Assembly: GCF_002128425.1 (NCBI RefSeq)
Contig: NZ_NESS01000006.1
Location: forward strand, 124,001-188,000
DNA: 64,000 bases
Source: Gottfriedia acidiceleris
GTDB lineage: Bacteria > Bacillota > Bacilli > Bacillales > Bacillaceae_G
Direction: 5' to 3'
In this document: piece after piece, positions 1 through 64,000 of the stretch
Layout of the letters: the number at the start of each line of letters is the position of its first letter
Numbering within the stretch: the stretch's first letter is position 1
The notes under the pieces: generated by a model
Databases searched by the model: none
Seen by the model: only the letters and a program-made list of their open reading frames with translations
Told to the model about the DNA's origin: nothing
Program-made: the position numbers and the translations under genes

Positions 1-124
1 CCTCTATCTTAACATCTTTAATATCACCATATCCTACTTCGATTGTATGTTTTAATCCTAAAATTGTTTCAAAACTAGAAAGTGTAATAATTAATTTATC
101 TTCTTCAAATAAAATTGTTTTCAT
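1..124 (-). CDS. Hypothetical protein, N-terminal part (cut by window edge)
   Basis: The minus strand opens with ATG at 124-122 behind a good ribosome binding site (GGAGGG about 6 nt upstream). The frame stays open to the window edge and gives 41 residues starting MKTILFEEDKLIITLSSFET. The visible part is rich in beta-type residues with alternating hydrophobics. No family is recognised and the rest of the gene lies outside. It is divergent from the gene starting at 417. Confidence 0.6.
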   Translation of the reverse strand, partial: MKTILFEEDKLIITLSSFETILGLKHTIEVGYGDIKDVKIE

Positions 125-416
125 AAAAATCCCTCCTTAATACTTATACGACCCGGAACTTACTATCGTTCATTTTAATACAATTTAGAGGGATTCTTTT
201 TAATGAAATAGTTTAACAACAAAACTAAACAAACGTTTAATTAAATTTAATATAATGCACCGATTTCCTTGATTTTAAAGTATACGGACTTGGGATAGTA
301 AGCTTCGTATGAGTAAAAAACGAAAAAAATTGAACGATAAGATAATTTTTTTTCATAGCTAGTAAATGCTAGGGAATGATATCATCATATTGACTATTTT
401 CAAAGAGGTACGTGAA

Positions 417-962
417 ATGGATCAGAAAGTTCAAACTTATTTTGAAAACCTTGAATCAAAAGACAAGAATTTGCAATACGAAGCTTTTAACTATATTATT
501 TCCGTTACAAAAGAGAAAGTGGATTGGTCATATGAAGTATGGGACCGTTTAAAATCGGAGCTAACTCATAAAAGTATTCACAAAAGGTCAAGAGCCGCAC
601 AATTTCTCTCAAATTTAGCGATTAGTGATCCAGAGAAGAGGATGCTAAACGATTTTCCTGCAATTTGGCAAGTTACATATGATCCAAAATTTGTTACGGC
701 AAGACACACTTTACAATCAATATGGAGAGTAGGTTTAGCTGGTCCAGAGCAAAGAGCAATCGTCCTTGATCATTTAGAAAAACGTTATTTAGATTGTAAA
801 GAAGAGAAGAACCATACACTAATTCGGTACGATATCATTCAATGTATGAGAAATCTGTATGACGCGGTTAAGAATGAAGAGATTAAACATAAGGCTTTAG
901 AATTAATTGAAACAGAAGAGGATCCAAAGTATCGAAAAAAGTATATGACAGTGTGGAAATAG
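417..962 (+). CDS. HEAT-like alpha-helical repeat protein, function unknown
   Basis: The frame is open from an ATG at 366, but the ATG at 417 has the ribosome binding site (AAAGAGGT, 7 nt upstream), so the protein is taken as 181 residues starting MDQKVQTYFENL. It is soluble, highly charged and almost all predicted helix. Paired helices of about 35-40 residues (for example around SIHKRSRAAQFLSNLAISDP and ARHTLQSIWRVGLAGPEQ) resemble HEAT repeats, which are usually protein-binding scaffolds. There are no catalytic motifs, signal peptide or membrane segment. It is a single-gene unit with its own terminator. The function is unknown; HEAT-like is inferred from the helix pattern. Confidence 0.75.
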   Translation: MDQKVQTYFENLESKDKNLQYEAFNYIISVTKEKVDWSYEVWDRLKSELTHKSIHKRSRAAQFLSNLAISDPEKRMLNDFPAIWQVTYDPKFVTARHTLQSIWRVGLAGPEQRAIVLDHLEKRYLDCKEEKNHTLIRYDIIQCMRNLYDAVKNEEIKHKALELIETEEDPKYRKKYMTVWK

Positions 963-981
963 AGGTCTATTTGGGACTATT

Positions 982-1027
982 GACAAAATGGGAAGGGAGA
1001 TTTAACTCCTTTCTCATTTTGTCTTTT
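982..1027 (+). terminator. Rho-independent terminator
   Basis: A long hairpin with arms GACAAAATGGGAAGGGAG and CTCCTTTCTCATTTTGTC around an ATTTAA loop is followed by TTTT. It sits 20 nt after the stop of the HEAT-like gene. Confidence 0.8.
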
Positions 1028-1432
1028 ATAGGTTAATTCATCTTTATCAAGTGATTTATCCATGTTTTTTCTTTCGCTTGATTCCCTGCAATCTACTTAT
1101 TTTTTGTTGTCCATCTCCGCTGGTTAAACATTATAACGTTATATTTACTAGGTTGACTTTCTATGATATTGTGAATATATGAAAAAGAAATAGCAATTTC
1201 TTATACCTTTTCAGTTCAATGATTGAAAGCGTTTACTATATAACTTAAGTAACCTAAATACACATATGTATCTTTGATGGATATCTAACCCGTAATAAGT
1301 CACTTTGGCGAAAAAGTTGTGCAAACAGTAAGCTTCTCCATAAAGCTCTGAGCCATGTATTTTTACTTTTTAATAGTATATTTGCACGAAAACTTTTTAT
1401 AAGTGAAATAGATAAGAAGGGAGGGATGATGA
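1028..1432. other. Intergenic region upstream of the PRD regulator
   Basis: This 405-bp stretch holds no convincing gene; the one open frame on the minus strand (1254-1457) has no ribosome binding site and overlaps the regulator start. It contains a cre-like site at 1224-1237, a short palindrome ATAACGTTAT near 1133 and the ribosome binding site of the gene at 1433. Confidence 0.6.
1224..1237. promoter_or_regulatory. Candidate cre site (CcpA binding)
   Basis: TGAAAGCGTTTACT matches the Bacillus catabolite-responsive element consensus TGWNANCGNTNNCA at all but the last position. A cre site ahead of a sugar PTS locus is expected, so carbon catabolite control of the regulator is likely. This is inference from a motif match. 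Confidence 0.5.
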
Positions 1433-3373
1433 ATGAGTAATATGCATCCTCGGTCAATTTTTATACTACAGGAATTTCTTAAAACAAAATCAGTAATTAA
1501 TGGAAATTACCTTTCGAAATTTGCGAACGTATCGTCTCGTACGATTCGAGCGGATATAAAAATGTTAAATGTGTTCATTCGTGAACACGGTGCGGTTATC
1601 CAATCCTATAGAGGGAATGGATATCAATTGGAAATCCTAGATGAAAATTCATTTTATTCGTTTATACAAACATACCATCAAAAGTATATCGGAAACGATT
1701 CTGATGTCCCTATCGACCAAAAAGGACGAGTTATATATATCATAAGAAGATTGCTCGGTTCTCCAGATTATATAAAGCTAGAAGACTTGGCAGAAGAAAT
1801 TTTCGTTAGCAAATCTACAGTGAATAATTTAATAAAAGATGTGAAGAAGCTATTGGGAAAATATAAATTAATGCTGGAAAAACGCCCAAACTACGGCGTA
1901 TGCGTAAAGGGTGATGAATTTAATATCCGTTCTTGCATGTCCGAGTATTATTTCAATCGCGATATCCACACACCGCTTATGCAAAATGTACAATATATGC
2001 TGAATCTGTTCAAATCCTTTGAAATAGAAATGGTCAATGAGATTATGCTTCGTTCCCTAAAGGAAAAAAACATGGAATTATCCGACCAGGAGTTTGAAAA
2101 CTTACTAGTGCACATTTTAATTTCTATTGAAAGAATACGGAGTGGCAGTGTAATAAAAGAAATAAATATAGATACGAAATATATTGAACATTCAAAGGAA
2201 TATCAGATTTCTTGCAAAATGCTGTCAGAGCTGGAAAAAGCATTTTTTATTCACTTTCCATATGTAGAAAGCATTTATATAACCATCCATTTAATGGGAA
2301 CAAAGGTGGCAAGCTATTTGGCTTTCGACGTGCCTTCCAAAGAGGAAACAGTGGACCATATGATACAAGAAATTCTTCAGGCTATTTTTGAAGAGATGAA
2401 TATAGATTTACAGCATGATGAAGAGCTGAAGCTGAATATGGCGGAACATTTATATGTAGCATTAAATCGTATCAAATATGGTCTGAATGTGAGAAATCCA
2501 ATAATTCAGGATATCAAAACACAATATCCCTTAGCGTTTGAAGCCGGCTTAATTGCATCCAAAGTGATTAGCTGCAAGATAAAAAAAGAAATTGAAGAAG
2601 GCGAAACCGGGTATTTGGCCATTCATTTAGGTGCATCCATCGAGAGGCAGAAAAAGAACAGAAAACAAAAGCGCTGTTTAATCGTATGTGCAACAGGAAA
2701 GGGAAGTGCCCAGTTGCTTAAATATAAATTAATTGAGCATTTTGGAGGATCATTGGATATTGTCGATGTTGTAAGCTATTATAATTTGAAAGATTTTGTA
2801 TTAGAGGATCAGATTGATTTTATAATCAGTACTGTGACAATCGATAATGATATTTCTGTGCCAGTTATAAAAGTAAATACAATACTAGGTAAAGATGATG
2901 TAAGCAAAATCAGGGAAAAATTATTCCAACAACACAGCGGGGATATCAGTAACCATGTAAAGAGTGAATTAGTCTTTTTACAGCAGCAAATGAATTCGAG
3001 AGAGGAAGTCATCCGATTTTTAAGTAGCAAAATCGTTGATTTACAGTTGGGAGACGATTCCTTCTGTGCTTCCGTGTTGGAGCGAGAAGTATGTTCTTCT
3101 ACAGCCTTCGGCAACCTTGTAGCAATTCCGCACCCTATCAAAAATATGAGTCAAGAGACGTTTATCGCGTTTTGTACCTTGGCTAAGCCAATTGATTGGG
3201 GAGGAACACCTGTACAATTGGTTTGCCTATTTAGCATAAAGCAAAACAATAAGAGTGATCTTCAATATTTATATGATTTCCTATACAACATTCTCGATAA
3301 TAAAAGTACGGTAGATAAAATAATAGGTTGCACCAGTCAAAAAGAGTTTAATAAATTGATAGATGTTAAATAG
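1433..3373 (+). CDS. BglG/MtlR/LicR-family PTS-regulated transcriptional activator (HTH-PRD-PRD-EIIB-EIIA)
   Basis: The 646-residue protein has the layout of LicR/MtlR-type activators: two N-terminal helix-turn-helix segments (about residues 5-65 and 95-140), two PTS regulatory domains (about 180-400), an EIIB(Gat)-like domain (about 415-500, around CLIVCATGKGSAQLL) and a C-terminal EIIA(Fru/Mtl)-like domain (about 505-646, phospho-acceptor His in the AIPHP motif). Such proteins bind DNA when phosphorylation of PRD, EIIB and EIIA residues signals substrate availability and carbon status. ATG at 1433 follows AAGGGAGGG. It precedes, on the same strand, PTS genes for a lactose/cellobiose-type system, which it probably activates. 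A terminator separates it from them, so it is likely its own transcription unit. Confidence 0.92.
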   Translation: MSNMHPRSIFILQEFLKTKSVINGNYLSKFANVSSRTIRADIKMLNVFIREHGAVIQSYRGNGYQLEILDENSFYSFIQTYHQKYIGNDSDVPIDQKGRVIYIIRRLLGSPDYIKLEDLAEEIFVSKSTVNNLIKDVKKLLGKYKLMLEKRPNYGVCVKGDEFNIRSCMSEYYFNRDIHTPLMQNVQYMLNLFKSFEIEMVNEIMLRSLKEKNMELSDQEFENLLVHILISIERIRSGSVIKEINIDTKYIEHSKEYQISCKMLSELEKAFFIHFPYVESIYITIHLMGTKVASYLAFDVPSKEETVDHMIQEILQAIFEEMNIDLQHDEELKLNMAEHLYVALNRIKYGLNVRNPIIQDIKTQYPLAFEAGLIASKVISCKIKKEIEEGETGYLAIHLGASIERQKKNRKQKRCLIVCATGKGSAQLLKYKLIEHFGGSLDIVDVVSYYNLKDFVLEDQIDFIISTVTIDNDISVPVIKVNTILGKDDVSKIREKLFQQHSGDISNHVKSELVFLQQQMNSREEVIRFLSSKIVDLQLGDDSFCASVLEREVCSSTAFGNLVAIPHPIKNMSQETFIAFCTLAKPIDWGGTPVQLVCLFSIKQNNKSDLQYLYDFLYNILDNKSTVDKIIGCTSQKEFNKLIDVK

Positions 3374-3414
3374 CCTAGTTTATATATAGAAAAAAATTTT
3401 CGGCATGCTATTTC

Positions 3415-3443
3415 AAAACTTCCGTTTCTAACGGAAGTTTTTT
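3415..3443 (+). terminator. Rho-independent terminator after the PTS regulator
   Basis: Arms AAAACTTCCGTT and AACGGAAGTTTT around a TCT loop are followed by more T. It lies about 45 nt after the regulator stop and ahead of the PTS IIA gene, giving the structural genes their own promoter region. Confidence 0.85.
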
Positions 3444-3485
3444 ATATTTAGCGGAAATGGATTTCGAATTAAAATACAAATATCA

Positions 3486-3499
3486 AGAAAACGCTTTTA
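3486..3499. promoter_or_regulatory. Weak cre-like site before PTS IIA
   Basis: AGAAAACGCTTTTA keeps the CG core and flanking A/T arms of a cre site but misses two consensus positions. It lies 20 nt upstream of the PTS IIA start, where CcpA binding would block transcription. Low confidence motif match. Confidence 0.3.
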
Positions 3500-3518
3500 T
3501 AAATATCAGGAGGTAAAT

Positions 3519-3845
3519 ATGGAAACTAGCTTACCAATCAGTTTTCAAATTATTTTACATGGAGGGAATGCACGCAGTTTATCATTAGAAGCAATCAGAT
3601 TCGCCAAGAATGGAAAGATGGAAGAAGCACTGGAAAGTTTGAAACAGGCGAAAGAGGAATTAGGCCTTGCACATCAAATACAAACTACGCTTATTCAAGA
3701 TGAAGCCGCCGATAATAAAACTGAAATCAACTTACTCCTAGTCCATGCGCAAGATCATCTGATGAATGCAATCACAGTAAGGGAACTTGCAGAGGAATTC
3801 ATTTCGTTATACAAAAAAATAGATACAATGCAAATGCCTTTATAA
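3519..3845 (+). CDS. PTS lactose/cellobiose-type EIIA component
   Basis: This 108-residue, all-helical cytoplasmic protein carries the EIIA(Lac) phosphorylation motif VHAQDHLM, with the phospho-acceptor His at residue 76, and the family's metal-binding Asp (QDEAADNKTE segment). Length matches LicA/LacF-type EIIA proteins (100-110 residues). It receives phosphate from HPr and passes it to the EIIB at 3928. The ATG follows AGGAGG. First structural gene of the PTS operon. Confidence 0.93.
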   Translation: METSLPISFQIILHGGNARSLSLEAIRFAKNGKMEEALESLKQAKEELGLAHQIQTTLIQDEAADNKTEINLLLVHAQDHLMNAITVRELAEEFISLYKKIDTMQMPL

Positions 3846-3927
3846 GGTCTTTTTAAACAACAGTTTTGTTACATAAAGAAGAATTTATATTCTAACTTTA
3901 AGCAATTTTTAAAAGGAGAGATTTACT

Positions 3928-4236
3928 ATGAAAATTTTATTATGTTGTGCAGCAGGTATGTCCACTAGCATCATTGTTAAAAAAATGCAGGCTTCAGCCG
4001 AGATCCAAGGAAAACAGTATTTGATCAAAGCAGTTGACCAAGGCAAAGCAGAAGAAGAAATAAAGGATAGTGATGTCGTGCTTTTAGGGCCACAAATCCG
4101 CTTTTCACTGCCAAGATTTCAAGAGCTGGGCAAGCAGTATAATGTACCAGTCGAAGTCATCAATCAAATGCACTACGGAATGTGTAACGGTGAAGCCATT
4201 CTGAAGCATGCTGAGTCAATTACTTCCAAAGCATAA
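3928..4236 (+). CDS. PTS lactose/cellobiose-type EIIB component
   Basis: This 102-residue protein begins MKILLCCAAGMSTSIIVKKM, the P-loop of EIIB(Cel/Chb) proteins; Cys7 aligns with the phospho-cysteine. It takes phosphate from EIIA and transfers it to the sugar at EIIC on the inner membrane face. AAAAGGAGAG precedes the ATG. The 174 bp between this gene and EIIC is long for such an operon and contains no hairpin strong enough to call. Confidence 0.93.
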   Translation: MKILLCCAAGMSTSIIVKKMQASAEIQGKQYLIKAVDQGKAEEEIKDSDVVLLGPQIRFSLPRFQELGKQYNVPVEVINQMHYGMCNGEAILKHAESITSKA

Positions 4237-4410
4237 GAAGATGGTAATTTTTTGTGGATGACTTGATATAACACAGCAAGATGGACAAAGCTGGATATCC
4301 TAAGCCTACGGTTGATCGGAATTTCAAGATAATCATCATCGAAAAACACACTAATCAAGTTAGATCGTATTGATGAATCATTCAAATAATTAAAAGGAGA
4401 TTACAAGGAG

Positions 4411-5709
4411 ATGAATAAACTATTCGGCTTTTTGGAGAATAAGATAGCTCCATTCACTTATAAGATTGGGTCACAAAGGCATTTATTAGCAGTACGAAAT
4501 GGCGTGATGTCTACGCTCCCACTGACAATTGTTGGATCGTTTTTTGTGCTATTTCTAAACTTCCCAGTCGATGCGTTCAGTCAATGGATCGCACCGCATA
4601 AAGCTGCTCTCGATATTCCATTTCGTTTTACGGTTGGTGCCATGTCATTATATGCGGCATTTGGCGTAGGATCAGCATTGGCGGAATCATATAAATTGGA
4701 TCAATTGAATGCTGGCTTTTTATCAATGCTTGCATTTCTAATTTCCTGTGTTGTGCCTGTACAGGTCACACAGCCAGTAGAAGGGGTCATCGATGCTGGA
4801 CGTTGGCTGCCTATCAGCAGTTTAAGTGCCGGATCATTATTCGGAGCAATTGTTACATCTTTAATTACTGTTGAAATTTATCGGTTTTTAATAAAACACA
4901 ATATTACTGTAAGGATGCCGGACAGTGTTCCGCCAGCAGTCGCAAAATCGTTTTCTGCCCTTATTCCTACTTTTGCGGTTGTGTTTGTTTTTTGGACTAT
5001 TCGTTACGGATTTAATTTCAATATTAACTCATTCATTACAACTTTGATTTCTCCGCTTAAAAATATATTAGTAGGTAATAGTTTACTTGGCGGATTACTA
5101 ACAGTTTTCTTAATCGTATTTTTCTGGTCACTTGGCATTCACGGTCCAGCAATTTTGGATCCGCTCATTCGTCCGATGTGGGATACAGCAATCCTTGAAA
5201 ATGCAGATAAATTTGCACAGACTGGAAATGCCCACCACCTACCATATTTATTTACAGAACAATTTCTTCAATGGTTCGTATGGATTGGCGGTGCGGGATC
5301 AACCTTGGCTCTTGTTGTTCTGTTTATGTTCTCGAAAGTAAAATATTTAAAAGATTTAGGAAGGTTGGCTTTTGTTCCAGGATTATTCAATATCAATGAG
5401 CCTATTATCTTTGGTGCTCCTATCGTGATGAACCCTATACTTTGCATTCCGTTTATTGTTACGCCATTAGTGACGACGACGATCTCTTACTTTGCAGTAG
5501 TTTCTGGTTTCATTCCAATGATGATGGCAAAATTGCCATTCACAATGCTAGCGCCAATTGGGGCTGTTATTAGTACAAACTGGACCTTTTCGGCAGGTGC
5601 CCTTTCTATTCTAAACTTCTGTATCGCATTGGTCATATACTATCCTTTCTTTAAAGTGTTTGAAAAAAAACAAATGAAATTGGAAGAAGAAGGGAGACAA
5701 GCAGCCTAA
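4411..5709 (+). CDS. PTS lactose/cellobiose-type EIIC permease
   Basis: A 432-residue polytopic membrane protein with the EIIC(Cel) fold: an N-terminal amphipathic stretch (NKLFGFLENKIAPFTYKIG), about eight to ten hydrophobic segments, and the conserved substrate-site region GLFNINEPIIFGAPIVMNP near residues 325-345. It imports a disaccharide-like sugar while it is phosphorylated. ATG follows AAGGAG. Sequence does not reveal the sugar; the neighbouring MupG-type glycosidase points to a 6-phospho disaccharide containing an amino sugar or lactyl ether, by inference. Confidence 0.93.
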   Translation: MNKLFGFLENKIAPFTYKIGSQRHLLAVRNGVMSTLPLTIVGSFFVLFLNFPVDAFSQWIAPHKAALDIPFRFTVGAMSLYAAFGVGSALAESYKLDQLNAGFLSMLAFLISCVVPVQVTQPVEGVIDAGRWLPISSLSAGSLFGAIVTSLITVEIYRFLIKHNITVRMPDSVPPAVAKSFSALIPTFAVVFVFWTIRYGFNFNINSFITTLISPLKNILVGNSLLGGLLTVFLIVFFWSLGIHGPAILDPLIRPMWDTAILENADKFAQTGNAHHLPYLFTEQFLQWFVWIGGAGSTLALVVLFMFSKVKYLKDLGRLAFVPGLFNINEPIIFGAPIVMNPILCIPFIVTPLVTTTISYFAVVSGFIPMMMAKLPFTMLAPIGAVISTNWTFSAGALSILNFCIALVIYYPFFKVFEKKQMKLEEEGRQAA

Positions 5710-5710
5710 G

Positions 5711-5971
5711 ATGATTCAAATGATAAGTGCCGTTTTCACATTAATAATAGCTCATATTTTATTCGATCGTTCTAACTTTGGGAGGAAGATTACTCCTTGG
5801 GCATCGATTGGGATTTCTATTTTAGCTATCGGTTTATCCATTTTCATATTTATACTCATCGGCAGCAAGTTTGTTTCTATCATAATTGTCACAACTGTAT
5901 TTTGCAGTGTGTTCGTTTCAACAAGATATAGAGACTACGTTACAAGGTTGACTGCTGACAGAAAATTATAG
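5711..5971 (+). CDS. Small membrane protein between PTS permease and glycosidase
   Basis: An 86-residue protein with three hydrophobic segments (about residues 1-18, 28-52 and 53-70) and a basic C-terminus (STRYRDYVTRLTADRKL). It starts one base after the EIIC stop, so it is probably translationally coupled to it, and lies 23 nt before the MupG-family gene. No family is recognised. Its place suggests a helper of the PTS permease, but nothing in the sequence proves this. Confidence 0.7.
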   Translation: MIQMISAVFTLIIAHILFDRSNFGRKITPWASIGISILAIGLSIFIFILIGSKFVSIIIVTTVFCSVFVSTRYRDYVTRLTADRKL

Positions 5972-5994
5972 TCAATTAGGAGGAAGAAAAGGTA

Positions 5995-7086
5995 ATGACA
6001 AGAAAACTAGGTGTTTCCATATATCCCGAACATTCAAAACCTGAAAAAGACAAGGAATATTTAGCACTAGCTTCTCAGTACGGATTCGAACGAGTTTTTA
6101 CTTGTCTTCTTTCTGTGAATAAACCAAAAGAAATTATTATGGAAGAGTTTATAAATATAATCGCGTATGCAAAATCCCTGGGGATGGAAGTTATTTTGGA
6201 TGTAGCGCCAGCTGTTTTCGAAAAGCTGGATATCAGCTATGATGACTTAAGCTTCTTTGCTCAACTAGGTGCGGATGGAATCCGACTGGATCTTGGTTTT
6301 GACGGACTAAAGGAATCAAAGATGACATATAACTCATATGGGCTTAAGATTGAACTGAACATGAGTAATGATGTCGACTATCTAGAGAACATACTAATGC
6401 ACCAAGGTAATAAGTCTCTGCTGCTCGGTTGTCATAATTTTTATCCGCAAAGGTATACAGGTTTGCCATATGATTTCTTTATAAAATGCAGTGAACGATT
6501 TAAAAAGCATGGAATCCGCACAGCAGCATTTGTCACTTCTCATCACGGCAATATCGGCCCTTGGGACATTAATGATGGCTTATGTACAATAGAACAACAT
6601 CGTTCCTTGCCAATTGATGTACAAGCAAAGCATTTATGGGCTACAAAGTTAATTGACGATGTCATAATCGGAAACGCATATGCAAGCGAAGATGAACTGC
6701 AGCTACTTGGATCCTTAAATCGTGATTTTGTGGAACTAAAAGTAAAGCTTCAACCGGAAATATCTGATACAGAGAAGAACATCTCACTGGGGGAGCTTCA
6801 CATAAGACGTGGGGACATTAGTGAATATATGATTCGTTCGGTAGAGGTTAGGAAAAAATTTGCTACTGAAGATTTCCCAATTCGCAACAGCATTAAGCAG
6901 CAAAAAGGGAGAATCTTCATCGGAAACAATAGCTTTGGAAAATATAAGGGGGAGCTCCAAGTTGTGTTGAAAGACATGCCGCTAGATAGTCGGAAAAACT
7001 ATATTGGGGATGTTGTGGAGGAAGAGCATTTCCTTATTGATTATATTCAGCCTTGGGGTACTTTTGCCTTAAAGGGTGAGGAATAA
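5995..7086 (+). CDS. MupG-family (DUF871) TIM-barrel 6-phospho-glycosidase
   Basis: A 363-residue protein matching the DUF871/MupG family: an N-terminal TIM barrel (about 1-240, opening KLGVSIYPEHSKPEKDKEYL, with GADGIRLDLGFDG and NFYPQRYTGL segments) and a C-terminal beta domain (about 245-363). Characterised MupG hydrolyses intracellular MurNAc-6-phosphate-GlcNAc delivered by a PTS in cell-wall recycling. Here the partner is a Lac/cellobiose-type PTS and no MurQ etherase is present nearby, so the substrate may differ. ATG follows AGGAGGAAG. Last gene of the operon. Confidence 0.88.
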   Translation: MTRKLGVSIYPEHSKPEKDKEYLALASQYGFERVFTCLLSVNKPKEIIMEEFINIIAYAKSLGMEVILDVAPAVFEKLDISYDDLSFFAQLGADGIRLDLGFDGLKESKMTYNSYGLKIELNMSNDVDYLENILMHQGNKSLLLGCHNFYPQRYTGLPYDFFIKCSERFKKHGIRTAAFVTSHHGNIGPWDINDGLCTIEQHRSLPIDVQAKHLWATKLIDDVIIGNAYASEDELQLLGSLNRDFVELKVKLQPEISDTEKNISLGELHIRRGDISEYMIRSVEVRKKFATEDFPIRNSIKQQKGRIFIGNNSFGKYKGELQVVLKDMPLDSRKNYIGDVVEEEHFLIDYIQPWGTFALKGEE

Positions 7087-7146
7087 TACTGGTTTCTCGT
7101 AAATAGATTGATAGAATGTGCTTTGTGACATAAGAGAAAACAAATG

Positions 7147-7205
7147 AAGACTGCATTTTCAAAGATGATCCAACTAGGACATCTCTTGAAATGCAGTCTT
7201 ATTCA
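7147..7205 (+). terminator. Long inverted repeat, probable terminator of the PTS operon
   Basis: A 12-bp perfect stem (AAGACTGCATTT with AAATGCAGTCTT) encloses a 30-nt region that itself can pair (GATG with CATC). The trailing T-run is poor (TATT), so termination may be weak. Confidence 0.55.
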
Positions 7206-7350
7206 CTCCAACATTTTTTATGATCAGTAGTGTTAAATTCATTATCACTTAACAAATAAAAAAACGAATTCGTTTAGAATACGTTTTTGGAGTATTTGCT
7301 TAGCAAAAATTTGCTAAAATTACGCTTCCAGATAAAACCGTAATGTTTTA

Positions 7351-7390
7351 ATTAATCTTGAAAAAAAGACATCATTTTTTCAAGATTAAT
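7351..7390 (-). terminator. Terminator overlapping the stop of the reductase gene
   Basis: A 16-bp perfect stem (ATTAATCTTGAAAAAA with its complement) and an 8-nt loop. The stop codon of the minus-strand gene lies inside the stem. It is rich in A/T at both ends, so it could act in both directions. Confidence 0.7.
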
Positions 7391-8435
7391 TCATCATCTG
7401 TTTAATTAATTCACGATTTCGTTTTTTAAATACTTCGTTATGAGATGAAACCATTGCTGACCCACTAGCATCTGGTTGGATATATTGCTTCGCTTTATTA
7501 ACGGCATTAGCAGCGTCTTGAAATGCACCAGCAATTAATTGTAGCTTTCCTTCATGCATTAGAATATCTCCAGCTGCATAAATCCCCTCGATTGAAGTTT
7601 CACTCGTTGTATTGCCTTTAATATAGAAATCTTGAACCATTTCTACTTTTATTTCACTGTTATTTAATAAAGAAGTATCTTGTTCATAACCGTGGTTTAT
7701 GATTACCTCATCGATAGCCAAATGAGATAATTCACCAGTTTCATTATTTGTAAGTTCAACCTTTTCAATCTCTTCATGGTTTTCACCAGCGATTAATTTT
7801 GTAATAGATGTATTGAAAAGACATTCAACTGAACTATTCATTAATTGAGAGACTTGTGCTTCATGACCCTTTAGAGCATCTTTTCGGTAAGTTAAATAAA
7901 CTTTCTTAGCAATTGGCTCTAATTCATTGGCCCAATCAATTGCAGAGTTCCCACCGCCAGAAACGATTACAGTTTTATTTTGGAAATGTTTAAGTGATTT
8001 TACTGTATAGTTTAAGTTTGAGACTTCGAATCTTTCTGCACCATCTATTTTAAGCTTTGTTGGATTTAAAATACCGCTTCCAACTGCAACAATAACTGTT
8101 TTAGAATAATGTTTTTGACCTGAAGCTGTATGTAAAACAAAAATGCCATTATCGTCACGAGTGATTGTGTCGACTTTTTCATTTAACACAACAGTAGGAT
8201 CAAACGTTAATCCTTGCTGAACAATTTGACCGATAAACCTCTCGCCAGGGATTGGTGGTTGTCCTCCAACATCCCAAATCATCTTTTCAGGATAACAATG
8301 AACCTTACCGCCTAAATCAGGTTGAAATTCTATTATTTTTGTTTTCATTTCTCGTAAACCACTATAAAAAGCAGAGTAAAGTCCAGCGGGACCTCCTCCG
8401 ATTACTGTTACATCATATAGATCGTTCATGTTCAT
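7386..8435 (-). CDS. NAD(P)/FAD-dependent ferredoxin/flavodoxin-NADP reductase, YcgT-like
   Basis: The 349-residue protein is a thioredoxin-reductase-like flavoprotein without the CxxC redox pair, which marks the YumC/YcgT type of ferredoxin-NADP reductase. The FAD-binding GGGPAGLYSAF lies near residues 11-21, the NADPH-binding GGGNSAIDWANEL in the middle and the second FAD motif GIYAAGD near the C-terminus. It likely passes electrons from NADPH to ferredoxin/flavodoxin. The start at 8435 is chosen because GGAGTGAG lies 10 nt upstream; the open frame upstream has no such site. It is divergent from an iron-siderophore transporter with a Fur box at each side, so a role in reductive iron release is likely. 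Confidence 0.88.
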   Translation of the reverse strand: MNMNDLYDVTVIGGGPAGLYSAFYSGLREMKTKIIEFQPDLGGKVHCYPEKMIWDVGGQPPIPGERFIGQIVQQGLTFDPTVVLNEKVDTITRDDNGIFVLHTASGQKHYSKTVIVAVGSGILNPTKLKIDGAERFEVSNLNYTVKSLKHFQNKTVIVSGGGNSAIDWANELEPIAKKVYLTYRKDALKGHEAQVSQLMNSSVECLFNTSITKLIAGENHEEIEKVELTNNETGELSHLAIDEVIINHGYEQDTSLLNNSEIKVEMVQDFYIKGNTTSETSIEGIYAAGDILMHEGKLQLIAGAFQDAANAVNKAKQYIQPDASGSAMVSSHNEVFKKRNRELIKQMMN

Positions 8436-8464
8436 TCGGTTCTCACTCCAGAATATTCTGTCAT

Positions 8465-8479
8465 TGATTATCATTCTCA
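8465..8479 (-). promoter_or_regulatory. Fur box upstream of the reductase
   Basis: TGATTATCATTCTCA fits the 7-1-7 Fur box of Bacillus (TGATAAT-N-ATTATCA) with two mismatches. It lies 30 nt upstream of the reductase start, so iron repression is likely. Confidence 0.65.
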
Positions 8480-8579
8480 GTAAAATATAAACCATTTTTG
8501 AGAATTTTTCAATGATTTCACTAAAAAATAATATTGACAATATTAGTAAATAGACTTATATTTACCTAGTAACATTTAT

Positions 8580-8599
8580 TGATAATAATTATCATTATC
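8580..8599 (+). promoter_or_regulatory. Fur box upstream of the siderophore transporter
   Basis: TGATAATAATTATCA (8580-8594) is a perfect 7-1-7 inverted repeat, extended by TTATC into the classic 19-bp GATAAT box. It lies about 40 nt before the ATPase start, strong evidence for Fur repression of the transport operon. Confidence 0.88.
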
Positions 8600-8637
8600 A
8601 CTAATATTTGAAATACTAAATGAATGGAGGTCCGTTT

Positions 8638-9483
8638 ATGGTACGGTTATATACTAATGAATTGACCATTGGTTATGGTGATCGTTTGATTGTAAAAGAC
8701 CTTAATATAAAAATTCCGGATAAACAAATTACAACAATTATCGGTTCAAATGGATGCGGTAAATCGACTCTTTTGAAGGCGATTACAAGAATCATCTCTC
8801 ATCAATCCGGAACGATTATTTTAGATGGGGAAAACATTGCTTCAGAGAATACTAAATTACTAGCTAAAAAAATGGCGATTCTTCCTCAAACACCAGAGAG
8901 TGCAAGTGGTTTAACAGTAGGTGAACTAGTATCTTATGGTCGATTCCCATATCAAAGTGGTTTTGGCAGATTAACAAAAAAAGATATTGAAGTAATTGAC
9001 TGGGCACTTGAGGTTACAGGAACAAAGGAATATAAATACAAGTCAGTTGATTCACTTTCAGGAGGCCAACGCCAACGAGTTTGGATCGCAATGGCGTTAG
9101 CACAAGAAACTGAAATCATTTTCCTTGATGAGCCTACTACATATTTAGATTTAGCTCACCAGCTCGAAATTTTGGAGTTGTTACAAAAGCTGAATCAAGA
9201 GCAAGAACGTACGATTGTAATGGTTTTACATGACCTAAATCAGGCAGCTCGATTTGCTGATTATATTATCGCACTTAAAGATGGAGAAATCGTAAAAGCA
9301 GGTTCTTGCGAAGAAGTCATTACGCATGAAATTCTAAAAAAAGTTTTTTCAATTGATACAGTAATTGGAAGAGATCCAAGAACAAATAAACCAATGTGCG
9401 TTACATACAATTTACTTAAGGGAGAAGAGAAGAATGAAGAAAATCTTAATACCATTTCTTTTAATATTCGTGCTAATTATTAG
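8638..9483 (+). CDS. Iron-siderophore ABC transporter ATP-binding protein (FecE/FhuC type)
   Basis: A 281-residue ABC ATPase with Walker A GSNGCGKST, Q-loop LPQTPES, signature LSGGQRQR and Walker B IIFLDEPT followed by the H-switch VLHDLNQA. The start at 8638 is preferred over an in-frame ATG at 8620 because GGAGGT lies 8 nt upstream of it. It powers import through the FecCD permeases encoded at 10423 and 11430. Its 3' end runs 50 nt into the following lipoprotein gene in another frame; the last 17 residues (KNEENLNTISFNIRANY) come from this overlap and look unlike the family, suggesting that an original stop was lost. Confidence 0.92.
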   Translation: MVRLYTNELTIGYGDRLIVKDLNIKIPDKQITTIIGSNGCGKSTLLKAITRIISHQSGTIILDGENIASENTKLLAKKMAILPQTPESASGLTVGELVSYGRFPYQSGFGRLTKKDIEVIDWALEVTGTKEYKYKSVDSLSGGQRQRVWIAMALAQETEIIFLDEPTTYLDLAHQLEILELLQKLNQEQERTIVMVLHDLNQAARFADYIIALKDGEIVKAGSCEEVITHEILKKVFSIDTVIGRDPRTNKPMCVTYNLLKGEEKNEENLNTISFNIRANY

Positions 9484-10354
9484 TGCATGTAGTAAAGGAG
9501 CACCAAGTACAGAAGGCTCTAAGAATGAATCAAAAAAGTCTGGAACTATTACATATCAATCTCAAAATGGTCCAGTGAAAGTCCCAGCAAACCCTAAACG
9601 TGTAGTAGTGTTATCTTCGTTTGCAGGAAATGTAATGTCTTTAGGTGTTAACATTGTGGGAGTAGATTCTTGGTCTAAGTCGAATCCTCGCTGGGCTGAA
9701 AAATTAAAAAATGCTGAAGAAGTTTCAGATGATAATATCGAAAAAATTATTGAGTTAAATCCAGATTTAATTATAGGTTTAGATAATGTTAAAAACCTTG
9801 ATAAATTAAAGAAAATCGCACCTACTGTAGTTTATACTTACGGCAAAGTAGATTACTTAACTCAACATATTGAAATTGGTAAATTATTAAACAAAGAAAA
9901 AGAAGCTAGGGCATGGGTGGATGATTTTAAAGCACGTGCACAAAAGGCCGGTGAAGAAATTAAAGCTAAAATTGGTCCAGATGCAACAGTTTCTGTAATT
10001 GAAAAATTCGACAAGCAGCTTTATGTATACGGTAACAACTGGGGTCGTGGAACAGAAATTCTTTTCCAAGAAATGAAATTAAAAATGCCTAAAAAAGTTG
10101 AAGAAAATGCATTAAAACCAGGTTATTATGCAATATCCTTAGAAGTACTTCCTGAGTTTATGGGTGACTATGTAATCTTCAGTAAATTTGATCAAACTGA
10201 TACTTCTGTCGAAAAAACAGATACTTATAAAAATACACCTGCAGTAAAGAATAAGCACGTTTTCGAAGTAAATGGAAGTGAATTCTACTTTAATGATCCA
10301 GATACTTTAGATATGCAATTAGAATTCTTTAAAAAGAAATTTTTAGGTGACTAA
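9434..10354 (+). CDS. Iron-siderophore substrate-binding lipoprotein
   Basis: The ATG at 9434 (AGGGAGAAGAG just upstream) gives a 306-residue protein with a lipoprotein signal peptide (MKKILIPFLLIFVLIISAC, lipobox ISAC). The mature part has the FecB/periplasmic-binding-protein type 2 fold: PKRVVVLSSFAGNVMSLGVNIVGVD, then NPDLIIGLDN and the long connecting helix. It captures a ferric siderophore outside the membrane and hands it to the FecCD permeases. The start lies inside the ATPase gene, so the two are translationally coupled. Confidence 0.92.
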   Translation: MKKILIPFLLIFVLIISACSKGAPSTEGSKNESKKSGTITYQSQNGPVKVPANPKRVVVLSSFAGNVMSLGVNIVGVDSWSKSNPRWAEKLKNAEEVSDDNIEKIIELNPDLIIGLDNVKNLDKLKKIAPTVVYTYGKVDYLTQHIEIGKLLNKEKEARAWVDDFKARAQKAGEEIKAKIGPDATVSVIEKFDKQLYVYGNNWGRGTEILFQEMKLKMPKKVEENALKPGYYAISLEVLPEFMGDYVIFSKFDQTDTSVEKTDTYKNTPAVKNKHVFEVNGSEFYFNDPDTLDMQLEFFKKKFLGD

Positions 10355-10361
10355 CACAAAT

Positions 10362-10396
10362 AAGAGTAGGAATTTTCTATGATTCCTACTCTTTCA
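10362..10396 (+). terminator. Intra-operon hairpin after the binding-protein gene
   Basis: A perfect 12-bp stem, AAGAGTAGGAAT with ATTCCTACTCTT, closes an 8-nt loop between the lipoprotein and the first permease gene. The T-run is interrupted. Such hairpins often cause partial termination or protect the upstream mRNA so that the binding protein is made in excess. Confidence 0.6.
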
Positions 10397-10422
10397 TTCT
10401 ATACAGAGAAGATGAGAGGCTA

Positions 10423-11433
10423 ATGACACAAAAAAACAAAGGTTCTGTTCCATTCTTTTTTAAACTTATATTGGGGATAATTATTTTTATAGTGATGTTT
10501 GTAATTGCGATTGTATTTGGTGCAGCGGATACAACTGTTCGTGATGTATGGAATTCGATTTTTACAAACATGAATAGTCAACAAATTTCTATTATTAGAG
10601 AATTACGTTTACCCCGAGAGGTAGCAGCAATATTTGTAGGGGCAGCTCTTGCGGTGGCAGGCGCTATTATGCAAGGGATGACAAGAAACCCACTTGCAGA
10701 TCCAGGTTTGCTAGGCTTAACGGCAGGAGCAAATGCAGCCTTAGCAATAACAATGGCATTTCTACCAAAAGTAAATTATTTTGGGATTATGATAGCTTGT
10801 TTTATTGGTGCAGCCGTTGGTTCGCTAATCGTTTTTGGTATTGCTACAGCGAAAAAGGGAGGCTTTTCTCCATTTCGGATTGTATTAGCAGGGGCGGCAG
10901 TTACAGGCTTTTTAACTGCTATATCTGAAGGTGTAGGGATTTATTTTAAAATATCTCAAAATATTTCAATGTGGACTTCGGGTGGACTAGTTGGTACTTC
11001 ATGGGGTCAAGTAAAAACAATTACGCCTTTTATTGTAATAGGAATCCTAGTAGCAATTTTCTTGGCACGTCAATTAACAATACTTAGCTTAAACGAAGAG
11101 GTTGCTGTAGGTTTAGGTCAAAATATCCCAAGAATCAAAGTAATCTTATTTGTAGTAATCGTTTTACTAGCTGGAGCAGCAGTTGCTCTAGTAGGAAATA
11201 TGGCATTTCTAGGTTTAATGGTACCTCACATGGTACGTGGGTTCGTCGGAACTGATTATCGATTTATTATACCGATGTCTGCTATTTTTGGAGCAACATT
11301 CTTACTTTTGGCAGATACACTCGGGCGAACAATTAATATACCTTATGAAACACCAGTTGCAGCGATTGTTGCAATGATTGGCCTTCCTTTCTTTTTATTT
11401 ATTGTACATAAAGGAGGCAAAGAATTTTCATGA
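10423..11433 (+). CDS. FecCD-family iron-siderophore permease 1
   Basis: A 336-residue membrane protein of the BtuC/FecCD family with about nine to ten hydrophobic segments and the family signatures RELRLPREVAAIFVGAALAVAGAIMQGMTRNPLADP near the N-terminus and GNMAFLGLMVPHMVRG (ATPase-coupling region) near residue 265. GAGAGG lies upstream of the ATG. It overlaps the next permease gene by four bases (ATGA) and forms a heterodimer channel with it by family knowledge. Confidence 0.93.
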   Translation: MTQKNKGSVPFFFKLILGIIIFIVMFVIAIVFGAADTTVRDVWNSIFTNMNSQQISIIRELRLPREVAAIFVGAALAVAGAIMQGMTRNPLADPGLLGLTAGANAALAITMAFLPKVNYFGIMIACFIGAAVGSLIVFGIATAKKGGFSPFRIVLAGAAVTGFLTAISEGVGIYFKISQNISMWTSGGLVGTSWGQVKTITPFIVIGILVAIFLARQLTILSLNEEVAVGLGQNIPRIKVILFVVIVLLAGAAVALVGNMAFLGLMVPHMVRGFVGTDYRFIIPMSAIFGATFLLLADTLGRTINIPYETPVAAIVAMIGLPFFLFIVHKGGKEFS

Positions 11434-12440
11434 TACAGCCTGCTATTATTAGAAAACAAAGGTTAATTCTGTTGATACTCTTTATACTTATTCTCTTAAC
11501 AATGTTTATAGGAATGGGTATGGGGTTTTCAGCAATACCATATAGTAGATTGCTTCCAACATTTTTAGGTGATGGTACATTTAAAGAAGAGTTTGTGATC
11601 TTTTCAATTCGATTACCTAGAATGATTATAACTTTAATGGCGGGAATGGCACTTGCATTATCTGGTGCAATTTTGCAAGGAGTAACACGAAATGATATGG
11701 CAGAGCCTGGAATACTAGGTTTTAATGCTGGTGCAGGAGTAGCTATTACAGTATTCTTTTTATACTTTCCAATTGAAGCAGGTTCGTTTGTTTATTTAAT
11801 CCCAATCGTTGGATTTTGTGGTGCCATTGTAACGGCAATTATTATTTACCTATTTTCTTATAAGAAAAATTCAGGATTACAACCTATAAGACTAGTTTTA
11901 GTAGGTATTGGTTTCTCGATGGCTCTTTCAGGAATCATGATTGTATTAATTTCATCTGCAGAACGTGCAAAAGTAGATTTTATTGCAAAATGGTTAGCAG
12001 GTAATATATGGGGAACAGATTGGCCGTTTATTTGGGCATTCTTACCTTGGCTAATTGTATTAATTCCGTTTACTTTATATAAAGCAAATACATTAAACCT
12101 TCTTAATTTAAATGAGCCTGTTGCAATTGGTGTAGGGGTTTCGTTAGAAAAGGAAAGAATTATTTTAATGTTAGTAGCAGTTGCATTAGCTGCATCTGCA
12201 GTTTCAGTAACAGGAGGAATTGCGTTTATCGGATTAATGGCACCACATATTGCTAAAAGCTTAGTTGGACCAAGAAATCAATTATTTATACCCATCGCTA
12301 TTTTAATTGGTGGATTATTACTATTAGTTGCCGATACAATCGGAAGAAACTTAGTCGATCCAGAAGGAATACCAGCAGGGATTATAGTAGCTCTAATCGG
12401 TGGACCTTACTTTGTATATTTAATTCTAAAAAAGACTTAA
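11430..12440 (+). CDS. FecCD-family iron-siderophore permease 2
   Basis: A 336-residue FecCD permease, paralogous to the preceding gene: SIRLPRMIITLMAGMALALSGAILQGVTRNDMAEPG near the N-terminus and GGIAFIGLMAPHIAKSLVG near residue 265. ATG overlaps the upstream stop (ATGA). Together with the ATPase at 8638 and the lipoprotein at 9434 it completes a ferric-siderophore importer. The siderophore cannot be told from sequence. Confidence 0.93.
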   Translation: MIQPAIIRKQRLILLILFILILLTMFIGMGMGFSAIPYSRLLPTFLGDGTFKEEFVIFSIRLPRMIITLMAGMALALSGAILQGVTRNDMAEPGILGFNAGAGVAITVFFLYFPIEAGSFVYLIPIVGFCGAIVTAIIIYLFSYKKNSGLQPIRLVLVGIGFSMALSGIMIVLISSAERAKVDFIAKWLAGNIWGTDWPFIWAFLPWLIVLIPFTLYKANTLNLLNLNEPVAIGVGVSLEKERIILMLVAVALAASAVSVTGGIAFIGLMAPHIAKSLVGPRNQLFIPIAILIGGLLLLVADTIGRNLVDPEGIPAGIIVALIGGPYFVYLILKKT

Positions 12441-12473
12441 AGACCAAATAAATGAGTTCAGTTGCTCAATAAA

Positions 12474-12521
12474 AAAAGACATTGTCTGAACTACACTATC
12501 GTTCAAACAATGTCTTTTCTT
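12474..12521. terminator. Bidirectional terminator between iron operon and xpt
   Basis: Stem AAAAGACATTGT / ACAATGTCTTTT with an inner GAAC/GTTC pairing; A-rich before and T-rich after, so it can serve the converging permease and xpt transcripts. Confidence 0.85.
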
Positions 12522-12526
12522 TATTC

Positions 12527-13194
<668 letters not shown>

Positions 13195-13230
13195 TCTTTC
13201 ATTCACTAGAGCAAAATGTCAGATGTGTTA

Positions 13231-13302
13231 CCACTCATAGTCGGTAAATTTACGGTTAACCGGTAGAAACTTGTGAGCCATATCCTCACTATTATACGAG
13301 TG
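13231..13302 (-). promoter_or_regulatory. Guanine riboswitch aptamer (purine class)
   Basis: Read on the minus strand, the element has P1 closing arms CACTCG/TGAGTG, the core ATATGGC..., CAAGTTTCTACC and CCGACTATG segments of the purine aptamer and the P2/P3 loops. The specificity base before UAUG is C (GACTATG), which selects guanine/hypoxanthine over adenine. With the terminator at 13135-13194 it forms an OFF switch for xpt. Confidence 0.95.
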
Positions 13303-13392
13303 AAATTTATAATTTTAATGAAACTATAACATGTTAATAGATTCTGGTCTAGCAATTAATAGGTGTAAATTATTAGCATTATTGAATCCTAC

Positions 13393-13959
13393 TTAATACA
13401 ATTTACAAATAAACTTAGTGAACTCCGTTACTAAATCCTGGTCATAAACAGTACCACTTAGCTTTTGAATTTTTTTTAACGATATTTCAATTGAACATTT
13501 CTTTCTATATGAACGGTCATTAGTTAGTGCGTCAAAACTATCAATGACTCTAACTACTTTCGAATAAAAATCAATTTCGTTACAACATAAACCTTCATAA
13601 CCAGTCCCATCAATATTTTCATGATGATAACGTACAGCATTTAAAATTTCATTATCATATAAAAAATCTTTTAATAAATCATATCCATAAATTGTGTGGT
13701 TCTTCATTAGATTCCACTCGAAATCAGTAAGAGGACCTTTTTTTGCGACGATTGAATTTGGTATTTTAAGTTTACCAATATCATGTACATAACCAATAAA
13801 ATGTAATTGATTGGAGTGATGTAAAGAGAGATCTAAATATCTACTGAATTTATACGACATTTCTCCCACACGCATCCCATGTAAGAAAGTATCATGATCA
13901 AGTTGACTTAATAGGTCAACTAACTCATTTGTGACTAATGTTGGCCTTTCTTTTATCAT
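13393..13959 (-). CDS. HD-GYP-like domain phosphohydrolase
   Basis: A 188-residue single-domain protein with HxxR-type opening (HGMRVGEMS), the metal-binding HD pair in GYVHDIGKLKIP, KNHTIYGYDLL, YHHENIDGTGYEG and DSFDALTNDRSYR, the order of HD-GYP cyclic-di-GMP phosphodiesterases. The GYP tripeptide reads GYE, so c-di-GMP specificity is uncertain. AAAGGTG precedes the ATG. It lies 34 nt downstream of the AtxA/Mga-like regulator on the same strand and may share its transcript. No sensor or membrane domain is fused to it. Confidence 0.85.
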   Translation of the reverse strand: MIKERPTLVTNELVDLLSQLDHDTFLHGMRVGEMSYKFSRYLDLSLHHSNQLHFIGYVHDIGKLKIPNSIVAKKGPLTDFEWNLMKNHTIYGYDLLKDFLYDNEILNAVRYHHENIDGTGYEGLCCNEIDFYSKVVRVIDSFDALTNDRSYRKKCSIEISLKKIQKLSGTVYDQDLVTEFTKFICKLY

Positions 13960-13993
13960 AAAATCACCTTTGAATGCTTATTCAAAATAAAAT

Positions 13994-15427
13994 TTATTTT
14001 AATAAATGTTCGATATGATTAATATCGCGCTGTGACAGAGTAGAACTAATTACCACAATTGGAACAATTTCTATATCAATTTGAAAATCAGCAATGATCA
14101 AGTCCAAACATAATTCACTAATCGTTTCAGGACTCAGTTCACCTTTTTTGAGTTCAACAAATTGGATTTTATCTCCAAATTCTTTTATTAGTTTAGCTGT
14201 TATATACTGACGTACACCATAACCTTCACTACTTAATAGTAGAACCCTCTTTTTTACTAATGATAATTTAATGATTACTGCTTGAATATTTAAAGTTATT
14301 TTAGCAATTACTTCATTATTTACTTCGGGGTATGAAAGGGATTTACACCAATTACGAAATACAGTTTTTACTTTATAAAATAACTCCGGATAACGCTTTT
14401 TAACATAATCAGAAATTAGACAAGAGCGATCAATTTTACCGTTTAAAAAAAGAACTAGGGAAAGTGCTTTAAATTGTTTTTGAAGAGTGAGAATAAAGTC
14501 ATTTTGATCATGTAGTTTTATACTTAGCTTTTTTTCGAGCATCGTAACGAGCTCATATAATTCTAAGTAATGTTTTTCATTTTTTTTATGATAGCTGTTT
14601 ATTATTTTATCTTGGCGTTCATCACCACAAGAGAAATAAGGGTATGCGGAAATCATTAGAGAAAGAGCGTTAATTTCATTTAATGGAATTGATACTTTAT
14701 AAATGTTTTGTAGTTGCACACAAATATCAGTTGCAATCGAAAAGAACTTCGAATCTTTAATATTGTTAGAAGGATTTAAGTCCAATTTTATATCACGATC
14801 CATTCTTTGAAGCATCGTACCAACATAATATATATATCTATATAAAGTAGGTGGAAATAAAAGTAAATTATTTTTTTCAGCTGACCTTGTAACTACTTTT
14901 TTTATGATAGAAAACGATAGTGAATCATAAGGCCATTTATTCGTATAGGAATATAGACCATATAGAACGTCACAGCATAAGATTCTTTTTTGAAGCTCAT
15001 TACCTACAATTTCAAGAGGTGCACGCTTTAAACTTAAATTATATGATTTCAATAAAGTGTCTACTCTTTCGAGAATTTTATAAACAGTATTATGATGTGT
15101 ATATAATACTTTGCCTAAATCATTAATATATTCAATCTCTTTGATTAGAATAAACATGATTACTTGAAGCGATAGAGAATTCTTTACAAAGAGTGAACGA
15201 ATTTGATCAAGCGAGGAATTAATTGGATTTTTTATATAAATACCTTTTCCTTTTATCGTTTCAATATGCCATCCATCTGGGAATATTGCATTAATTATTT
15301 GTATATCAGTTCTAATTGTTTTCTCAGTACAATTTAAATTTTTAGCAAGCTCCTCCGTTTTGAACCATTTTTCTTGACTGCTTAAAACATCGATTAAGTG
15401 TAATCTTCGTAAACTCGCCTTATCCAT
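13994..15427 (-). CDS. AtxA/Mga-type PRD-containing transcriptional regulator
   Basis: A 477-residue protein with two N-terminal winged-helix segments (about 5-60, with FKTEELAKNLNCTEKTIRTD, and about 75-130), two PRD-like helical domains (about 160-370) and a C-terminal EIIB-like domain (about 385-477, RVLLLSSEGYGVRQYI). Length and order match the AtxA/AcpA/AcpB group of Bacillus regulators, which are PRD proteins tuned by PTS phosphorylation. The EIIB-like Cys position is occupied by Ser (LLSSEG), as in other regulators of this type. ATG follows AGGAGATG. Upstream lie two large palindromes, possible operators. The target genes are unknown. Confidence 0.8.
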   Translation of the reverse strand: MDKASLRRLHLIDVLSSQEKWFKTEELAKNLNCTEKTIRTDIQIINAIFPDGWHIETIKGKGIYIKNPINSSLDQIRSLFVKNSLSLQVIMFILIKEIEYINDLGKVLYTHHNTVYKILERVDTLLKSYNLSLKRAPLEIVGNELQKRILCCDVLYGLYSYTNKWPYDSLSFSIIKKVVTRSAEKNNLLLFPPTLYRYIYYVGTMLQRMDRDIKLDLNPSNNIKDSKFFSIATDICVQLQNIYKVSIPLNEINALSLMISAYPYFSCGDERQDKIINSYHKKNEKHYLELYELVTMLEKKLSIKLHDQNDFILTLQKQFKALSLVLFLNGKIDRSCLISDYVKKRYPELFYKVKTVFRNWCKSLSYPEVNNEVIAKITLNIQAVIIKLSLVKKRVLLLSSEGYGVRQYITAKLIKEFGDKIQFVELKKGELSPETISELCLDLIIADFQIDIEIVPIVVISSTLSQRDINHIEHLLK

Positions 15428-15563
15428 CTCATCTCCTACTTTGATCTAAAATAATTTTTTTACTAACTAAAATAAATCAACATTTTTTGTGATAACACTC
15501 ACATAAAATGTTGTTGAGATAATGTTTTCAAAATTATTTTAAACTTTGATGATTGTTAAGGAT

Positions 15564-15692
15564 ATGACTATTTTTACCGTTAAAAACGGTAAAAAATATA
15601 TACTAATCGACAATGTCCCTTTAAATGATGAAGAGCATGCGTCGATTAATGAAATTTTATATATTAACTGTTTTTACCTATCAAAAAGGTAA
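15564..15692 (+). CDS. Possible 42-residue small protein spanning two palindromes
   Basis: ATG at 15564 opens a frame of 42 codons (MTIFTVKNGKKYILIDNVPL at the N-terminus, ending CFYLSKR). Composition is protein-like, but the ribosome binding site (AAGG, 2 nt before ATG) is poorly placed. The 5' and 3' ends of the frame lie inside the two palindromes at 15571 and 15671, so the frame may be a chance or decayed gene. Low confidence. Confidence 0.25.
   Translation: MTIFTVKNGKKYILIDNVPLNDEEHASINEILYINCFYLSKR
15571..15595. repeat. 25-bp palindrome, copy 1
   Basis: Arms TTTTTACCGTT and AACGGTAAAAA around AAA. It shares its outer arms TTTTTACC/GGTAAAAA with the palindrome at 15671. Candidate operator for the neighbouring AtxA/Mga-like regulator or hairpin of a leader RNA. 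Confidence 0.7.
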
Positions 15693-15695
15693 AAA
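15671..15695. repeat. 25-bp palindrome, copy 2
   Basis: Arms TTTTTACC and GGTAAAAA around TATCAAAAA; same outer arms and same total length as the palindrome exactly 100 bp upstream. Confidence 0.7.
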
Positions 15696-15819
15696 TTATC
15701 ATATGAAACTTTAATAAGCAAGGCTATAATTTGTTTTGAAAAGGAACTCGGTTAATTTGTGATTTTTTTCGGATGTGATCATGATTGGTGCTCTAAATTG
15801 AGAAATGAGGAGGGAAATG

Positions 15820-16263
15820 ATGGTTATAATAATACTGCTTTTTATCCTAGGAAAACTTTTGCTAGTTCAGTCTTTTTTACATAGTCGAATTACTTTGTTA
15901 GGAGTATTATTTAGTATTTTTATTGTTGTTTTGCTATATTTACTTCCAATCTTTTTAAAATTCAATAAAAGAGAACGATATATTGGTTATAGTTTTACTT
16001 CATTAGTGGTTGGAACAATATTATTAATTTGTACTGTTTATGAAAGGTATGCTGTTTTTGTTTCTTACACTCTAAATCAAAAAGAAGAAATCTCCAACTC
16101 AATATTCTCTTTTTTTATGATAGGTGACTTATTTTTCATTTTCGATTTTTTATTACTAATGTACTTCTTACTATTTAAAGTACATAAAATAAAAATACGA
16201 ACAAGTAAAAATAATGGTCAATCAGATTCTCCACTTAAAAACATTACGCTTAATGAAGATTAA
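15820..16263 (+). CDS. Four-to-five-segment membrane protein, possibly LtaS N-terminal-domain-like
   Basis: GAGGAGGG at 15807-15814 fits best with the ATG at 15820, giving 147 residues; ATGs at 15805 and 15817 are also in frame. Four or five hydrophobic segments are followed by a polar tail (KIKIRTSKNNGQSDSPLKN). The stretch YERYAVFVSYTLNQKEEISNSIFSFFMIGDLFFIFD recalls the membrane domain of lipoteichoic acid synthases just before the sulfatase domain, which is absent here. This similarity is a memory-based impression. It has its own terminator and no clear partner. Confidence 0.65.
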   Translation: MVIIILLFILGKLLLVQSFLHSRITLLGVLFSIFIVVLLYLLPIFLKFNKRERYIGYSFTSLVVGTILLICTVYERYAVFVSYTLNQKEEISNSIFSFFMIGDLFFIFDFLLLMYFLLFKVHKIKIRTSKNNGQSDSPLKNITLNED

Positions 16264-16291
16264 AGAGTATAGAAAAATTGAATGACTTACG

Positions 16292-16321
16292 AAAACCTCA
16301 CTTTTGAAGTGAGGTTTTTTG
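16292..16321 (+). terminator. Rho-independent terminator
   Basis: AAAACCTCACTT / AAGTGAGGTTTTTTG hairpin 30 nt after the membrane protein stop. It sits within a wider inverted repeat (ACTTACGAA at 16285 with TTCGTAAGT near 16335). Confidence 0.9.
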
Positions 16322-16517
16322 CATTTTTAATCAGTTCGTAAGTTTACTAAGGAGTAATAAATTGGGCAATTAAATCGGTAACAATGCCCAAGTACTCAAC
16401 ATATTTTGTTGTTGAGAGTCTGCGTTTTAGTAGATTCAAATTAGGGACTCGTATTTATTTTTTATAAGTACGTTATATTTTTATTCGCTTTCAAATTTTA
16501 TGTAGGAGGTTATAAAA

Positions 16518-16739
16518 ATGTATGATTTTCAAAGAGAGCTTCAACAATTAAACGTTGATCAGTTTCAAGCTAGTCAAGTAGTTCCATGGGATTATAATCA
16601 GTATCAAAACCAAGATGCTCGAGTTTGCTTTGCATGCTTTTTCCCTATTTTTAGTTGTTTTGGTTGTGGAGGTTGCTTCGGTTGTGGAGGCTGCGGAGGT
16701 TGTTTCCGTTGCGGAGGCTGCGGTCGCTGTCACCGTTAA
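16518..16739 (+). CDS. Heterocycloanthracin/sonorensin-family azole RiPP precursor
   Basis: A 73-residue precursor: leader MYDFQRELQQLNVDQFQASQ then VVPWDYNQY, typical of the heterocycloanthracin/sonorensin family, and a Cys/Gly/Phe-rich core with 11 cysteines at 37, 40, 47, 50, 53, 56, 59, 62, 65, 68 and 71. From residue 47 on, Cys recurs every third residue (Cys-X-X repeat with GG, FG, FR, GR fillers). The cysteines are expected to be cyclised to thiazoles by the YcaO/SagB enzymes encoded just downstream. TAGGAGG precedes the ATG. A hairpin after the stop separates it from the maturation genes. In the family as first described in B. anthracis and B. cereus, the precursor is encoded far from the maturation operon; here it is adjacent. 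Confidence 0.93.
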   Translation: MYDFQRELQQLNVDQFQASQVVPWDYNQYQNQDARVCFACFFPIFSCFGCGGCFGCGGCGGCFRCGGCGRCHR

Positions 16740-16780
16740 TTGTAATGTTGCATAAAAACTATGAGTCTATATAGACAATC

Positions 16781-16806
16781 AACCCCTACTGATCTTTGTA
16801 GGGGTT
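16781..16806 (+). terminator. Hairpin between RiPP precursor and maturation genes
   Basis: A GC-rich 9-bp stem, AACCCCTAC with GTAGGGGTT and an 8-nt loop, 42 nt after the precursor stop. The T-run is poor (ATCTAGTT), which fits partial read-through, so precursor mRNA can exceed that of the enzymes. Confidence 0.75.
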
Positions 16807-16912
16807 ATCTAGTTATGTTATGACATAAGGAATACAAAATATACATAGGATTATGAAGAAAGTATTTGTGAAATTCAATATACAACTCACGGAATCGAAG
16901 GGGTTGAAAAGG

Positions 16913-18859
16913 ATGTCAAAATTGAATCCATCTGCACGGCTAAAGGTTAACCGAGATACTTTTTTTGTACCTGATTCAAATGGAGGTGTCTATTTTAGGA
17001 ATAACTTAAGTTCATTTAGAATGGAAGGTGCTTCTGTTTACCAGTGGATCGAAAAGTTACTTCCTATGTTTAACGGTGATCACTCATTAGACAATTTAAC
17101 AAATGGATTGCCTGACCAATACCGAGATAGAGTATTTGAAATTGGTGAAATTTTATATAAAAATGGCTTTGCGCGGGATGTAAGTAAGGATCATCCACAT
17201 CAATTATCTGAAGATATTTTAAACAAGTATGCAAGTCAAATTGAGTTTTTAAATTGTTTTGGGGAGTCTGGGTCCTATCGTTTTCAAACCTATCGCCAAT
17301 CCAGAGTGTTGGCAATTGGTTCTGGAACAATTGTCACTTCGCTAGTTTCAGCATTATTAGAGTCGGGGTTAGCGAAATTCCATCTTTTAATAACAAGTAC
17401 AGAAAATAACGATAAAAAACGTATAAAAGAAATTGTAGACAATGCACAGAAGACGGATAGTGAAGTCGAAGTTGTATTAATGAAGAGAGAGAAGCTTTCC
17501 TTACAAGAGATTGTATCAACTTTTGATTCGATTTTATACGTATCAGAAGATGATCGTGTTTATGAGCTTAAAATGCTTAACGAGATTTGTAAAAGAGAGA
17601 AAAAGAGATTCATTCCAGCTATTTCTTCACAAAAGATCTGTATGGCAGGACCACTAGTGACTTCAGATTCTGAAGCTTGCTTTGAATCAGCATGGAGAAG
17701 CGTTCATCAAAACATACTCTGTAAAGAGGAAGGCAACCAACCATTGTCTTCAATTACATCGGCAATGTTGGCAAATATAATGGTGTTCGAGCTATTTAAG
17801 GATATTACAAAGTCACGCGAGACAGAAAAAACTAATCAGGTTTATATTATTAATCAAGAGACGCTAGAGGGCAGTTGGCACACATTCTCTCCTCATCCAC
17901 TAGTGACTGGGAAAGCAAAAGCTAAAATAGTTCGTAATTTTAAAGAAAAGCTAGAGCAAAACAAACCTAGAGGAGATCAAAGTAAGTTATTAACTTATTT
18001 AGGTCAGTTCAATTCACAAGAAACGGGATTATTTCACGTTTGGGATGAGGGCGAATTAAATCAACTTCCGTTAGCTCAATGTCGGATTCAAGTAGTAGAT
18101 CCTCTTACAGAAGGCCCTGTAAAACTATTAACAAGTACGATTTGTACTGAGTTAACTCATGAAGAAGCACGAATAGAGGCGGGGCTTACTGGAGTTGAAA
18201 TGTATGTATCCCAAATTGCCGGTCAACTTATTAAGAACTCAGAGACAGATGTTGTAGAGTCTGTAGAACCTGGGGAATACATCGCAATAGCTACTGGTCA
18301 AACTTTTTCAGAAAGTATTTGTAGAGCCCTAAAAAAATATTTGTCTGAAGAGCTTAATAAACAAACGAGTGTTCATAAAAATCATATTCAGGAAATAAAC
18401 GCGATAAAAATTGAAGATGATTGTGCTCAATTTTATTTACAAACATTAAATACAATACATGAATCTCCAAAAATAGCATTAGGAAAAGAGATTTGTGGAT
18501 TTCCAGTAGTCTGGGTTGGTACAAAAAAAGGTTGGTATAGAAGCGTTGGTTTAAATTTAACGATTGCCTTACAAGAAGCACTTAAACAAGTACTTAAGGA
18601 GTCACAAAATAAAACCCCACTACTTGCATCAACAGCTATCCAGAGTTCGTCAGTTTTAGTGGAAGAACAGCAAATACCCGAAATTTTTATTCCTGAATCT
18701 AATCGTGCAAAACATACTGATTTATTAATCTCAGCGATGGATATTTTAAAACAGAATAATATGCAAATATTAACATTGGAGTTTGTGCTTGAATCGATTA
18801 ATATAGATGAACTTGCGGGAGTTTATGGTGTCTTGTTAAGAGAGGTGAGCTCGATTTGA
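16913..18859 (+). CDS. ThiF/E1-like azole bacteriocin maturation protein
   Basis: The ATG at 16913 is preferred (GAAGGGG 9 nt upstream; residues then read MSKLNPSARLKVNRDTFFVP), giving 648 residues. It matches the putative thiazole-containing bacteriocin maturation proteins of Bacillus heterocycloanthracin loci: a winged-helix leader-binding-like N-terminus (about 1-110), a degenerate E1/ThiF nucleotide-fold region (RVLAIGSGTIVTSLVSALL near 130) and a long C-terminal region of unknown fold. It probably helps bind precursor or the cyclodehydratase. Its stop overlaps the start of the YcaO gene (TTGA), which implies translational coupling. Confidence 0.88.
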   Translation: MSKLNPSARLKVNRDTFFVPDSNGGVYFRNNLSSFRMEGASVYQWIEKLLPMFNGDHSLDNLTNGLPDQYRDRVFEIGEILYKNGFARDVSKDHPHQLSEDILNKYASQIEFLNCFGESGSYRFQTYRQSRVLAIGSGTIVTSLVSALLESGLAKFHLLITSTENNDKKRIKEIVDNAQKTDSEVEVVLMKREKLSLQEIVSTFDSILYVSEDDRVYELKMLNEICKREKKRFIPAISSQKICMAGPLVTSDSEACFESAWRSVHQNILCKEEGNQPLSSITSAMLANIMVFELFKDITKSRETEKTNQVYIINQETLEGSWHTFSPHPLVTGKAKAKIVRNFKEKLEQNKPRGDQSKLLTYLGQFNSQETGLFHVWDEGELNQLPLAQCRIQVVDPLTEGPVKLLTSTICTELTHEEARIEAGLTGVEMYVSQIAGQLIKNSETDVVESVEPGEYIAIATGQTFSESICRALKKYLSEELNKQTSVHKNHIQEINAIKIEDDCAQFYLQTLNTIHESPKIALGKEICGFPVVWVGTKKGWYRSVGLNLTIALQEALKQVLKESQNKTPLLASTAIQSSSVLVEEQQIPEIFIPESNRAKHTDLLISAMDILKQNNMQILTLEFVLESINIDELAGVYGVLLREVSSI

Positions 18860-20799
18860 ATTCAACGGTTACCATTTTTGGAGAGGGATTATTAAGTAAA
18901 TACACATCAGAAATTCTTTTAAATAAATATAAAATAGTTCACCAGAAAGATTTAGAGTCGAAGGTTTCTGAGGATACTAGTTTAATACTTTTTTTGGATG
19001 ACGCATGGAACCCTAAAGTATATGAAAAAGCAGATGAAATTTTTAGAACAGGAACTGTTCCATGGCTACGTGCTTGTGTTTCATTTGGAGAAGGTGTAAT
19101 CGGACCTTTAGTACATCCAGGGCAAAAAGGATGTATAAAGTGTGCCGATTTTAGACGTCTAATGGCTGGTAGAGAGCGCAGAGAAATGCTAGAAATAGAT
19201 CATCAGTTATTAGATGGTGATGGAATATCGGACGATGTATGGGGAACAAGAACGGGACTTTTACAAATGGCTTACTTAATTGCTGCTGAAGTAGAGAAAT
19301 TTATGAACGGTAAAGAAACTCGTCTAGAGGAACGAATTTTTTTATTAAATATGAAAACATTCAAAAGCTCTAATCACTTTTTTTTACCAAACCCGCTCTG
19401 CCCAATATGTGGTGAATTAGAAGATGATACTTCTGATTCGGCGATTATTTCACTTGAGCCTAGTATGAAAGTTTCTCCAACTAGTTATCGTAGTCGTTCA
19501 ATGGATGAATTAAAAAAAGTGTTAGTTAATGACTATTTAGGTCAAAAGACAGGTTTTTTAAATGGTAAGGCATATGATCTAACCACTCCATTTGCAGATG
19601 TGGTTGTAAACTTACCGTTACTTCAAGGGGATGAAGGTACAGCAGGACGTACATTATCATATGAATCTAGTGAATTAACTGCCATTTTGGAGGGCCTAGA
19701 AAGGTATTGCGGTCTTACTCCACGAGGAAAAAAAACGGTAGTACATGATAGTTATAACAACGTAAAAGATTATGCAATTAATCCCGAAATTGTTGGTACG
19801 CATTCAAAAGAGCAATATGCTCTGCCGCATTTCCCATTTAAGGCGTTTAATCCTAAACGGAAGATCGATTGGGTATGGGGCTATTCATTTATGAAGGAAA
19901 AGCCGATTCTTGTACCAGAGTTGCTTTCATACTATAGTCTAGGGTGCGGTCACGGTTATGTGTATGAAACTTCTAATGGATGTGCTTTAGGAGGCAGCTT
20001 AGAAGAAGCTATATTCTACGGTATTTTGGAAATTGTTGAACGGGATTCATTCTTAATGACTTGGTATGCTCAGTTGCCTCTTCCTCGACTTGATCCAAAA
20101 TCGGCTAAAGATCAAGAGCTCGATTTAATGATTGAACGCATGCGCTTGGTCGGAGGATATGATCTTCATTTATTTAATTCGACGATGGAGAATGGAATTC
20201 CAAGTATTGTTGCCATTGCAAAAAATCGAAAAGAACATGGATTAAATCTCATTTGTGCAGCAGGTGCTCATCTAGATCCGGTTCGGGCAGTTAAAAGCGC
20301 AGTGCATGAGTTAGCTGGAATGATGTTAACATTGGATAAAAAGTTTGAAGAAAATTACGTTCAAAATATGAAAATGCTTTTAGATAATAACCTTGTTAAG
20401 CAAATGGATGACCATGGAATGTTATATGGTTTACGTCAAGCAGAGGAGCGTTTGAAGTTTTTATTAGATGATAACCGTCCATTAAAAACTTTTGAGGAAG
20501 AATTTAAATGGAATACGAACCATCTGGATTTGACGAATGATCTTAAGGATATTCTTCAAGTATTTAAACAATTAAATCTTGATGTGATTGTAGTTGATCA
20601 AACTACACCTGAAATCAAAAGAAATGGATTATCTTGTGTAAAAGTCTTAATTCCAGGGATGTTGCCTATGACATTCGGCCATCATCTAAAGCGATTGAAT
20701 GGACTTGATCGAGTGTTGAAAGTTCCTGTTAAAATGGGCTATACGAAGAAGCCGCTAAAGCCGGAGCAGCTCAATCCATATCCGCACCCGTTCCCATAG
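18856..20799 (+). CDS. TOMM cyclodehydratase: leader-peptide-binding domain fused to YcaO
   Basis: Starts at TTG 18856 behind GAGGTGAGC and overlaps the upstream stop. The 647-residue protein has an ocin-ThiF-like N-terminal part (about 1-200) with two Cys pairs, CIKC and CPIC, that likely hold zinc, and a YcaO domain (about 215-647) with the ATP-binding segments LEGLERYCG, EAIFYGILEIVERDSF and AVKSAVHELAG. It ends in the proline-rich PYPHPFP tail needed for YcaO catalysis in azole-forming enzymes. It activates amide backbones with ATP so that Cys side chains form thiazolines in the precursor encoded at 16518. Confidence 0.95.
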   Translation: MNSTVTIFGEGLLSKYTSEILLNKYKIVHQKDLESKVSEDTSLILFLDDAWNPKVYEKADEIFRTGTVPWLRACVSFGEGVIGPLVHPGQKGCIKCADFRRLMAGRERREMLEIDHQLLDGDGISDDVWGTRTGLLQMAYLIAAEVEKFMNGKETRLEERIFLLNMKTFKSSNHFFLPNPLCPICGELEDDTSDSAIISLEPSMKVSPTSYRSRSMDELKKVLVNDYLGQKTGFLNGKAYDLTTPFADVVVNLPLLQGDEGTAGRTLSYESSELTAILEGLERYCGLTPRGKKTVVHDSYNNVKDYAINPEIVGTHSKEQYALPHFPFKAFNPKRKIDWVWGYSFMKEKPILVPELLSYYSLGCGHGYVYETSNGCALGGSLEEAIFYGILEIVERDSFLMTWYAQLPLPRLDPKSAKDQELDLMIERMRLVGGYDLHLFNSTMENGIPSIVAIAKNRKEHGLNLICAAGAHLDPVRAVKSAVHELAGMMLTLDKKFEENYVQNMKMLLDNNLVKQMDDHGMLYGLRQAEERLKFLLDDNRPLKTFEEEFKWNTNHLDLTNDLKDILQVFKQLNLDVIVVDQTTPEIKRNGLSCVKVLIPGMLPMTFGHHLKRLNGLDRVLKVPVKMGYTKKPLKPEQLNPYPHPFP

Positions 20800-20822
20800 G
20801 TGGTGTATTAGGAGGTAATTGG

Positions 20823-22397
20823 ATGAGTTTACAAACATTTCTACACAATCTTCATTTTGATATTGAAAAGGCAAATCAATCGGATTGGGAAGTTGATTGG
20901 GAAGATGCTCCTCTAACTTATAAACTTTATAAAGATTTACCTACTATTCCACTTTCTCTTAACGTTCCATTATCCTTAAAAGAAAAAAGGAACGCATTCG
21001 AGCCGAATTTAGATGAAATTGGCTATTTTCTATGGTATGTATATGGATTAAACCAATTAGCTCAAACAGCATTTACTTCCGGTTCCAACGAAATAGTTAA
21101 TATGATGTCTTCAAACCGAAGATTCATCCCCTCTGGTGGAGGATTGTATCCGAATGAATTGTATATATATCTTAAGTCCAATCAAGTTTCTTCGGGGATT
21201 TATCATTATGATGTAGCTAGGCATTGCTTAGTTTTATTAAGAGAAGGAAATTTTGATTCTTATGTATCAAGAGCTTTAGGAAATAGGTGTGATCTACCAA
21301 AGTGTTTTAGTACTATTTTTATTTCAACAATGTTTTGGAAAAATTTCTTTAAGTACAATAATTTTTCTTATCGGCTCCAAGGGTTAGATTGCGGAGTACT
21401 AATTGGACAGATTTTAGAGATGGCTCAATGCTTTGGGTTTAAAGCTGGAGTATATTACCAGTTTCTAGATCAAGCTATCAACCACTTAATCGGTGTAAAC
21501 GAACGTGAGGAAAGTGTGTACGGAGTAATTCCGCTCTCTATTGAAGAATCTACCTTGATTTCAAAAGATAATATAAAAAGTAAAAATTACAATTCAACGG
21601 ATCTAAGCAGAGAGTTACAGGCAATTTCACATAAATATTTAGTAAAATCGAAAAAGATTAGAGAGTTCCCGATGCTAATTAAACTGAATAAAGTATCGAT
21701 GATCGAATCGACTCAAACATTTAGAAAAGTTGATGAAAGTGTGGACTCTTTAGATGTACGACATCGAATAATTTTACCTAAAGTGGATCGTCTATCCTAT
21801 GATTTAGCTAGCGTATGTAAAGAACGGTTTTCACCTGAACTGGACTATGTTTTACGTCCTGTTAGTCAAATAAACTTAGCAACATTACTTAAAGAGGCGA
21901 CAGCATCCTTCTCATATATAAATGATTTAGATGACTCCTTTAAAACAAATAAAAACCGGCTAAAGTTATATTTATGTTTGTATAACGTTGAAGGGATTAA
22001 CAATGGTGCTTATTATTATGATGATCAAACGCATACGCTAGTACAAATAAAATTAGGCGATCATCGTATGCAACTCCAAAGTGGAATGAATGCTCCTACC
22101 GTCAATTTATTCCAAGTGCCAATCTGTATACATGTAGTGGATAATAAGGAACATATAAAATCAACACATAGTTATAGAGGCTACCGGATTCAACAGATGG
22201 AAGCTGGCATAATGATTCAGCGTTTACTAATAATCGCATCAGCATTAGGAATGGGGGGGCATCCACTACTTGGATATAATGTAAAATTATGCGATGAGTT
22301 ATACCAATTAGAAGAACTAGGAAAAACAAGTTTAATTCAAATTCCAATAGGTCATTATCGAAATCGACCTTGGTTAAAAGGAAATTTGCATAGTTAA
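20823..22397 (+). CDS. SagB/ThcOx-family FMN-dependent azoline dehydrogenase
   Basis: A 524-residue protein of two nitroreductase-like halves. The first (about 95-245) holds RRFIPSGGGLYPNELYIYL, GIYHYD and a CGVLIGQILEMAQCFGF segment; the second (about 335-520) repeats this with GAYYYDDQTHTLVQI and RGYRIQQMEAGIMIQRLLIIASALGMGG. Such proteins use FMN to oxidise thiazolines to thiazoles. It begins 23 nt after the YcaO stop with AGGAGGT upstream, and ends the maturation operon. No transporter, protease or clear immunity gene follows. Confidence 0.92.
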   Translation: MSLQTFLHNLHFDIEKANQSDWEVDWEDAPLTYKLYKDLPTIPLSLNVPLSLKEKRNAFEPNLDEIGYFLWYVYGLNQLAQTAFTSGSNEIVNMMSSNRRFIPSGGGLYPNELYIYLKSNQVSSGIYHYDVARHCLVLLREGNFDSYVSRALGNRCDLPKCFSTIFISTMFWKNFFKYNNFSYRLQGLDCGVLIGQILEMAQCFGFKAGVYYQFLDQAINHLIGVNEREESVYGVIPLSIEESTLISKDNIKSKNYNSTDLSRELQAISHKYLVKSKKIREFPMLIKLNKVSMIESTQTFRKVDESVDSLDVRHRIILPKVDRLSYDLASVCKERFSPELDYVLRPVSQINLATLLKEATASFSYINDLDDSFKTNKNRLKLYLCLYNVEGINNGAYYYDDQTHTLVQIKLGDHRMQLQSGMNAPTVNLFQVPICIHVVDNKEHIKSTHSYRGYRIQQMEAGIMIQRLLIIASALGMGGHPLLGYNVKLCDELYQLEELGKTSLIQIPIGHYRNRPWLKGNLHS

Positions 22398-22440
22398 TAC
22401 ATTTTGGTTTTAAGATTGTTAATTAAAAAGTTCAAAACTA

Positions 22441-22475
22441 AAACAAGGATACTTTCTGGTATTCTTGTTTTTTTG
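22441..22475 (+). terminator. Terminator of the RiPP maturation operon
   Basis: AAACAAGGATAC pairs with GTATTCTTGTTT (one G-T pair) and is followed by TTTTTTG, about 45 nt after the sagB-type gene. Confidence 0.88.
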
Positions 22476-22677
22476 TTACAGTTTATAACATATATAAAGA
22501 ATAAACTTAGAGAGTAAATTTTGAAGTAATGAATCTACAAAACCCAATGGTAGCGCGGGCTAAATGCTCAATCGACATATATAGACATACAAAAGTCTCG
22601 GAAATTAGATCGAATAGTTCTTTCGAATTAAAATTATATAGTATACTTAATTTTAGTTATTATCTAAATATAAAATA

Positions 22678-22704
22678 AAAAAACCTTCCAAAAGAAGGTT
22701 TTTT
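22678..22704 (-). terminator. Terminator of the small membrane protein gene
   Basis: AAAAAACCTTC / GAAGGTTTTTT hairpin with a CAAAA loop, just downstream of the minus-strand gene ending at 22719; T-rich on both sides, so it may also stop leftover plus-strand transcripts. Confidence 0.85.
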
Positions 22705-22718
22705 ATTTTTGAAAAAAT

Positions 22719-22886
22719 TTAGCGTAAAAATCCCCAAAGAAGAATTGGCGTAATTAAAAAAGTATAAAGTAAAAACTGAAGTATAATAATCGGTGCAATT
22801 TCTTTAAAATCTTCAGCCCAAAATTTAGCAACACCAGCAGTTATAGCTAGTTCTAATAAGGGACCAAAGCAAATTAACCATTTCAT
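22719..22886 (-). CDS. 55-residue membrane protein next to the RiPP operon
   Basis: ATG at 22886-22884 with AGGAG upstream opens a 55-codon frame: MKWLICFGPLLELAITAGVA at the start, then KFWAEDFKE and a second hydrophobic helix ending LLWGFLR. Two membrane segments with a short charged loop. It converges on the bacteriocin operon and has its own terminator. No family is recognised. Its size and position make it a candidate immunity or unrelated small membrane protein; this is a guess from context. Confidence 0.65.
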   Translation of the reverse strand: MKWLICFGPLLELAITAGVAKFWAEDFKEIAPIIILQFLLYTFLITPILLWGFLR

Positions 22887-23290
22887 ATTTTATTCTCCTG
22901 TATATAGATTCTTGGATGGATTTGCCTTTTTTGAGAAAATTCTTCCTAAAAAAATCTTTAAACAAATAGGTTATATGTCTACCAATAAAATTATATTAAC
23001 ACAATTTTAAAATTGTTATAAATACTATTTTTTAACATAACATATAATTAAAAAAAATGTCAGATTATAAAACTTTTTGTATAATTAAATCGTCTATTTT
23101 AAGTAAAACAAAATATAAAAATTTTTATGGTTAGGTTTTGCTTATTGTTTAATGTTGATTTTTAGTAGTTTGATTAAAAGAATTCGTGACGATACTAGAG
23201 CAATACAACTTTGATCAACTATTAAATTTTTTCGAAACAATCAATTGAAGAAATGATAAAAAGGATAGAAATAATAGGAGGAGAAAACCA
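22887..23290. other. Intergenic region before the carboxypeptidase gene
   Basis: About 400 bp of very AT-rich sequence holding the divergent promoters of the small membrane protein and the carboxypeptidase. No gene, hairpin or operator was convincing. Confidence 0.5.
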
Positions 23291-24097
23291 TTGTCCAGAA
23301 GTGAAAAAAATCGTAGAAAGAAACCAATTATAGGAATTGCAATTTCTTTAGTATTAGTAGCTGGTGTTGCAGGTACACTTTATGAAAAAAACAAAGAACC
23401 TAATACGATTGTTATAAAGAAGAATGCTAAAGTTAAAACAGATATTGTAAAAAATGATAACGTACTTAATTTTCCAGATTATTATAAAACAACGAAAGAA
23501 GATGAATCTGGATTATTAGAAGTGTTAAACGTTGATTCAAATTTAGTATTAGTTAATAAAGATCGAAAGTTACCAGATGGTTATGAACCAAACGATCTTA
23601 TCTATCCATCAATAAAATTAAATGGAGCAGTAAAAGAAAAAACTAGAATGAGAAGCGAAGCTGGACATGCATTAGAGAAGTTATTTGCTGGTGCATCTTC
23701 AGATGGTTATACGTTAACTGCAATATCTGGATATCGTTCGTACGATCGCCAAGTTTCTTTATACAATAATTACATTTCTACACATGGCGAGGAATGGACT
23801 AAAGCATATAGTGCACTTCCAGGAACGAGTGAGCATCAGACTGGATTAGCGATAGATGTTTCTTCACCGTCTTTTGGTAATGCTTTAGAAGTTGATTTTG
23901 CTAAAACGCCTGAAGGAAAATGGTTAGCAGAACATGCACATGAATACGGCTTTATTATTCGTTATCCAGAAGATAAAGTAGACATAACAAACTATCACTA
24001 TGAGCCATGGCATATTCGATACGTTGGAAAAGAATACGCTACTTATTTATATACGCATCATCTTGCACTTGAAGAAGCGATGCCAGCTAAAAAATAA
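23291..24097 (+). CDS. VanY/LdcB-like D-alanyl-D-alanine carboxypeptidase (peptidase family M15B)
   Basis: Starts at TTG behind AGGAGGAG. The 268-residue protein has a basic cytoplasmic tip (SRSEKNRRKKP), one membrane anchor (about 13-30) and an extracellular zinc peptidase domain: GYRSYDRQVSLY, the zinc ligands in SEHQTGLAIDV, and the catalytic/zinc segment YEPWHIRYVG. It trims the terminal D-Ala (or acts on tetrapeptides) of peptidoglycan stems. Length and layout match Bacillus DacY/VanY-type enzymes. Single-gene unit ended by a strong terminator shared with the convergent regulator. Confidence 0.92.
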   Translation: MSRSEKNRRKKPIIGIAISLVLVAGVAGTLYEKNKEPNTIVIKKNAKVKTDIVKNDNVLNFPDYYKTTKEDESGLLEVLNVDSNLVLVNKDRKLPDGYEPNDLIYPSIKLNGAVKEKTRMRSEAGHALEKLFAGASSDGYTLTAISGYRSYDRQVSLYNNYISTHGEEWTKAYSALPGTSEHQTGLAIDVSSPSFGNALEVDFAKTPEGKWLAEHAHEYGFIIRYPEDKVDITNYHYEPWHIRYVGKEYATYLYTHHLALEEAMPAKK

Positions 24098-24102
24098 TAA
24101 TA

Positions 24103-24139
24103 AAAAGGCATGTCTCATTTAGTTTGAGACATGCCTTTT
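24103..24139. terminator. Bidirectional terminator
   Basis: A perfect 15-bp stem, AAAAGGCATGTCTCA with TGAGACATGCCTTTT and a 7-nt loop, between the convergent carboxypeptidase and XRE/TPR regulator genes. Confidence 0.92.
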
Positions 24140-24144
24140 ACTAT

Positions 24145-25365
24145 CTACTGATTGATTAGTGTATTCGCCATACTTAATGCTTTACGGGTTTGTTTTTGTT
24201 TAATGTAATAGTTAAACAATTCTTTTTCCGACTGATTGATTAAATAAACGAAACCTACTTTTTTGAAAAATGGTAATGAATATTCGGCCAAGTATTGATG
24301 ATATTCTTGTTCTTTTTTCAAGATTAAAAGGTCTAATAAGGTGAATAGGTTGATAAAAAGTTTGTCGTTTTTCTTGATAGCTATATCAAGCCCTTCACTT
24401 ACAAACTGTAATAACTCACCCTTAGGTAATAGTTCACCATAGTATGAGCTTCGTATAAATCCTTCTAGAGAAAGTAAATACGGTACAGACTTAGAATCTT
24501 TCAATTTCATAGACTCAAAATAGTATTTTTTTGCTAAATCATAATTTTTTCTTCGGTAATATTCGAAGGCCAAATTATGATACACCCTTGCTTTTCGGTC
24601 TGATGATCTACAAATTTCACAGCTTTGAATTAAGTTTTCAAATCTTTTAATCGTCTCAGTAAATTCTTCATTATCTTTAACTTGTATTAGCATAAGCATT
24701 TCTGAATCGATTACTCGAAGATAGGAATTAATATTTTTAAAATACTGACGTGCTTTGTCAGCATAAAAATAAGCCATTACGGGCATTTCATTAGAATGGT
24801 AAGCTGATGCTAAATGATAATAATATTCTTCATTTGTATACTCTGCATTATTAATTTTCTTCAAAACTTTCATAGCAAGTAAAGGTTCATGGTTCGTTAA
24901 GTGATAAATACCTAACACATGTCTAAAAAGATTTATTTCATAAGGTGACAATTTATGCTTCATTTTTTTTATTTCATCAATGAGCTCTTTTGCTTCATTC
25001 ATTAAATTACGAATTAATAAATATCTGATACGAAGTAAATTATATTGATTAATATAATTTGAAATTTGAATCAACTCTTCCTGCTCAAGTTCAAGGTTGA
25101 TTTCTTCTATTTCGTCGAATAGCTGCATTACAATAGCCTGCTGCCAACTATTTATACGCATTTTTATATTTTTTAATTTTGAAATCTCTTTTTCGATTTT
25201 TATTCCAAGTCGATCAGATAGTAGGGTTATTATTTCATGTGCATACTCAGTTTGAGATCTTTCTATTTTACTAATATGAGTACTAGAACAAATTCCTTTC
25301 CCTAACTGTTCTTGTGTCATCTGAGATTTTTCACGATAATATTTTATGATTTTCCCCTCATACAT
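24145..25365 (-). CDS. XRE-family regulator with TPR-like domain (RNPP/PlcR-like architecture)
   Basis: A 406-residue protein with an N-terminal helix-turn-helix (about 6-60, SQMTQEQLGKGICSSTHISKIE) followed by a purely helical region with TPR-like helix pairs (for example AFEYYRRKNYDLAKKYYFESM near 275). This is the layout of peptide-responsive regulators such as PlcR, NprR and Rgg, where the TPR part binds a secreted signal peptide. No PapR-like peptide gene lies downstream; a terminator follows at once. It is divergent from the large S8 protease gene, a possible target. Whether a peptide controls it is inference. Confidence 0.85.
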   Translation of the reverse strand: MYEGKIIKYYREKSQMTQEQLGKGICSSTHISKIERSQTEYAHEIITLLSDRLGIKIEKEISKLKNIKMRINSWQQAIVMQLFDEIEEINLELEQEELIQISNYINQYNLLRIRYLLIRNLMNEAKELIDEIKKMKHKLSPYEINLFRHVLGIYHLTNHEPLLAMKVLKKINNAEYTNEEYYYHLASAYHSNEMPVMAYFYADKARQYFKNINSYLRVIDSEMLMLIQVKDNEEFTETIKRFENLIQSCEICRSSDRKARVYHNLAFEYYRRKNYDLAKKYYFESMKLKDSKSVPYLLSLEGFIRSSYYGELLPKGELLQFVSEGLDIAIKKNDKLFINLFTLLDLLILKKEQEYHQYLAEYSLPFFKKVGFVYLINQSEKELFNYYIKQKQTRKALSMANTLINQ

Positions 25366-25484
25366 AACAAATTTCTCCCTTTAGAAAATCTTTTTATTAA
25401 AAGTTTGAGCAGTAGAAAACCAGCAATTCCCCCAAGTGAATAATAAAAATTTCTATTGAATTTAAATGATTTTCTTCCAAACAT
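25344..25484 (-). CDS. Possible 46-residue small protein overlapping the XRE/TPR regulator start
   Basis: ATG at 25484-25482 opens a frame MFGRKSFKFNRNFYYSLGG, followed by a hydrophobic stretch IAGFLLLKLLI and basic residues. It overlaps the first 22 nt of the regulator in another frame. No ribosome binding site is visible. It could be chance; it is kept because a short amphipathic peptide beside a TPR regulator is worth noting. Confidence 0.2.
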   Translation of the reverse strand: MFGRKSFKFNRNFYYSLGGIAGFLLLKLLIKRFSKGRNLLCMRGKS

Positions 25485-25765
25485 AATCTATAAATCAACA
25501 AATTTAGTAAAATATGAGACTTTAACTGTAAAAAGAATAATTAATTATGATTTTTAATGGCGAAAAATAGAATATAAATGAAAATTTTGTTTGAAATAAC
25601 CCCCATTTACCATGAAAAATAGCTAAATTACAATTAAATTGTTAGACTTATCTAATTATTCTAATTCTTATTTTAACATTTTTTTTATCGGATGAATGAT
25701 ATAGATTTATCCACTTAATCATTTTTTTACTTATTTAACTAAAGCAAGTAGAAGGGAGCATGCAA
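25485..25765. other. Intergenic region between regulator and S8 protease
   Basis: Very AT-rich divergent promoter region. No clear operator palindrome was found; the ribosome binding site AAGGGAG of the protease lies at 25752-25758. Confidence 0.45.
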
Positions 25766-28700
25766 ATGAAGATTAGAAAGAAGAAAATGCTAAACGTAAT
25801 GGTAACAAGTGTATTAACTACAAGCTTTTTTACATCTTATTTAATACCTCAAAAAAAATCTTATGCAACTTCGAACTCTGTAGAATCCACCTTAAAGGGA
25901 CTGACAGATGAGCAAAGACAATCGATTAAGCGCTTAACACCTCAAGAAGGCTTTGTAATCGATCCTAGTTTATTATCTTTAAAAGATAAATCCGCAAATA
26001 TCATTGTTGAACTGAAGACTTCTCCAATCGAAAATGATCAAAATGGGAAATTAAAGGAAGTATCCAAAAGTAAGAAAGAAAAAATTAGAGGTGAACAAGA
26101 GTTCTTTAAAAAGCGTTTAATGGAAATATGGAACAAGAAACATCAAAAAGCAGAAGTAAATCAGCTAGCTAAAGAGAAAACAAATCAATTTCAAATCAAA
26201 CAATCATTTGAAAATGTATTTAATGGAGTGGCGATGACAATTCCTACAGATCAAATTAATTTGCTTCTTGAAACAGGTGTTGTCAAGCGAGTATGGAAGG
26301 ATAACAAAGTTAGTGTGCCGATCAATGAGCTTAATGATAATGCATCTACAAAAAATAAAAGTATTCCACCAGCTTTACCACTTTTAGGTGTAGATCGTTT
26401 ACATAACGAGGATATAAACGGAAAGGGGATTAAAGTAGGGGTACTTGATACAGGTATCGATTATAACCATCCGGATTTAAAAGATGCTTATAAAGGTGGT
26501 TATGACTTTGTAGATAATGACACGGATCCAATGGAGTCTACACCTGCTGATCTTGCCAGTTCTGGTGAGCCTGCAGAAGTTGATGGTCGTCCATTTGTTA
26601 CAGAGCATGGAACGCATGTAGCAGGCACGATTGCATCAAACCCACGTAATAATGTTGAATATGCGATGACTGGTGTTGCACCAAATGTTGATTTATATGC
26701 ATATCGTGTTTTAGGTCATTATGGTTCTGGATATGATTCTTGGATTATTGCTGGAATAGAAAAGGCCGTAGAAGATGGCATGGATGTGATTAATCTTTCT
26801 TTAGGAAACAGTAATAATTATTCCTTAGATGCTACAGCAGTAGCGATTAATAATGCAGCTTTGCAAGGAGTAATTCCTGTTGTAGCAGGAGGTAACGCAG
26901 GTCCTACGCCAGGTTCGCTAGGCTCCCCTGGTTCATCACCGTTAGCTATTACTGTTGGAGCAAGCGATGTTCCTACAGATATACCAACTGTACAAACGAG
27001 TATAGGTAAGGTTTCTATTAAAAATGAGCTAATGGCTCACGGCTTAGGGAAAGATTATTTAAGCATTATGAATAAAAAATTGAATGTAGTAGATGTAGGA
27101 ATCGGTGCCGAGGAGGATTATGCAAATAAAGATGTAAGTGGCAAGGTGGCGTTAATATCACGCGGTACTTTATCTTTTGATGAAAAAATCCGACGTGCTC
27201 ATGAAAAAGGAGCTGCAGCGGTATTAATTTATAACAATATAGAAGGAGAGATTCCTTTCTTCTTAGGTGAAAACTTTGGATATGTACCAACCTTTAAAAT
27301 GAGTCAAGAGGAAGGGAAAAGTATTCTTGATGAACTTAATAAGAATCCGGATGTTAAATTAAAAATGACAGATTTACAGTCAAATATGACATCTGGTGAC
27401 GTATTAGCAGACTTTAGTTCTAGAGGACCTGTAAATAATAATTTTGATATTAAACCAGATGTTGTGGCACCAGGGGTTTCTATTTTCTCAACTGTTCCAG
27501 AATATATTAATAATCCCGGGGAAGAAACTGATTACTCAACTAGTTACGCGAGCATGGATGGAACTTCAATGGCTACACCGCATGTTGCGGGTGTTGCTGC
27601 ATTATTATTACAATCCCATCCGGAGTATACTGTTGCAGATGTAAAAGCGGCACTAATGAATACGGCGGATCCATTAAAAGGAAGAACATATAATGTAAAC
27701 GAAGTTGGCGCTGGACGAGTAGATGCTTATGAAGCAGTTCATAACACGACTTTAGTAGAAGTACAAAATAAAACATACACACTGGATGAAAATGGATTTA
27801 AAAAGCAAATCGATGATGTATCAGGTTCATTACCTTTTGGAAGTATTACACAAACAAGCGAGGAACAAAATCGAACTACATCAATTAGTATTAAAAACTT
27901 AAGCAATAATAATGAAACATATCATACAAGAGTAGAATTTTTAACGATCGATGATGTTTCAAAGGATGCTAGTAAAAATGGAGTAAAACTCGAATTGCCT
28001 TCTAACGTAACTGTTAATGGAAATGAAAGTGTCAATATAGACGCCAAAGTAACAATACCAAAATCTGCTGAGTTTGGCATATATGAAGGATATATTTATG
28101 TAGAAAATGAATCTAAAACGGAGGAGTATCAAATACCTTTCCATGTTCGATATGCGACAAGCGGCTTTGCAAAGGTTGATTTCTTTAAGAATGCAATAAC
28201 GAATGACCTAAGTAACTTCCACCCTGATATACTACCTTTTACACCAGTTACGATTAGATTAAACAGTGAAATGAAAAAAATCGATGTTGTTGTTAGCGAT
28301 CTAGCTGGAAAACCAATTGGACTCTACGGCACTTTCGATTTAGAAGGTGCAAATGTTGATACGGACTACTTAGTCATGTACGGCTTTTCAGGTGATGTAA
28401 AATTATTTACAGGTGACCCAAATAAGCCATTATCACTAGAATATGAAACATTAGATGAGGGTAAATACATTGTTTCTTATATCGGAACAGATGCAGATGG
28501 AAAAACCTATAAAGTAGACAATGATATGGTAATTGATAATACACCTCCAAAAGTAGTATTTGATAAAAAGACAGGCATCAATGAAATTTCAGATGCAGAT
28601 TTAACAACTGAAACAAACCCAATGGATGGTAAAGACTACAAAGCTTACTGGGTCCACGGGAATGTATATGACGATACAATTGATTATTTAAAGAGTAGAG

Positions 28701-29920
28701 GACATGATTTAACCCAAGAAGCAAATACAGTATATGCTTATCAGGATTCTTCATGGCCGACAGCACAATTTTTCCCAACTAAAAATGGTGACTTCAAGTT
28801 TGGTGTATTACCAGAAGAGTATGCAAATTACCCTACAAATATAGCAATTTATACTTATGATTATGCATCAGCTGGAAATCCAGTTTTCCCAGATTTTACG
28901 ATTATTAATAAAGGCGATCGATATTCAACGATTAATACAAATTCTAAAGAAATAACTCTTGGTTCTGAGTTTACAAGTACATTTACTGTCCACAATGCAA
29001 AGGATTTAACAAGTGCCGATGCGACAATCAATATTCCTAACTATTATAAAGTCATGAGTGTAAAGCAATCGAAACAATTAGATGAGTTAATGAAGAAAAA
29101 TAATTGGAGTATTCGCATTGGAAAACCAATAGTAACAGAGGACACCTGGTCAAATATTACTACATTTTCAGTCGACATTAAGGATAAAAAGACAAACTTA
29201 CCGGTAAAAATTAATGGGAATATTGACTTATTAGATATTAATCTAAAAGTAGTCAGTGACCTTAACTATATGAGGGAGAGTGGATTTTATTATCAAGAGT
29301 CAACATACCAAACAAATGAAGGAAATAAAGTTACGTTACCGACATATGCTAATCACTTTAAATTCATAGCCCGACACTCAGTAGTAGAAGGATATTTCCA
29401 CGGTGAAGCAGTTAACTTTTATAACTATGATTTAGATTATTCGAAGCTAGGTGTAAAAGCATATGTAGTAGACAAAAAAGGTAAACAATATAAAGCTGAT
29501 ATATCAGAAAATGGCTATATGACGATCTTAGATATTCCGGCAACTACTGATGATTATACATTCGTAGTTAACATTCCAGGACACTATCAATATAGTAGAA
29601 AAATTAAATTAAGTAAATCAATAGATGGAAAAGTCCAAGGTATAGACTATATCGCTTATACTGATACTGCAGCAGCAGGAGATATTAATGGAGATAATGT
29701 AATCGACATTTATGATGCTAAGCTTATTGCAAATAAAGCTAAAGAAACCGGCGATAAGTTGAAGGAAGATCTAAATAAAGATGGAGTTGTTGACATGCTT
29801 GACTTCAATTATGTTGAAAAGAACTTCATGACAACAAATCCATATTTCCCTACATCTATTAAGCCAGTTGAAAAAGTAGGTAAATTAACGTTAGAAGAAT
29901 TGAAAAAGGCCTTTAACTAG
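25766..29920 (+). CDS. Large secreted S8 (subtilisin/Vpr-like) serine protease with PA and dockerin domains
   Basis: The ATG at 25766 has AAGGGAG 7 nt upstream (an earlier ATG at 25760 is too close), giving 1384 residues. Order: signal peptide (KIRKKKMLNVMVTSVLTTS... cut near SYAT), inhibitor_I9-like propeptide (about 50-195), S8 catalytic domain with Asp228 (VLDTGID), His281 (EHGTHVAG) and Ser601 (DGTSMATPHVAG), a protease-associated domain inserted at about 415-530 (KVALISRGTLSFDEKI), several beta-sandwich regions, and a C-terminal type I dockerin (about 1300-1355) with two calcium loops, DINGDNVIDIYD and DLNKDGVVDMLD. It probably degrades external protein. No cohesin gene is seen in the window. 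Confidence 0.93.
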   Translation: MKIRKKKMLNVMVTSVLTTSFFTSYLIPQKKSYATSNSVESTLKGLTDEQRQSIKRLTPQEGFVIDPSLLSLKDKSANIIVELKTSPIENDQNGKLKEVSKSKKEKIRGEQEFFKKRLMEIWNKKHQKAEVNQLAKEKTNQFQIKQSFENVFNGVAMTIPTDQINLLLETGVVKRVWKDNKVSVPINELNDNASTKNKSIPPALPLLGVDRLHNEDINGKGIKVGVLDTGIDYNHPDLKDAYKGGYDFVDNDTDPMESTPADLASSGEPAEVDGRPFVTEHGTHVAGTIASNPRNNVEYAMTGVAPNVDLYAYRVLGHYGSGYDSWIIAGIEKAVEDGMDVINLSLGNSNNYSLDATAVAINNAALQGVIPVVAGGNAGPTPGSLGSPGSSPLAITVGASDVPTDIPTVQTSIGKVSIKNELMAHGLGKDYLSIMNKKLNVVDVGIGAEEDYANKDVSGKVALISRGTLSFDEKIRRAHEKGAAAVLIYNNIEGEIPFFLGENFGYVPTFKMSQEEGKSILDELNKNPDVKLKMTDLQSNMTSGDVLADFSSRGPVNNNFDIKPDVVAPGVSIFSTVPEYINNPGEETDYSTSYASMDGTSMATPHVAGVAALLLQSHPEYTVADVKAALMNTADPLKGRTYNVNEVGAGRVDAYEAVHNTTLVEVQNKTYTLDENGFKKQIDDVSGSLPFGSITQTSEEQNRTTSISIKNLSNNNETYHTRVEFLTIDDVSKDASKNGVKLELPSNVTVNGNESVNIDAKVTIPKSAEFGIYEGYIYVENESKTEEYQIPFHVRYATSGFAKVDFFKNAITNDLSNFHPDILPFTPVTIRLNSEMKKIDVVVSDLAGKPIGLYGTFDLEGANVDTDYLVMYGFSGDVKLFTGDPNKPLSLEYETLDEGKYIVSYIGTDADGKTYKVDNDMVIDNTPPKVVFDKKTGINEISDADLTTETNPMDGKDYKAYWVHGNVYDDTIDYLKSRGHDLTQEANTVYAYQDSSWPTAQFFPTKNGDFKFGVLPEEYANYPTNIAIYTYDYASAGNPVFPDFTIINKGDRYSTINTNSKEITLGSEFTSTFTVHNAKDLTSADATINIPNYYKVMSVKQSKQLDELMKKNNWSIRIGKPIVTEDTWSNITTFSVDIKDKKTNLPVKINGNIDLLDINLKVVSDLNYMRESGFYYQESTYQTNEGNKVTLPTYANHFKFIARHSVVEGYFHGEAVNFYNYDLDYSKLGVKAYVVDKKGKQYKADISENGYMTILDIPATTDDYTFVVNIPGHYQYSRKIKLSKSIDGKVQGIDYIAYTDTAAAGDINGDNVIDIYDAKLIANKAKETGDKLKEDLNKDGVVDMLDFNYVEKNFMTTNPYFPTSIKPVEKVGKLTLEELKKAFN

Positions 29921-29950
29921 AGTGCAAGATTAAGTATTTCGCGATATACA

Positions 29951-29979
29951 GCCACAAGGAAGTTACCTTGTGGTTTTTT
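29951..29979 (+). terminator. Terminator, CCACAAGG-type hairpin copy 1
   Basis: CCACAAGG / CCTTGTGG stem with a 6-nt loop and TTTTTT. The same 8-bp stem recurs at 30295 and 39570. Confidence 0.92.
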
Positions 29980-30057
29980 ATCGTTTTAAAGAGTTTATTT
30001 GACACTCTATTATGTTGAAGCCATAGTCAAGTTAATAAATAGTAGGAGTGAACCAGT

Positions 30058-30273
30058 ATTAATACATTTTTAAGAGTATTAGGTATTAGTTTATTTATTA
30101 TTAGCGATCAAGGTTTAATAAGAGGCATTGTACCTTGGTTTAGTAGAGGTGAATTTCATTTTAAGTTTATTTTACTATTCGTTCCGGAACATTATGCTTT
30201 ACTTTCATATATCATTATTCTCATAGTTGGGCTTGTTTTGATATCTAATACTAAAAAATTTGATGATGAATAA
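30058..30273 (+). CDS. Small membrane protein with an apparent ATT start codon
   Basis: A frame of 71 residues (NTFLRVLGISLFIISDQG at the N-terminus, hydrophobic segments at about 3-22 and 36-62, tail SNTKKFDDE) has no ATG/GTG/TTG near its beginning, but AGGAGTG lies 7 nt before an ATT at 30058. It is bracketed by two terminators, so it is a free-standing unit. ATT starts are rare (infC is the classic case). The next in-frame candidates are internal. Family unknown. Confidence 0.6.
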   Translation: MNTFLRVLGISLFIISDQGLIRGIVPWFSRGEFHFKFILLFVPEHYALLSYIIILIVGLVLISNTKKFDDE

Positions 30274-30293
30274 GGAAAAATAAAACACAAAGA

Positions 30294-30319
30294 ACCACAA
30301 GGATTACCTTGTGGTTTTT
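30294..30319 (+). terminator. Terminator, CCACAAGG-type hairpin copy 2
   Basis: ACCACAAGG / CCTTGTGGT stem with ATTA loop and TTTTTGG, closing the small membrane protein gene; A-rich on the left so it may also serve the convergent oatA-like gene. Confidence 0.9.
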
Positions 30320-30344
30320 GGTCATGTATCTAGTTTAACCGGTT

Positions 30345-32384
30345 TTACTTCCAAGATTCAATTGAACTTATTAGTAATGAAGCAAATACTTTTGCACCAT
30401 CTGGTTTTAAATGAACGCCATCTGGAGAAAAATATGAATTATGATTTGCGCTAGCACTGTACCAGTCTACAACTCTAGTATTTGGATATTTACTTGAACC
30501 TGCTCTTAATGTTTTATTTACAATTGATTCCCAAGGTCTAGGTACTCGTGTGTTAACGAATAAAATTTTTCGATCTTTTCCAATTAACTCTATGAGAGAA
30601 GACATTTGTTTTACGGTGAACGGACCGTTTGTACCTAGCTCTATGACAACAAAATTACCAAGCGAATTTGTGTTTTTTGCTTGTTGAATAATGGAAGATG
30701 CTTCAGTAAATTGTCTTCCAATTTTAGCATTTACCGATAGAGATGAGTATGTTTTTTTAAGTTCAGGAATTGAATTAATAACGACAGAGTCTCCAACGAT
30801 AAAAACGCTATTTTTTGAATCAACCGGTTTATTCGTTTCAGCAGGTTTATTATTATTATTTGGAGTTTGATTGTTATTTACTCCTGGTTTAGGATATTCG
30901 TTTGTTTGACCATTGTTATTTTGCTTATTTGTATTGTCGGTAACTGGCTTTTCATCTTTATTTGCTGGCTTTTCATCTTTATTTGTTGTTTTTTCATCTT
31001 TATTTGTTGTTTTTTCATCGTCATTTTGCTGAATTGGCTTAGTTGCCTGTTTATCGTGATCAACTATAGTTGTTGAAGGAGGTTTTTTAGTATCATTTTC
31101 AACAGTCTCAGATGATTGCTTTGATACGGATTGAACCGATTCAATTTCTGAGCTTGCTTTTACACCTTTCGCGTCTGGAAGAACAGATAGTCCAATGCTT
31201 GCAATACCAGATAGTAAAATAAACGTGCTAATAATAACAATATGTTTGTAAAAGAATTCTTTCAAATTAATATTTCCTGCGAGGAAGTTCTTCCAAAGTA
31301 TACCTAGTTTACCTTTTCTAATTGGATCTTCAATGTAATGATAGGATAGTGCTGCAAGAACAAATATTAAAGTAATTTGAAAAATTGCTCTAAAAAGTGA
31401 AATATCGCCAGTGTTAACCTTAGGGGAAAATAAAATAATTACAGGATACTGCCATAAATAGATTCCATATGAACGTAATCCGATCCATTTTAATGGTCTC
31501 ATTGCTAGGAATCTACCAATCTTACTTGTAGGGTGAGCGATTGCTGCAATTAGCATAGCAGCGGAAATAGACAATAAGAACATTCCTCCGTGATAAAGGA
31601 AACTATCATATTGATTTGTTTTACCGACCATAAGAAGAAAAATAAGTAACCCAGTAATCCCAACTGTATCAATTAAAATCTTTCCAGAGGTTGTAACGTT
31701 ATTTGTAAGTTTTCGGCTAGGCCATACTAAAGCTAATGCAGCCCCTATTAATAAAGAAAAAGCTCTCGTATCAGTACCGTAATAGACCCTACTAGGATCA
31801 CTACCTGGATGGAATAATATCGCCATCAGTAATGCAGAAACAATTGCACCAACTAATGTATACAAAAATAGACGATCTTTATTTTTAATATATTTTAAGC
31901 CTAATAAAGTAAGGATTGGCCAAATAATATAAAACTGTTCTTCAACTGCTAACGACCAAAAATGATTTAATATTGACGGATTTGCAAATGACTCAAAATA
32001 CGAAAGATGATGGAAAATATACCACCAATTACTGTAATAAAAAATTGCAGCTACTGAATCTTGTTTTAAATTTCCGATCATTGATGATTTGAATAAGGAA
32101 ACAAATGCAATGACGATTAGTAGTAATGTGAACATTCCAGGTAAAAGTCTTTTTGCGCGGCGGAACCAAAAACTTTTTAAGTCGATCCTTTGATTCATAG
32201 CCCACTCGGCAATTAATAGGTCAGTTATCAAATAACCTGAAAGTACGAAGAATACGGTTACTCCTAGGAAGCCACCTGTAGCCCAAGAAAAATTTAAGTG
32301 ATATGCAATGACTGATAAAACTGCCAAAGCTCTAAGCCCGTCTAATCCAGCCATATAACGAAACTGTTTATTTGTTTTAGACAT
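30345..32384 (-). CDS. oatA: OatA-type peptidoglycan O-acetyltransferase (acyltransferase-3 plus SGNH domain)
   Basis: Start taken at ATG 32384 (AAGAGG 8 nt upstream; MSKTNKQFRYMAGLDGLRAL), giving 679 residues. The first 390 form the acyltransferase-3 membrane domain with about eleven helices (FLGVTVFFVLSGYLI, FWSLAVEEQFYIIWP); then a low-complexity Lys/Asn/Asp linker (about 430-535) and an extracellular SGNH esterase-like domain with VGDSVV (Ser), LGTNGP and DGVHLKPDG (Asp/His). It adds acetyl groups to MurNAc O-6, giving lysozyme resistance. It follows sigV and rsiV in the order known from B. subtilis sigV-rsiV-oatA, so induction by lysozyme is expected. Confidence 0.92.
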   Translation of the reverse strand: MSKTNKQFRYMAGLDGLRALAVLSVIAYHLNFSWATGGFLGVTVFFVLSGYLITDLLIAEWAMNQRIDLKSFWFRRAKRLLPGMFTLLLIVIAFVSLFKSSMIGNLKQDSVAAIFYYSNWWYIFHHLSYFESFANPSILNHFWSLAVEEQFYIIWPILTLLGLKYIKNKDRLFLYTLVGAIVSALLMAILFHPGSDPSRVYYGTDTRAFSLLIGAALALVWPSRKLTNNVTTSGKILIDTVGITGLLIFLLMVGKTNQYDSFLYHGGMFLLSISAAMLIAAIAHPTSKIGRFLAMRPLKWIGLRSYGIYLWQYPVIILFSPKVNTGDISLFRAIFQITLIFVLAALSYHYIEDPIRKGKLGILWKNFLAGNINLKEFFYKHIVIISTFILLSGIASIGLSVLPDAKGVKASSEIESVQSVSKQSSETVENDTKKPPSTTIVDHDKQATKPIQQNDDEKTTNKDEKTTNKDEKPANKDEKPVTDNTNKQNNNGQTNEYPKPGVNNNQTPNNNNKPAETNKPVDSKNSVFIVGDSVVINSIPELKKTYSSLSVNAKIGRQFTEASSIIQQAKNTNSLGNFVVIELGTNGPFTVKQMSSLIELIGKDRKILFVNTRVPRPWESIVNKTLRAGSSKYPNTRVVDWYSASANHNSYFSPDGVHLKPDGAKVFASLLISSIESWK
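30940..31020 (-). repeat. 21-bp tandem repeats encoding the OatA linker
   Basis: About four copies of a 21-bp unit encode the heptads DEKTTNK, DEKTTNK, DEKPANK and DEKPVTD in the linker of the O-acetyltransferase. Such in-frame repeats can change number by slippage and so alter the length of the wall-spanning linker. Confidence 0.8.
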
Positions 32385-32577
32385 AAGCATAGCCTCTTCG
32401 TTTAAACACTTCGTAAACGATTTCTCTTTCAAAATAATACTGAGCGCTTATATAATTTAATTTCTTAACTGTCTGAACCGCGAAGTTCATTACTAATTTC
32501 CCCTTCCCCTAATCTACTTATTTATGTAGTCTTATTTATCTATTTGGCTTTTGTTTAATGTATTTATTTTTCCTAAA

Positions 32578-32610
32578 AGAGAGCCAAATCTCAAAATTGA
32601 GAAAGGCTCT
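32578..32610 (-). terminator. Hairpin after rsiV
   Basis: AGAGCC / GGCTCT outer stem with inner TCTCAA / TTGAGA pairing, T-rich downstream on the minus strand. It lies between rsiV and oatA, so oatA may be partly separated from sigV-rsiV transcription. Confidence 0.7.
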
Positions 32611-32622
32611 ATAAATTATTTG

Positions 32623-33495
32623 TTATCTTATATAATGATGACCAACTAAAATTTTTGAAAGAACTTCAGTAGGGATCGTGAATTCAACAACACCCATATA
32701 ACCAGGGGCAACTTCGTATTTATCAAATGAAATAACTAGCTTATGATCTTTATTTATATAAAAATTTTGATTGTCTTTAATGCTTACGAACGGATCAATT
32801 GAATAATCAAGATTTGCTTCCGGTATCCAGTATACCTTACTTTCATCATTTTTCATCTGATCTTTCATTTGTTCTTTTATGTTTTCACTAATTATTTTCA
32901 CATATGATTTATCTTTAAAAAGAATAGGTAAAGACAATAATATTTCCTTTTTCTTATCAATTGTGTCAAATTTCATAGTTGTTGAGGAAGAAGCAGCAGT
33001 ATTAACAACATATCTTTCAATGGACAATATGTCCTCATTATCTGTTTTAACTTCATAACCACTATCGATTCCTAAGTGTGCACCAGAATCTTTTTTTACA
33101 GATTCCGTTTCTTTTATAAACTGAGCATATAGCTTCTTATTTTCTTCTAAGTATTTTCTGTTCAAGCTTTGCTCTAAATCTTTATTTTTTAAATTATTAA
33201 CGGCAGGGACTTTTAAATTTGCCTTATAGGTTGGTTCATCTACAGTATATTCAGTAAAAGTTAGTACATTAACAACATTTCCAAGTATTGGAACATTCGA
33301 TAATGTCTTTGCAAAAGTTGAACTAGTATTTATTGATAAAACAAATAGTGCAGCGGTTAAAAAACCTGTAATTGACTTTAGAGGGAATCTTTTTTGAATG
33401 GAACGATTAATTGCTTTTTTAACAATAATGTCCAAATTATCAGGGATAGGGACGTTTTTATAGTCCGATCTTAATTTTTCTAATTTTTTATCCAA
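32623..33495 (-). CDS. rsiV: Anti-sigma factor RsiV (lysozyme receptor)
   Basis: Begins at TTG 33495 with GGGAGG upstream. The 290-residue protein has an N-terminal cytoplasmic sigma-binding segment (1-38), one membrane helix (about 40-60, SITGFLTAALFVLSINTSS) and an extracellular domain of the DUF4179/DUF3298 type (about 85-290), the layout of B. subtilis RsiV (285 residues). There the extracellular part binds lysozyme, signal peptidase then cleaves the anti-sigma factor, and SigV is released. The gene lies 24 nt downstream of the sigma factor gene. Confidence 0.9.
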   Translation of the reverse strand: MDKKLEKLRSDYKNVPIPDNLDIIVKKAINRSIQKRFPLKSITGFLTAALFVLSINTSSTFAKTLSNVPILGNVVNVLTFTEYTVDEPTYKANLKVPAVNNLKNKDLEQSLNRKYLEENKKLYAQFIKETESVKKDSGAHLGIDSGYEVKTDNEDILSIERYVVNTAASSSTTMKFDTIDKKKEILLSLPILFKDKSYVKIISENIKEQMKDQMKNDESKVYWIPEANLDYSIDPFVSIKDNQNFYINKDHKLVISFDKYEVAPGYMGVVEFTIPTEVLSKILVGHHYIR

Positions 33496-33519
33496 CTAAT
33501 TGGCCTCCCAAAAATAAAT

Positions 33520-34005
33520 TCATTTCATTTTAATCCGGAGTATTTCTAAAGCTTTATATAAACGAGTTTTTATTGTATTTGGACTTTCCTGTAAAATTTC
33601 AGCAACTTCTTCGATCTTTAAGTCTTCGAAATACCTGAGGACAATTACAGCCCGATATTTAGTTGGCAAAGATTCTAATGATCTTTCTAAATCAATATCT
33701 GCATAATTATCATCCTGTCCTGAAGAAAATAACTCAATTGTTTCTTCATCCATTACAGTTACTTTTTTTTGTTTTCTTAAAAAATCTAATGATGTATTTA
33801 CTACAATTCTATAAAACCAACTTTTTAAAGATTGTTCATTTTTTAATTTATCTTTTGAGGAAATGGCTTTATGAATAGAATCTTGTAATATATCCACCGC
33901 ATCTTCTGAGTTTTTAACGTAGCTATAAGCTAACCGATAAAAATCGTCTTTATTATTAATAATAAAATCTACAAGTTCCTTTTCTAAGTTTGTTTTCCCC
34001 TTCAT
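33520..34005 (-). CDS. sigV: ECF RNA polymerase sigma factor SigV
   Basis: A 161-residue ECF sigma factor: region 2 (about 15-80, DDFYRLAYSYVKNSEDAVDILQD and KSWFYRIVVNTSLDFLRK) and region 4 (about 105-160, LPTKYRAVIVLRYFEDLKIEEVAEIL). AAAGGAG precedes the ATG. Assignment as SigV rests on its order with an RsiV-like anti-sigma factor and an OatA-type enzyme. It should direct its own operon from the ECF-like promoter at 34058-34083. Confidence 0.9.
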   Translation of the reverse strand: MKGKTNLEKELVDFIINNKDDFYRLAYSYVKNSEDAVDILQDSIHKAISSKDKLKNEQSLKSWFYRIVVNTSLDFLRKQKKVTVMDEETIELFSSGQDDNYADIDLERSLESLPTKYRAVIVLRYFEDLKIEEVAEILQESPNTIKTRLYKALEILRIKMK

Positions 34006-34057
34006 TTAAAGAGCTCCTTTTTTGAGATACGTATCTAAGAAGGTACACATTATAAAA

Positions 34058-34083
34058 GACGTATACCTATTCGAAAAAGTTTT
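34058..34083 (-). promoter_or_regulatory. Candidate ECF (SigV-type) autoregulatory promoter
   Basis: On the minus strand AAAAC (with following TTTTT) and CGTC are separated by 17 nt, resembling the AAC / CGTC pattern of SigV/SigX/SigM promoters. It lies about 50 nt upstream of sigV. The G of the usual TGAAAC is missing. Confidence 0.45.
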
Positions 34084-34278
34084 ATAAAATATAAAAAATA
34101 TTTAAGGAAATTTTTACTAAAAAATAACCACAAAGTTTAATGGAAATAAGGCCTAAATTAGTAGTATACAGATGGCATACATATTCGTAAACAATCTATA
34201 GACAATAAATCAAAAAAGAGTGAAGGAGTACCTTATGTTCTAATCAATTAGCGTTTTAAAGTTTAAAAAAATTAAAAC

Positions 34279-34312
34279 AAAAAAAGCAAGGGTCTTAAAA
34301 CCTTGCTTTTTT
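34279..34312 (+). terminator. Orphan terminator hairpin
   Basis: AAAAAAGCAAGG / CCTTGCTTTTTT with a 9-nt loop and no gene directly upstream on the plus strand; may end a small RNA. Confidence 0.85.
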
Positions 34313-34381
34313 ACATGCTGTTGAAAAAGAAACTTTGTTAATTACGATGGAATTTTATTACTGATAAATAAGTTGTGTGAT

Positions 34382-34430
34382 CTTGATTTCCACTAAAGGG
34401 TTCTCGCTTTCCATGGGGCTTGAAGCATTA
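34382..34430 (+). repeat. Degenerate dispersed intergenic repeat fragment
   Basis: TTGATTTCCACTAAAGGG followed by TTCTCGCTTTCCATGGGG resembles the start of a GC-rich intergenic repeat common in Bacillaceae (TTGATTTCCACTACAGG.. CTCGCTTTCCGCGGG, as remembered). The copy is short and eroded. Confidence 0.45.
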
Positions 34431-34546
34431 ATTTTAGTAGTGCTTTTTCTATAAAAACTATTTATTTACATATTGAGATTATAGATAATAGAAATAAGAG
34501 TCTGAAAACTAACTGTACTAATCTTACTAATTTAGTTGGAGGATAT

Positions 34547-35110
34547 ATGATTAAAGAACACTATAATTTCAACCCATTTCCAAAAATAGACACGGACCGA
34601 TTAGTTTTAAGACAAATGAATAATGAAGATCAATATGAAATATTTGCATTACGATCAAATACAAAGGTGTCTCAATATATTAACAGACCGATTGCAAAAG
34701 AGGTTGATGAAGCACTTCAATATATCATGATGATTAATGGAGGAATTAAGCGTAATGATTGGGTTCTTTGGGCAATTACGCTTAAAGAAAGAGATCAATT
34801 AATTGGTACAATATGCTTGTGGAATTTTTCGATCGAGCAATTAAAAGGGGAAGTTGGATATGAACTTTCACCTGAACTTCAAGGAAAAGGGGTTATGCAA
34901 GAAGCATTAACGGCAGTGTTAGCATATGGATTTAATACACTTAAATTAAAAGTCATTGAAGGATTTGTTCAGTCAGAGAATCAAAAATCAATTCAAATTT
35001 TAGAGAAAAATAAATTTATTAATAAGGGCTTAGTAAATAGGGAATCAATTAATGAAGAAGACATACATTCATACATTTTTGAATTAACGAATGAAATGTA
35101 TTACTCTTAA
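34547..35110 (+). CDS. GNAT N-acetyltransferase, RimJ/RimL type
   Basis: A 187-residue GNAT fold protein of the acetyltransf_3 group: TDRLVLRQMNNED at the start, GTICLWNFS, EVGYELSPELQGKGVMQEAL (acetyl-CoA pyrophosphate loop ELQGKG) and VQSENQKSIQILEKNKF. It acetylates the N-terminus of a ribosomal or other protein, or a small amine; the substrate is not visible. GGAGG precedes the ATG; single-gene unit. Confidence 0.9.
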   Translation: MIKEHYNFNPFPKIDTDRLVLRQMNNEDQYEIFALRSNTKVSQYINRPIAKEVDEALQYIMMINGGIKRNDWVLWAITLKERDQLIGTICLWNFSIEQLKGEVGYELSPELQGKGVMQEALTAVLAYGFNTLKLKVIEGFVQSENQKSIQILEKNKFINKGLVNRESINEEDIHSYIFELTNEMYYS

Positions 35111-35163
35111 TTTTGTATTCGGATAGATGCTGAGTCAACACATGTTTAAACAAACGTTTGAAT

Positions 35164-35198
35164 AAAAAAGTAGTCACTTTATTAGCGACTACTTTTTT
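35164..35198. terminator. Bidirectional terminator
   Basis: AAAAAAGTAGTC / GACTACTTTTTT with an 11-nt loop between the convergent acetyltransferase and deacetylase genes; it reaches the stop codon of the latter. Confidence 0.9.
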
Positions 35199-36495
35199 AA
35201 TTTAAATTAACAATTTTTAAGTTTTTTGACTGAAGATATTCAATAATTTGTGGTAGAGCATCTAAAGAAGGTTTAGATTCGTGAAGTAGAATGATACTTC
35301 CAGATTCAGTGTGGCTTTTAACATAATTTATAATTGTATTTGTATTACGGTTCTTCCAATCCTCAGTATCTTTATCCCATAAAACCATTTTAAACTGATG
35401 TTTTTGCATTAATTCAATAGTTGCTTGGTTTTTTGCACCGTATGGTGGTCTAAAGAGGATTGTGTCTTGCTTTGTAATATTTTTTATTAAGTTATTTGTT
35501 CTAACTAGATCATCTTCCTGCTTTTGATAAGATAGTTTTAAGAAGTTATTATGGTGCATAGAGTGGCTTCCAACTGAGTAACCGTTAGAATATGCGTATT
35601 GTACACAATCAGGATATCTTTGAACGTTATCTCCGATGTAGAAAAAAGTACCGCCAACTTTGTATTTTTTTAAAACATTTACTATTTCTTTCGAATACTT
35701 CGATGGACCGTCATCAAAAGTAAGAGCTACGCTACCTTGTGGGATACTATAGCTAACTACATTGTTTAATTTTACAGTCGGATAAATTGATTGGACAGGT
35801 TTATTGATTGGTTCCTGTTTAATTGCATATCTAACATCTGGCTCATTTGATTGCACATTCGGTTGAGAAACGTTTTTAATAGAAGATTTCGTTGGATCTT
35901 GTTTATGCTGATTTGGTTTTATTTGTTTTTCTGGAGTTTTAGTATTTTGTGCTTTTGAAACACTTTCAGCTTTTGCTGGTTTTTTTCCGCAAAATAAAGA
36001 TTCTGATTTACAAGTTTGACTCTTATAACCTATTAAACTGATCGATAAAACACTAATAGCAGCAACAGTAAGCCAGCCATAAAGTTTATATCGTTTCGAA
36101 TTACCCTTTTCTTTTTTGGAACTGGACCGACTAATTGATAAATAAGGTAGATCAATTAAAATCCTAAGATCCTTCATATTTTTTATGGAGTGAAGTTGAA
36201 GATGATATTCTTCTGAACAAGTAAAGTAGATTTTTTCACTCTCATTATTGTTTGACTTAGTTACAAAACTAGTAAACTGATTTTTATCCTCTTCCCACGT
36301 ACTACATAAAGAAAGGCTAAACTTATAGTTTTCATCAAAAATAATTTTTGATTTCATAAGATTGGCCGTTTCGTTGTCAATTTCCCAATGAAGTTCTATT
36401 TCTTGGTTAAATAATAGTTTAATATGCAAAAAGGATTTATCGAATTTTTGTTCGATTGATAAAAGCTCAATAAGTTTTTCATTGTAAATTGACAT
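35197..36495 (-). CDS. Membrane-anchored polysaccharide deacetylase (NodB) with cytoplasmic N-terminal domain
   Basis: A 432-residue protein with an unusual layout: a 130-residue N-terminal soluble domain, a positively charged stretch (SSSKKEKGNSKRYK), one membrane helix (about 140-160, LTVAAISVLSISLIGY), a Lys/Gln-rich linker with two Cys (about 163-172), and a C-terminal NodB domain (about 250-430). NodB motifs are complete: TFDDGP, SHSMHH (zinc His), RPPYG, WDKDTEDW and LLHES. It should deacetylate peptidoglycan or another cell-surface glycan. GGAGGAAG precedes the ATG. The N-terminal domain is not recognised and may sense or scaffold inside the cell. Confidence 0.88.
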   Translation of the reverse strand: MSIYNEKLIELLSIEQKFDKSFLHIKLLFNQEIELHWEIDNETANLMKSKIIFDENYKFSLSLCSTWEEDKNQFTSFVTKSNNNESEKIYFTCSEEYHLQLHSIKNMKDLRILIDLPYLSISRSSSKKEKGNSKRYKLYGWLTVAAISVLSISLIGYKSQTCKSESLFCGKKPAKAESVSKAQNTKTPEKQIKPNQHKQDPTKSSIKNVSQPNVQSNEPDVRYAIKQEPINKPVQSIYPTVKLNNVVSYSIPQGSVALTFDDGPSKYSKEIVNVLKKYKVGGTFFYIGDNVQRYPDCVQYAYSNGYSVGSHSMHHNNFLKLSYQKQEDDLVRTNNLIKNITKQDTILFRPPYGAKNQATIELMQKHQFKMVLWDKDTEDWKNRNTNTIINYVKSHTESGSIILLHESKPSLDALPQIIEYLQSKNLKIVNLN

Positions 36496-36829
36496 AGCTT
36501 CCTCCTATCTTGTAAAGAAATCATTAATTTTCGTTTATTCTTAGACGTTAAAGACTGATCTGAAAATATATCTTTTGTCATAAGTATTTCTACTGTTTTT
36601 CTTAAAATATATTAGTCTATAAGGAAAATAATAAGTAAAGATTTTCCCTATTGAGAACAGTGTTTTTAAATACATTAAAATGTGTCGAATATTAAATTTA
36701 CCTTACATTTTAATTGTAAAGTACTGTAAGAAATTGTCAATTGAAGATTTGAAATTAGTCCCTAAGGTATAAGAGAGTAAGATTGAAAAGTATAGAAAGA
36801 ACCATTTTATATTTTTTAATAGATTGAAA

Positions 36830-36860
36830 TGGCGTCTCCTTTGAGGCGCTTTTTTTGTGT
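36830..36860 (+). terminator. Orphan terminator hairpin
   Basis: GGCGTCTC / GAGGCGC stem with CTTT loop then TTTTTTT on the plus strand, with no upstream plus-strand gene for over 1 kb; possibly the end of a small RNA. Confidence 0.7.
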
Positions 36861-36942
36861 AAATTAAGAGTACCAACATTGGATAAATAATCTGAGGATA
36901 TGATTTAGTGAAATTGACATTTTTCAAACAATGGCATAATAT

Positions 36943-36991
36943 GTTTGTAAATAAATAAACATTTTAAAAGTTTGTTTGGTAAATAATAAAC
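36943..36991. repeat. Two 18-bp operator-like repeats, 31 bp apart
   Basis: GTTTGTAAATAAATAAAC (36943-36960) and GTTTGGTAAATAATAAAC (36974-36991) have the same length and the same GTTT/AAAC ends. Spacing of 31 bp is about three helical turns, so a dimeric regulator could bind both on one DNA face. They lie just upstream of the DUF2087 gene start. Confidence 0.6.
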
Positions 36992-37014
36992 AAAAAAAGG
37001 GTTGTGTTTGTTGA

Positions 37015-37770
37015 GTGGAAAATTTAGACGCTTTTTGGAATGCCGAAATAGAAGAATTAAAACAAGGATTTATCGAAGAGGAAAATCATTATTTATGTTT
37101 ACTTTGTAGTAAAAGAATTGAAAAAGGAATTATTTATCAAGATTCTGGAGTTTTATATGAAGCAAAAAAATACATGAAAGTTCATATAGAACAAAATCAT
37201 GACTCTGTTTTCGATTATTTAATCCAACTAGATAAAAAGCTAACTGGATTAACAGAGCATCAAAACCATCTTTTACGTCTTTTTTATCAAGGGAAGAGTG
37301 ATACAAACATTCAAAAAGAAACTGGTATCGGTAGCGCTTCTACGATTAGGAATCATCGGTTTGTTTTAAAGGAAAAAGAAAGACAAGCAAAATTATTTCT
37401 TGTATTGATGGAGCTTTTAAAAGAAAAGGATCAACATGCGCCAAGTTTTTTACCATTCCATAAAACAGCAAAAATGGTCGATGAACGCTATAACATTACA
37501 GAGGATGAAATGGAAAAAACCTTAAAAAAATACTTTCCGGAAGGCATAGATGGACCATTGAAGAAATTTCCGTTAAAGGAAAAACAAAAGCTTATTGTTC
37601 TGAGAGAAATCGTTAAAAGATTTTCACCAAATAAGACATATACAGAAAAAGAGATAAACGAAGTGCTGATAGCTATTTATCCTGATTATATCGTGTTAAG
37701 AAGATACTTAATCGAATATGGCTTTATTGATCGAAAGTCGGACGGAAGTAGTTATTGGTTAAAAGTTTAG
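37015..37770 (+). CDS. DUF2087 domain-containing transcriptional regulator
   Basis: A 251-residue protein starting at GTG 37015 (AAAAGGG is about 14 nt upstream, loose; an in-frame stop lies just before). The N-terminal half has two zinc-finger-like Cys (LCLLCSKRIE) and His residues (HIEQNHD), then a LuxR-like helix-turn-helix (LTEHQNHLLRLFYQGKSDTNIQKETGIGSASTIRNHRF). The C-terminal part (about 185-250, LKKFPLKEKQKLIVLREIVKRF ... DYIVLRRYLIEYGFIDRKSDGSSYW) is DUF2087. It likely regulates itself and the two genes after it through the 18-bp repeats upstream. Confidence 0.85.
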   Translation: MENLDAFWNAEIEELKQGFIEEENHYLCLLCSKRIEKGIIYQDSGVLYEAKKYMKVHIEQNHDSVFDYLIQLDKKLTGLTEHQNHLLRLFYQGKSDTNIQKETGIGSASTIRNHRFVLKEKERQAKLFLVLMELLKEKDQHAPSFLPFHKTAKMVDERYNITEDEMEKTLKKYFPEGIDGPLKKFPLKEKQKLIVLREIVKRFSPNKTYTEKEINEVLIAIYPDYIVLRRYLIEYGFIDRKSDGSSYWLKV

Positions 37771-37791
37771 TAAAAGAAAGGTTGTTTAAAA

Positions 37792-38160
37792 ATGAGTAGA
37801 AAAAAAGAATTAAAAATGCAATATAAAGAAACGAAAGTTCAAGCAGGTATTTATCAAATTAAAAACATAAAAAATCAGAAAATATTCATAGTAAGTACTA
37901 AAAATTTAAAAACAATTAATGGAAAGAAATTTGAATTAGAGGCAGGGTCTTGTACAAATAAAATTCTTCAACAAGAATGGAATGAATATGGTAAAGAGTC
38001 ATTTGTATTTGAGGAATTAGAAATACTAAAGGAAGAAGACATTAGTCCATTAGGGATAAAGGGTGATCTAAAGAGACTCGAGGAAAAATGGTTAGAAAAA
38101 CTCCAACCTTATGGTGAAAGAGGATATAACACATACAATAACAAGGGTGATCAGGCTTGA
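37792..38160 (+). CDS. GIY-YIG-like protein with degenerate active site
   Basis: A 122-residue protein with the GIY-YIG fold pattern: GIYQIKNIKNQKIFIVSTKNL near 19-39, then LQQEWNEYGKESFVFEELEIL and LEEKWLEKLQPYGERGYN. The second signature YIG reads FIV and the usual catalytic Arg after it is not evident, so nuclease activity is doubtful. It starts 21 nt after the DUF2087 gene with AAAGAAAGG upstream and overlaps the MATE gene by four bases. Role unknown. Confidence 0.75.
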   Translation: MSRKKELKMQYKETKVQAGIYQIKNIKNQKIFIVSTKNLKTINGKKFELEAGSCTNKILQQEWNEYGKESFVFEELEILKEEDISPLGIKGDLKRLEEKWLEKLQPYGERGYNTYNNKGDQA

Positions 38161-39548
38161 TTACATCAGAGATTAATCCTCAGGAGCAAAAAAAAGTAAA
38201 ATTTACTTTATTACGCCCTATGATTATGTTTCTAATTCCATTACTCTTAAGTAATATTATGCAGTCAATTGGCCAAGTTTTTAGCATGATTATAGTAGGC
38301 AATTGGTTAGGAGAAAATGCTTTAGCTGCAATTTCGGCTTTCTTTCCAATATTTTTCTTTTTAGTATCATTCATTATTGGAATTGGCTCTGGCAGTTCAG
38401 TTTTAATCGGTCAGGCACATGGTGCAAAGCTTGAAGAAAGAGTAAAAGCTATTGTTGGAACCTCTCTTACTTTTACTTTTTTCCTCGGTGTAGTGCTGGC
38501 TATAATCGGTAATATTATTATTGAAAAATTATTGAGATTAATAGGAACTCCTGAAAACATACTTCATACAAGCACACATTATGCTGCCATTTTATTTTGG
38601 TCGATTCCCGTGCTATTTATCTATATGGTATATACAACCTTAATGAGAGGTGTTGGGGATTCGAAAACACCGTTTTACTTTCTTATATTAAGTACAGTTT
38701 TAAATGTTGCACTTTTACCACCATTAGTATTTGGTTGGCTAGGCATACCAAAGCTGGGAATTTATGGGGTAGCTTATGCATCAGTAGGTTCAACGGTTAT
38801 GACATGTATAGTTCTATTCACATACTTACACAAAACGAAACATCCCCTGCGCTTTGATGCTTCAATAAGAAATTATTTAAGGATGGATCCTGGACTTTTA
38901 AAACTAATTTTAAAACTAGGTATTCCAACGAGTATAAATATGGTATTTCTTTCGATTTCTGAGATTGCCGTTATTACATTTGTTAATCAATATGGATCAG
39001 ATGCTACTGCTTCCTATGGGGTAGTAAATCAGTTAGTAAGTTATGTTCAAATGCCATCAATTTGTATTGGTATTGCAGTATCAATTTTTGCTGCTCAGTC
39101 AATAGGAGCAAATCAGTTTGATCGATTAAACCAAGTTATTAAAATAGGATTATTACTTAACTATGTGCTAGGTGGCATGCTAGTATTACTCACCTATTTT
39201 TTCTCAAAGCCTATTTTAACTTTGTTTCTAACGAATAATAGTACTGTACAAATAGCAAATAGCTTATTGATGATTACATTGTGGGGATATTTAATACTCG
39301 GACATTCGTTTATTTTAACGTCTACAATGCGAGCAAGTGGAGCGGTACTTTGGCCAACGCTTATTAGTATCCTCATAATATGGTGTATTGAAGTACCTGT
39401 AGCATATCTTTTATCCCATTACACAAATCTCGGATTAAAAGGAATATGGGTCGGCTATCCGGCAGCTTTTATAGTTGGACTTGGATTAAACTTTTTATAT
39501 TATAGATTTTCATGGAGAAAGAAACGTATAGTCCGTTTAGTAAATTAA
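38157..39548 (+). CDS. MATE-family multidrug efflux transporter
   Basis: A 463-residue membrane protein with twelve hydrophobic segments and MATE signatures: MIMFLIPLLLSNIMQSIGQ in helix 1, IIVGNWLGENALAAISAF, GIGSGSSVLIGQAHGA and, in the second half, the matching LGIPTSINMVFLSISEI. It exports drugs or metabolites with a Na+ or H+ gradient. Start is TTG overlapping the upstream stop (TTGA), behind AAGGGTGA, so it is coupled to the GIY-YIG-like gene and the DUF2087 regulator. Confidence 0.92.
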   Translation: MITSEINPQEQKKVKFTLLRPMIMFLIPLLLSNIMQSIGQVFSMIIVGNWLGENALAAISAFFPIFFFLVSFIIGIGSGSSVLIGQAHGAKLEERVKAIVGTSLTFTFFLGVVLAIIGNIIIEKLLRLIGTPENILHTSTHYAAILFWSIPVLFIYMVYTTLMRGVGDSKTPFYFLILSTVLNVALLPPLVFGWLGIPKLGIYGVAYASVGSTVMTCIVLFTYLHKTKHPLRFDASIRNYLRMDPGLLKLILKLGIPTSINMVFLSISEIAVITFVNQYGSDATASYGVVNQLVSYVQMPSICIGIAVSIFAAQSIGANQFDRLNQVIKIGLLLNYVLGGMLVLLTYFFSKPILTLFLTNNSTVQIANSLLMITLWGYLILGHSFILTSTMRASGAVLWPTLISILIIWCIEVPVAYLLSHYTNLGLKGIWVGYPAAFIVGLGLNFLYYRFSWRKKRIVRLVN

Positions 39549-39567
39549 TTTGACATACATGTAGTTG

Positions 39568-39597
39568 AACCACAAGGTTTTCCTTGTGGTTTTTTGT
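39568..39597 (+). terminator. Terminator, CCACAAGG-type hairpin copy 3
   Basis: AACCACAAGG / CCTTGTGGTT with TTTT loop then TTTTTG, 20 nt after the MATE gene. Same stem as at 29952 and 30295. Confidence 0.92.
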
Positions 39598-39787
39598 TTT
39601 ACTTACACTTTCTATGGACTTAAGATTCTTCGTATACCTTTATTGTTATAGGAACATACTTTTATAGATACAAATTAAAATGCAATTTTACGGATTGTGT
39701 TCATAAAATCGTAACATTATCGGTCATTTGATTAGAATAATTAATTTCATTGGACAATAAGATATTACATTATAGGGGGGATTCAAG

Positions 39788-41119
39788 ATGGAGTTGGATA
39801 ATGTCACACTCAGTAGATTACTAACAAGTATGACACTAGTATTTCACATTATTTTTGCAACAATTGGTGTAGGAATACCCTTAATGATTGCAATTGCAGA
39901 AGGGTTAGGAATCTTAAAAAAGGATCCACATTACACGCTAATGGCAAGAAGATGGGCCAGAGGTTACACAATTACCGTTGCAGTTGGAGTAGTGACTGGT
40001 ACATGTATTGGTCTACAACTATCCTTATTATGGCCGAGCTTTATGAGAATCGCGGGTCAAGCAATTAGTTTTCCATTGTTTATGGAAACATTCGCTTTCT
40101 TTTTTGAAGCAATATTCCTAGGTATATATTTGTATACTTGGGATCGATTTAAAAAGCCTATTTATCATTGGTTGATAATTTTACCTGTTATATTAGGTTC
40201 AACGTTGTCAGCATTTTTTATCACTACAGTAAATGCGTTTATGAATACTCCACAAGGCTTTACATTGGAAAATGGAGCAATTAAAACGGTCGATCCAATT
40301 GCCGCAATGTTTAATCCAGCTGCTCCTTCTAAAACTTTACATGTAATTGTTACTGCTTATGTTGCATCTGCTCTTATATTAACGTCGATCGCCGCTATTC
40401 AACTATTAAGAGGAAAGAATACGGAATACACACGAAAAGGGCTTCGACTAGCCGCAACGCTTGGATTAATTTTTGCCGTTTTAACAGGTGTCACAGGAGA
40501 TGTTTCAGCAAAATTCCTTGCTAAATATCAACCGGAAAAACTAGCAGCAATTGAATGGCATTTTGAGACAGAAAAAGGGGCAGATTTTGTCTTATTCGGA
40601 ACGTTAGATGATAAAACACATGAAGTAAAATATGAAATTCGAATTCCTAAACTGCTAAGCTTTTTATCTTTCTCAGATTTTAATGCACCAGTAACTGGAT
40701 TAAATGAATTTCCTAAAGATGAAACTCCACCTTTATTCATACATTATTTATTTGATATTAAGATGACCTTTGTTGGCTTAATTATATCGATGACTTTCAT
40801 CTTTGTTGTTTTCTCTATTAAAAAGAAAAATTGGATGCATAATAAATGGCTTTTACGTGGACTAGCGTTGACTGGACCATTAGCGATGATCAATATCGAA
40901 CTTGGATGGATGATTGCCGAAATTGGCCGCCAGCCATGGATATTAAGAGGATATATGAAGGTTTCACAAGGAGCCACAACTGCCAAAGGACTAGGCAGTA
41001 TGTTTTGGTTATTTTTTGTATTGTATGTATTTTTAGGAGTCTTTTGTACAATCGTTATTCGAAAAATGTTCATTCATAATCCACCCGAAGATGAACTTAA
41101 ATATCGTTTTAAAAAATAG
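39788..41119 (+). CDS. cydA: Cytochrome bd ubiquinol oxidase subunit I
   Basis: A 443-residue membrane protein of the CydA family with nine or so helices: the haem b595 His near residue 20 (TLVFHIIFATIGVGIP), GTCIGLQLSLLWPSF, the quinol-loop region (about 240-310) and the haem-ligand/Glu region MINIELGWMIAEIGRQPWI. The quinol loop is short, as in the YthA/CioA type of Bacillus. It oxidises quinol and reduces oxygen to water at high affinity. ATG follows GGGGGG. First gene of a three-gene unit with CydB and CydS-like genes. No clear Rex box was seen. Confidence 0.94.
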   Translation: MELDNVTLSRLLTSMTLVFHIIFATIGVGIPLMIAIAEGLGILKKDPHYTLMARRWARGYTITVAVGVVTGTCIGLQLSLLWPSFMRIAGQAISFPLFMETFAFFFEAIFLGIYLYTWDRFKKPIYHWLIILPVILGSTLSAFFITTVNAFMNTPQGFTLENGAIKTVDPIAAMFNPAAPSKTLHVIVTAYVASALILTSIAAIQLLRGKNTEYTRKGLRLAATLGLIFAVLTGVTGDVSAKFLAKYQPEKLAAIEWHFETEKGADFVLFGTLDDKTHEVKYEIRIPKLLSFLSFSDFNAPVTGLNEFPKDETPPLFIHYLFDIKMTFVGLIISMTFIFVVFSIKKKNWMHNKWLLRGLALTGPLAMINIELGWMIAEIGRQPWILRGYMKVSQGATTAKGLGSMFWLFFVLYVFLGVFCTIVIRKMFIHNPPEDELKYRFKK

Positions 41120-41226
41120 GCTCTGTTTAAAATTCAATTAAAAAAACGCTCATTAAGTTACGATAAGTAAATTTTGTAGCTTGAAAGTGGAATTTGAGAC
41201 AAAGCCAATGAATAGGAGGGTGAACA

Positions 41227-42243
41227 TTGAATATTGAGTTATTAGGAATAATCGTTTTATGGATATTTCTATATGGATATATCATTATTGCATCAATTGA
41301 CTTCGGTGCTGGATTCTTTGCTTATTATGGAAAAGTAACGAAAAAGGATCACTTAATAAATAATTTGATTAGTAGATATTTATCACCTGTTTGGGAGATA
41401 ACGAATGTATTTTTTGTATTTTTCTTTGTTGGCATTATAGGTTTCTTTCCAAGTGTTGCATTTTACTATGGAACGGCCCTATTAATTCCAGGAAGTATTT
41501 CGTTGGTTCTATTGGCAATAAGAGGATCATTTTATGCCTTTTCTAATTATGGATCCAAGGAAAACAAAGTTTATTTGTTCTTATATGGAGCGACTGGCCT
41601 ATTGATTCCCGCTTCACTTTGTACGGTTCTAACCATTTCTGGAGGAGGGTATATAGTTGAAAAAAACGGAGTCGTCCAATTTTTAGCTAAAAACTTATTA
41701 ACAAGTATCTACTCTTGGAGTGTTGTAATCATTGCAATCATTTCAGTCTTATATATTAGCGCAACATTTTTAACCTATTACGCAAGTAAAGCGAAAGATG
41801 AAAGTGCGTTAGCAATATTAAGACAATATGCTTTATTTTGGACCGTTCCAACGATCCTATCAAGCTTTCTTGTTTTTGTAGGATTAAGAGATAATAATAT
41901 TAGATTTTATCAAAATATAGTTAATCATTATTGGTGGATGTTTTTATTATCATTAATTTGTTTTTTAATAGCTTCATCATTAATTTTACTAAAACGAAAT
42001 TACGGAACAGCCTTTATATTTGTAATGCTCCAATTCTTCTTTGCTTTTTTCGGCTATGGAGCAGCGCACTTGCCATATATTTTAGACCCATATATTACCA
42101 TATACAATGGATACACCAATCAAACATCCGGTACAATGCTAGTAACTGTATTTGTCTTAGGGCTACTACTGTTAGTCCCATCGCTATTGTTCTTATTTAA
42201 ACTATTTTTATTTGATGCCGAATATGTTCAAGGCAAAAAGTAA
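41227..42243 (+). CDS. cydB: Cytochrome bd ubiquinol oxidase subunit II
   Basis: A 338-residue membrane protein with about eight helices, matching the YthB/CydB family: ASIDFGAGFFAYYG near 20-33 and PVWEITNVFFVFFFVGIIGFFP. It stabilises subunit I and, by family knowledge, does not carry the quinol site. It starts at TTG 41227 behind AGGAGGG, 107 nt after cydA. Confidence 0.92.
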   Translation: MNIELLGIIVLWIFLYGYIIIASIDFGAGFFAYYGKVTKKDHLINNLISRYLSPVWEITNVFFVFFFVGIIGFFPSVAFYYGTALLIPGSISLVLLAIRGSFYAFSNYGSKENKVYLFLYGATGLLIPASLCTVLTISGGGYIVEKNGVVQFLAKNLLTSIYSWSVVIIAIISVLYISATFLTYYASKAKDESALAILRQYALFWTVPTILSSFLVFVGLRDNNIRFYQNIVNHYWWMFLLSLICFLIASSLILLKRNYGTAFIFVMLQFFFAFFGYGAAHLPYILDPYITIYNGYTNQTSGTMLVTVFVLGLLLLVPSLLFLFKLFLFDAEYVQGKK

Positions 42244-42258
42244 AGTGGGGTAGATAAA

Positions 42259-42357
42259 ATGCACTCTTCTAATAAACACGAAAAGCGACTTGTGATTTTA
42301 TGTTTTATTGTAGCTTTTATAATGGGATTATCTTTTATTAGTAAATTTTTTCATTGA
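42259..42357 (+). CDS. CydS-like small subunit of cytochrome bd oxidase
   Basis: A 32-residue protein, MHSSNKHEKRLVILCFIVAF then IMGLSFISKFFH, begins 15 nt after the cydB stop with GTGGGG upstream. It is a single membrane helix with a charged N-terminus. Bacillaceae bd oxidases have a roughly 33-residue third subunit (CydS in Geobacillus; YthC position in B. subtilis), and size, topology and gene order fit. Assignment is from context, not alignment. Confidence 0.75.
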   Translation: MHSSNKHEKRLVILCFIVAFIMGLSFISKFFH

Positions 42358-42370
42358 ATAATGAATAAGA

Positions 42371-42416
42371 GAGAGGCGCCAATATTTTATCGATATTGAG
42401 GCGTCTTTTTTTGATG
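42371..42416 (+). terminator. Terminator of the cytochrome bd operon
   Basis: GAGGCGCC-AATAT pairs with ATATTGAGGCGTC (small bulge) and is followed by TTTTTTT. Confidence 0.85.
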
Positions 42417-42452
42417 TTGAAATATTTTGGACCTTTGTTAAATAAGCTGAAA

Positions 42453-42600
42453 CTGAAATAAGAATGAGGATTGAGGCTGTAAATAAACTGATGGAGCTGC
42501 AAATAAAGAAGGCAAAACTACAATTAAATTAAGTGAAACTACAATTAAAAATGTCATAACTGCAAATAAAAAAGGTGAATCTGCAATTAACATGCTAAAT
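42453..42600. repeat. Degenerate 21-bp tandem repeat array A
   Basis: Units beginning CTGCAAATAAA, CTACAATTAAA or CTGTAAATAAA start at 42477, 42497, 42518, 42539, 42560 and 42581, each 20-21 bp apart, with a weaker unit near 42453. The constant part is CTGCAAWTAAA followed by about ten variable bases. The 21-bp period makes the minus strand an open frame of hydrophobic heptads (42438-42623), but without a ribosome binding site this is taken as a by-product. A related array lies at 54786-54870. Confidence 0.75.
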
Positions 42601-42714
42601 TCACCTAAAATGAAGTCGATCATACATTAAATCCCGTTCATATTATTTAGCTATTTTGAGAAATCAGTGAATCTAATCAAAATCATTTAAAAAATAACGT
42701 GGTTTCCGCTACAT

Positions 42715-43368
42715 TCATGCACTTTCTAAAACTTTTCCTTCTTTTACAAGTAGCGTACGAGTCGAAACATTACTTGCGAATTCCATGTCGTGAGTAATGA
42801 CAAGAATGCTCATTCCGTCATTTGCTAATTTTTTCATAATCTCAGCAATTCCGTTAGTTAGTTCAGGATCTAGTGCTGAAGTAGGTTCATCAAAGCAAAG
42901 AATTTTTGGCTGTAGTGCACACGCTCTAGCGATAGCTACACGTTGCTGCTGGCCACCGGATAATTCATTTGGTAATGATTTTGCTTTATCACTTAGACCA
43001 ACTTGTTCTAATAAAACCATTGCTCTTTTTGTAGCTTCTTCTTTATTCATACCTAGTACAAGGGTAGGGGCTTCAATAATATTTTCAATTACTGTTTTAT
43101 GTGGGAATAAATTATAGTTTTGAAAAACAAGTCCAACGTTTTTTCTAACTTTTAAAAGATCTTTTTTAGATTTTATCATTTGGCCATCTATTTCAATTGA
43201 TCCGCCATCGAAGCTTTCTAAACCATTAATACAGCGAAGTATAGTCGTTTTACCTGCTCCTGATTGTCCTAATAGAGTAACGATTTCTCCTTTATTAACT
43301 TCAAAAGAGACTTCATTTAATACGGTTTGTTTATTAAACTGTTTTGTTAAGTTATTTACTTTTAACAT
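42715..43368 (-). CDS. Amino-acid ABC transporter ATP-binding protein, GlnQ/HisP type
   Basis: A 217-residue ABC ATPase, short for the family (about 240): Walker A GQSGAGKTT, Q-loop VFQNYNLFPH, signature LSGGQQQR, Walker B ILCFDEPTSALDPE and H-switch VITHDMEF. It ends soon after LVKEGKVLE, lacking the usual 20-residue tail. It powers the polar-amino-acid permease encoded just upstream. Third gene of a unit led by a T-box with a His-type specifier codon. Confidence 0.92.
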   Translation of the reverse strand: MLKVNNLTKQFNKQTVLNEVSFEVNKGEIVTLLGQSGAGKTTILRCINGLESFDGGSIEIDGQMIKSKKDLLKVRKNVGLVFQNYNLFPHKTVIENIIEAPTLVLGMNKEEATKRAMVLLEQVGLSDKAKSLPNELSGGQQQRVAIARACALQPKILCFDEPTSALDPELTNGIAEIMKKLANDGMSILVITHDMEFASNVSTRTLLVKEGKVLESA

Positions 43369-43381
43369 TTTTAGTCTCTCC

Positions 43382-44023
43382 TTATTTATAATATGAATAT
43401 CGATTTTCTAATCGTTTGAATAAATTCGTTAATATAGCTGTTAGTAGTAGATAAATAATACCAACGAAAACAAGAGGCAGCAGTGATGCGCTTGTATTAG
43501 ATGCGATTTTAGCTACTCGTAGCATATCATCAAGTCCAACAACATAAACAAGAGCTGAATCTTTTACTAGAGTAATTACTTCGTTTGAAACAGGAGGTAA
43601 TACTTTTTTAGTCATTTGAGGCAGAATAATTCTTTTAAAAGTTTGACTGCGACTCAAGCCTAAAACCTCTGCTGCTTCATATTGACCTTTATCTACTGAT
43701 TGAATTCCTGCTCTGAATATTTCCCCAAAATAAGCTGCATAATTAAGTGCAAATGCGATAATAACTGTTGTAAAACGGTCAAAGACAATTCCGACTAGTG
43801 GTAAACCAAAAAAGATAAAGATTAATTGTAAAAGTAGAGGTGTACCACGCATTAATAAAATATAAGAACTAATAATTGATTTGATTGCTGTAATATTCGA
43901 AAGTCTTCCAAGCGCAATGATGATTCCAAGTGGAATTGCTAACGCTAGAGTAATTAAGAAAACCTCTAGCGTTACTTTTAATCCATCAAGCATGGATGGT
44001 AATAAAGATGTAATTTGTTCCAT
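43382..44023 (-). CDS. Polar amino-acid ABC transporter permease, HisMQ/GlnP type
   Basis: A 213-residue membrane protein with about five helices and the family EAA loop EAAEVLGLSRSQTFKRIILPQM, plus LLMRGTPLLLQLIFIFFGLP near residue 55. It forms a homodimeric channel with the ATPase at 42715. AAAAGGAG precedes the ATG; 13 nt separate it from the ATPase gene. Confidence 0.93.
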   Translation of the reverse strand: MEQITSLLPSMLDGLKVTLEVFLITLALAIPLGIIIALGRLSNITAIKSIISSYILLMRGTPLLLQLIFIFFGLPLVGIVFDRFTTVIIAFALNYAAYFGEIFRAGIQSVDKGQYEAAEVLGLSRSQTFKRIILPQMTKKVLPPVSNEVITLVKDSALVYVVGLDDMLRVAKIASNTSASLLPLVFVGIIYLLLTAILTNLFKRLENRYSYYK

Positions 44024-44039
44024 GATCGTAAGCTCCTTT

Positions 44040-44816
44040 TTATTTCAATGTACCGAACCATTTTTTATAAATTTTGTCGTAAGTACCATCTTTTTTCATA
44101 GCACTAATTTCTTTGTTAATTTGTTTAAGTAAATCAGAATCATCTTTTCTAACGCCAATTCCATACTCTTCTTCACCAAAGTTATCTTCTAAAATTTTGT
44201 ATTTGTTTTGACCTCTTTTGTTCATGTAATATTTAGCTAATGTTTCATCCGCTACAACCACATCTACACGTTTTGATTCTAAGTCCATTAAAGCTTGGTT
44301 GTTATTTTCATATAATACAGGTTTACTACCGTTAAATGATTTTACTAAGTTTTTATCTTTATTAACTGCATCTAAAGAACTTGATCCTTCTTGAATCCCA
44401 ACATTTTTACCTTTTAAATCTGATTTTGTTTTAATTTTTGAATTTGCTAGGGTGATAATAACTTGTCTATTTTTTAAATATGCATCTGAGAAATTTACTT
44501 TTTTCTTGCGCTCATCTGTGATTGAATAGCCGTTCCAAATTGCATCAATATTTCCTGATTTTAATTCAGTTTCTTTCATTGACCAATCAATTGGTTGGAA
44601 AGTTACTTTCATATTTTCACGTTTAAATACTTCTTTTGCTAAATCAATATCAAAACCTACAACCTTACCTTTATCATCTTTAAAACCCATTGGTACAAAA
44701 GTATCATCTAATCCAATGACTACTTCGTTTGCATTCCGTTTTTCTTTTCCACAACCAGTTACAACTAATATTGAAATCATACAAATGATCATTGCTGACA
44801 TTAATTTTTTATTCAT
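44040..44816 (-). CDS. Amino-acid ABC transporter substrate-binding lipoprotein
   Basis: A 258-residue SBP_bac_3 protein with a lipoprotein signal peptide (MNKKLMSAMIICMISILVVTGC, lipobox VTGC). The mature part has VIGLDDTFVPMGFKDDKGKVVGFDIDLAKEVF and the ligand-binding segments SYLKNR-type and GSSSLDAVNK. It binds a polar amino acid outside the cell. The T-box leader upstream suggests histidine. First gene of the transporter unit. Confidence 0.93.
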   Translation of the reverse strand: MNKKLMSAMIICMISILVVTGCGKEKRNANEVVIGLDDTFVPMGFKDDKGKVVGFDIDLAKEVFKRENMKVTFQPIDWSMKETELKSGNIDAIWNGYSITDERKKKVNFSDAYLKNRQVIITLANSKIKTKSDLKGKNVGIQEGSSSLDAVNKDKNLVKSFNGSKPVLYENNNQALMDLESKRVDVVVADETLAKYYMNKRGQNKYKILEDNFGEEEYGIGVRKDDSDLLKQINKEISAMKKDGTYDKIYKKWFGTLK

Positions 44817-44846
44817 TTTACTCTCTCCCTTAAAATATTCTTGAAA

Positions 44847-45150
44847 AACAAAAAACTCCCGACCTCTAGCTATATGAAATAGCTAGAGGACGGGAGTATT
44901 ACTCACGTGGTTCCACCTCTATTTATTGATACCTCACGATACCAACCTCTTCAAGTGCAGCAATTAAGCTATACTCTAGCACGATAACGGGTGCAGGGAA
45001 TCCGGAAACAGTCTACTACCAAAAAGGGTTCGGTGCTCAGCTCAGAGATGTGTTCAAAATATTGTCTTACGCCCCTCGCACCAACCGGGAACTCTCTGGT
45101 TAAGAACTTAATACTTTTACTATTTCTCATCAATGCTTTTAAAATTAAAT
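44847..45150 (-). promoter_or_regulatory. T-box riboswitch leader with predicted His (CAC) specifier
   Basis: The minus strand has the T-box motif AGAGGTGGAACCACG (44906-44920), a strong terminator (stem CTCCCG-CCTCTAGCTAT with its complement, 44856-44896, followed by TTTTTTG), a distal stem I with GGTTGGTGCGAGG and the specifier-loop pattern GAA-CAC-A at 45055-45049. The triplet in the codon position (45052-45050) reads CAC, histidine. Uncharged tRNA-His would pair there and with the T-box to stabilise the antiterminator, turning on the transporter when histidine is short. Confidence 0.88.
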
Positions 45151-45445
45151 TTTCAAATATGTTCAATACTGCAGTCTTTATAAAATCAAACTAGTTTGTT
45201 TTGCGATGAACAAATAATATTACAGATTACAAACAACTGTCAACAAATTTTATTTAAAAAAACTTTGATTTTGTCAAAACTTGGGTAGGAAATTTCTCGG
45301 GAAATATGGAAAATTGTCGATTGAATACTAATAAATCTGATTGGGATTGTCAAATATTATCAATTCACATAAATAACATATACTTTATAAATTATGATTA
45401 AAAAATATGATAAATTTTAATTAAAATTAAGAATAAGCGGGATAT

Positions 45446-45613
45446 CACTCGTTCTTGGCAACTAAATAAGCCGAGATGATTTTATCTAAGTAATTCAAAG
45501 AAGTAGCCATGCGGTTTAAGAGCATAGGGGGCTATTTCTTTTTTGTTACGTTGATAATACTAATTACTAATTGGATCAATGCAACGAAAAAAGTCATTGT
45601 TAAGATAATTTCT
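45446..45613. repeat. Direct repeat copy 1 of the toxin/antitoxin module (decayed)
   Basis: The segment starting CACTCGTTCTTGGCAACTAA and holding CCGAGATG, the GTAGCC hairpin and the toxin C-terminal codons recurs at 45705-45880, offset by 259 bp and most similar at its start. A tandem duplication of a whole type I module. Confidence 0.85.
45532..45597 (-). pseudogene. Decayed holin-like type I toxin copy
   Basis: Reads MTFFVALIQLVISIINVTKKK, nearly identical to the last 21 residues of the intact toxin at 45795, but the first 13 residues and the strong ribosome binding site are replaced by unrelated AT-rich sequence with an in-frame stop upstream. It is unlikely to be translated. Confidence 0.75.
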
Positions 45614-45678
45614 TTATATTTAACAAAAAATTCATGTCATCAAAGTATATCTAAAGGATCGTATGATATAATAAATAT

Positions 45679-45807
45679 ATATTAAAAAAGAACGAGTGCT
45701 GTAACACTCGTTCTTGGCAACTAAATAAGCCGAGATGGTTTTATCTATTAAAGTATTACTAAGAAGTAGCCCATGCCAGGTCAAAGCATAGGGGCTATTT
45801 CTTTTTT
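45679..45807 (+). ncRNA. Candidate antitoxin RNA overlapping the toxin mRNA 3' end
   Basis: A promoter with extended -10 element TGATATAAT (45664-45672) points right. The transcript would begin with a hairpin (GAACGAGTG / CACTCGTTC) and end at the terminator TAGCCCATGC...GCATAGGGGCTA with TTTCTTTTTT (45765-45807). It is antisense to the last codons and 3' untranslated region of the toxin, as in the TxpA/RatA and BsrG/SR4 systems. No -35 box is clear. Confidence 0.65.
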
Positions 45808-45880
45808 GTTGCGTTAATAATACTAACTACTAATTGAATCAATGCAACTACAAAGGTCATTGCGATGAAGATTAGAGTAA
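45705..45880. repeat. Direct repeat copy 2 of the toxin/antitoxin module (intact)
   Basis: Matches 45446-45613: same start CACTCGTTCTTGGCAACTAA, the same hairpin core and toxin codons, with several point differences and small indels. Confidence 0.85.
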
Positions 45881-45899
45881 GTATTTCAAGTGTTTGCAT
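45795..45899 (-). CDS. Holin-like type I toxin, 34 residues
   Basis: ATG at 45899 follows a near-perfect ribosome binding site (AAAGGAGGTGAT). The protein MQTLEILTLIFIAMTFVVAL continues IQLVVSIINATKKK: one membrane helix and a KKK tail, the build of the putative holin-like/TxpA-type toxins of Firmicutes. Overexpression of such peptides damages the membrane; an overlapping RNA on the other strand (45679-45807) should repress it. A decayed duplicate lies 260 bp away. Confidence 0.82.
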   Translation of the reverse strand: MQTLEILTLIFIAMTFVVALIQLVVSIINATKKK

Positions 45900-46189
45900 T
45901 GGCATCACCTCCTTTCTACAAAAATGCGTAGAAAAGAAGATAAAACCAATTCCCCTATGCTATTTAATTGCCTGTTTTTATTATAATAAAATAATTATGA
46001 TTAAACTGAAGTGATAATATAAAATTTAAACAATTTCATGAAGTTTTAGAATGATTACAATTCTGTTCGGTTGGTAAAAATTGAACAGAGTGTTGAAATA
46101 TTAATATCTTAAAAATTATTGTATGATAGGATTATAGTTTTTTTAGAGCGATATATGTGAATATAGATAAATTGAAGTAGGAGAGTAGA

Positions 46190-47071
46190 ATGAGAAAATT
46201 TAAGAAAGTTTATATAGAAATTACAAATATATGTAATCTGAAGTGTAATTTTTGTCCGAGCCCTACGTTGGAGAGGCCGTTGAAGTTTTTGGACGAGAAG
46301 GCTTTTACTCATGTTGTAAATTCGGTAAAACCTTATACGGATCATATTTATTTTCATTTGATGGGTGAGCCGTTTTTAAATACAAAGCTTGGTAGATTTT
46401 TGGACATTAGTCATGAAAATGGTTTGAAGGTTAACATAACAACGAATGGTACGTTAATTAATAAAGTAAAGGATTTATTAATTGAATCCAAGGGTTTAAG
46501 ACAAATTAATTTTTCACTTCATAGTTTTGAGGCGAATGATTTAACGAAGGATTTGCACGATTACGTTGAAAATATTACAAATTTTATTAATGAAGCGAAT
46601 GAAAAAAGTGACATGATCTGTGCAATTAGACTTTGGAATATGGATAGTGAAGAGTTAAGAGCAAGTAACTCATTGAATATTGATATATTAAATTTACTTG
46701 AGGAAAAACTAAACTTAGATTTTTCTTTAAGTGAAAGACTTCAGGAAACACATAATATTAAACTACGCGATAAAATTTATTTAAATATGGCAGAAAAGTT
46801 CCAATGGCCAGATATGGGTAATGATATCATCGATGAAAATGTATTCTGCTATGGTTTAAGGGATCAAATCGGAGTATTAGTTGATGGAACGGTAGTACCA
46901 TGTTGTTTAGATAGTGAAGGTAAGATTCCATTAGGGAATATTTACGAGACATCATTAGAGGATATTTTAAATTCTGAACGTGCAAGAGCGATTTATGATG
47001 GTTTCTCAAGACGATGTGCAGTGGAAGATTTATGCAAAAGATGTGGGTATGCAAAACGACATAAAAAGTAA
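46190..47071 (+). CDS. Radical SAM / SPASM domain protein
   Basis: A 293-residue protein with the radical SAM cluster motif CNLKCNFC (residues 15-22), the glycine-rich SAM site HLMGEPFLNTKLG, and a C-terminal SPASM-type region with Cys in VFCYGLRDQ, VVPCCLDSEG and the CAVEDLCKRCGYAK cluster. Such enzymes use extra Fe-S clusters to modify peptides or proteins. No RiPP precursor, discriminator or transporter is adjacent; the only small gene nearby is the toxin at 45795, which looks unrelated. AGGAGAG precedes the ATG. Function unknown. Confidence 0.88.
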   Translation: MRKFKKVYIEITNICNLKCNFCPSPTLERPLKFLDEKAFTHVVNSVKPYTDHIYFHLMGEPFLNTKLGRFLDISHENGLKVNITTNGTLINKVKDLLIESKGLRQINFSLHSFEANDLTKDLHDYVENITNFINEANEKSDMICAIRLWNMDSEELRASNSLNIDILNLLEEKLNLDFSLSERLQETHNIKLRDKIYLNMAEKFQWPDMGNDIIDENVFCYGLRDQIGVLVDGTVVPCCLDSEGKIPLGNIYETSLEDILNSERARAIYDGFSRRCAVEDLCKRCGYAKRHKK

Positions 47072-47080
47072 TTTTTGGTA

Positions 47081-47117
47081 AAAAGCGCTTTCTTTTTAAA
47101 AGAAAGTGCTTTCTTAT
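47081..47117 (+). terminator. Terminator after the radical SAM gene
   Basis: AAAGCGCTTTCTTTT pairs with AAAAGAAAGTGCTTT, followed by CTTATTT. Confidence 0.8.
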
Positions 47118-47204
47118 TTAAAACCCAAAAAAAGCTATATTAATCCTCGGAATTTTATAGTAGTATAGTTTAGTCTGTTTAAAATTTTAGGAGGATTTAC
47201 ATTA

Positions 47205-47819
47205 ATGAAAGACGTACAACAAATTAAAATAACTACTGCAGATCCATCTGCAATTGGTTTATTCGGTTTAGCAATGGTAACGCTTGTTGCCTCAACACAA
47301 AAATTAGGAATTACTGATGGTGTTTCGTTAGTATTACCTTGGGCGATTTTTTTAGGTGCTATTGCACAATTATTTGCGAGTATCCAGGATTTTAAACATA
47401 ATAATGTATTTGGCGCAACAGCATTTGGAGCATATGCTTTCTTCTGGTTAGCTGTTGGTACTACTTGGTTAATCCAATTAGGTGTTTTTGGAGAAGCATT
47501 AATGAAAGCAGCTGATGTTAAACAACTTGGTTTTGCTTTTGTAGGGTATTTAATCTTTACAATTTTTATGACAATCGGTGCAATGGAAACACATAAAGTA
47601 TTATTCATTATTTTTGTATTAATTGATTGTTTATTTATTGGATTATCATTAAGTACATTAGGATTTATGGAAGAAGCTACACATACTTTTGCAGCATATA
47701 GTGAATTAGGTATTGCAATTATGTCATTTTATGGATCAGCTGCAGCTGTATTAAATAGTCACTTTGGAAGAGAATTTTTACCTGTAGGTAAACCATTTGG
47801 TATTTTTAAAGCGAAATAA
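47205..47819 (+). CDS. Acetate uptake transporter (GPR1/FUN34/YaaH family)
   Basis: A 204-residue membrane protein with six helices. It opens TADPSAIGLFGLAMVTLVAS, the DPSAIGL variant of the family's NPAPLGL motif, and has ITDGVSLVLPWAIFLGAIAQLFASIQDF and the FGATAFGAYAFFWLAVG segment. Family members such as SatP take up acetate and succinate with protons. TAGGAGGAT precedes the ATG. Single-gene unit with its own terminator. Confidence 0.92.
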   Translation: MKDVQQIKITTADPSAIGLFGLAMVTLVASTQKLGITDGVSLVLPWAIFLGAIAQLFASIQDFKHNNVFGATAFGAYAFFWLAVGTTWLIQLGVFGEALMKAADVKQLGFAFVGYLIFTIFMTIGAMETHKVLFIIFVLIDCLFIGLSLSTLGFMEEATHTFAAYSELGIAIMSFYGSAAAVLNSHFGREFLPVGKPFGIFKAK

Positions 47820-47862
47820 TGAGTCAATCTGAAAATCAATTTTCAGACTATGTCCACACACT

Positions 47863-47894
47863 AAAACCTTTACTATTTGAGTAAAGGTTTTTTT
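47863..47894 (+). terminator. Terminator after the acetate transporter
   Basis: AAAACCTTTAC / GTAAAGGTTTT with a 7-nt loop, then TTTTT. Confidence 0.9.
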
Positions 47895-47988
47895 TATAAA
47901 TATTAGTATGGTTTGATTAGAAATGACAGATGATAATATCGTGCTTTTAAAGTAGTTTGGACAATTAAATTGAAAGGTGGTAATTCGT

Positions 47989-48624
47989 TTGACAACACTA
48001 TTGTATATTACTGCACATCCTCACGATAAGTCTACTTCATACAGTATGGCGGTTGGTGATGCGTTTATCGAGAGTTATAAAGCTGCACATCCTAATGATC
48101 AAGTAGTACATATTGACCTTTATAATGAAACGATTCCTCATATTGATGCTGAAGTATTTGCAGGTTGGGGGAAACTTCAATCTGGAGGATCTTTTGATAC
48201 ACTATCTTCAGGTGAGCAATCAAAAGTAGGAAGATTAAATGAGATTGTAACCCAATTTGCTGAAGCAGATAAATATGTATTTGTAACACCTTTATGGAAC
48301 TTTTTATTCCCACCAATTATGAAAAACTATATCGATGCAATTTGCGTTGCTGGTAAAACTTTCAAATATACTTCTAATGGTCCTCAAGGATTATTAGGTG
48401 GTAAAAAAGCTTTGCATATCCAGGCACGTGGCGGAGTTTATTCAGAAGGTCCAGCAGCAGGTCTTGAAATGGGACATCGCTATATTGGAACGATAATGAG
48501 CTTCTTAGGTGTTCAAGATTTTAATGGGATTTTTGTAGAAGGTCAAAATCAATTCCCAGACCGAGCACAAGAAATTAAAGAACAAGCAATCCAAAAAGCT
48601 AAGGAAACTGCAAAGGACTTTTAA
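47989..48624 (+). CDS. azoR: FMN-dependent NADH-azoreductase
   Basis: TTG at 47989 fits the ribosome binding site GAAAGGTGG; a GTG at 47977 is in frame but overlaps that site. The 211-residue flavodoxin-fold protein has [19 protein letters not shown] (FMN phosphate loop), [21 protein letters not shown] and [21 protein letters not shown], as in AzoR1/AzoJ. It reduces quinones and azo compounds by two electrons, giving protection from quinone stress. Single-gene unit. Confidence 0.92.
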
Positions 48625-48635
48625 AATGTTCACTA

Positions 48636-48667
48636 CAAAAAAACTCACATTTTTGTGAGTTTTTATT
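48636..48667 (+). terminator. Terminator after azoR
   Basis: AAAAACTCACA / TGTGAGTTTTT with a TTTT loop; may also serve the convergent kinase gene. Confidence 0.88.
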
Positions 48668-48695
48668 TTGGGAAATAGTAGATTGTTGGTTTTCT

Positions 48696-49925
48696 TCATT
48701 CATTTTCATATTGCCAATTCGGTAAATAAATTCGAAATATTGATCCTTCGTTTTCCTTACTACTTACTTTAATCTTACCTTTAAATTTTTCGATAATATT
48801 AAAGCAAACAGTTAATCCAATCCCTGTGCCTCTTTCTTTTAGTGAGTAGAAGGGAGTACCGAGCTTTTCAATTGTTTCTTGAGACATTCCAATTCCTGTG
48901 TCTATGATTTCAATAAGTGCATATTCATTTTCCTGTAAGAGATTGATCGTAATTAGTCCACCGGTATCATGCATTGATTCGATTGCATTTTTCATCAAAT
49001 TAACGAGAACTTGCTTGAATTCGATTGGATTTATTTTCGTATATAGTATTTGATTAAAGTTTAATTTGAAACAGCTGCTTTGACTATTTGCCATCGAGGC
49101 AAGTAAATCAGTTACATTCAATATTTCTTTATTTACTTCTACGACTTGGAGCGTTTCGGTTTGAGGTTTTGCTAGTGATAAATAATCATTAATAATGGTT
49201 TGAGCGTATTCTAATTCTTTTAGCATCGTATCGACATAGTATTTTTCGTCTGAGTTCATTGTTTTTGTTTTTTGAAAAAGTTGTGCGAAACCTTTTACGA
49301 CAGTAATTGGATTGCGAATTTCATGTGCGATCGTTGCAGCTAGCTGACCAATCGAATTTAATTGTTTCGCCTGTTGTATTTCCTTGTGATTGGCTTCTAA
49401 AGCTATGACCTTCGTCTCTGTTTGTAAAAATACAAATAAGAGTATTAATTGTATGGAAAGGAATTCTAAAATATTGCCGACAGGATCTAAAGCTATATAA
49501 GAGTACTTTTCTTTTAGATTTGAAAATGAGATTAGTAATACAAAGGTAGGTCCAATTAGAATATTTAATACCCAACCGATATAAAATGCTATGCGATTAT
49601 ACAAAAAGATCGTAAAGATTGGGATGATTGCTACAAAACTATACATTGTTGATGTGTCTGGGTATGTCCAAAATTTAATATACACATAGATTGAAGAAAT
49701 GGTCGTAAATAATACTTTTGAAAATGTGTTATTCTTTTTAAGAAAATAAAATAAAGAAAAAATAACAACGAATAACAAGATAACTTGAGTAATAAGTTCA
49801 ATTGGATGATCCTTAAAAGTTAAAGGAGAGAGTGTAATTCCTACTAGTAATAAAGAAGTGAGTGAAGCCATAAAAAAAATATAAATTCGACGGCTTCTTT
49901 TGTTGTAGTACTCTGTATTTTTCAT
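48696..49925 (-). CDS. Orphan sensor histidine kinase 1 (KinB-like)
   Basis: A 409-residue kinase with six hydrophobic segments (about 13-185), a HisKA dimerisation domain with phospho-acceptor in ATIAHEIRNPITVVKGFAQLFQ (about 205-225) and an HATPase_c domain with NLMKNAIES (N box), IDTGIGM (G1) and GTGIGLTV (G2). There is no response regulator next to it. Layout and motif resemble the sporulation kinases KinB/KinD, which feed phosphate to Spo0F. GGAG precedes the ATG. The membrane sensor has no recognisable ligand domain. Confidence 0.9.
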   Translation of the reverse strand: MKNTEYYNKRSRRIYIFFMASLTSLLLVGITLSPLTFKDHPIELITQVILLFVVIFSLFYFLKKNNTFSKVLFTTISSIYVYIKFWTYPDTSTMYSFVAIIPIFTIFLYNRIAFYIGWVLNILIGPTFVLLISFSNLKEKYSYIALDPVGNILEFLSIQLILLFVFLQTETKVIALEANHKEIQQAKQLNSIGQLAATIAHEIRNPITVVKGFAQLFQKTKTMNSDEKYYVDTMLKELEYAQTIINDYLSLAKPQTETLQVVEVNKEILNVTDLLASMANSQSSCFKLNFNQILYTKINPIEFKQVLVNLMKNAIESMHDTGGLITINLLQENEYALIEIIDTGIGMSQETIEKLGTPFYSLKERGTGIGLTVCFNIIEKFKGKIKVSSKENEGSIFRIYLPNWQYENE

Positions 49926-50018
49926 GCTTCAATCTCCGTTCTGAAAAGAAACTTTCAATAATATTCTACACTTTTCAGAAAATTATTAATAGATAAATTA
50001 TGACAATATTAATATAAA

Positions 50019-50046
50019 AGAGACCAAAAAATTCTTTTTGGTCTCT
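50019..50046 (-). terminator. Terminator at the end of the phosphoesterase gene
   Basis: AGAGACCAAAAA / TTTTTGGTCTCT hairpin, T-rich on the minus side, reaching the stop codon of the metallophosphoesterase gene. Confidence 0.85.
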
Positions 50047-51190
50047 ATTTAGAAAATGAAATAGTAATCGTAACAATCTCAGATGGGTTACCTGTTCTAA
50101 TTGGAGGTCCCCAAGTTCCAAATCCTGATGAAACGACAAAGTGTGAGTGCTCTTTTTGTAAATAACCCCAATCAACTTCGTAAAGTCGACGGGTAATTAA
50201 GTGATTTGGCATAAACTGGCCGCGATGTGTATGTCCGGACACTTGTAAATCTATGCCTAATTGAGTTGGGATTTCTAAATGATGGGGCTGATGATCAAGT
50301 AAGATAATTGGTTTTGTATGATCGATTCCTTCAAGTAGTTCATGTAAATCTAAGCGCTTTTTACTTGCAAGGTCTTTACGACCGACGATATAGAAATTGT
50401 TATCAACTAGTTCTTTCTCATCTAATAAAATGCAAATACCAGCATCTTTTAAATGCCGGGCAAGTAAATCTAAATGCCCACCATAATAATCATGATTTCC
50501 AGGTACGGCGTATGTGCCAATCTTTGGTTTTAACTTTTTCAACGTTTGGACCATATTTTCCTCAACAAAAGGGGTAATATCTTCGTCAATTATATCTCCA
50601 GCAATCAAGACTAAATCAGGAGCAAGCTTATTAATTTTTTCAACAAGAAACTCTAACCTTTTATTCGTGACTAATGTGCTTAAATGTAAATCCGAAACTA
50701 GTACGATTGAAAGCTCTTTGTATTGTTCATTTGTTTTTTCAACATGGATGTCATAATGAACAATCTGTGTGTCTAGTGCACTTTTTCTACCTTTTACTAT
50801 AAGGTATGTGATACATAATATGACAATTGTTCCAAGTATCGCAGTTATACTACTTGTCTTGAAAGATGTAAATTCTCTTAAAATCAGTCCAATTAAATCA
50901 GCAACGATGATAAAGAAAATTAAATAATAAAAGATGGCTAACCAGTATGCTCCTATTTTATGAAGCGGTTTAAATAAAGAAGTAGGAAGCTTACTCTTTA
51001 GTACTCTTGAAAGAATGTACGCAAAAGTTATAAACAGAAATATGATCCAATAGATTATTTCTATTGTTGGATTCGTCCATCTATTTAGAAAAGCATTAAT
51101 ATAGCTCCACCCATTAAGACCTATGTAAAAATTAATTAAGAAAAAGAAAATCATAACCAAAATAATATTTAATACGATTCTTTTATTCAT
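50045..51190 (-). CDS. Membrane-bound metallophosphoesterase (YkuE/YaeI-like)
   Basis: ATG at 51190 has GAAGGGGATC upstream; an in-frame ATG at 51205 lies ahead of that site. The 381-residue protein has four hydrophobic segments (about 1-150) and a calcineurin-like catalytic domain with VSDLHLS, LIAGDIIDE, VPGNHDYYGG, LLDHQPHH and SGHTHRGQF, the complete set of metal-binding motifs. Related proteins act on lipid or nucleotide phosphates at the membrane. The substrate is unknown. It lies between two orphan kinases on its two sides. Confidence 0.9.
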   Translation of the reverse strand: MNKRIVLNIILVMIFFFLINFYIGLNGWSYINAFLNRWTNPTIEIIYWIIFLFITFAYILSRVLKSKLPTSLFKPLHKIGAYWLAIFYYLIFFIIVADLIGLILREFTSFKTSSITAILGTIVILCITYLIVKGRKSALDTQIVHYDIHVEKTNEQYKELSIVLVSDLHLSTLVTNKRLEFLVEKINKLAPDLVLIAGDIIDEDITPFVEENMVQTLKKLKPKIGTYAVPGNHDYYGGHLDLLARHLKDAGICILLDEKELVDNNFYIVGRKDLASKKRLDLHELLEGIDHTKPIILLDHQPHHLEIPTQLGIDLQVSGHTHRGQFMPNHLITRRLYEVDWGYLQKEHSHFVVSSGFGTWGPPIRTGNPSEIVTITISFSK

Positions 51191-51414
51191 ATTGATCCCC
51201 TTCATACGATAGTGGTAAGGTACTTCTAGTATAAATGTTTAAACTTATAAACGCACTTATTTAACTTTCTAATAAAATGAAAAAAATATTAATCGACAAA
51301 ACATGAAAAATAGTGGTAGTTAATAGGGTAAAATAAAGGATTTTTGGAAGTTTTGTCGTATTATTTTTATGTTGATTATATTTGGAAAATTTAGAATCTA
51401 GTGAGGATAAAAAC

Positions 51415-52677
51415 GTGTTAATCGAAAAACTTTTGCTACATGTTTTAATCATATTAAGTCCAATATTAATATACAGTATTATTTATGAAAGGCATGGCTA
51501 TAAAGATAAAATTTATCTATTTGGCATGTTTCAGGCTGTAGCAGGCTTTTTTTGCATGGCCTTTCCATATCCTGCATATGGGCTATTTTGGGATTTAAGA
51601 TATATTCCATTAACTATTGCCTTTCTTTATTGCGGCTATCGTTGGGGGATCGTGACTTTTTTAGCGATCTTATTAGCTAGAATAATTTTAGGTGGAGACG
51701 CTATCATTTTTGGTATGATCAGTATCACCTTATCCTCACTAGGATCTTTCATTTTATTTAAATGGTTTTGGACATTCAGGCCTAGACAGAGAATAATTGC
51801 AACAGCTCTTATTAGTTTATGGCCAGCTTTAGTTCAACTAGGAATCTTATTTTCTTTTTTATTCGTAAATAAGATTAGTTTTAAAAGCGATTACAGACTA
51901 TTTGGGTTAATTTTAATTTTTATTGTAATAGAGTTAATTGCAATCACTTTAGGAGCAAAACTGATTGAAACACTAATTGAAAATAAAATATTACATAAAG
52001 AAATCCAAAGGGCTGAGAAACTCAATACGTTAAGCGAAATGGCAGCTTCTATTGCCCACGAAGTTCGAAATCCACTTACTGTCGTTAAAGGTTTCCTACA
52101 ATTAATGCAAGAAAGCAAAGACAATCAGTCTATTGAGTATTTACCGCTAGTATTAAGTGAATTAGGTAGAGCGGAAGGAATCATTAATGATTATTTAAAC
52201 TTTGCCAAACCACAATTTGAAAAAGTAGAAACGTTCAATTTAAAGCAATGCGTTTCAGATGTCGTCACCTTATTAGTTCCTTTAGCTTTAAAGCAAAATG
52301 TTAAATTAAAAGGTGATACAGAGGTCGAAACATTTATAAATACGGATAAAGATCAATTTAAACAAGCACTAATAAACCTAATTAAAAATGCTATTGAGGC
52401 AACTGACTCAGGTGGGTTTGTACATACGAAACTCCACGAAGAAAAAGATAAAACGGTCATTACGATTAGAGATAATGGAAAGGGAATGACTAAAGAACAA
52501 CTTTCACGTATTGGTACACTATTCTATTCAACTAAAGAAAAGGGAACTGGGGTAGGAACAACGGTTTCTGTTCGAATCATTGAAGCAATGAACGGAACAA
52601 TCTCCTTTGAGAGCAGCGTTTACGAAGGAACAAAAGTAACGATTAAACTACCAAAAGTTGAACCTAAAGATCGTTAA
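51415..52677 (+). CDS. Orphan sensor histidine kinase 2 (KinB-like)
   Basis: GTG at 51415 fits GTGAGGA 7 nt upstream; a TTG at 51382 in frame lacks a site. The 420-residue protein has six membrane segments of the 5TM-5TMR_LYT type (about 1-175, with LYCGYRWGIVTFLAILLARIILGG), HisKA with ASIAHEVRNPLTVVKGFLQLMQE (about 215-237), and HATPase_c with NLIKNAIEA, RDNGKGM and GTGVGTTV. It is a paralogue of the kinase at 48696. No response regulator is adjacent, as for sporulation kinases. Confidence 0.9.
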   Translation: MLIEKLLLHVLIILSPILIYSIIYERHGYKDKIYLFGMFQAVAGFFCMAFPYPAYGLFWDLRYIPLTIAFLYCGYRWGIVTFLAILLARIILGGDAIIFGMISITLSSLGSFILFKWFWTFRPRQRIIATALISLWPALVQLGILFSFLFVNKISFKSDYRLFGLILIFIVIELIAITLGAKLIETLIENKILHKEIQRAEKLNTLSEMAASIAHEVRNPLTVVKGFLQLMQESKDNQSIEYLPLVLSELGRAEGIINDYLNFAKPQFEKVETFNLKQCVSDVVTLLVPLALKQNVKLKGDTEVETFINTDKDQFKQALINLIKNAIEATDSGGFVHTKLHEEKDKTVITIRDNGKGMTKEQLSRIGTLFYSTKEKGTGVGTTVSVRIIEAMNGTISFESSVYEGTKVTIKLPKVEPKDR

Positions 52678-52704
52678 CTAATGGAAATCAATTGGTTGGA
52701 ACAT

Positions 52705-52737
52705 AAAAAACGCTTAGAATTTAGACTAAGCGTTTCT
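52705..52737. terminator. Terminator between kinase 2 and methyltransferase
   Basis: AAAACGCTTAG / CTAAGCGTTT hairpin with AATTTAGA loop between convergent genes. Confidence 0.85.
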
Positions 52738-52762
52738 GTTAATATGAATGGTGTCCTTAACG

Positions 52763-53539
52763 TTATTTCTTTCTAGCAAACCAAACTGTCCAACGGTCTT
52801 TTTCAATAATAGAAGATTGATGCAGTAGCTTATTACTGATAAATTTTACTAGTTGATTTAGCTCTTCATCAGTAAGTTCATGAAGGATTGATCGGCCTGT
52901 TCTGAGTAATAAATCACTCCGAAGTGAATCTAGATTAGTATACATACGTCTTGTTTCCCAGAGTTTTATTGTATTTTCTATATGAAACCCAGCTGACTCT
53001 AATGTTGAGTTCATTACTTGTGTATCATATCTTCTGGAAATTTCTTTCGTTTTCAATTTTGGGTATAGATCAAAAAAATAACCGCGTATATGGCTATTGT
53101 CTCCAGGAAGTAAACAATCTCCTGGCGTCCGGTCTTGTACGATTAATATTCCATTCTTTTTTAGTAAACGATTTGCCTCATTGAAACAGGCATTTAAATT
53201 ATCTAAATGATGTACTAAAGCTCTTTCCAAAACTACATCATAATTCGAAGATGGAAGTTTAGTATTATATGCATCTCCTTTTCTAAAAGAAATGTTACTG
53301 TAGTCTTTACAATTTTCAGCAGCACCTTTAAGCATTTCCTCTGAAAAATCTACCCCCGTAACGTGGTTTACTTTTAACGTAGTGAGAGCTTTCGAATAAA
53401 TCCCTCCTCCACAACCTATATCAACTACATCTTTTCCAAACAAATCGATGTTATCCCTCATTAACTGAATCCAAGATTGATCTGCCTCTCTAGTTGTATA
53501 AGTCTTTTTATTTTGTGCATCGTGGAAGTTGATGGTCAT
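52763..53539 (-). CDS. Class I SAM-dependent methyltransferase
   Basis: A 258-residue protein of the methyltransf_11/UbiE group: VVDIGCGGGIYSKAL (SAM motif I), VTGVDFSEEM, FRKGDAYNTKLPSSNYDVVLERALVHHL and LLKKNGILIVQDRTPGD. The substrate is not evident. GGGAGG precedes the ATG. It stands alone between two terminators or promoter regions. Confidence 0.9.
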   Translation of the reverse strand: MTINFHDAQNKKTYTTREADQSWIQLMRDNIDLFGKDVVDIGCGGGIYSKALTTLKVNHVTGVDFSEEMLKGAAENCKDYSNISFRKGDAYNTKLPSSNYDVVLERALVHHLDNLNACFNEANRLLKKNGILIVQDRTPGDCLLPGDNSHIRGYFFDLYPKLKTKEISRRYDTQVMNSTLESAGFHIENTIKLWETRRMYTNLDSLRSDLLLRTGRSILHELTDEELNQLVKFISNKLLHQSSIIEKDRWTVWFARKK

Positions 53540-53683
53540 TTGATAACCTCCCTAAAATTTGATTCAAAGAGTCTTTACTATTAGTATAGACGAAGATATT
53601 ACACTGAATAATATCAATAAGTTATTGGCATTAATAAGATATTTTTATTAAGAAAAGCGTCAGAGAAAAAAGGAATGGTGAAA

Positions 53684-54004
53684 ATGGAAGGTACAATAGA
53701 AAGATTTGAAAGCTTAAGAACTGAACTAATGAATCACTATGAAGCATCGAAAGGAAGTATTTTTGGACATAAAGGATTAAAAATACAAGGCAAAGTTTTT
53801 GCGTTCTATAATGAACCAAATATGGTTGTAAAGCTAAATCCGGAAGATGTTGAAACAGCATTAAAATTAAAAAGAGCAAAAAACTTTGACCCGTTGGGTG
53901 GTAAACCTATGAGAGAATGGGTTGAAATTCCATACGGAGATCATCAGTGGTTTGATTATGCGATAAAAGGTATGACATACGTTAAAAGTTTACTAAAAAA
54001 TTAA
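53684..54004 (+). CDS. TfoX/Sxy N-terminal-domain-like protein
   Basis: A 106-residue protein; start at ATG 53684 fits AAAGGA 9 nt upstream better than ATG 53675. The segment GSIFGHKGLKIQGKVFAFYN ... MVVKLNPEDVETAL ... FDPLGGKPMREWVEIP has the pattern of the TfoX N-terminal domain, known from competence regulators but widespread in small proteins of unknown role. No competence genes are nearby. Confidence 0.7.
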   Translation: MEGTIERFESLRTELMNHYEASKGSIFGHKGLKIQGKVFAFYNEPNMVVKLNPEDVETALKLKRAKNFDPLGGKPMREWVEIPYGDHQWFDYAIKGMTYVKSLLKN

Positions 54005-54070
54005 TAGAAGGATATAGATAGAGATTTAAATCATAATCTATCACTTTAATTTTAAGGGAGAATGATATAA

Positions 54071-54748
54071 GTGAACAATCGTAAAGTGGCAGTCTCTTGG
54101 AGCGGTGGGAAGGATTGTTGTTTAGCATTAGATTTACTAATTAAAAATAAATATGAAGTGGCTTGTCTAATATCAATGGTTTCAAAAAAGGATGAAAGGA
54201 ATCATGCGCATGGGACTCCGCTTAATTTCTTACAAATGCAAGCTGATGCAATTGGAATTCCTCTTGTCATGATTGATTCGGCAGGTAAGTACGAGGAGTC
54301 AATGATTAATGGATTAAAAACAATAAAGGAGCAATTTGATCTTTCTGCAATTGCATTTGGTACATTATATGTCGAGGAAGATCGACAATGGAATGAACTA
54401 GTTGCAACCAAAGCAGGACTTGAACCGATTTTCCCGGTGTGGATTAAGAAAAGTGAAACCACTAATTTACTAGACCAATGGATCGCGACTGGATACGAAG
54501 CAACTATTTGTAGGGCAAGAGAGGATATTTTTGATTCTTCAATAGTAGGTAAGGGTTTAAGTAAGGATTTAAAAGATCTATTCATTAGCAAAGAAATCTG
54601 TTTAATGGGAGAGGGCGGAGAATATCATACGTTTGTAACGGATGGACCACTATTTAAAGAACGCTTAAATATAGTAGATGCAGATACAATTCTAAATAGT
54701 GGATTATGGTCTTTAAATATTAAAGAAATACAAACAGCTATTAAATAG
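54071..54748 (+). CDS. Dph6-like ATP pyrophosphatase (PP-loop, diphthine-ammonia ligase family)
   Basis: A 225-residue N-type ATP pyrophosphatase with PP-loop VSWSGGKDC at residues 8-16, HGTPLNFLQMQADAIGIPL, AIAFGTLYVEEDRQW and LMGEGGEYHTFVTDGP, the Dph6/ATP_bind_4 pattern. Eukaryal and archaeal members amidate diphthine on EF-2, a pathway bacteria lack, so the bacterial substrate is different and unknown. It starts at GTG behind AAGGGAG. Confidence 0.88.
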   Translation: MNNRKVAVSWSGGKDCCLALDLLIKNKYEVACLISMVSKKDERNHAHGTPLNFLQMQADAIGIPLVMIDSAGKYEESMINGLKTIKEQFDLSAIAFGTLYVEEDRQWNELVATKAGLEPIFPVWIKKSETTNLLDQWIATGYEATICRAREDIFDSSIVGKGLSKDLKDLFISKEICLMGEGGEYHTFVTDGPLFKERLNIVDADTILNSGLWSLNIKEIQTAIK

Positions 54749-54785
54749 ATTTCTAGAGATGGCATATAGGGTAGACCAGGAAAAG

Positions 54786-54870
54786 CTGCGAGCGTAGGAA
54801 GAACTGCAATTTAAAAATACTAAAACTGTAAATAAAAAGCCTAGTACATTCAATTAATAGCCAGAATCAA
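54786..54870. repeat. Degenerate 21-22-bp repeat array B
   Basis: CTGCAATTTAAAA at 54804 and CTGTAAATAAAAA at 54826, with weaker units at 54786 and 54848, share the core and period of the array at 42453-42600. Confidence 0.6.
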
Positions 54871-54908
54871 CATAAATTTTCTAGATTTAAATGAGGTCAA
54901 CCAAAAAT

Positions 54909-54957
54909 AAGCTAAAATCACTTAAATAAAATCAATTTAGGTGACTTTAGCTTGTTT
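54909..54957 (-). terminator. Terminator after the epimerase gene
   Basis: AAGCTAAAATCAC pairs with GGTGACTTTAGCTT (one mismatch); T-rich outside. It ends at the stop of the minus-strand gene. Confidence 0.75.
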
Positions 54958-55952
54958 TATTTTTGAGCATTTGTATTTAAGTACCAGTCAGCATATCGCT
55001 TAATACCTTCACTAATTGATACTTTAGGTTCATAGTTTAAATCATTTTTAATTTTTTCGATATTTAATGTATAGTCATAGCTTAAGAAATATGCAATATG
55101 CTTGGAAACTTTTGGTGGTTTGCTAGTGATCCTCGCAATTATTTCTGAATTCAACGCGATAAATGACAGTAGTTTTGGTGAGATATTTTTTATATGCAAC
55201 TCTTTATTTAAGGCAAAGAAGAGTTGCTTAAGCACGTCAATAAGATAAATAGGTTGATCGTTTGTAATATTATAGTATTCACCATTAAAGGCATTATCTA
55301 CATTCATACAAGCTATGATCATATCGACAACATTATCGATATAAGTAAAGTCCATTAGAACTTGTCCTTGATGAACTAATGGAATTCCGCCATTTTCATT
55401 TATCTGTATAAATCTTCCGAAAATCGTATGATCGAAAGGACCGAAAACTTGTCTAGGTCTTAGTGATATTGCCGGTAGTCCTTTTTCAATAGCATCTTCA
55501 ATAATTAAATCTGCCATGTGCTTTGTTTTAGCGTAGTAATTAGAGTGTTTTGATGGTAGCGGGTCACTTTCTTTAACATTTTTACGACTCTCACTAGTGA
55601 AGTACACACTTGGTGTCGAAATATTAATAAACTTTTTTAAATCTGTTGACAGTGCAACATTAACAATATTCCTTGTACCAACAACATTTGTTTTCTCAAA
55701 TTCAGAAAAAGGTCCAAAAGGTGCTGCAAGTGCAGCACAATGGATTACATAATCTACATTTTTTATATTTTCTTCTAATAAGATGGTATCGTTTAAATCA
55801 CCTTTAAGAAAGGTGACATTATCCATATCAATGAAAAATTTAGCTGCTTCTTCATTTCTTCCAAAGGCTACAACGGAATATCCCATATCACTTAATTTTT
55901 TAGTAGTATGTTTTCCTAAAAAACCTGTGGCACCACTTATGAAAACTTTCAT
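54957..55952 (-). CDS. NAD-dependent epimerase/dehydratase (extended SDR, 3-beta-HSD-like)
   Basis: A 331-residue extended short-chain dehydrogenase: NAD-binding GATGFLGKH (residues 7-15), GDLND, DYVIHCAALAAP, catalytic Ser in ISTPSVYF, the YYAKTKHMADL active-site Tyr-x-x-x-Lys, and SLRPRQVFGPFD. The pattern is close to sugar epimerases and 3-beta-hydroxysteroid dehydrogenase-like proteins of Bacillus. No sugar-nucleotide pathway genes are adjacent. It lies 20 nt after the DUF2500 gene and may share its transcript. Confidence 0.88.
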   Translation of the reverse strand: MKVFISGATGFLGKHTTKKLSDMGYSVVAFGRNEEAAKFFIDMDNVTFLKGDLNDTILLEENIKNVDYVIHCAALAAPFGPFSEFEKTNVVGTRNIVNVALSTDLKKFINISTPSVYFTSESRKNVKESDPLPSKHSNYYAKTKHMADLIIEDAIEKGLPAISLRPRQVFGPFDHTIFGRFIQINENGGIPLVHQGQVLMDFTYIDNVVDMIIACMNVDNAFNGEYYNITNDQPIYLIDVLKQLFFALNKELHIKNISPKLLSFIALNSEIIARITSKPPKVSKHIAYFLSYDYTLNIEKIKNDLNYEPKVSISEGIKRYADWYLNTNAQK

Positions 55953-55972
55953 TATTCCACCCCAAAAAGAAA

Positions 55973-56344
55973 TTATTGTCGCTCAAAGTTTATGAATCTA
56001 GTTCCTTGGTAAGTTAGTTTTCCAGTATCATTTTCTACTAATTGACCATAAATAAACCCATCAACTTGAAATTCAATTCTGTCTCCGGATTCGACCTCAA
56101 GTGTAACATAATAATGTGTGGAGGAATGAGCGAACTGGTTCGTATTATTGCGCTGAATGTAATCTATTCTTTTTGAAACTATTTTTGCTGGGACAATTAA
56201 TTTCGGTTGTTTATTATTATAATTCCATTGCTTTAATCCCTTTATTAGTGCAAAAAATATACCTGCAAAAACGAAGACGAATATGATTGGAAATACAAAA
56301 GCAATAATTTTAAAAATATCAACCCCTGCATCAAACCCTGACAT
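55973..56344 (-). CDS. DUF2500 family membrane protein
   Basis: A 123-residue protein with one N-terminal membrane helix (about 10-34) and a C-terminal beta domain: VPAKIVSKRIDYIQRN, THYYVTLEVESGDRIEFQV and NDTGKLTYQGTRFINFER, the DUF2500 pattern. AAAGGGGG precedes the ATG. Role unknown; first gene of a probable two-gene unit with the epimerase. Confidence 0.85.
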   Translation of the reverse strand: MSGFDAGVDIFKIIAFVFPIIFVFVFAGIFFALIKGLKQWNYNNKQPKLIVPAKIVSKRIDYIQRNNTNQFAHSSTHYYVTLEVESGDRIEFQVDGFIYGQLVENDTGKLTYQGTRFINFERQ

Positions 56345-57009
56345 TTCTAAGACCCCCTTTTAGTTTATTGTATGGCTTTTACTTCTTAATTGTTTTTCTT
56401 TAAATTAGACTATATATATAGTTTATTAAATTTTCTGAAATCAAATCAATGGAAAATATAAACTTACTTCTTTCATCTAGCAAAATAAATTGGAATGTGT
56501 ATAGATTAACGTTAAAATATTTTAGTGAATTTTATTTCTTTTATTATTTAGATATAATTCTAGAATTGATCATTTAGTAAAAAATGTAAAATAATTACTA
56601 TTGATAATCTAATAGAACTACTATCCAAAAAAAGCTTTAAATTAAGCGGAAATATCGTTATTTTACTTATATGAGCATTAATTGTGACAGAATAAAAAAC
56701 TAAGTAAAAAATCTTTCCATTTTAGTAAATTTTAGTTAGATTAATTATTGACCAATAATATCCATGGGAGTAGGATACTCTTAATAGAACTCTTTTTTCT
56801 CTCTATTATGTTTCCTTTGCCAAGGTAATAGTTATTACTAGCATAGATGCTAGCAAGATTGTTATCTACTAACATTAAGAATTTTAATAAAACCGTGATA
56901 ATAAATGAGGAAACCTAGGTAGTGAGGAAATACAGTGTTAGATGATTCAAGATGATCGAATAGCGGTTAGGATTATCATGGAAAATTAGTTTACAGGAGT
57001 GATAACGAA
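56345..57009. other. 665-bp intergenic region, AT-rich, with short palindromes
   Basis: No gene is supported on either strand. Two adjacent palindromes, TAATAGTTATTA (56826-56837) and CTAGCATAGATGCTAG (56838-56853), are the only clear structures. The length and lack of genes, together with the decayed galactokinase that follows, fit a deletion scar. Confidence 0.5.
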
Positions 57010-57447
57010 ATGAATGTTAAGGATTTAGTATCAGTTTACAATCAGTATTACAGTCATTCTAGTTTACGTGTTTTTTTTGTATCAGGCCATTCTGACGAAA
57101 TAGAAGAAATTACTGATTTTGATAGAAATGATCAGCATACTCCACAAACATTTGGTATTTATGTGATTTTGTCTAGAACAGAGTCGCAGCTAATTAAATT
57201 AGTATCCTTAAATTTTGAAGATTTAGGAATCGTTGAAATTTCTTTAAATGATTTAGGAGACGAAATAAAGCATGACTGGACTAGCTATTTAAAGAAGGTG
57301 ATAAGCTATTTAAAACAAGCAGGTTATCGTATTAATAGGGGAATGGATATACTTATTTACAGTAATCTTCCAAATGAAGTAGGATTATCCTCAACTAGAT
57401 TAATTGAAGCTTTGACAGGTACTATGTTAAAAACTTTATATGAATAG
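57010..57447 (+). pseudogene. galK: Truncated, degenerate galactokinase N-terminal domain
   Basis: The 145-residue frame follows the N-terminal third of Bacillus galactokinases (about 390 residues): VFFVSGHSDEIEEITDF sits where VFFAPGRVNLIGEHTDY belongs, LIKLVSLNFEDLGIVEISLNDL and HDWTSYLKKVISYLKQAGY match, and ILIYSNLPNEVGLSSTRLIEALTG replaces the ATP-binding GNIPNGAGLSSSASIE. The sugar-binding motif and the phosphate loop are both broken and the other two thirds are missing. ATG follows ACAGGAG, so it may still be expressed. GalR-like regulator follows; galE and galT are absent. Confidence 0.75.
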
Positions 57448-57658
57448 AATCAAGAACCCACATCTATATTTTCAACAACTAAAAAGTAAATATGTTTACT
57501 CCAGAAAAATTAAATTCTCCTCATGTAAATTATAATATTTCAAAACTACATAAATAAAACTTAATTATAAGATCTTTATTAAAAGAAAATAAAATATGTA
57601 AAAAATTCTCCATATTTAATGAATAACCGTACAACCTTCAACTGTTAAAATTAATTAA

Positions 57659-58696
<1,038 letters not shown>

Positions 58697-58799
58697 TGCA
58701 GAAAGATGTGAAATTTGTAAGATAATTGCTAAAAATTAAACATTTTACTTTTAATCCTAACTCTTTTTAGTATAATTAAAAATTAAAAGGAGTGGGAAC

Positions 58800-59648
58800 G
58801 TGAAGGTTGGGTATTTAGGTCCCGAGGCGACTTTTACACATGTCGCAGTTCGGTCTGTTTTTAAGAATGATGAACATATTGCTTATTCTAGTATTCCAGT
58901 TTGTATGGACAATGTAGCTGAAGGTGAAGTTGATTTAGTTGTCGTTCCAATTGAGAATTCGGTTGAAGGATCCGTGACTACAACAATTGATTATCTTGTA
59001 CATGAACAGCCATTAAAAATGGTTGGTGAAATTATTATACCGATTAGACAACATTTATTGATGGCAAAAGGACAAGCACACCGAGTAAAGGATATTGAGG
59101 TGATTTATTCTCATTCACATGCATTAGCTCAATGTCATACTTTTTTACATAATCAGTATAAGTATACAAAGCTAGAACCAGTAACTTCTACAAGTGCTGC
59201 AGCTAAAATTGTTAGTGAGCAATCTAATGAGTGTATAGCGGCAATTGCAAACGAATTTGCGGCAAAAAAATATGGATTAGAAATTGTTGCTTCAGATATT
59301 CATTCTAATTCGTATAACCATACGAGATTTATTGCTTTACAAAGACAAGATGCTAAAGTGGAAACAAATTATTTTGAACCTAAACATACTAAGGCAACTT
59401 TAGTAATAAATATGCCGGAGAACCGCGCTGGTGCGCTTCATCAAGTGCTTTCTGCATTTGCCTGGAGACAGATTGACCTTTCAAAAATTGAATCTCGTCC
59501 GACGAAAACTGGATTAGGAAATTACTTTTTCATTATTGATGTTGAGATGGGGTATGATGATGTTTTATTACCTGGAGTTAAGCAAGAATTAGAAGCTTTG
59601 GGCTTTAGTGTAGAAATTTTAGGAAGCTACTCAACAATCTCATTATAA
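58800..59648 (+). CDS. pheA: Prephenate dehydratase
   Basis: A 282-residue protein with the PDT catalytic domain (about 1-180: GYLGPEATFTHVA, VPIENSVEGSV with the key Asn-Ser, TSTSAAAKIV, HTRFIAL with the catalytic Thr-Arg-Phe) and a C-terminal ACT domain (about 200-282: NRAGALHQVLSAFAWRQIDLSKIESRPTKTGLGNY) that binds phenylalanine for feedback control. It makes phenylpyruvate. It starts at GTG behind AAAAGGAGTG. In B. subtilis pheA follows pheB/obg; here a LacI-family gene precedes it. Confidence 0.95.
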   Translation: MKVGYLGPEATFTHVAVRSVFKNDEHIAYSSIPVCMDNVAEGEVDLVVVPIENSVEGSVTTTIDYLVHEQPLKMVGEIIIPIRQHLLMAKGQAHRVKDIEVIYSHSHALAQCHTFLHNQYKYTKLEPVTSTSAAAKIVSEQSNECIAAIANEFAAKKYGLEIVASDIHSNSYNHTRFIALQRQDAKVETNYFEPKHTKATLVINMPENRAGALHQVLSAFAWRQIDLSKIESRPTKTGLGNYFFIIDVEMGYDDVLLPGVKQELEALGFSVEILGSYSTISL

Positions 59649-59649
59649 G

Positions 59650-59685
59650 AAAAGAGAAGGTTTATGAGCCTTCTCTTTTATATTT
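59650..59685. terminator. Bidirectional terminator
   Basis: AAAAGAGAAGG / CCTTCTCTTTT with an 8-nt loop between pheA and the convergent glycine-rich gene. Confidence 0.9.
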
Positions 59686-59697
59686 TTTATATTTACA

Positions 59698-59985
59698 TTA
59701 GTAGTAATAAGGGTAAGGAGGAGGACAATAGTATCCTGGAGGACAGTATGAGTATGGATAACCATAGCCATAACCATATCCACCGTAGAATGGGAAAAAC
59801 GGGAAAAATGGAAAAAATGGACGGAAGAATGGACGGCCAAATCCGAATCCAAACCCTGGTCTACCAAATCCAAATCCTGGTCTGCCAAACCCGCCATGAA
59901 AGCCTCCAAATCCACCGTGACCAAATCCACCGTGACCAAATCCGCCACCAAACCCATGAGGACGATATTCGTGTTCATTTTGCAT
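59698..59985 (-). CDS. Gly/Phe/Tyr-rich low-complexity protein (possibly spore-surface)
   Basis: Start at ATG 59985 (AAAGGAGG upstream) gives 95 residues: a short polar head (MQNEHEYRPHG), then FGGGFGHGGFGHGGFGGFHGG, GRPGFGFGRPGFGFGFGRP, FFRPFFPFFPFFPFYGG and a YGYGYPYSYCPPGYYCPPPYPYYY-type tail with two Cys. No signal peptide. Such aromatic/glycine-rich proteins in Bacillus are often spore-coat or spore-surface components; that role is inferred from composition only. Confidence 0.75.
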   Translation of the reverse strand: MQNEHEYRPHGFGGGFGHGGFGHGGFGGFHGGFGRPGFGFGRPGFGFGFGRPFFRPFFPFFPFFPFYGGYGYGYGYPYSYCPPGYYCPPPYPYYY

Positions 59986-60124
59986 GTTAACAAAACCTCC
60001 TTTGCTTATGAGTCTTACATATTCAAAATATGCAGGACAAATGTGGAAGGTTTGGGCACATTTCATTTTAAAACGTACTGTATAATTAAATTTCCTTAAT
60101 ATAAAAATTTAACATTATCAAAAG

Positions 60125-61546
60125 TTAATCGTTCAATAAATTAAACTTACGAATACGATATTGTAAGTTTTGTCTACTAATGCCTAATTTTTTTGCAGCT
60201 TGTGTAATATTGCCATTATGATCATTTAAAACATTAATAATATGTTGTTTTTCTTTGTTCAATAAAGTATTTTTTAAATTTGATTTTTCATCTGTTGATT
60301 CTGATTGATGTAATTTAATTTCTCTATTTTGTTGGGCAATTGGTGCGGAAATTGTAGTTCTTTTTTCATTAAAAAATCTAGATGGTAAATGTGTAGTAGT
60401 GATAGTTGTTTCATTTTCTACTAAGTTCATTGCCCCTTCAATCATATGTTCAAGTTCGCGTATATTTCCTGGCCAGTTATGATTCAGGAAGAAATTTGCT
60501 ACATTTACATCTAAATTAGTTACCCGGTGGCCGAAAAGACGATTATATTTTTGAATAAAGAAGTTTGCTAGCAATAATATATCATCGAAGCGTTCACGTA
60601 GTGGCGGAAGAAATAATGAAACGACACTTAGACGGTAATATAAGTCTTTACGTAAATGATTATTCGCGATTGCTTCAATAGGATCTTCATTTATTGTAGC
60701 GATAATTCGGACATCTAATTCTTTTTCGTTAATCTCACCAATTCTTCTAACTTTACGTTCTTGAATAACCCTTAAAAGTTTAGCCTGTAAGTTAGGGCTA
60801 AGTGAATTAATTTCATCTAATAATAATGTACCGCCATTTGCCTCTTCAAATAATCCAGGTTTATCAATTGCTCCGGTGAATGCTCCTTTTTTTGTCCCAA
60901 AAAGTATACTTTCAATCAAGGATTCTGGAAGTGCGGCGCAGTTTTGAGAAATGAATGGCTTTGTTGCTCTTTTGCTAGCATTATGAATACTTTGAGCGAA
61001 TAGTTCTTTACCTGTTCCAGTTTCTCCTACAATTAAAACTGATGAAGAAGTTTTGGCGGATCTTTTTGCATCTTCAATTATGCTTTTAAATGCCCCGGAT
61101 GTTCCGATTAATTGTTCAAATGTATAACGAGTATTTCGATTTTGTAAAATACCTTCTTGCACAGATTGCTTTAATTCCGTCACGTCACGAACCATTTCAA
61201 TAGCTCCAATAATTTTATTTTCTTTCATTATTGGGTAAGTATCATTGATTGTCGTAACTTCTTTTCCCTTATTATTAAAATAAGATTGTTTAATATTTTT
61301 TCGTACTTTACCTTTTTGAAGGGCTTCAAGTAAGGTGCTCGATTGGTTTTTTTGAAATGTGAAGACATCTAAAAGATTTTTATGTAAGACATCCTCTTCA
61401 TTCATCATTTCGATTTCCATCATTTTGCGGTTATACACCATTGTATTTGCTTCTTGATCAACTACATGTATACCGATATCTATTTCTTCTAATATTAATT
61501 GTAATAATTCATCAACAGCTAAAAAGTTTTGTTTATCATTTTTCAT
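60125..61546 (-). CDS. rocR: Sigma-54-dependent activator, RocR-like
   Basis: Start at ATG 61546 (AGAGAG upstream) gives 473 residues. An N-terminal PAS domain (about 10-120, LLQLILEEIDIGIHVVDQEANTMVYN) is followed by an AAA+ domain (about 145-370) with Walker A GETGTGKELFA, the sigma-54 contact GAFTGA and Walker B NGGTLLLDEI, and a C-terminal Fis-type helix-turn-helix (about 430-470, ITQAAKKLGISRQNLQYRIRK). RocR senses ornithine/citrulline and activates arginine catabolic genes. It is divergent from rocD-rocG with a sigma-54 promoter and an upstream palindrome between them. Confidence 0.92.
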   Translation of the reverse strand: MKNDKQNFLAVDELLQLILEEIDIGIHVVDQEANTMVYNRKMMEIEMMNEEDVLHKNLLDVFTFQKNQSSTLLEALQKGKVRKNIKQSYFNNKGKEVTTINDTYPIMKENKIIGAIEMVRDVTELKQSVQEGILQNRNTRYTFEQLIGTSGAFKSIIEDAKRSAKTSSSVLIVGETGTGKELFAQSIHNASKRATKPFISQNCAALPESLIESILFGTKKGAFTGAIDKPGLFEEANGGTLLLDEINSLSPNLQAKLLRVIQERKVRRIGEINEKELDVRIIATINEDPIEAIANNHLRKDLYYRLSVVSLFLPPLRERFDDILLLANFFIQKYNRLFGHRVTNLDVNVANFFLNHNWPGNIRELEHMIEGAMNLVENETTITTTHLPSRFFNEKRTTISAPIAQQNREIKLHQSESTDEKSNLKNTLLNKEKQHIINVLNDHNGNITQAAKKLGISRQNLQYRIRKFNLLND

Positions 61547-61692
61547 ATAATTCTCTCTTTTCATTTTAACAATTGAATAATTTGCACTTCTTACTATTTT
61601 TGGTAAGATTAAAAGGCAGTTTTTTCCTAATGTGCTAATTTTCTTTGTTTAATCGTTTTTTGCTGCAAATATTCTATGCATATTTTAATTAA

Positions 61693-61712
61693 TTTTGCAC
61701 CATAATGCAAAA
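61693..61712. promoter_or_regulatory. Upstream activating palindrome for RocR
   Basis: TTTTGCA (61693-61699) and TGCAAAA (61706-61712) form a 7-bp inverted repeat with a 6-nt spacer, about 100 bp upstream of the sigma-54 promoter. Additional TTTGC half-sites lie nearby (61580s, 61655-61670). It is a good candidate for RocR binding; by position and symmetry, not experiment. Confidence 0.65.
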
Positions 61713-61805
61713 ATATTTTGCGGTTAATTGAAAACGGTATCATGTTTAAGGATGAATAACGCTGAGAATAAGTACATTTTGTGAATTTTAATTTACTTAA
61801 CATGT

Positions 61806-61823
61806 TTGGCACGGAAATTGCTT
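61806..61823 (+). promoter_or_regulatory. Sigma-54 (SigL) promoter of rocD
   Basis: TTGGCACGGAAATTGCTT matches the -24/-12 consensus TTGGCAC-N5-TTGC with GG at 61808 and GC at 61820. It lies about 50 nt before the rocD start. Confidence 0.93.
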
Positions 61824-61869
61824 ATTATTTTAGTAAGACTAAAAATTAATCAATATTGGGGGAACTCAA

Positions 61870-63081
61870 ATGACAACTAATTCTCAAAAAATCATTGACC
61901 AAACAAATCAATATGGTGCTAAAAACTATCATCCACTTCCAGTAGTAATCTCTAAAGCTGAAGGTATTTGGGTTACAGATCCAGAGGGTAACAGATATTT
62001 AGATATGTTAAGCGCATATTCTTCTGTAAACCAAGGACATCGTCATCCTAAAATTATCCAAGCTTTAAAAGATCAAGCTGATAAAGTTACATTAACTTCT
62101 CGTGCTTTCTATAGTGAAAACATGGGTGAGTGGTATGAAAAGGTAGCAAAAGTTACTAACAAAGATATGATTTTACCTATGAACACTGGTGCTGAAGCTG
62201 TTGAGACAGCTATTAAAGCTGCTAGAAGATGGGCTTATGATGTTAAGGGTGTAGAAGAAAACCAAGCTGAAATTATTGCATGTGTTGGAAACTTCCACGG
62301 ACGTACGATGGCTGCAGTTTCTTTATCATCAGAAAAAGACTATCAACGTGGATTTGGACCATTCTTACCAGGAATTAAGTTAATTCCTTATGGCGATATT
62401 GAAGCATTAAAAGCTGCAATTACACCAAATACTGCTGCATTCTTAATTGAACCAATTCAAGGTGAAGCTGGAATTAATATTCCTAGAGACGGATTCTTAC
62501 GTGAAGTAGTTGAAGTTTGTAAAAACGAAAACGTATTATTTATTGCAGATGAAATTCAAACAGGTTTATGTAGAACTGGTAAAACTTTTGCATGTGATTG
62601 GGATGAAGTAATTCCTGACATGTACATTTTAGGTAAAGCACTTGGTGGCGGAGTATTCCCAATTTCATGTGTTGCTGCAAATCGTTCAATCTTAGGCGTA
62701 TTTGAGCCAGGTTCTCACGGATCTACATTTGGTGGAAATCCATTAGCTTGTGCAGTTTCTGTAGCTGCTTTAGAAGTTCTTGAAGAAGAGAAGTTAGCTG
62801 AGCGTTCAAATGAGCTTGGAAACTACTTTATGGAAAAATTAAAAGAAATCGATCATCCTCATATTAAAGAAGTTAGAGGACGTGGATTATTTATTGGTGT
62901 TGAACTTCATGTACCAGCACGTGTTTATTGCGAAGCATTGAAGAAACAAGGTTTATTATGTAAAGAAACACATGATACAGTAATTCGTTTTGCACCACCA
63001 TTAATTATTTCAAAAGAAGATTTAGACTGGTCAATTCAACAAATTAACGAAGTATTTAGCCAATATAAAGCAACTGTATAA
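61870..63081 (+). CDS. rocD: Ornithine aminotransferase
   Basis: A 403-residue class III PLP aminotransferase: [26 protein letters not shown] near the start, [14 protein letters not shown], the [12 protein letters not shown] motif, FIADEIQTG (Asp for PLP), and the PLP lysine in LGKALGGG. RocD converts ornithine to glutamate-5-semialdehyde in arginine breakdown. GGGGGA precedes the ATG. It is transcribed from the sigma-54 promoter at 61806 with rocG behind it. Confidence 0.95.
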
Positions 63082-63095
63082 ATGGAGCGATAAAA

Positions 63096-64000
63096 ATGAC
63101 AACTACAATCCCACAAAATGAAGTACAAAACAAAATCAAAGAAGAAGGCAGAGAATTAATTGAGTCTACTCAAGAAGTAATCTCAGAAGCACTTCATAAA
63201 CTTGGTTATTCAAAAGAACTTTATGAGTTATTAAAAGAACCATTACGATTTTTAACAGTTCAAATTCCGGTAAGAATGGATGATGGCTCAGTGAAAATTT
63301 TCACTGGCTATCGTTCACAACATAATGATTCTGTAGGTCCAACAAAGGGTGGAATTCGATTCCATCCTGAAGTTAATGAGGACGAAGTAAAAGCTTTATC
63401 AATGTGGATGAGCTTAAAATGCGGTATCGTTGATTTACCATACGGTGGGGGAAAAGGCGGTATCATTTGTGATCCAAGAAAAATGTCAATTTTTGAGTTA
63501 GAGCGTTTAAGTAGAGGATATGTTCGTGCGATTAGCCAAATCGTTGGACCAACAAAGGATATTCCTGCTCCAGACGTATATACTAACCCACAAATTATGG
63601 CTTGGATGATGGATGAATACAGTAGAATTCAAGAATTTGATTCTCCTGGATTTATTACTGGTAAACCTCTAGTATTAGGTGGATCAGAAGGACGTGAAAC
63701 AGCTACAGCTCAAGGTGTTACAATTTGTATCGAAGAGGCTGCTAAACGTAAGGGAATCGATTTAAAGGGTGCTAGTGTCATTGTTCAAGGATTTGGAAAT
63801 GCGGGAAGCTTCTTAGCGAAGTTTATGATAGAAGCAGGTGCAAAGGTAGTCGGAATTTCTGATGCACTTGGCGCATTATACGATCCAAACGGTTTAGATA
63901 TTCATAGCTTACTAGAAAAAAGAGATAGCTTTGGAACAGTAACTAACTTATTTACTGATGTAATTTCGAATAAAGAATTACTTGAAAAACCTTGTGATAT
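63096..64000 (+). CDS. rocG: NAD-specific glutamate dehydrogenase, partial (runs off the window)
   Basis: ATG at 63096 (GGAGCG upstream, 14 nt after rocD) opens a frame of 301 residues that continues past the edge. It has the Glu/Leu/Phe/Val dehydrogenase core: [30 protein letters not shown], the catalytic Lys in [28 protein letters not shown] and the NAD-binding [10 protein letters not shown]. With RocD it turns arginine carbon into 2-oxoglutarate. Assignment as RocG rather than GudB is from its place behind rocD under RocR/sigma-54. Confidence 0.92.

Follow-up and report, generated by a model that had tools for sequence, protein, structure and literature searches.

The 64,000-nucleotide window analysed here (the whole stretch of Gottfriedia acidiceleris DNA under study) carries a standard heterocycloanthracin (HCA) cluster whose transcription, judging from two promoter-like DNA elements, is probably built into the mother-cell sporulation programme. 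The gene content and layout of this cluster are known; what is new is its putative sporulation-type promoter elements, P1 before the precursor gene and P2 before the gene of the F protein, which the first-pass annotation had missed and which are more informative than the layout. These spore-coat-like switches suggest that a presumed bacteriocin may be made by the dying mother cell during spore building.

The four components of the cluster, which occur in the usual order on the forward strand, score over the curated cut-offs, making it an ordinary heterocycloanthracin cluster. The precursor (16518..16739; 73 aa; TIGR03601, 58.9 bits for a cut-off of 35) has the leader and the Cys-Xaa-Xaa core of the family pattern, and we counted in it the 11 cysteines already noticed in the first-pass annotation. 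Downstream, on the same strand, the open frames of an intact maturation set (16913-22397) encode the F protein, an ocin-ThiF-like leader-binding partner (16913..18859; TIGR03693, 729 bits, cut-off 561.9); the D protein, a fused E1-like/YcaO cyclodehydratase of the SagD type (18856..20799; 647 aa; TIGR03604, 415 bits, and TIGR03882); and a SagB-type FMN dehydrogenase with two nitroreductase-like halves (20823..22397; TIGR03605, 217 bits in two stretches, cut-off 78.4). A PDB search with the F protein returned PbtF as the sole chain reaching a significant E-value; the relatives of the YcaO protein include TruD/LynD, and those of SagB in the PDB include a putative nitroreductase (3eo7) and McbC. 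The longest F frame opens at 16853, the TIGR03693 match begins at residue 21 of it (16913), and in the relative L179 the longer frame is broken by two extra nucleotides inserted before the 16913 ATG. Hence, F translation most likely starts at 16913, in agreement with the gap of 173 nt initially given between the precursor and the same-strand ThiF-like, YcaO and SagB genes. A terminator-like hairpin (16291..16319, + strand; fold z −6.2) closes the upstream gene of 152 aa, so that the precursor needs a promoter of its own, and another one, predicted after SagB (22440..22471, + strand), would end the unit.

The first-pass annotation regarded the one-locus layout as special, on the ground that the original description of the family always had a remote precursor. 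Both points had to be abandoned: members of the B. cereus group in print do have a precursor remote from the maturation genes, but Haft 2009 gives a B. licheniformis precursor that adjoins them; Cox 2015, which also states that the cyclodehydratase has been reconstituted in vitro, lists 14 precursors at most 10 kb away; and a 2024 study of Parageobacillus/Saccharococcus describes this four-gene locus for every taxon except two. In our own synteny comparison (397 genomes of the window's order), 81 precursors scored over the cut-off and 79 of them immediately precede F on its own strand, an arrangement thus already common in the family, and together with these publications this count rules out the layout as a novelty. 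Before this count, we set aside 12 F rows of low score (59.3 bits or less; six genomes had no other F); at a later step, five precursor hits were left out as well (those of G290 and G100, a weak second hit in each of G206 and G330, and an overlapping piece in G002). Among the 110 genomes with a strong F, in a tally that leaves out G100, the precursor lies within about 1.5 kb in 100 (88 by TIGR03601 synteny and 12 by a custom profile) and 4-10 kb upstream in nine; a TIGR03601 match is absent in 17 of the 110, and the custom profile identified a precursor-like ORF in all 17 (weakest E 4.7e-4). The B. cereus group is not identifiable among the family genomes used. One genus (eight genomes) has its precursor and F 5-10 kb apart; there, P1 stays with the precursor and F has its own conserved block.

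P1 (16360..16419, + strand), a putative sigma-K/GerE-type promoter element, comprises a GerE-like 12-mer AATTGGGCAATT (16360..16371; logo positions −40 to −29), which fits the GerE consensus RWWTRGGYNNYY; a −35 element AACA (16380..16383), the AC of which keeps its position in 79 of the 89 anchored rows; and a −10 element CATATTTTG (16400..16408) 17 nt after the AC. The pattern AC-N16-18-CATAnnnT occurs in 85 of 97 precursor upstreams, representing 30 of 32 genera, as compared with a mean of 5.0 and a maximum of 11 in dinucleotide shuffles, and with 4 of 135 upstreams of other genes, it being understood that these controls were drawn only from the 18 host-family loci and that, because orthologous genes are among them, they are not independent, and neither are the related HCA loci. 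This is the spacing to be expected from the sigma-K consensus published for B. subtilis (KCACM / GCATANNNTA) with its gap of 14-16 nt. The window's version, AC-N17-CATATTTTG, departs from this consensus in that the −10 ends with TG instead of TA and that A replaces the K and the C before the AC of KCACM. The conserved positions span about −41 to +19, with a fixed spacing and a free spacer.

A TRGGY/RCCYA site lies near P1 in all 85 carriers (shuffles, mean 1.2; controls, 0/135), and the GerE-like 12-mer was found at its P1 place in 46 of 89 anchored rows and within 300 nt upstream in 55 of 97 relatives (controls, 2/135). In the named loci (the best 80 of 304, which overlap with the training genomes), the P1 profile scored above 10 at 75 of 2,176,720 positions: 73 loci had a single match each, and L187, with its two precursors, had two. 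P1 thus occurs in 74 of these best 80 loci, including 14 of 16 from Paenibacillus, and is absent from six. Paenibacillus belongs to another order.

P2 (16825..16851, + strand), the second promoter-like element, is putatively of the sigma-E type and reads ATA-N16-CATAGGAT. The pattern ATA-N16-18-CATAnnnT precedes F in 73 of 94 relatives (controls, 2/135), with a mean of 1.8 in shuffles that, like those for the two patterns below, preserve base composition only; it is absent in 20 of the 80 named loci (best 80 of 304). The word RGACAA is present in 74 of 94 intergenic regions before F (shuffle mean 10.5) and absent from the window's P2, which also lacks the GGACAAA word of other genera; the SpoIIID consensus is WWRRACARNY. 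A combined pattern, GACA-N9-12-CATAnnnT, was found in 74 of the 80 named loci (best 80 of 304), 65 of 94 in the order and 1 of 135 controls, and we do not lean on it because it may match Gottfriedia in a different register. The published sigma-E consensus, TYATATTT / KCATANANTN, has the ATA-N16-CATA spacing, a published example being ATA-N16-CATATATA; the window's −35 is CATAAG, as against TATATTT in that consensus. Between the precursor and P2, a hairpin of 9 bp (16781..16806, + strand; centroid −15.5 kcal/mol), probably an attenuator or mRNA-stabilising stem, was equalled in fold by 1 of 200 shuffles. In 79 of 97 relatives, the stop codon of the precursor is followed by a stem of 7 bp or more in which four or more pairs are G-C (mean 2.9 and maximum 5 in 15 shuffled sets). 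The earlier suggestion that the hairpin could set the precursor/enzyme ratio is supported as a possibility.

The P1 architecture resembles that of spore-coat genes. The CotZ-family genes served as a positive control: the word CAGTAAC (CGGTAAC in the window) followed by a spaced −10 was found before them in 19/19 host-family genomes; 34 of the 97 precursors also have this combination upstream, and none of the 135 controls does. A GerE-type 8-mer was similarly found in 19/19 CotZ upstreams and before 79 of the 97 precursors, as compared with 16 of the 135 controls. The CotZ match appeared only after relaxing our first, strict sigma-K pattern, which gave 0/19 for CotZ and 0/7 for the scorable CotX genes, and GTAAC alone matched upstream of two of the eight CotX genes searched. 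In the genome from which the window comes, three pattern matches lie outside ORFs and have the start of a gene of 150 aa or more within the next 120 nt, the genes being those of YsxE, CotZ and an oxalate decarboxylase; genome-wide, the composite patterns were hardly enriched over the reversed control (6 vs 6; 17 vs 12). In B. subtilis, SigK and GerE jointly control cotY. The precursor was found in 0 of 16 genomes without a strong sigma-E/K match and in 94 of the 381 others (p = 0.016, kinship ignored).

As to the transporter, leader protease and immunity gene first noted as not visible, the ten neighbourhood proteins that we profile-scanned contained no transporter and no obvious leader protease and did include a VanY-type carboxypeptidase (23291-24097); permease-like ORFs (10423-12440) and a subtilisin-like ORF (25760-29920) lie outside that scan. 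Among the ORFs of window positions 8000-26000, only F, YcaO and SagB were matched in 18/18 host-family loci, with VanY in 10/18 and permeases in 12/18, and no transporter, protease or immunity gene was common to all 18. An immunity role for the 152-aa membrane protein (15805-16263) found no support: it has its own terminator and matches in 10/18 loci, all from the window's genus.

From the promoter motifs, and with the chemistry taken over from the family, we can picture the following sequence of events. During sporulation, sigma-E, perhaps with SpoIIID, would first transcribe F-YcaO-SagB from P2; after engulfment, sigma-K and GerE would switch on the precursor from P1, while the hairpin would limit read-through into the enzymes. 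F would hold the leader, YcaO would close cysteines to thiazolines and SagB would oxidise them to thiazoles (−20 Da per Cys). Lysis of the mother cell would let the polythiazole peptide out, attached to the spore or as a free antibiotic, and neither exporter nor immunity gene would be needed, the producing cell being doomed. Going further, we tentatively advance, as an idea with somewhat less than even chances, that heterocycloanthracins are developmental RiPPs and not primarily bacteriocins, i.e., mother-cell polythiazoles in or on the coat, with a sigma-K/GerE-controlled precursor and enzymes pre-loaded under sigma-E. A limited search of partly accessible literature found no report of a sporulation-type promoter for heterocycloanthracins and no natural product of this family with a settled role. 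One B. thuringiensis proteome, in which sporulation proteins were detected and an unspecified 'bacteriocin' was not, counts against our proposal, and because sonorensin, a predicted family member, has been reported to kill bacteria, a bacteriocin role is still conceivable.

Such a role in its classical form, in which growing or stressed cells would release through a shared exporter a stationary-phase bacteriocin killing competitors, the conserved block being another regulator's site, appears rather unlikely to us. It could accommodate the up-regulation, in B. cereus biofilms, of an HCA-family precursor and BC1248-50, which was shared by all putative secondary-metabolite regions and by sporulation genes. 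It fits poorly with the published sigma-K spacing and the CotZ-type −35 word and spacing described above, with the lack of a common transporter, protease or immunity gene, and with the presence of the cluster in 18 of 19 host-family genomes and almost never on plasmids (F in 7 of 72,556 records, one covering at least 80%), unlike a strain-variable weapon. Colony MALDI of a Paenibacillus dendritiformis that encodes a heterocycloanthracin is reported to have shown another RiPP and not this product, a weak point against the classical role since the conditions were possibly wrong.

It is very improbable that the block before the precursor is a structured regulatory RNA, i.e., a riboswitch-like leader instead of a promoter. 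Its inverted repeats look RNA-like and 16395-16435 folds with z −4.35, but no Rfam family reached its gathering score in the block, Alifold on 44 transcribed leaders gave no structure (E = 0), results on which we rejected a riboswitch, and fixed spacing around a free spacer is what P1 displays. Equally far-fetched is the view of the cluster as a decaying, non-functional leftover kept by chance: the YcaO frame is shortened in L095, a member of the genus, but the host-family loci have full-length F and SagB in 18/18 and YcaO in 17/18, and YcaO is 93-97% identical across the eight closest genus members, whereas the flanking intergenic DNA is far more variable.

If transcription is indeed part of the mother-cell programme, the shared sporulation promoter would account for the absence of exporter and immunity genes; the product of these clusters, which are widespread among spore-forming Bacilli, should be sought in cultures at a late stage of sporulation, in lysates and on the surface of spores; sigK or gerE mutants could answer the question directly; and one more LAP would join the few RiPPs linked to development.

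Compared with the heterocycloanthracin/sonorensin family, the window has the same four components, order, leader and Cys-Xaa-Xaa core, without any difference in gene content. With the F-dependent thiopeptide systems PbtF and TclI (the latter taken from partly accessible literature), it has in common an F protein with a leader-binding domain. It differs from them in that no thiopeptide dehydratase or macrocyclase occurs among the ten proteins scanned. With the coat genes CotZ/CotY and YsxE, the HCA precursors share, in the above-mentioned third or so of cases (34/97), the −35 word and its spacing to the −10, and, with the CotZ set, an upstream GerE-type 8-mer; these genes encode coat proteins, whereas the HCA product is a modified peptide, and we know of no such modification in CotZ/CotY or YsxE. 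Finally, SapB of Streptomyces is a ribosomal modified peptide serving development and not primarily killing, like the role proposed here for heterocycloanthracins, and differs from them as a lanthipeptide of aerial hyphae made by unrelated enzymes.

On its forward strand, the window carries a complete heterocycloanthracin (HCA) unit, which comprises the precursor gene (16518-16739), the gene of the ocin-ThiF-like protein F (16913-18859), a fused YcaO cyclodehydratase (18856-20799) and a SagB-type dehydrogenase (20823-22397), followed on the same strand by a terminator-like hairpin (22440-22471). All components pass the cut-off of their own NCBIfam model, and both the precursor and F occur as a single copy in the genome. 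Among the named F proteins listed, that of Gottfriedia acidiceleris comes nearest, at 92%, making the genome Gottfriedia-like. The solved relatives in the PDB are TruD, LynD and MusD for YcaO and PbtF for F; those of SagB include a putative nitroreductase (3eo7) and McbC. Ahead of the precursor promoter, a terminator ends the gene of a 152-aa protein (15805-16263) with four TM-like segments, which has matches in 10 of the 18 loci of the window's family and gave none in the family-model scan. An AcpB/EbpR/MafR-family regulator (13994-15427) adjoins an HD-domain protein, and most loci of the genus retain both next to the cluster. The minus strand harbors a purine riboswitch and a T-box leader (13218-13319 and 44883-45142), both above the Rfam gathering scores.

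This one-locus layout is ordinary. The first-pass annotation regarded it as special, on the ground that the precursor was always remote in the original description of the family. The synteny comparison contradicts this view, the identical arrangement being already common: of the 81 over-cut-off precursors in a 397-genome sample from the order, 79 lie directly 5' of F on the same strand, and the remaining two are about 10 kb from it. Furthermore, Haft 2009 described the precursor as remote in B. anthracis/B. cereus, and also as adjacent in B. licheniformis. Both precursor and F are present in 18 of the 19 genomes of the window's family, a precursor-like ORF occurs in all 17 strong-F genomes lacking a match to the precursor model TIGR03601, and the precursor is at most 1.5 kb away in 78 of the best 80 of 304 named loci. 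Cox 2015 counted 14 HCA precursors at distances of up to 10 kb from the D protein and mentions an in vitro reconstitution of the cyclodehydratase. The Parageobacillus paper reports the four-gene locus in all of its taxa but two.

Several loci showed individual features. In Ectobacillus panaciterrae (L187:4746-5852), two different tandem precursors, each with a separate promoter element, precede one enzyme set. One complete genome of the genus (L095:11109-12443, G006) has a YcaO frame shorter than those of the 17 remaining family loci, and its gene may be disrupted. Between close species (L093-L105), the Cys-Xaa-Xaa array of the precursor core varies in length, largely by whole tripeptides, and the leader is nearly fixed despite these changes. 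F is almost never found on plasmids; a small Paenibacillus larvae plasmid (NZ_CP019653.1:8333-9196) bears an F gene fragment that covers 44% of the query and under which no feature is listed.

Aligning ten genomes of the genus revealed a strongly conserved block before the precursor, amid more variable DNA. The logo of this element (P1; 16360-16419 in the window), obtained from 97 precursor upstreams of 95 genomes and anchored on CATA (89 rows), is AAA(A/T)T(A/G)GGC-nn-TT-nn-ATCAGTAACAATACCCA-n9-CATA-n-TTTGTTG-nn-GAGAGT. It lies mostly 80-150 nt 5' of the start codon, and its -35 AC stands 17 nt ahead of CATA. Its left arm equals RWWTRGGYNNYY, the GerE consensus. The sigma-K consensus, as given in the accessible parts of the publications, is KCACM / GCATANNNTA with a gap of 14-16 nt, which corresponds to an AC-to-CATA distance of 16-18 nt. 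AC-N16-18-CATAnnnT occurs in 85 of the 97 precursor upstreams (shuffles: mean 5.0, maximum 11) and in 30 of 32 genera, as compared with 4 of 135 real upstreams of other genes of the family loci, which include orthologues and are thus not independent. Over the best 80 of 304 named loci, which overlap with the genomes used to build it, the P1 profile exceeded 10 bits at 75 of 2,176,720 positions; these matches cover 74 of the 80 loci, including 14 of the 16 from Paenibacillus, and the single double-match locus holds two precursors.

A second element, P2 (16825-16851, forward strand; ATAAGGAATACAAAATATACATAGGAT in the window), stands before F. Its logo is about ACATAAGGGACAAATTG-nnn-TACATAnGAT, in which GGGACAA resembles a SpoIIID site. 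Of 94 order members, 73 carry ATA-N16-18-CATAnnnT between precursor and F (1.8 on average and at most 7 in shuffles), as do 60 of the best 80 of 304 named loci, against 2 of the 135 controls. The spacing equals that of a mapped sigma-E promoter, ATA-N16-CATATATA in the accessible part of its report. In one genus with ten strong-F genomes in the sample, the precursor is 5-10 kb from F in eight and adjacent in two (G142 and G362); the eight separated genomes retain P1 at the precursor, and F bears a block of its own that all nine aligned genomes of this genus conserve (G362 was left out of the alignment). Between the two genes, 79 of 97 relatives have a stem of 7 bp or more, including 4 or more G-C pairs, after the stop codon of the precursor (shuffles: mean 2.9); 44 of the 79 also show a T-run. 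Because the window's stem has no T-run, it would more likely act as a partial barrier or stabiliser than as a full terminator. Hairpin and P2 together fit a separate control of substrate and enzymes.

From these promoter-like elements, we infer that the HCA unit would be expressed at the time of sporulation. Circumstantial support comes from the near-absence of F from plasmids and from the distribution of the precursor: the 16 genomes that lack a strong sigma-E/K match all lack a precursor too, against 94 of the 381 others that have one (p = 0.016, with a post hoc threshold and ignoring kinship). According to the accessible portion of a B. cereus biofilm study, HCA genes were up with sporulation genes, but so were all putative secondary-metabolite regions. 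The encoded heterocycloanthracin was not seen by colony MALDI in P. dendritiformis, as far as the available text tells; this agrees with a product confined to sporulation, and with many other causes as well. The available part of a Bt proteome study mentions sporulation proteins and does not report an unspecified bacteriocin, and among the open-licence PMC papers listed by literature searches no link between the heterocycloanthracin family and sigma-K or GerE came up. As to the role of the product, which may be a coat component or an antibiotic released by lysis, the activity reported for sonorensin favours an antibiotic; a putative developmental role is favoured by the coat-type promoter and by the presence of the unit in nearly every genome of the family.

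CotZ-family genes from the 19 genomes of the window's family served as the coat-gene control. The strict sigma-K pattern was found upstream of 0 of 19 CotZ genes and 0 of 7 scorable CotX genes. Seventeen CotZ upstreams, when aligned, share the block CAGTAACCG-n-AATATnnTA and have a GCCCATTT-type site 5' of it. In the window's own genome, CAGTAAC-N16-18-ATAnnnT has 17 matches versus 12 for the reversed pattern; 11 of the 17 are inside ORFs, and three of the other six lie no more than 120 nt ahead of the start of a gene that encodes 150 aa or more, namely YsxE, CotZ and an oxalate decarboxylase. The first two belong to named spore-coat families, and oxalate decarboxylase is known as a coat protein; since CotZ helped define the CAGTAAC word, only YsxE and oxalate decarboxylase count as new matches. 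CAGTAAC with a spaced nATAnnnT occurs in 19/19 CotZ, 34/97 HCA and 0/135 other upstreams, and the GerE-type 8-mer, in either orientation, in 19/19, 79/97 and 16/135, respectively. The window's P1 copy differs from the CotZ -35 word in reading CGGTAAC, not CAGTAAC. In B. subtilis, the accessible literature places cotY under joint SigK/GerE control.
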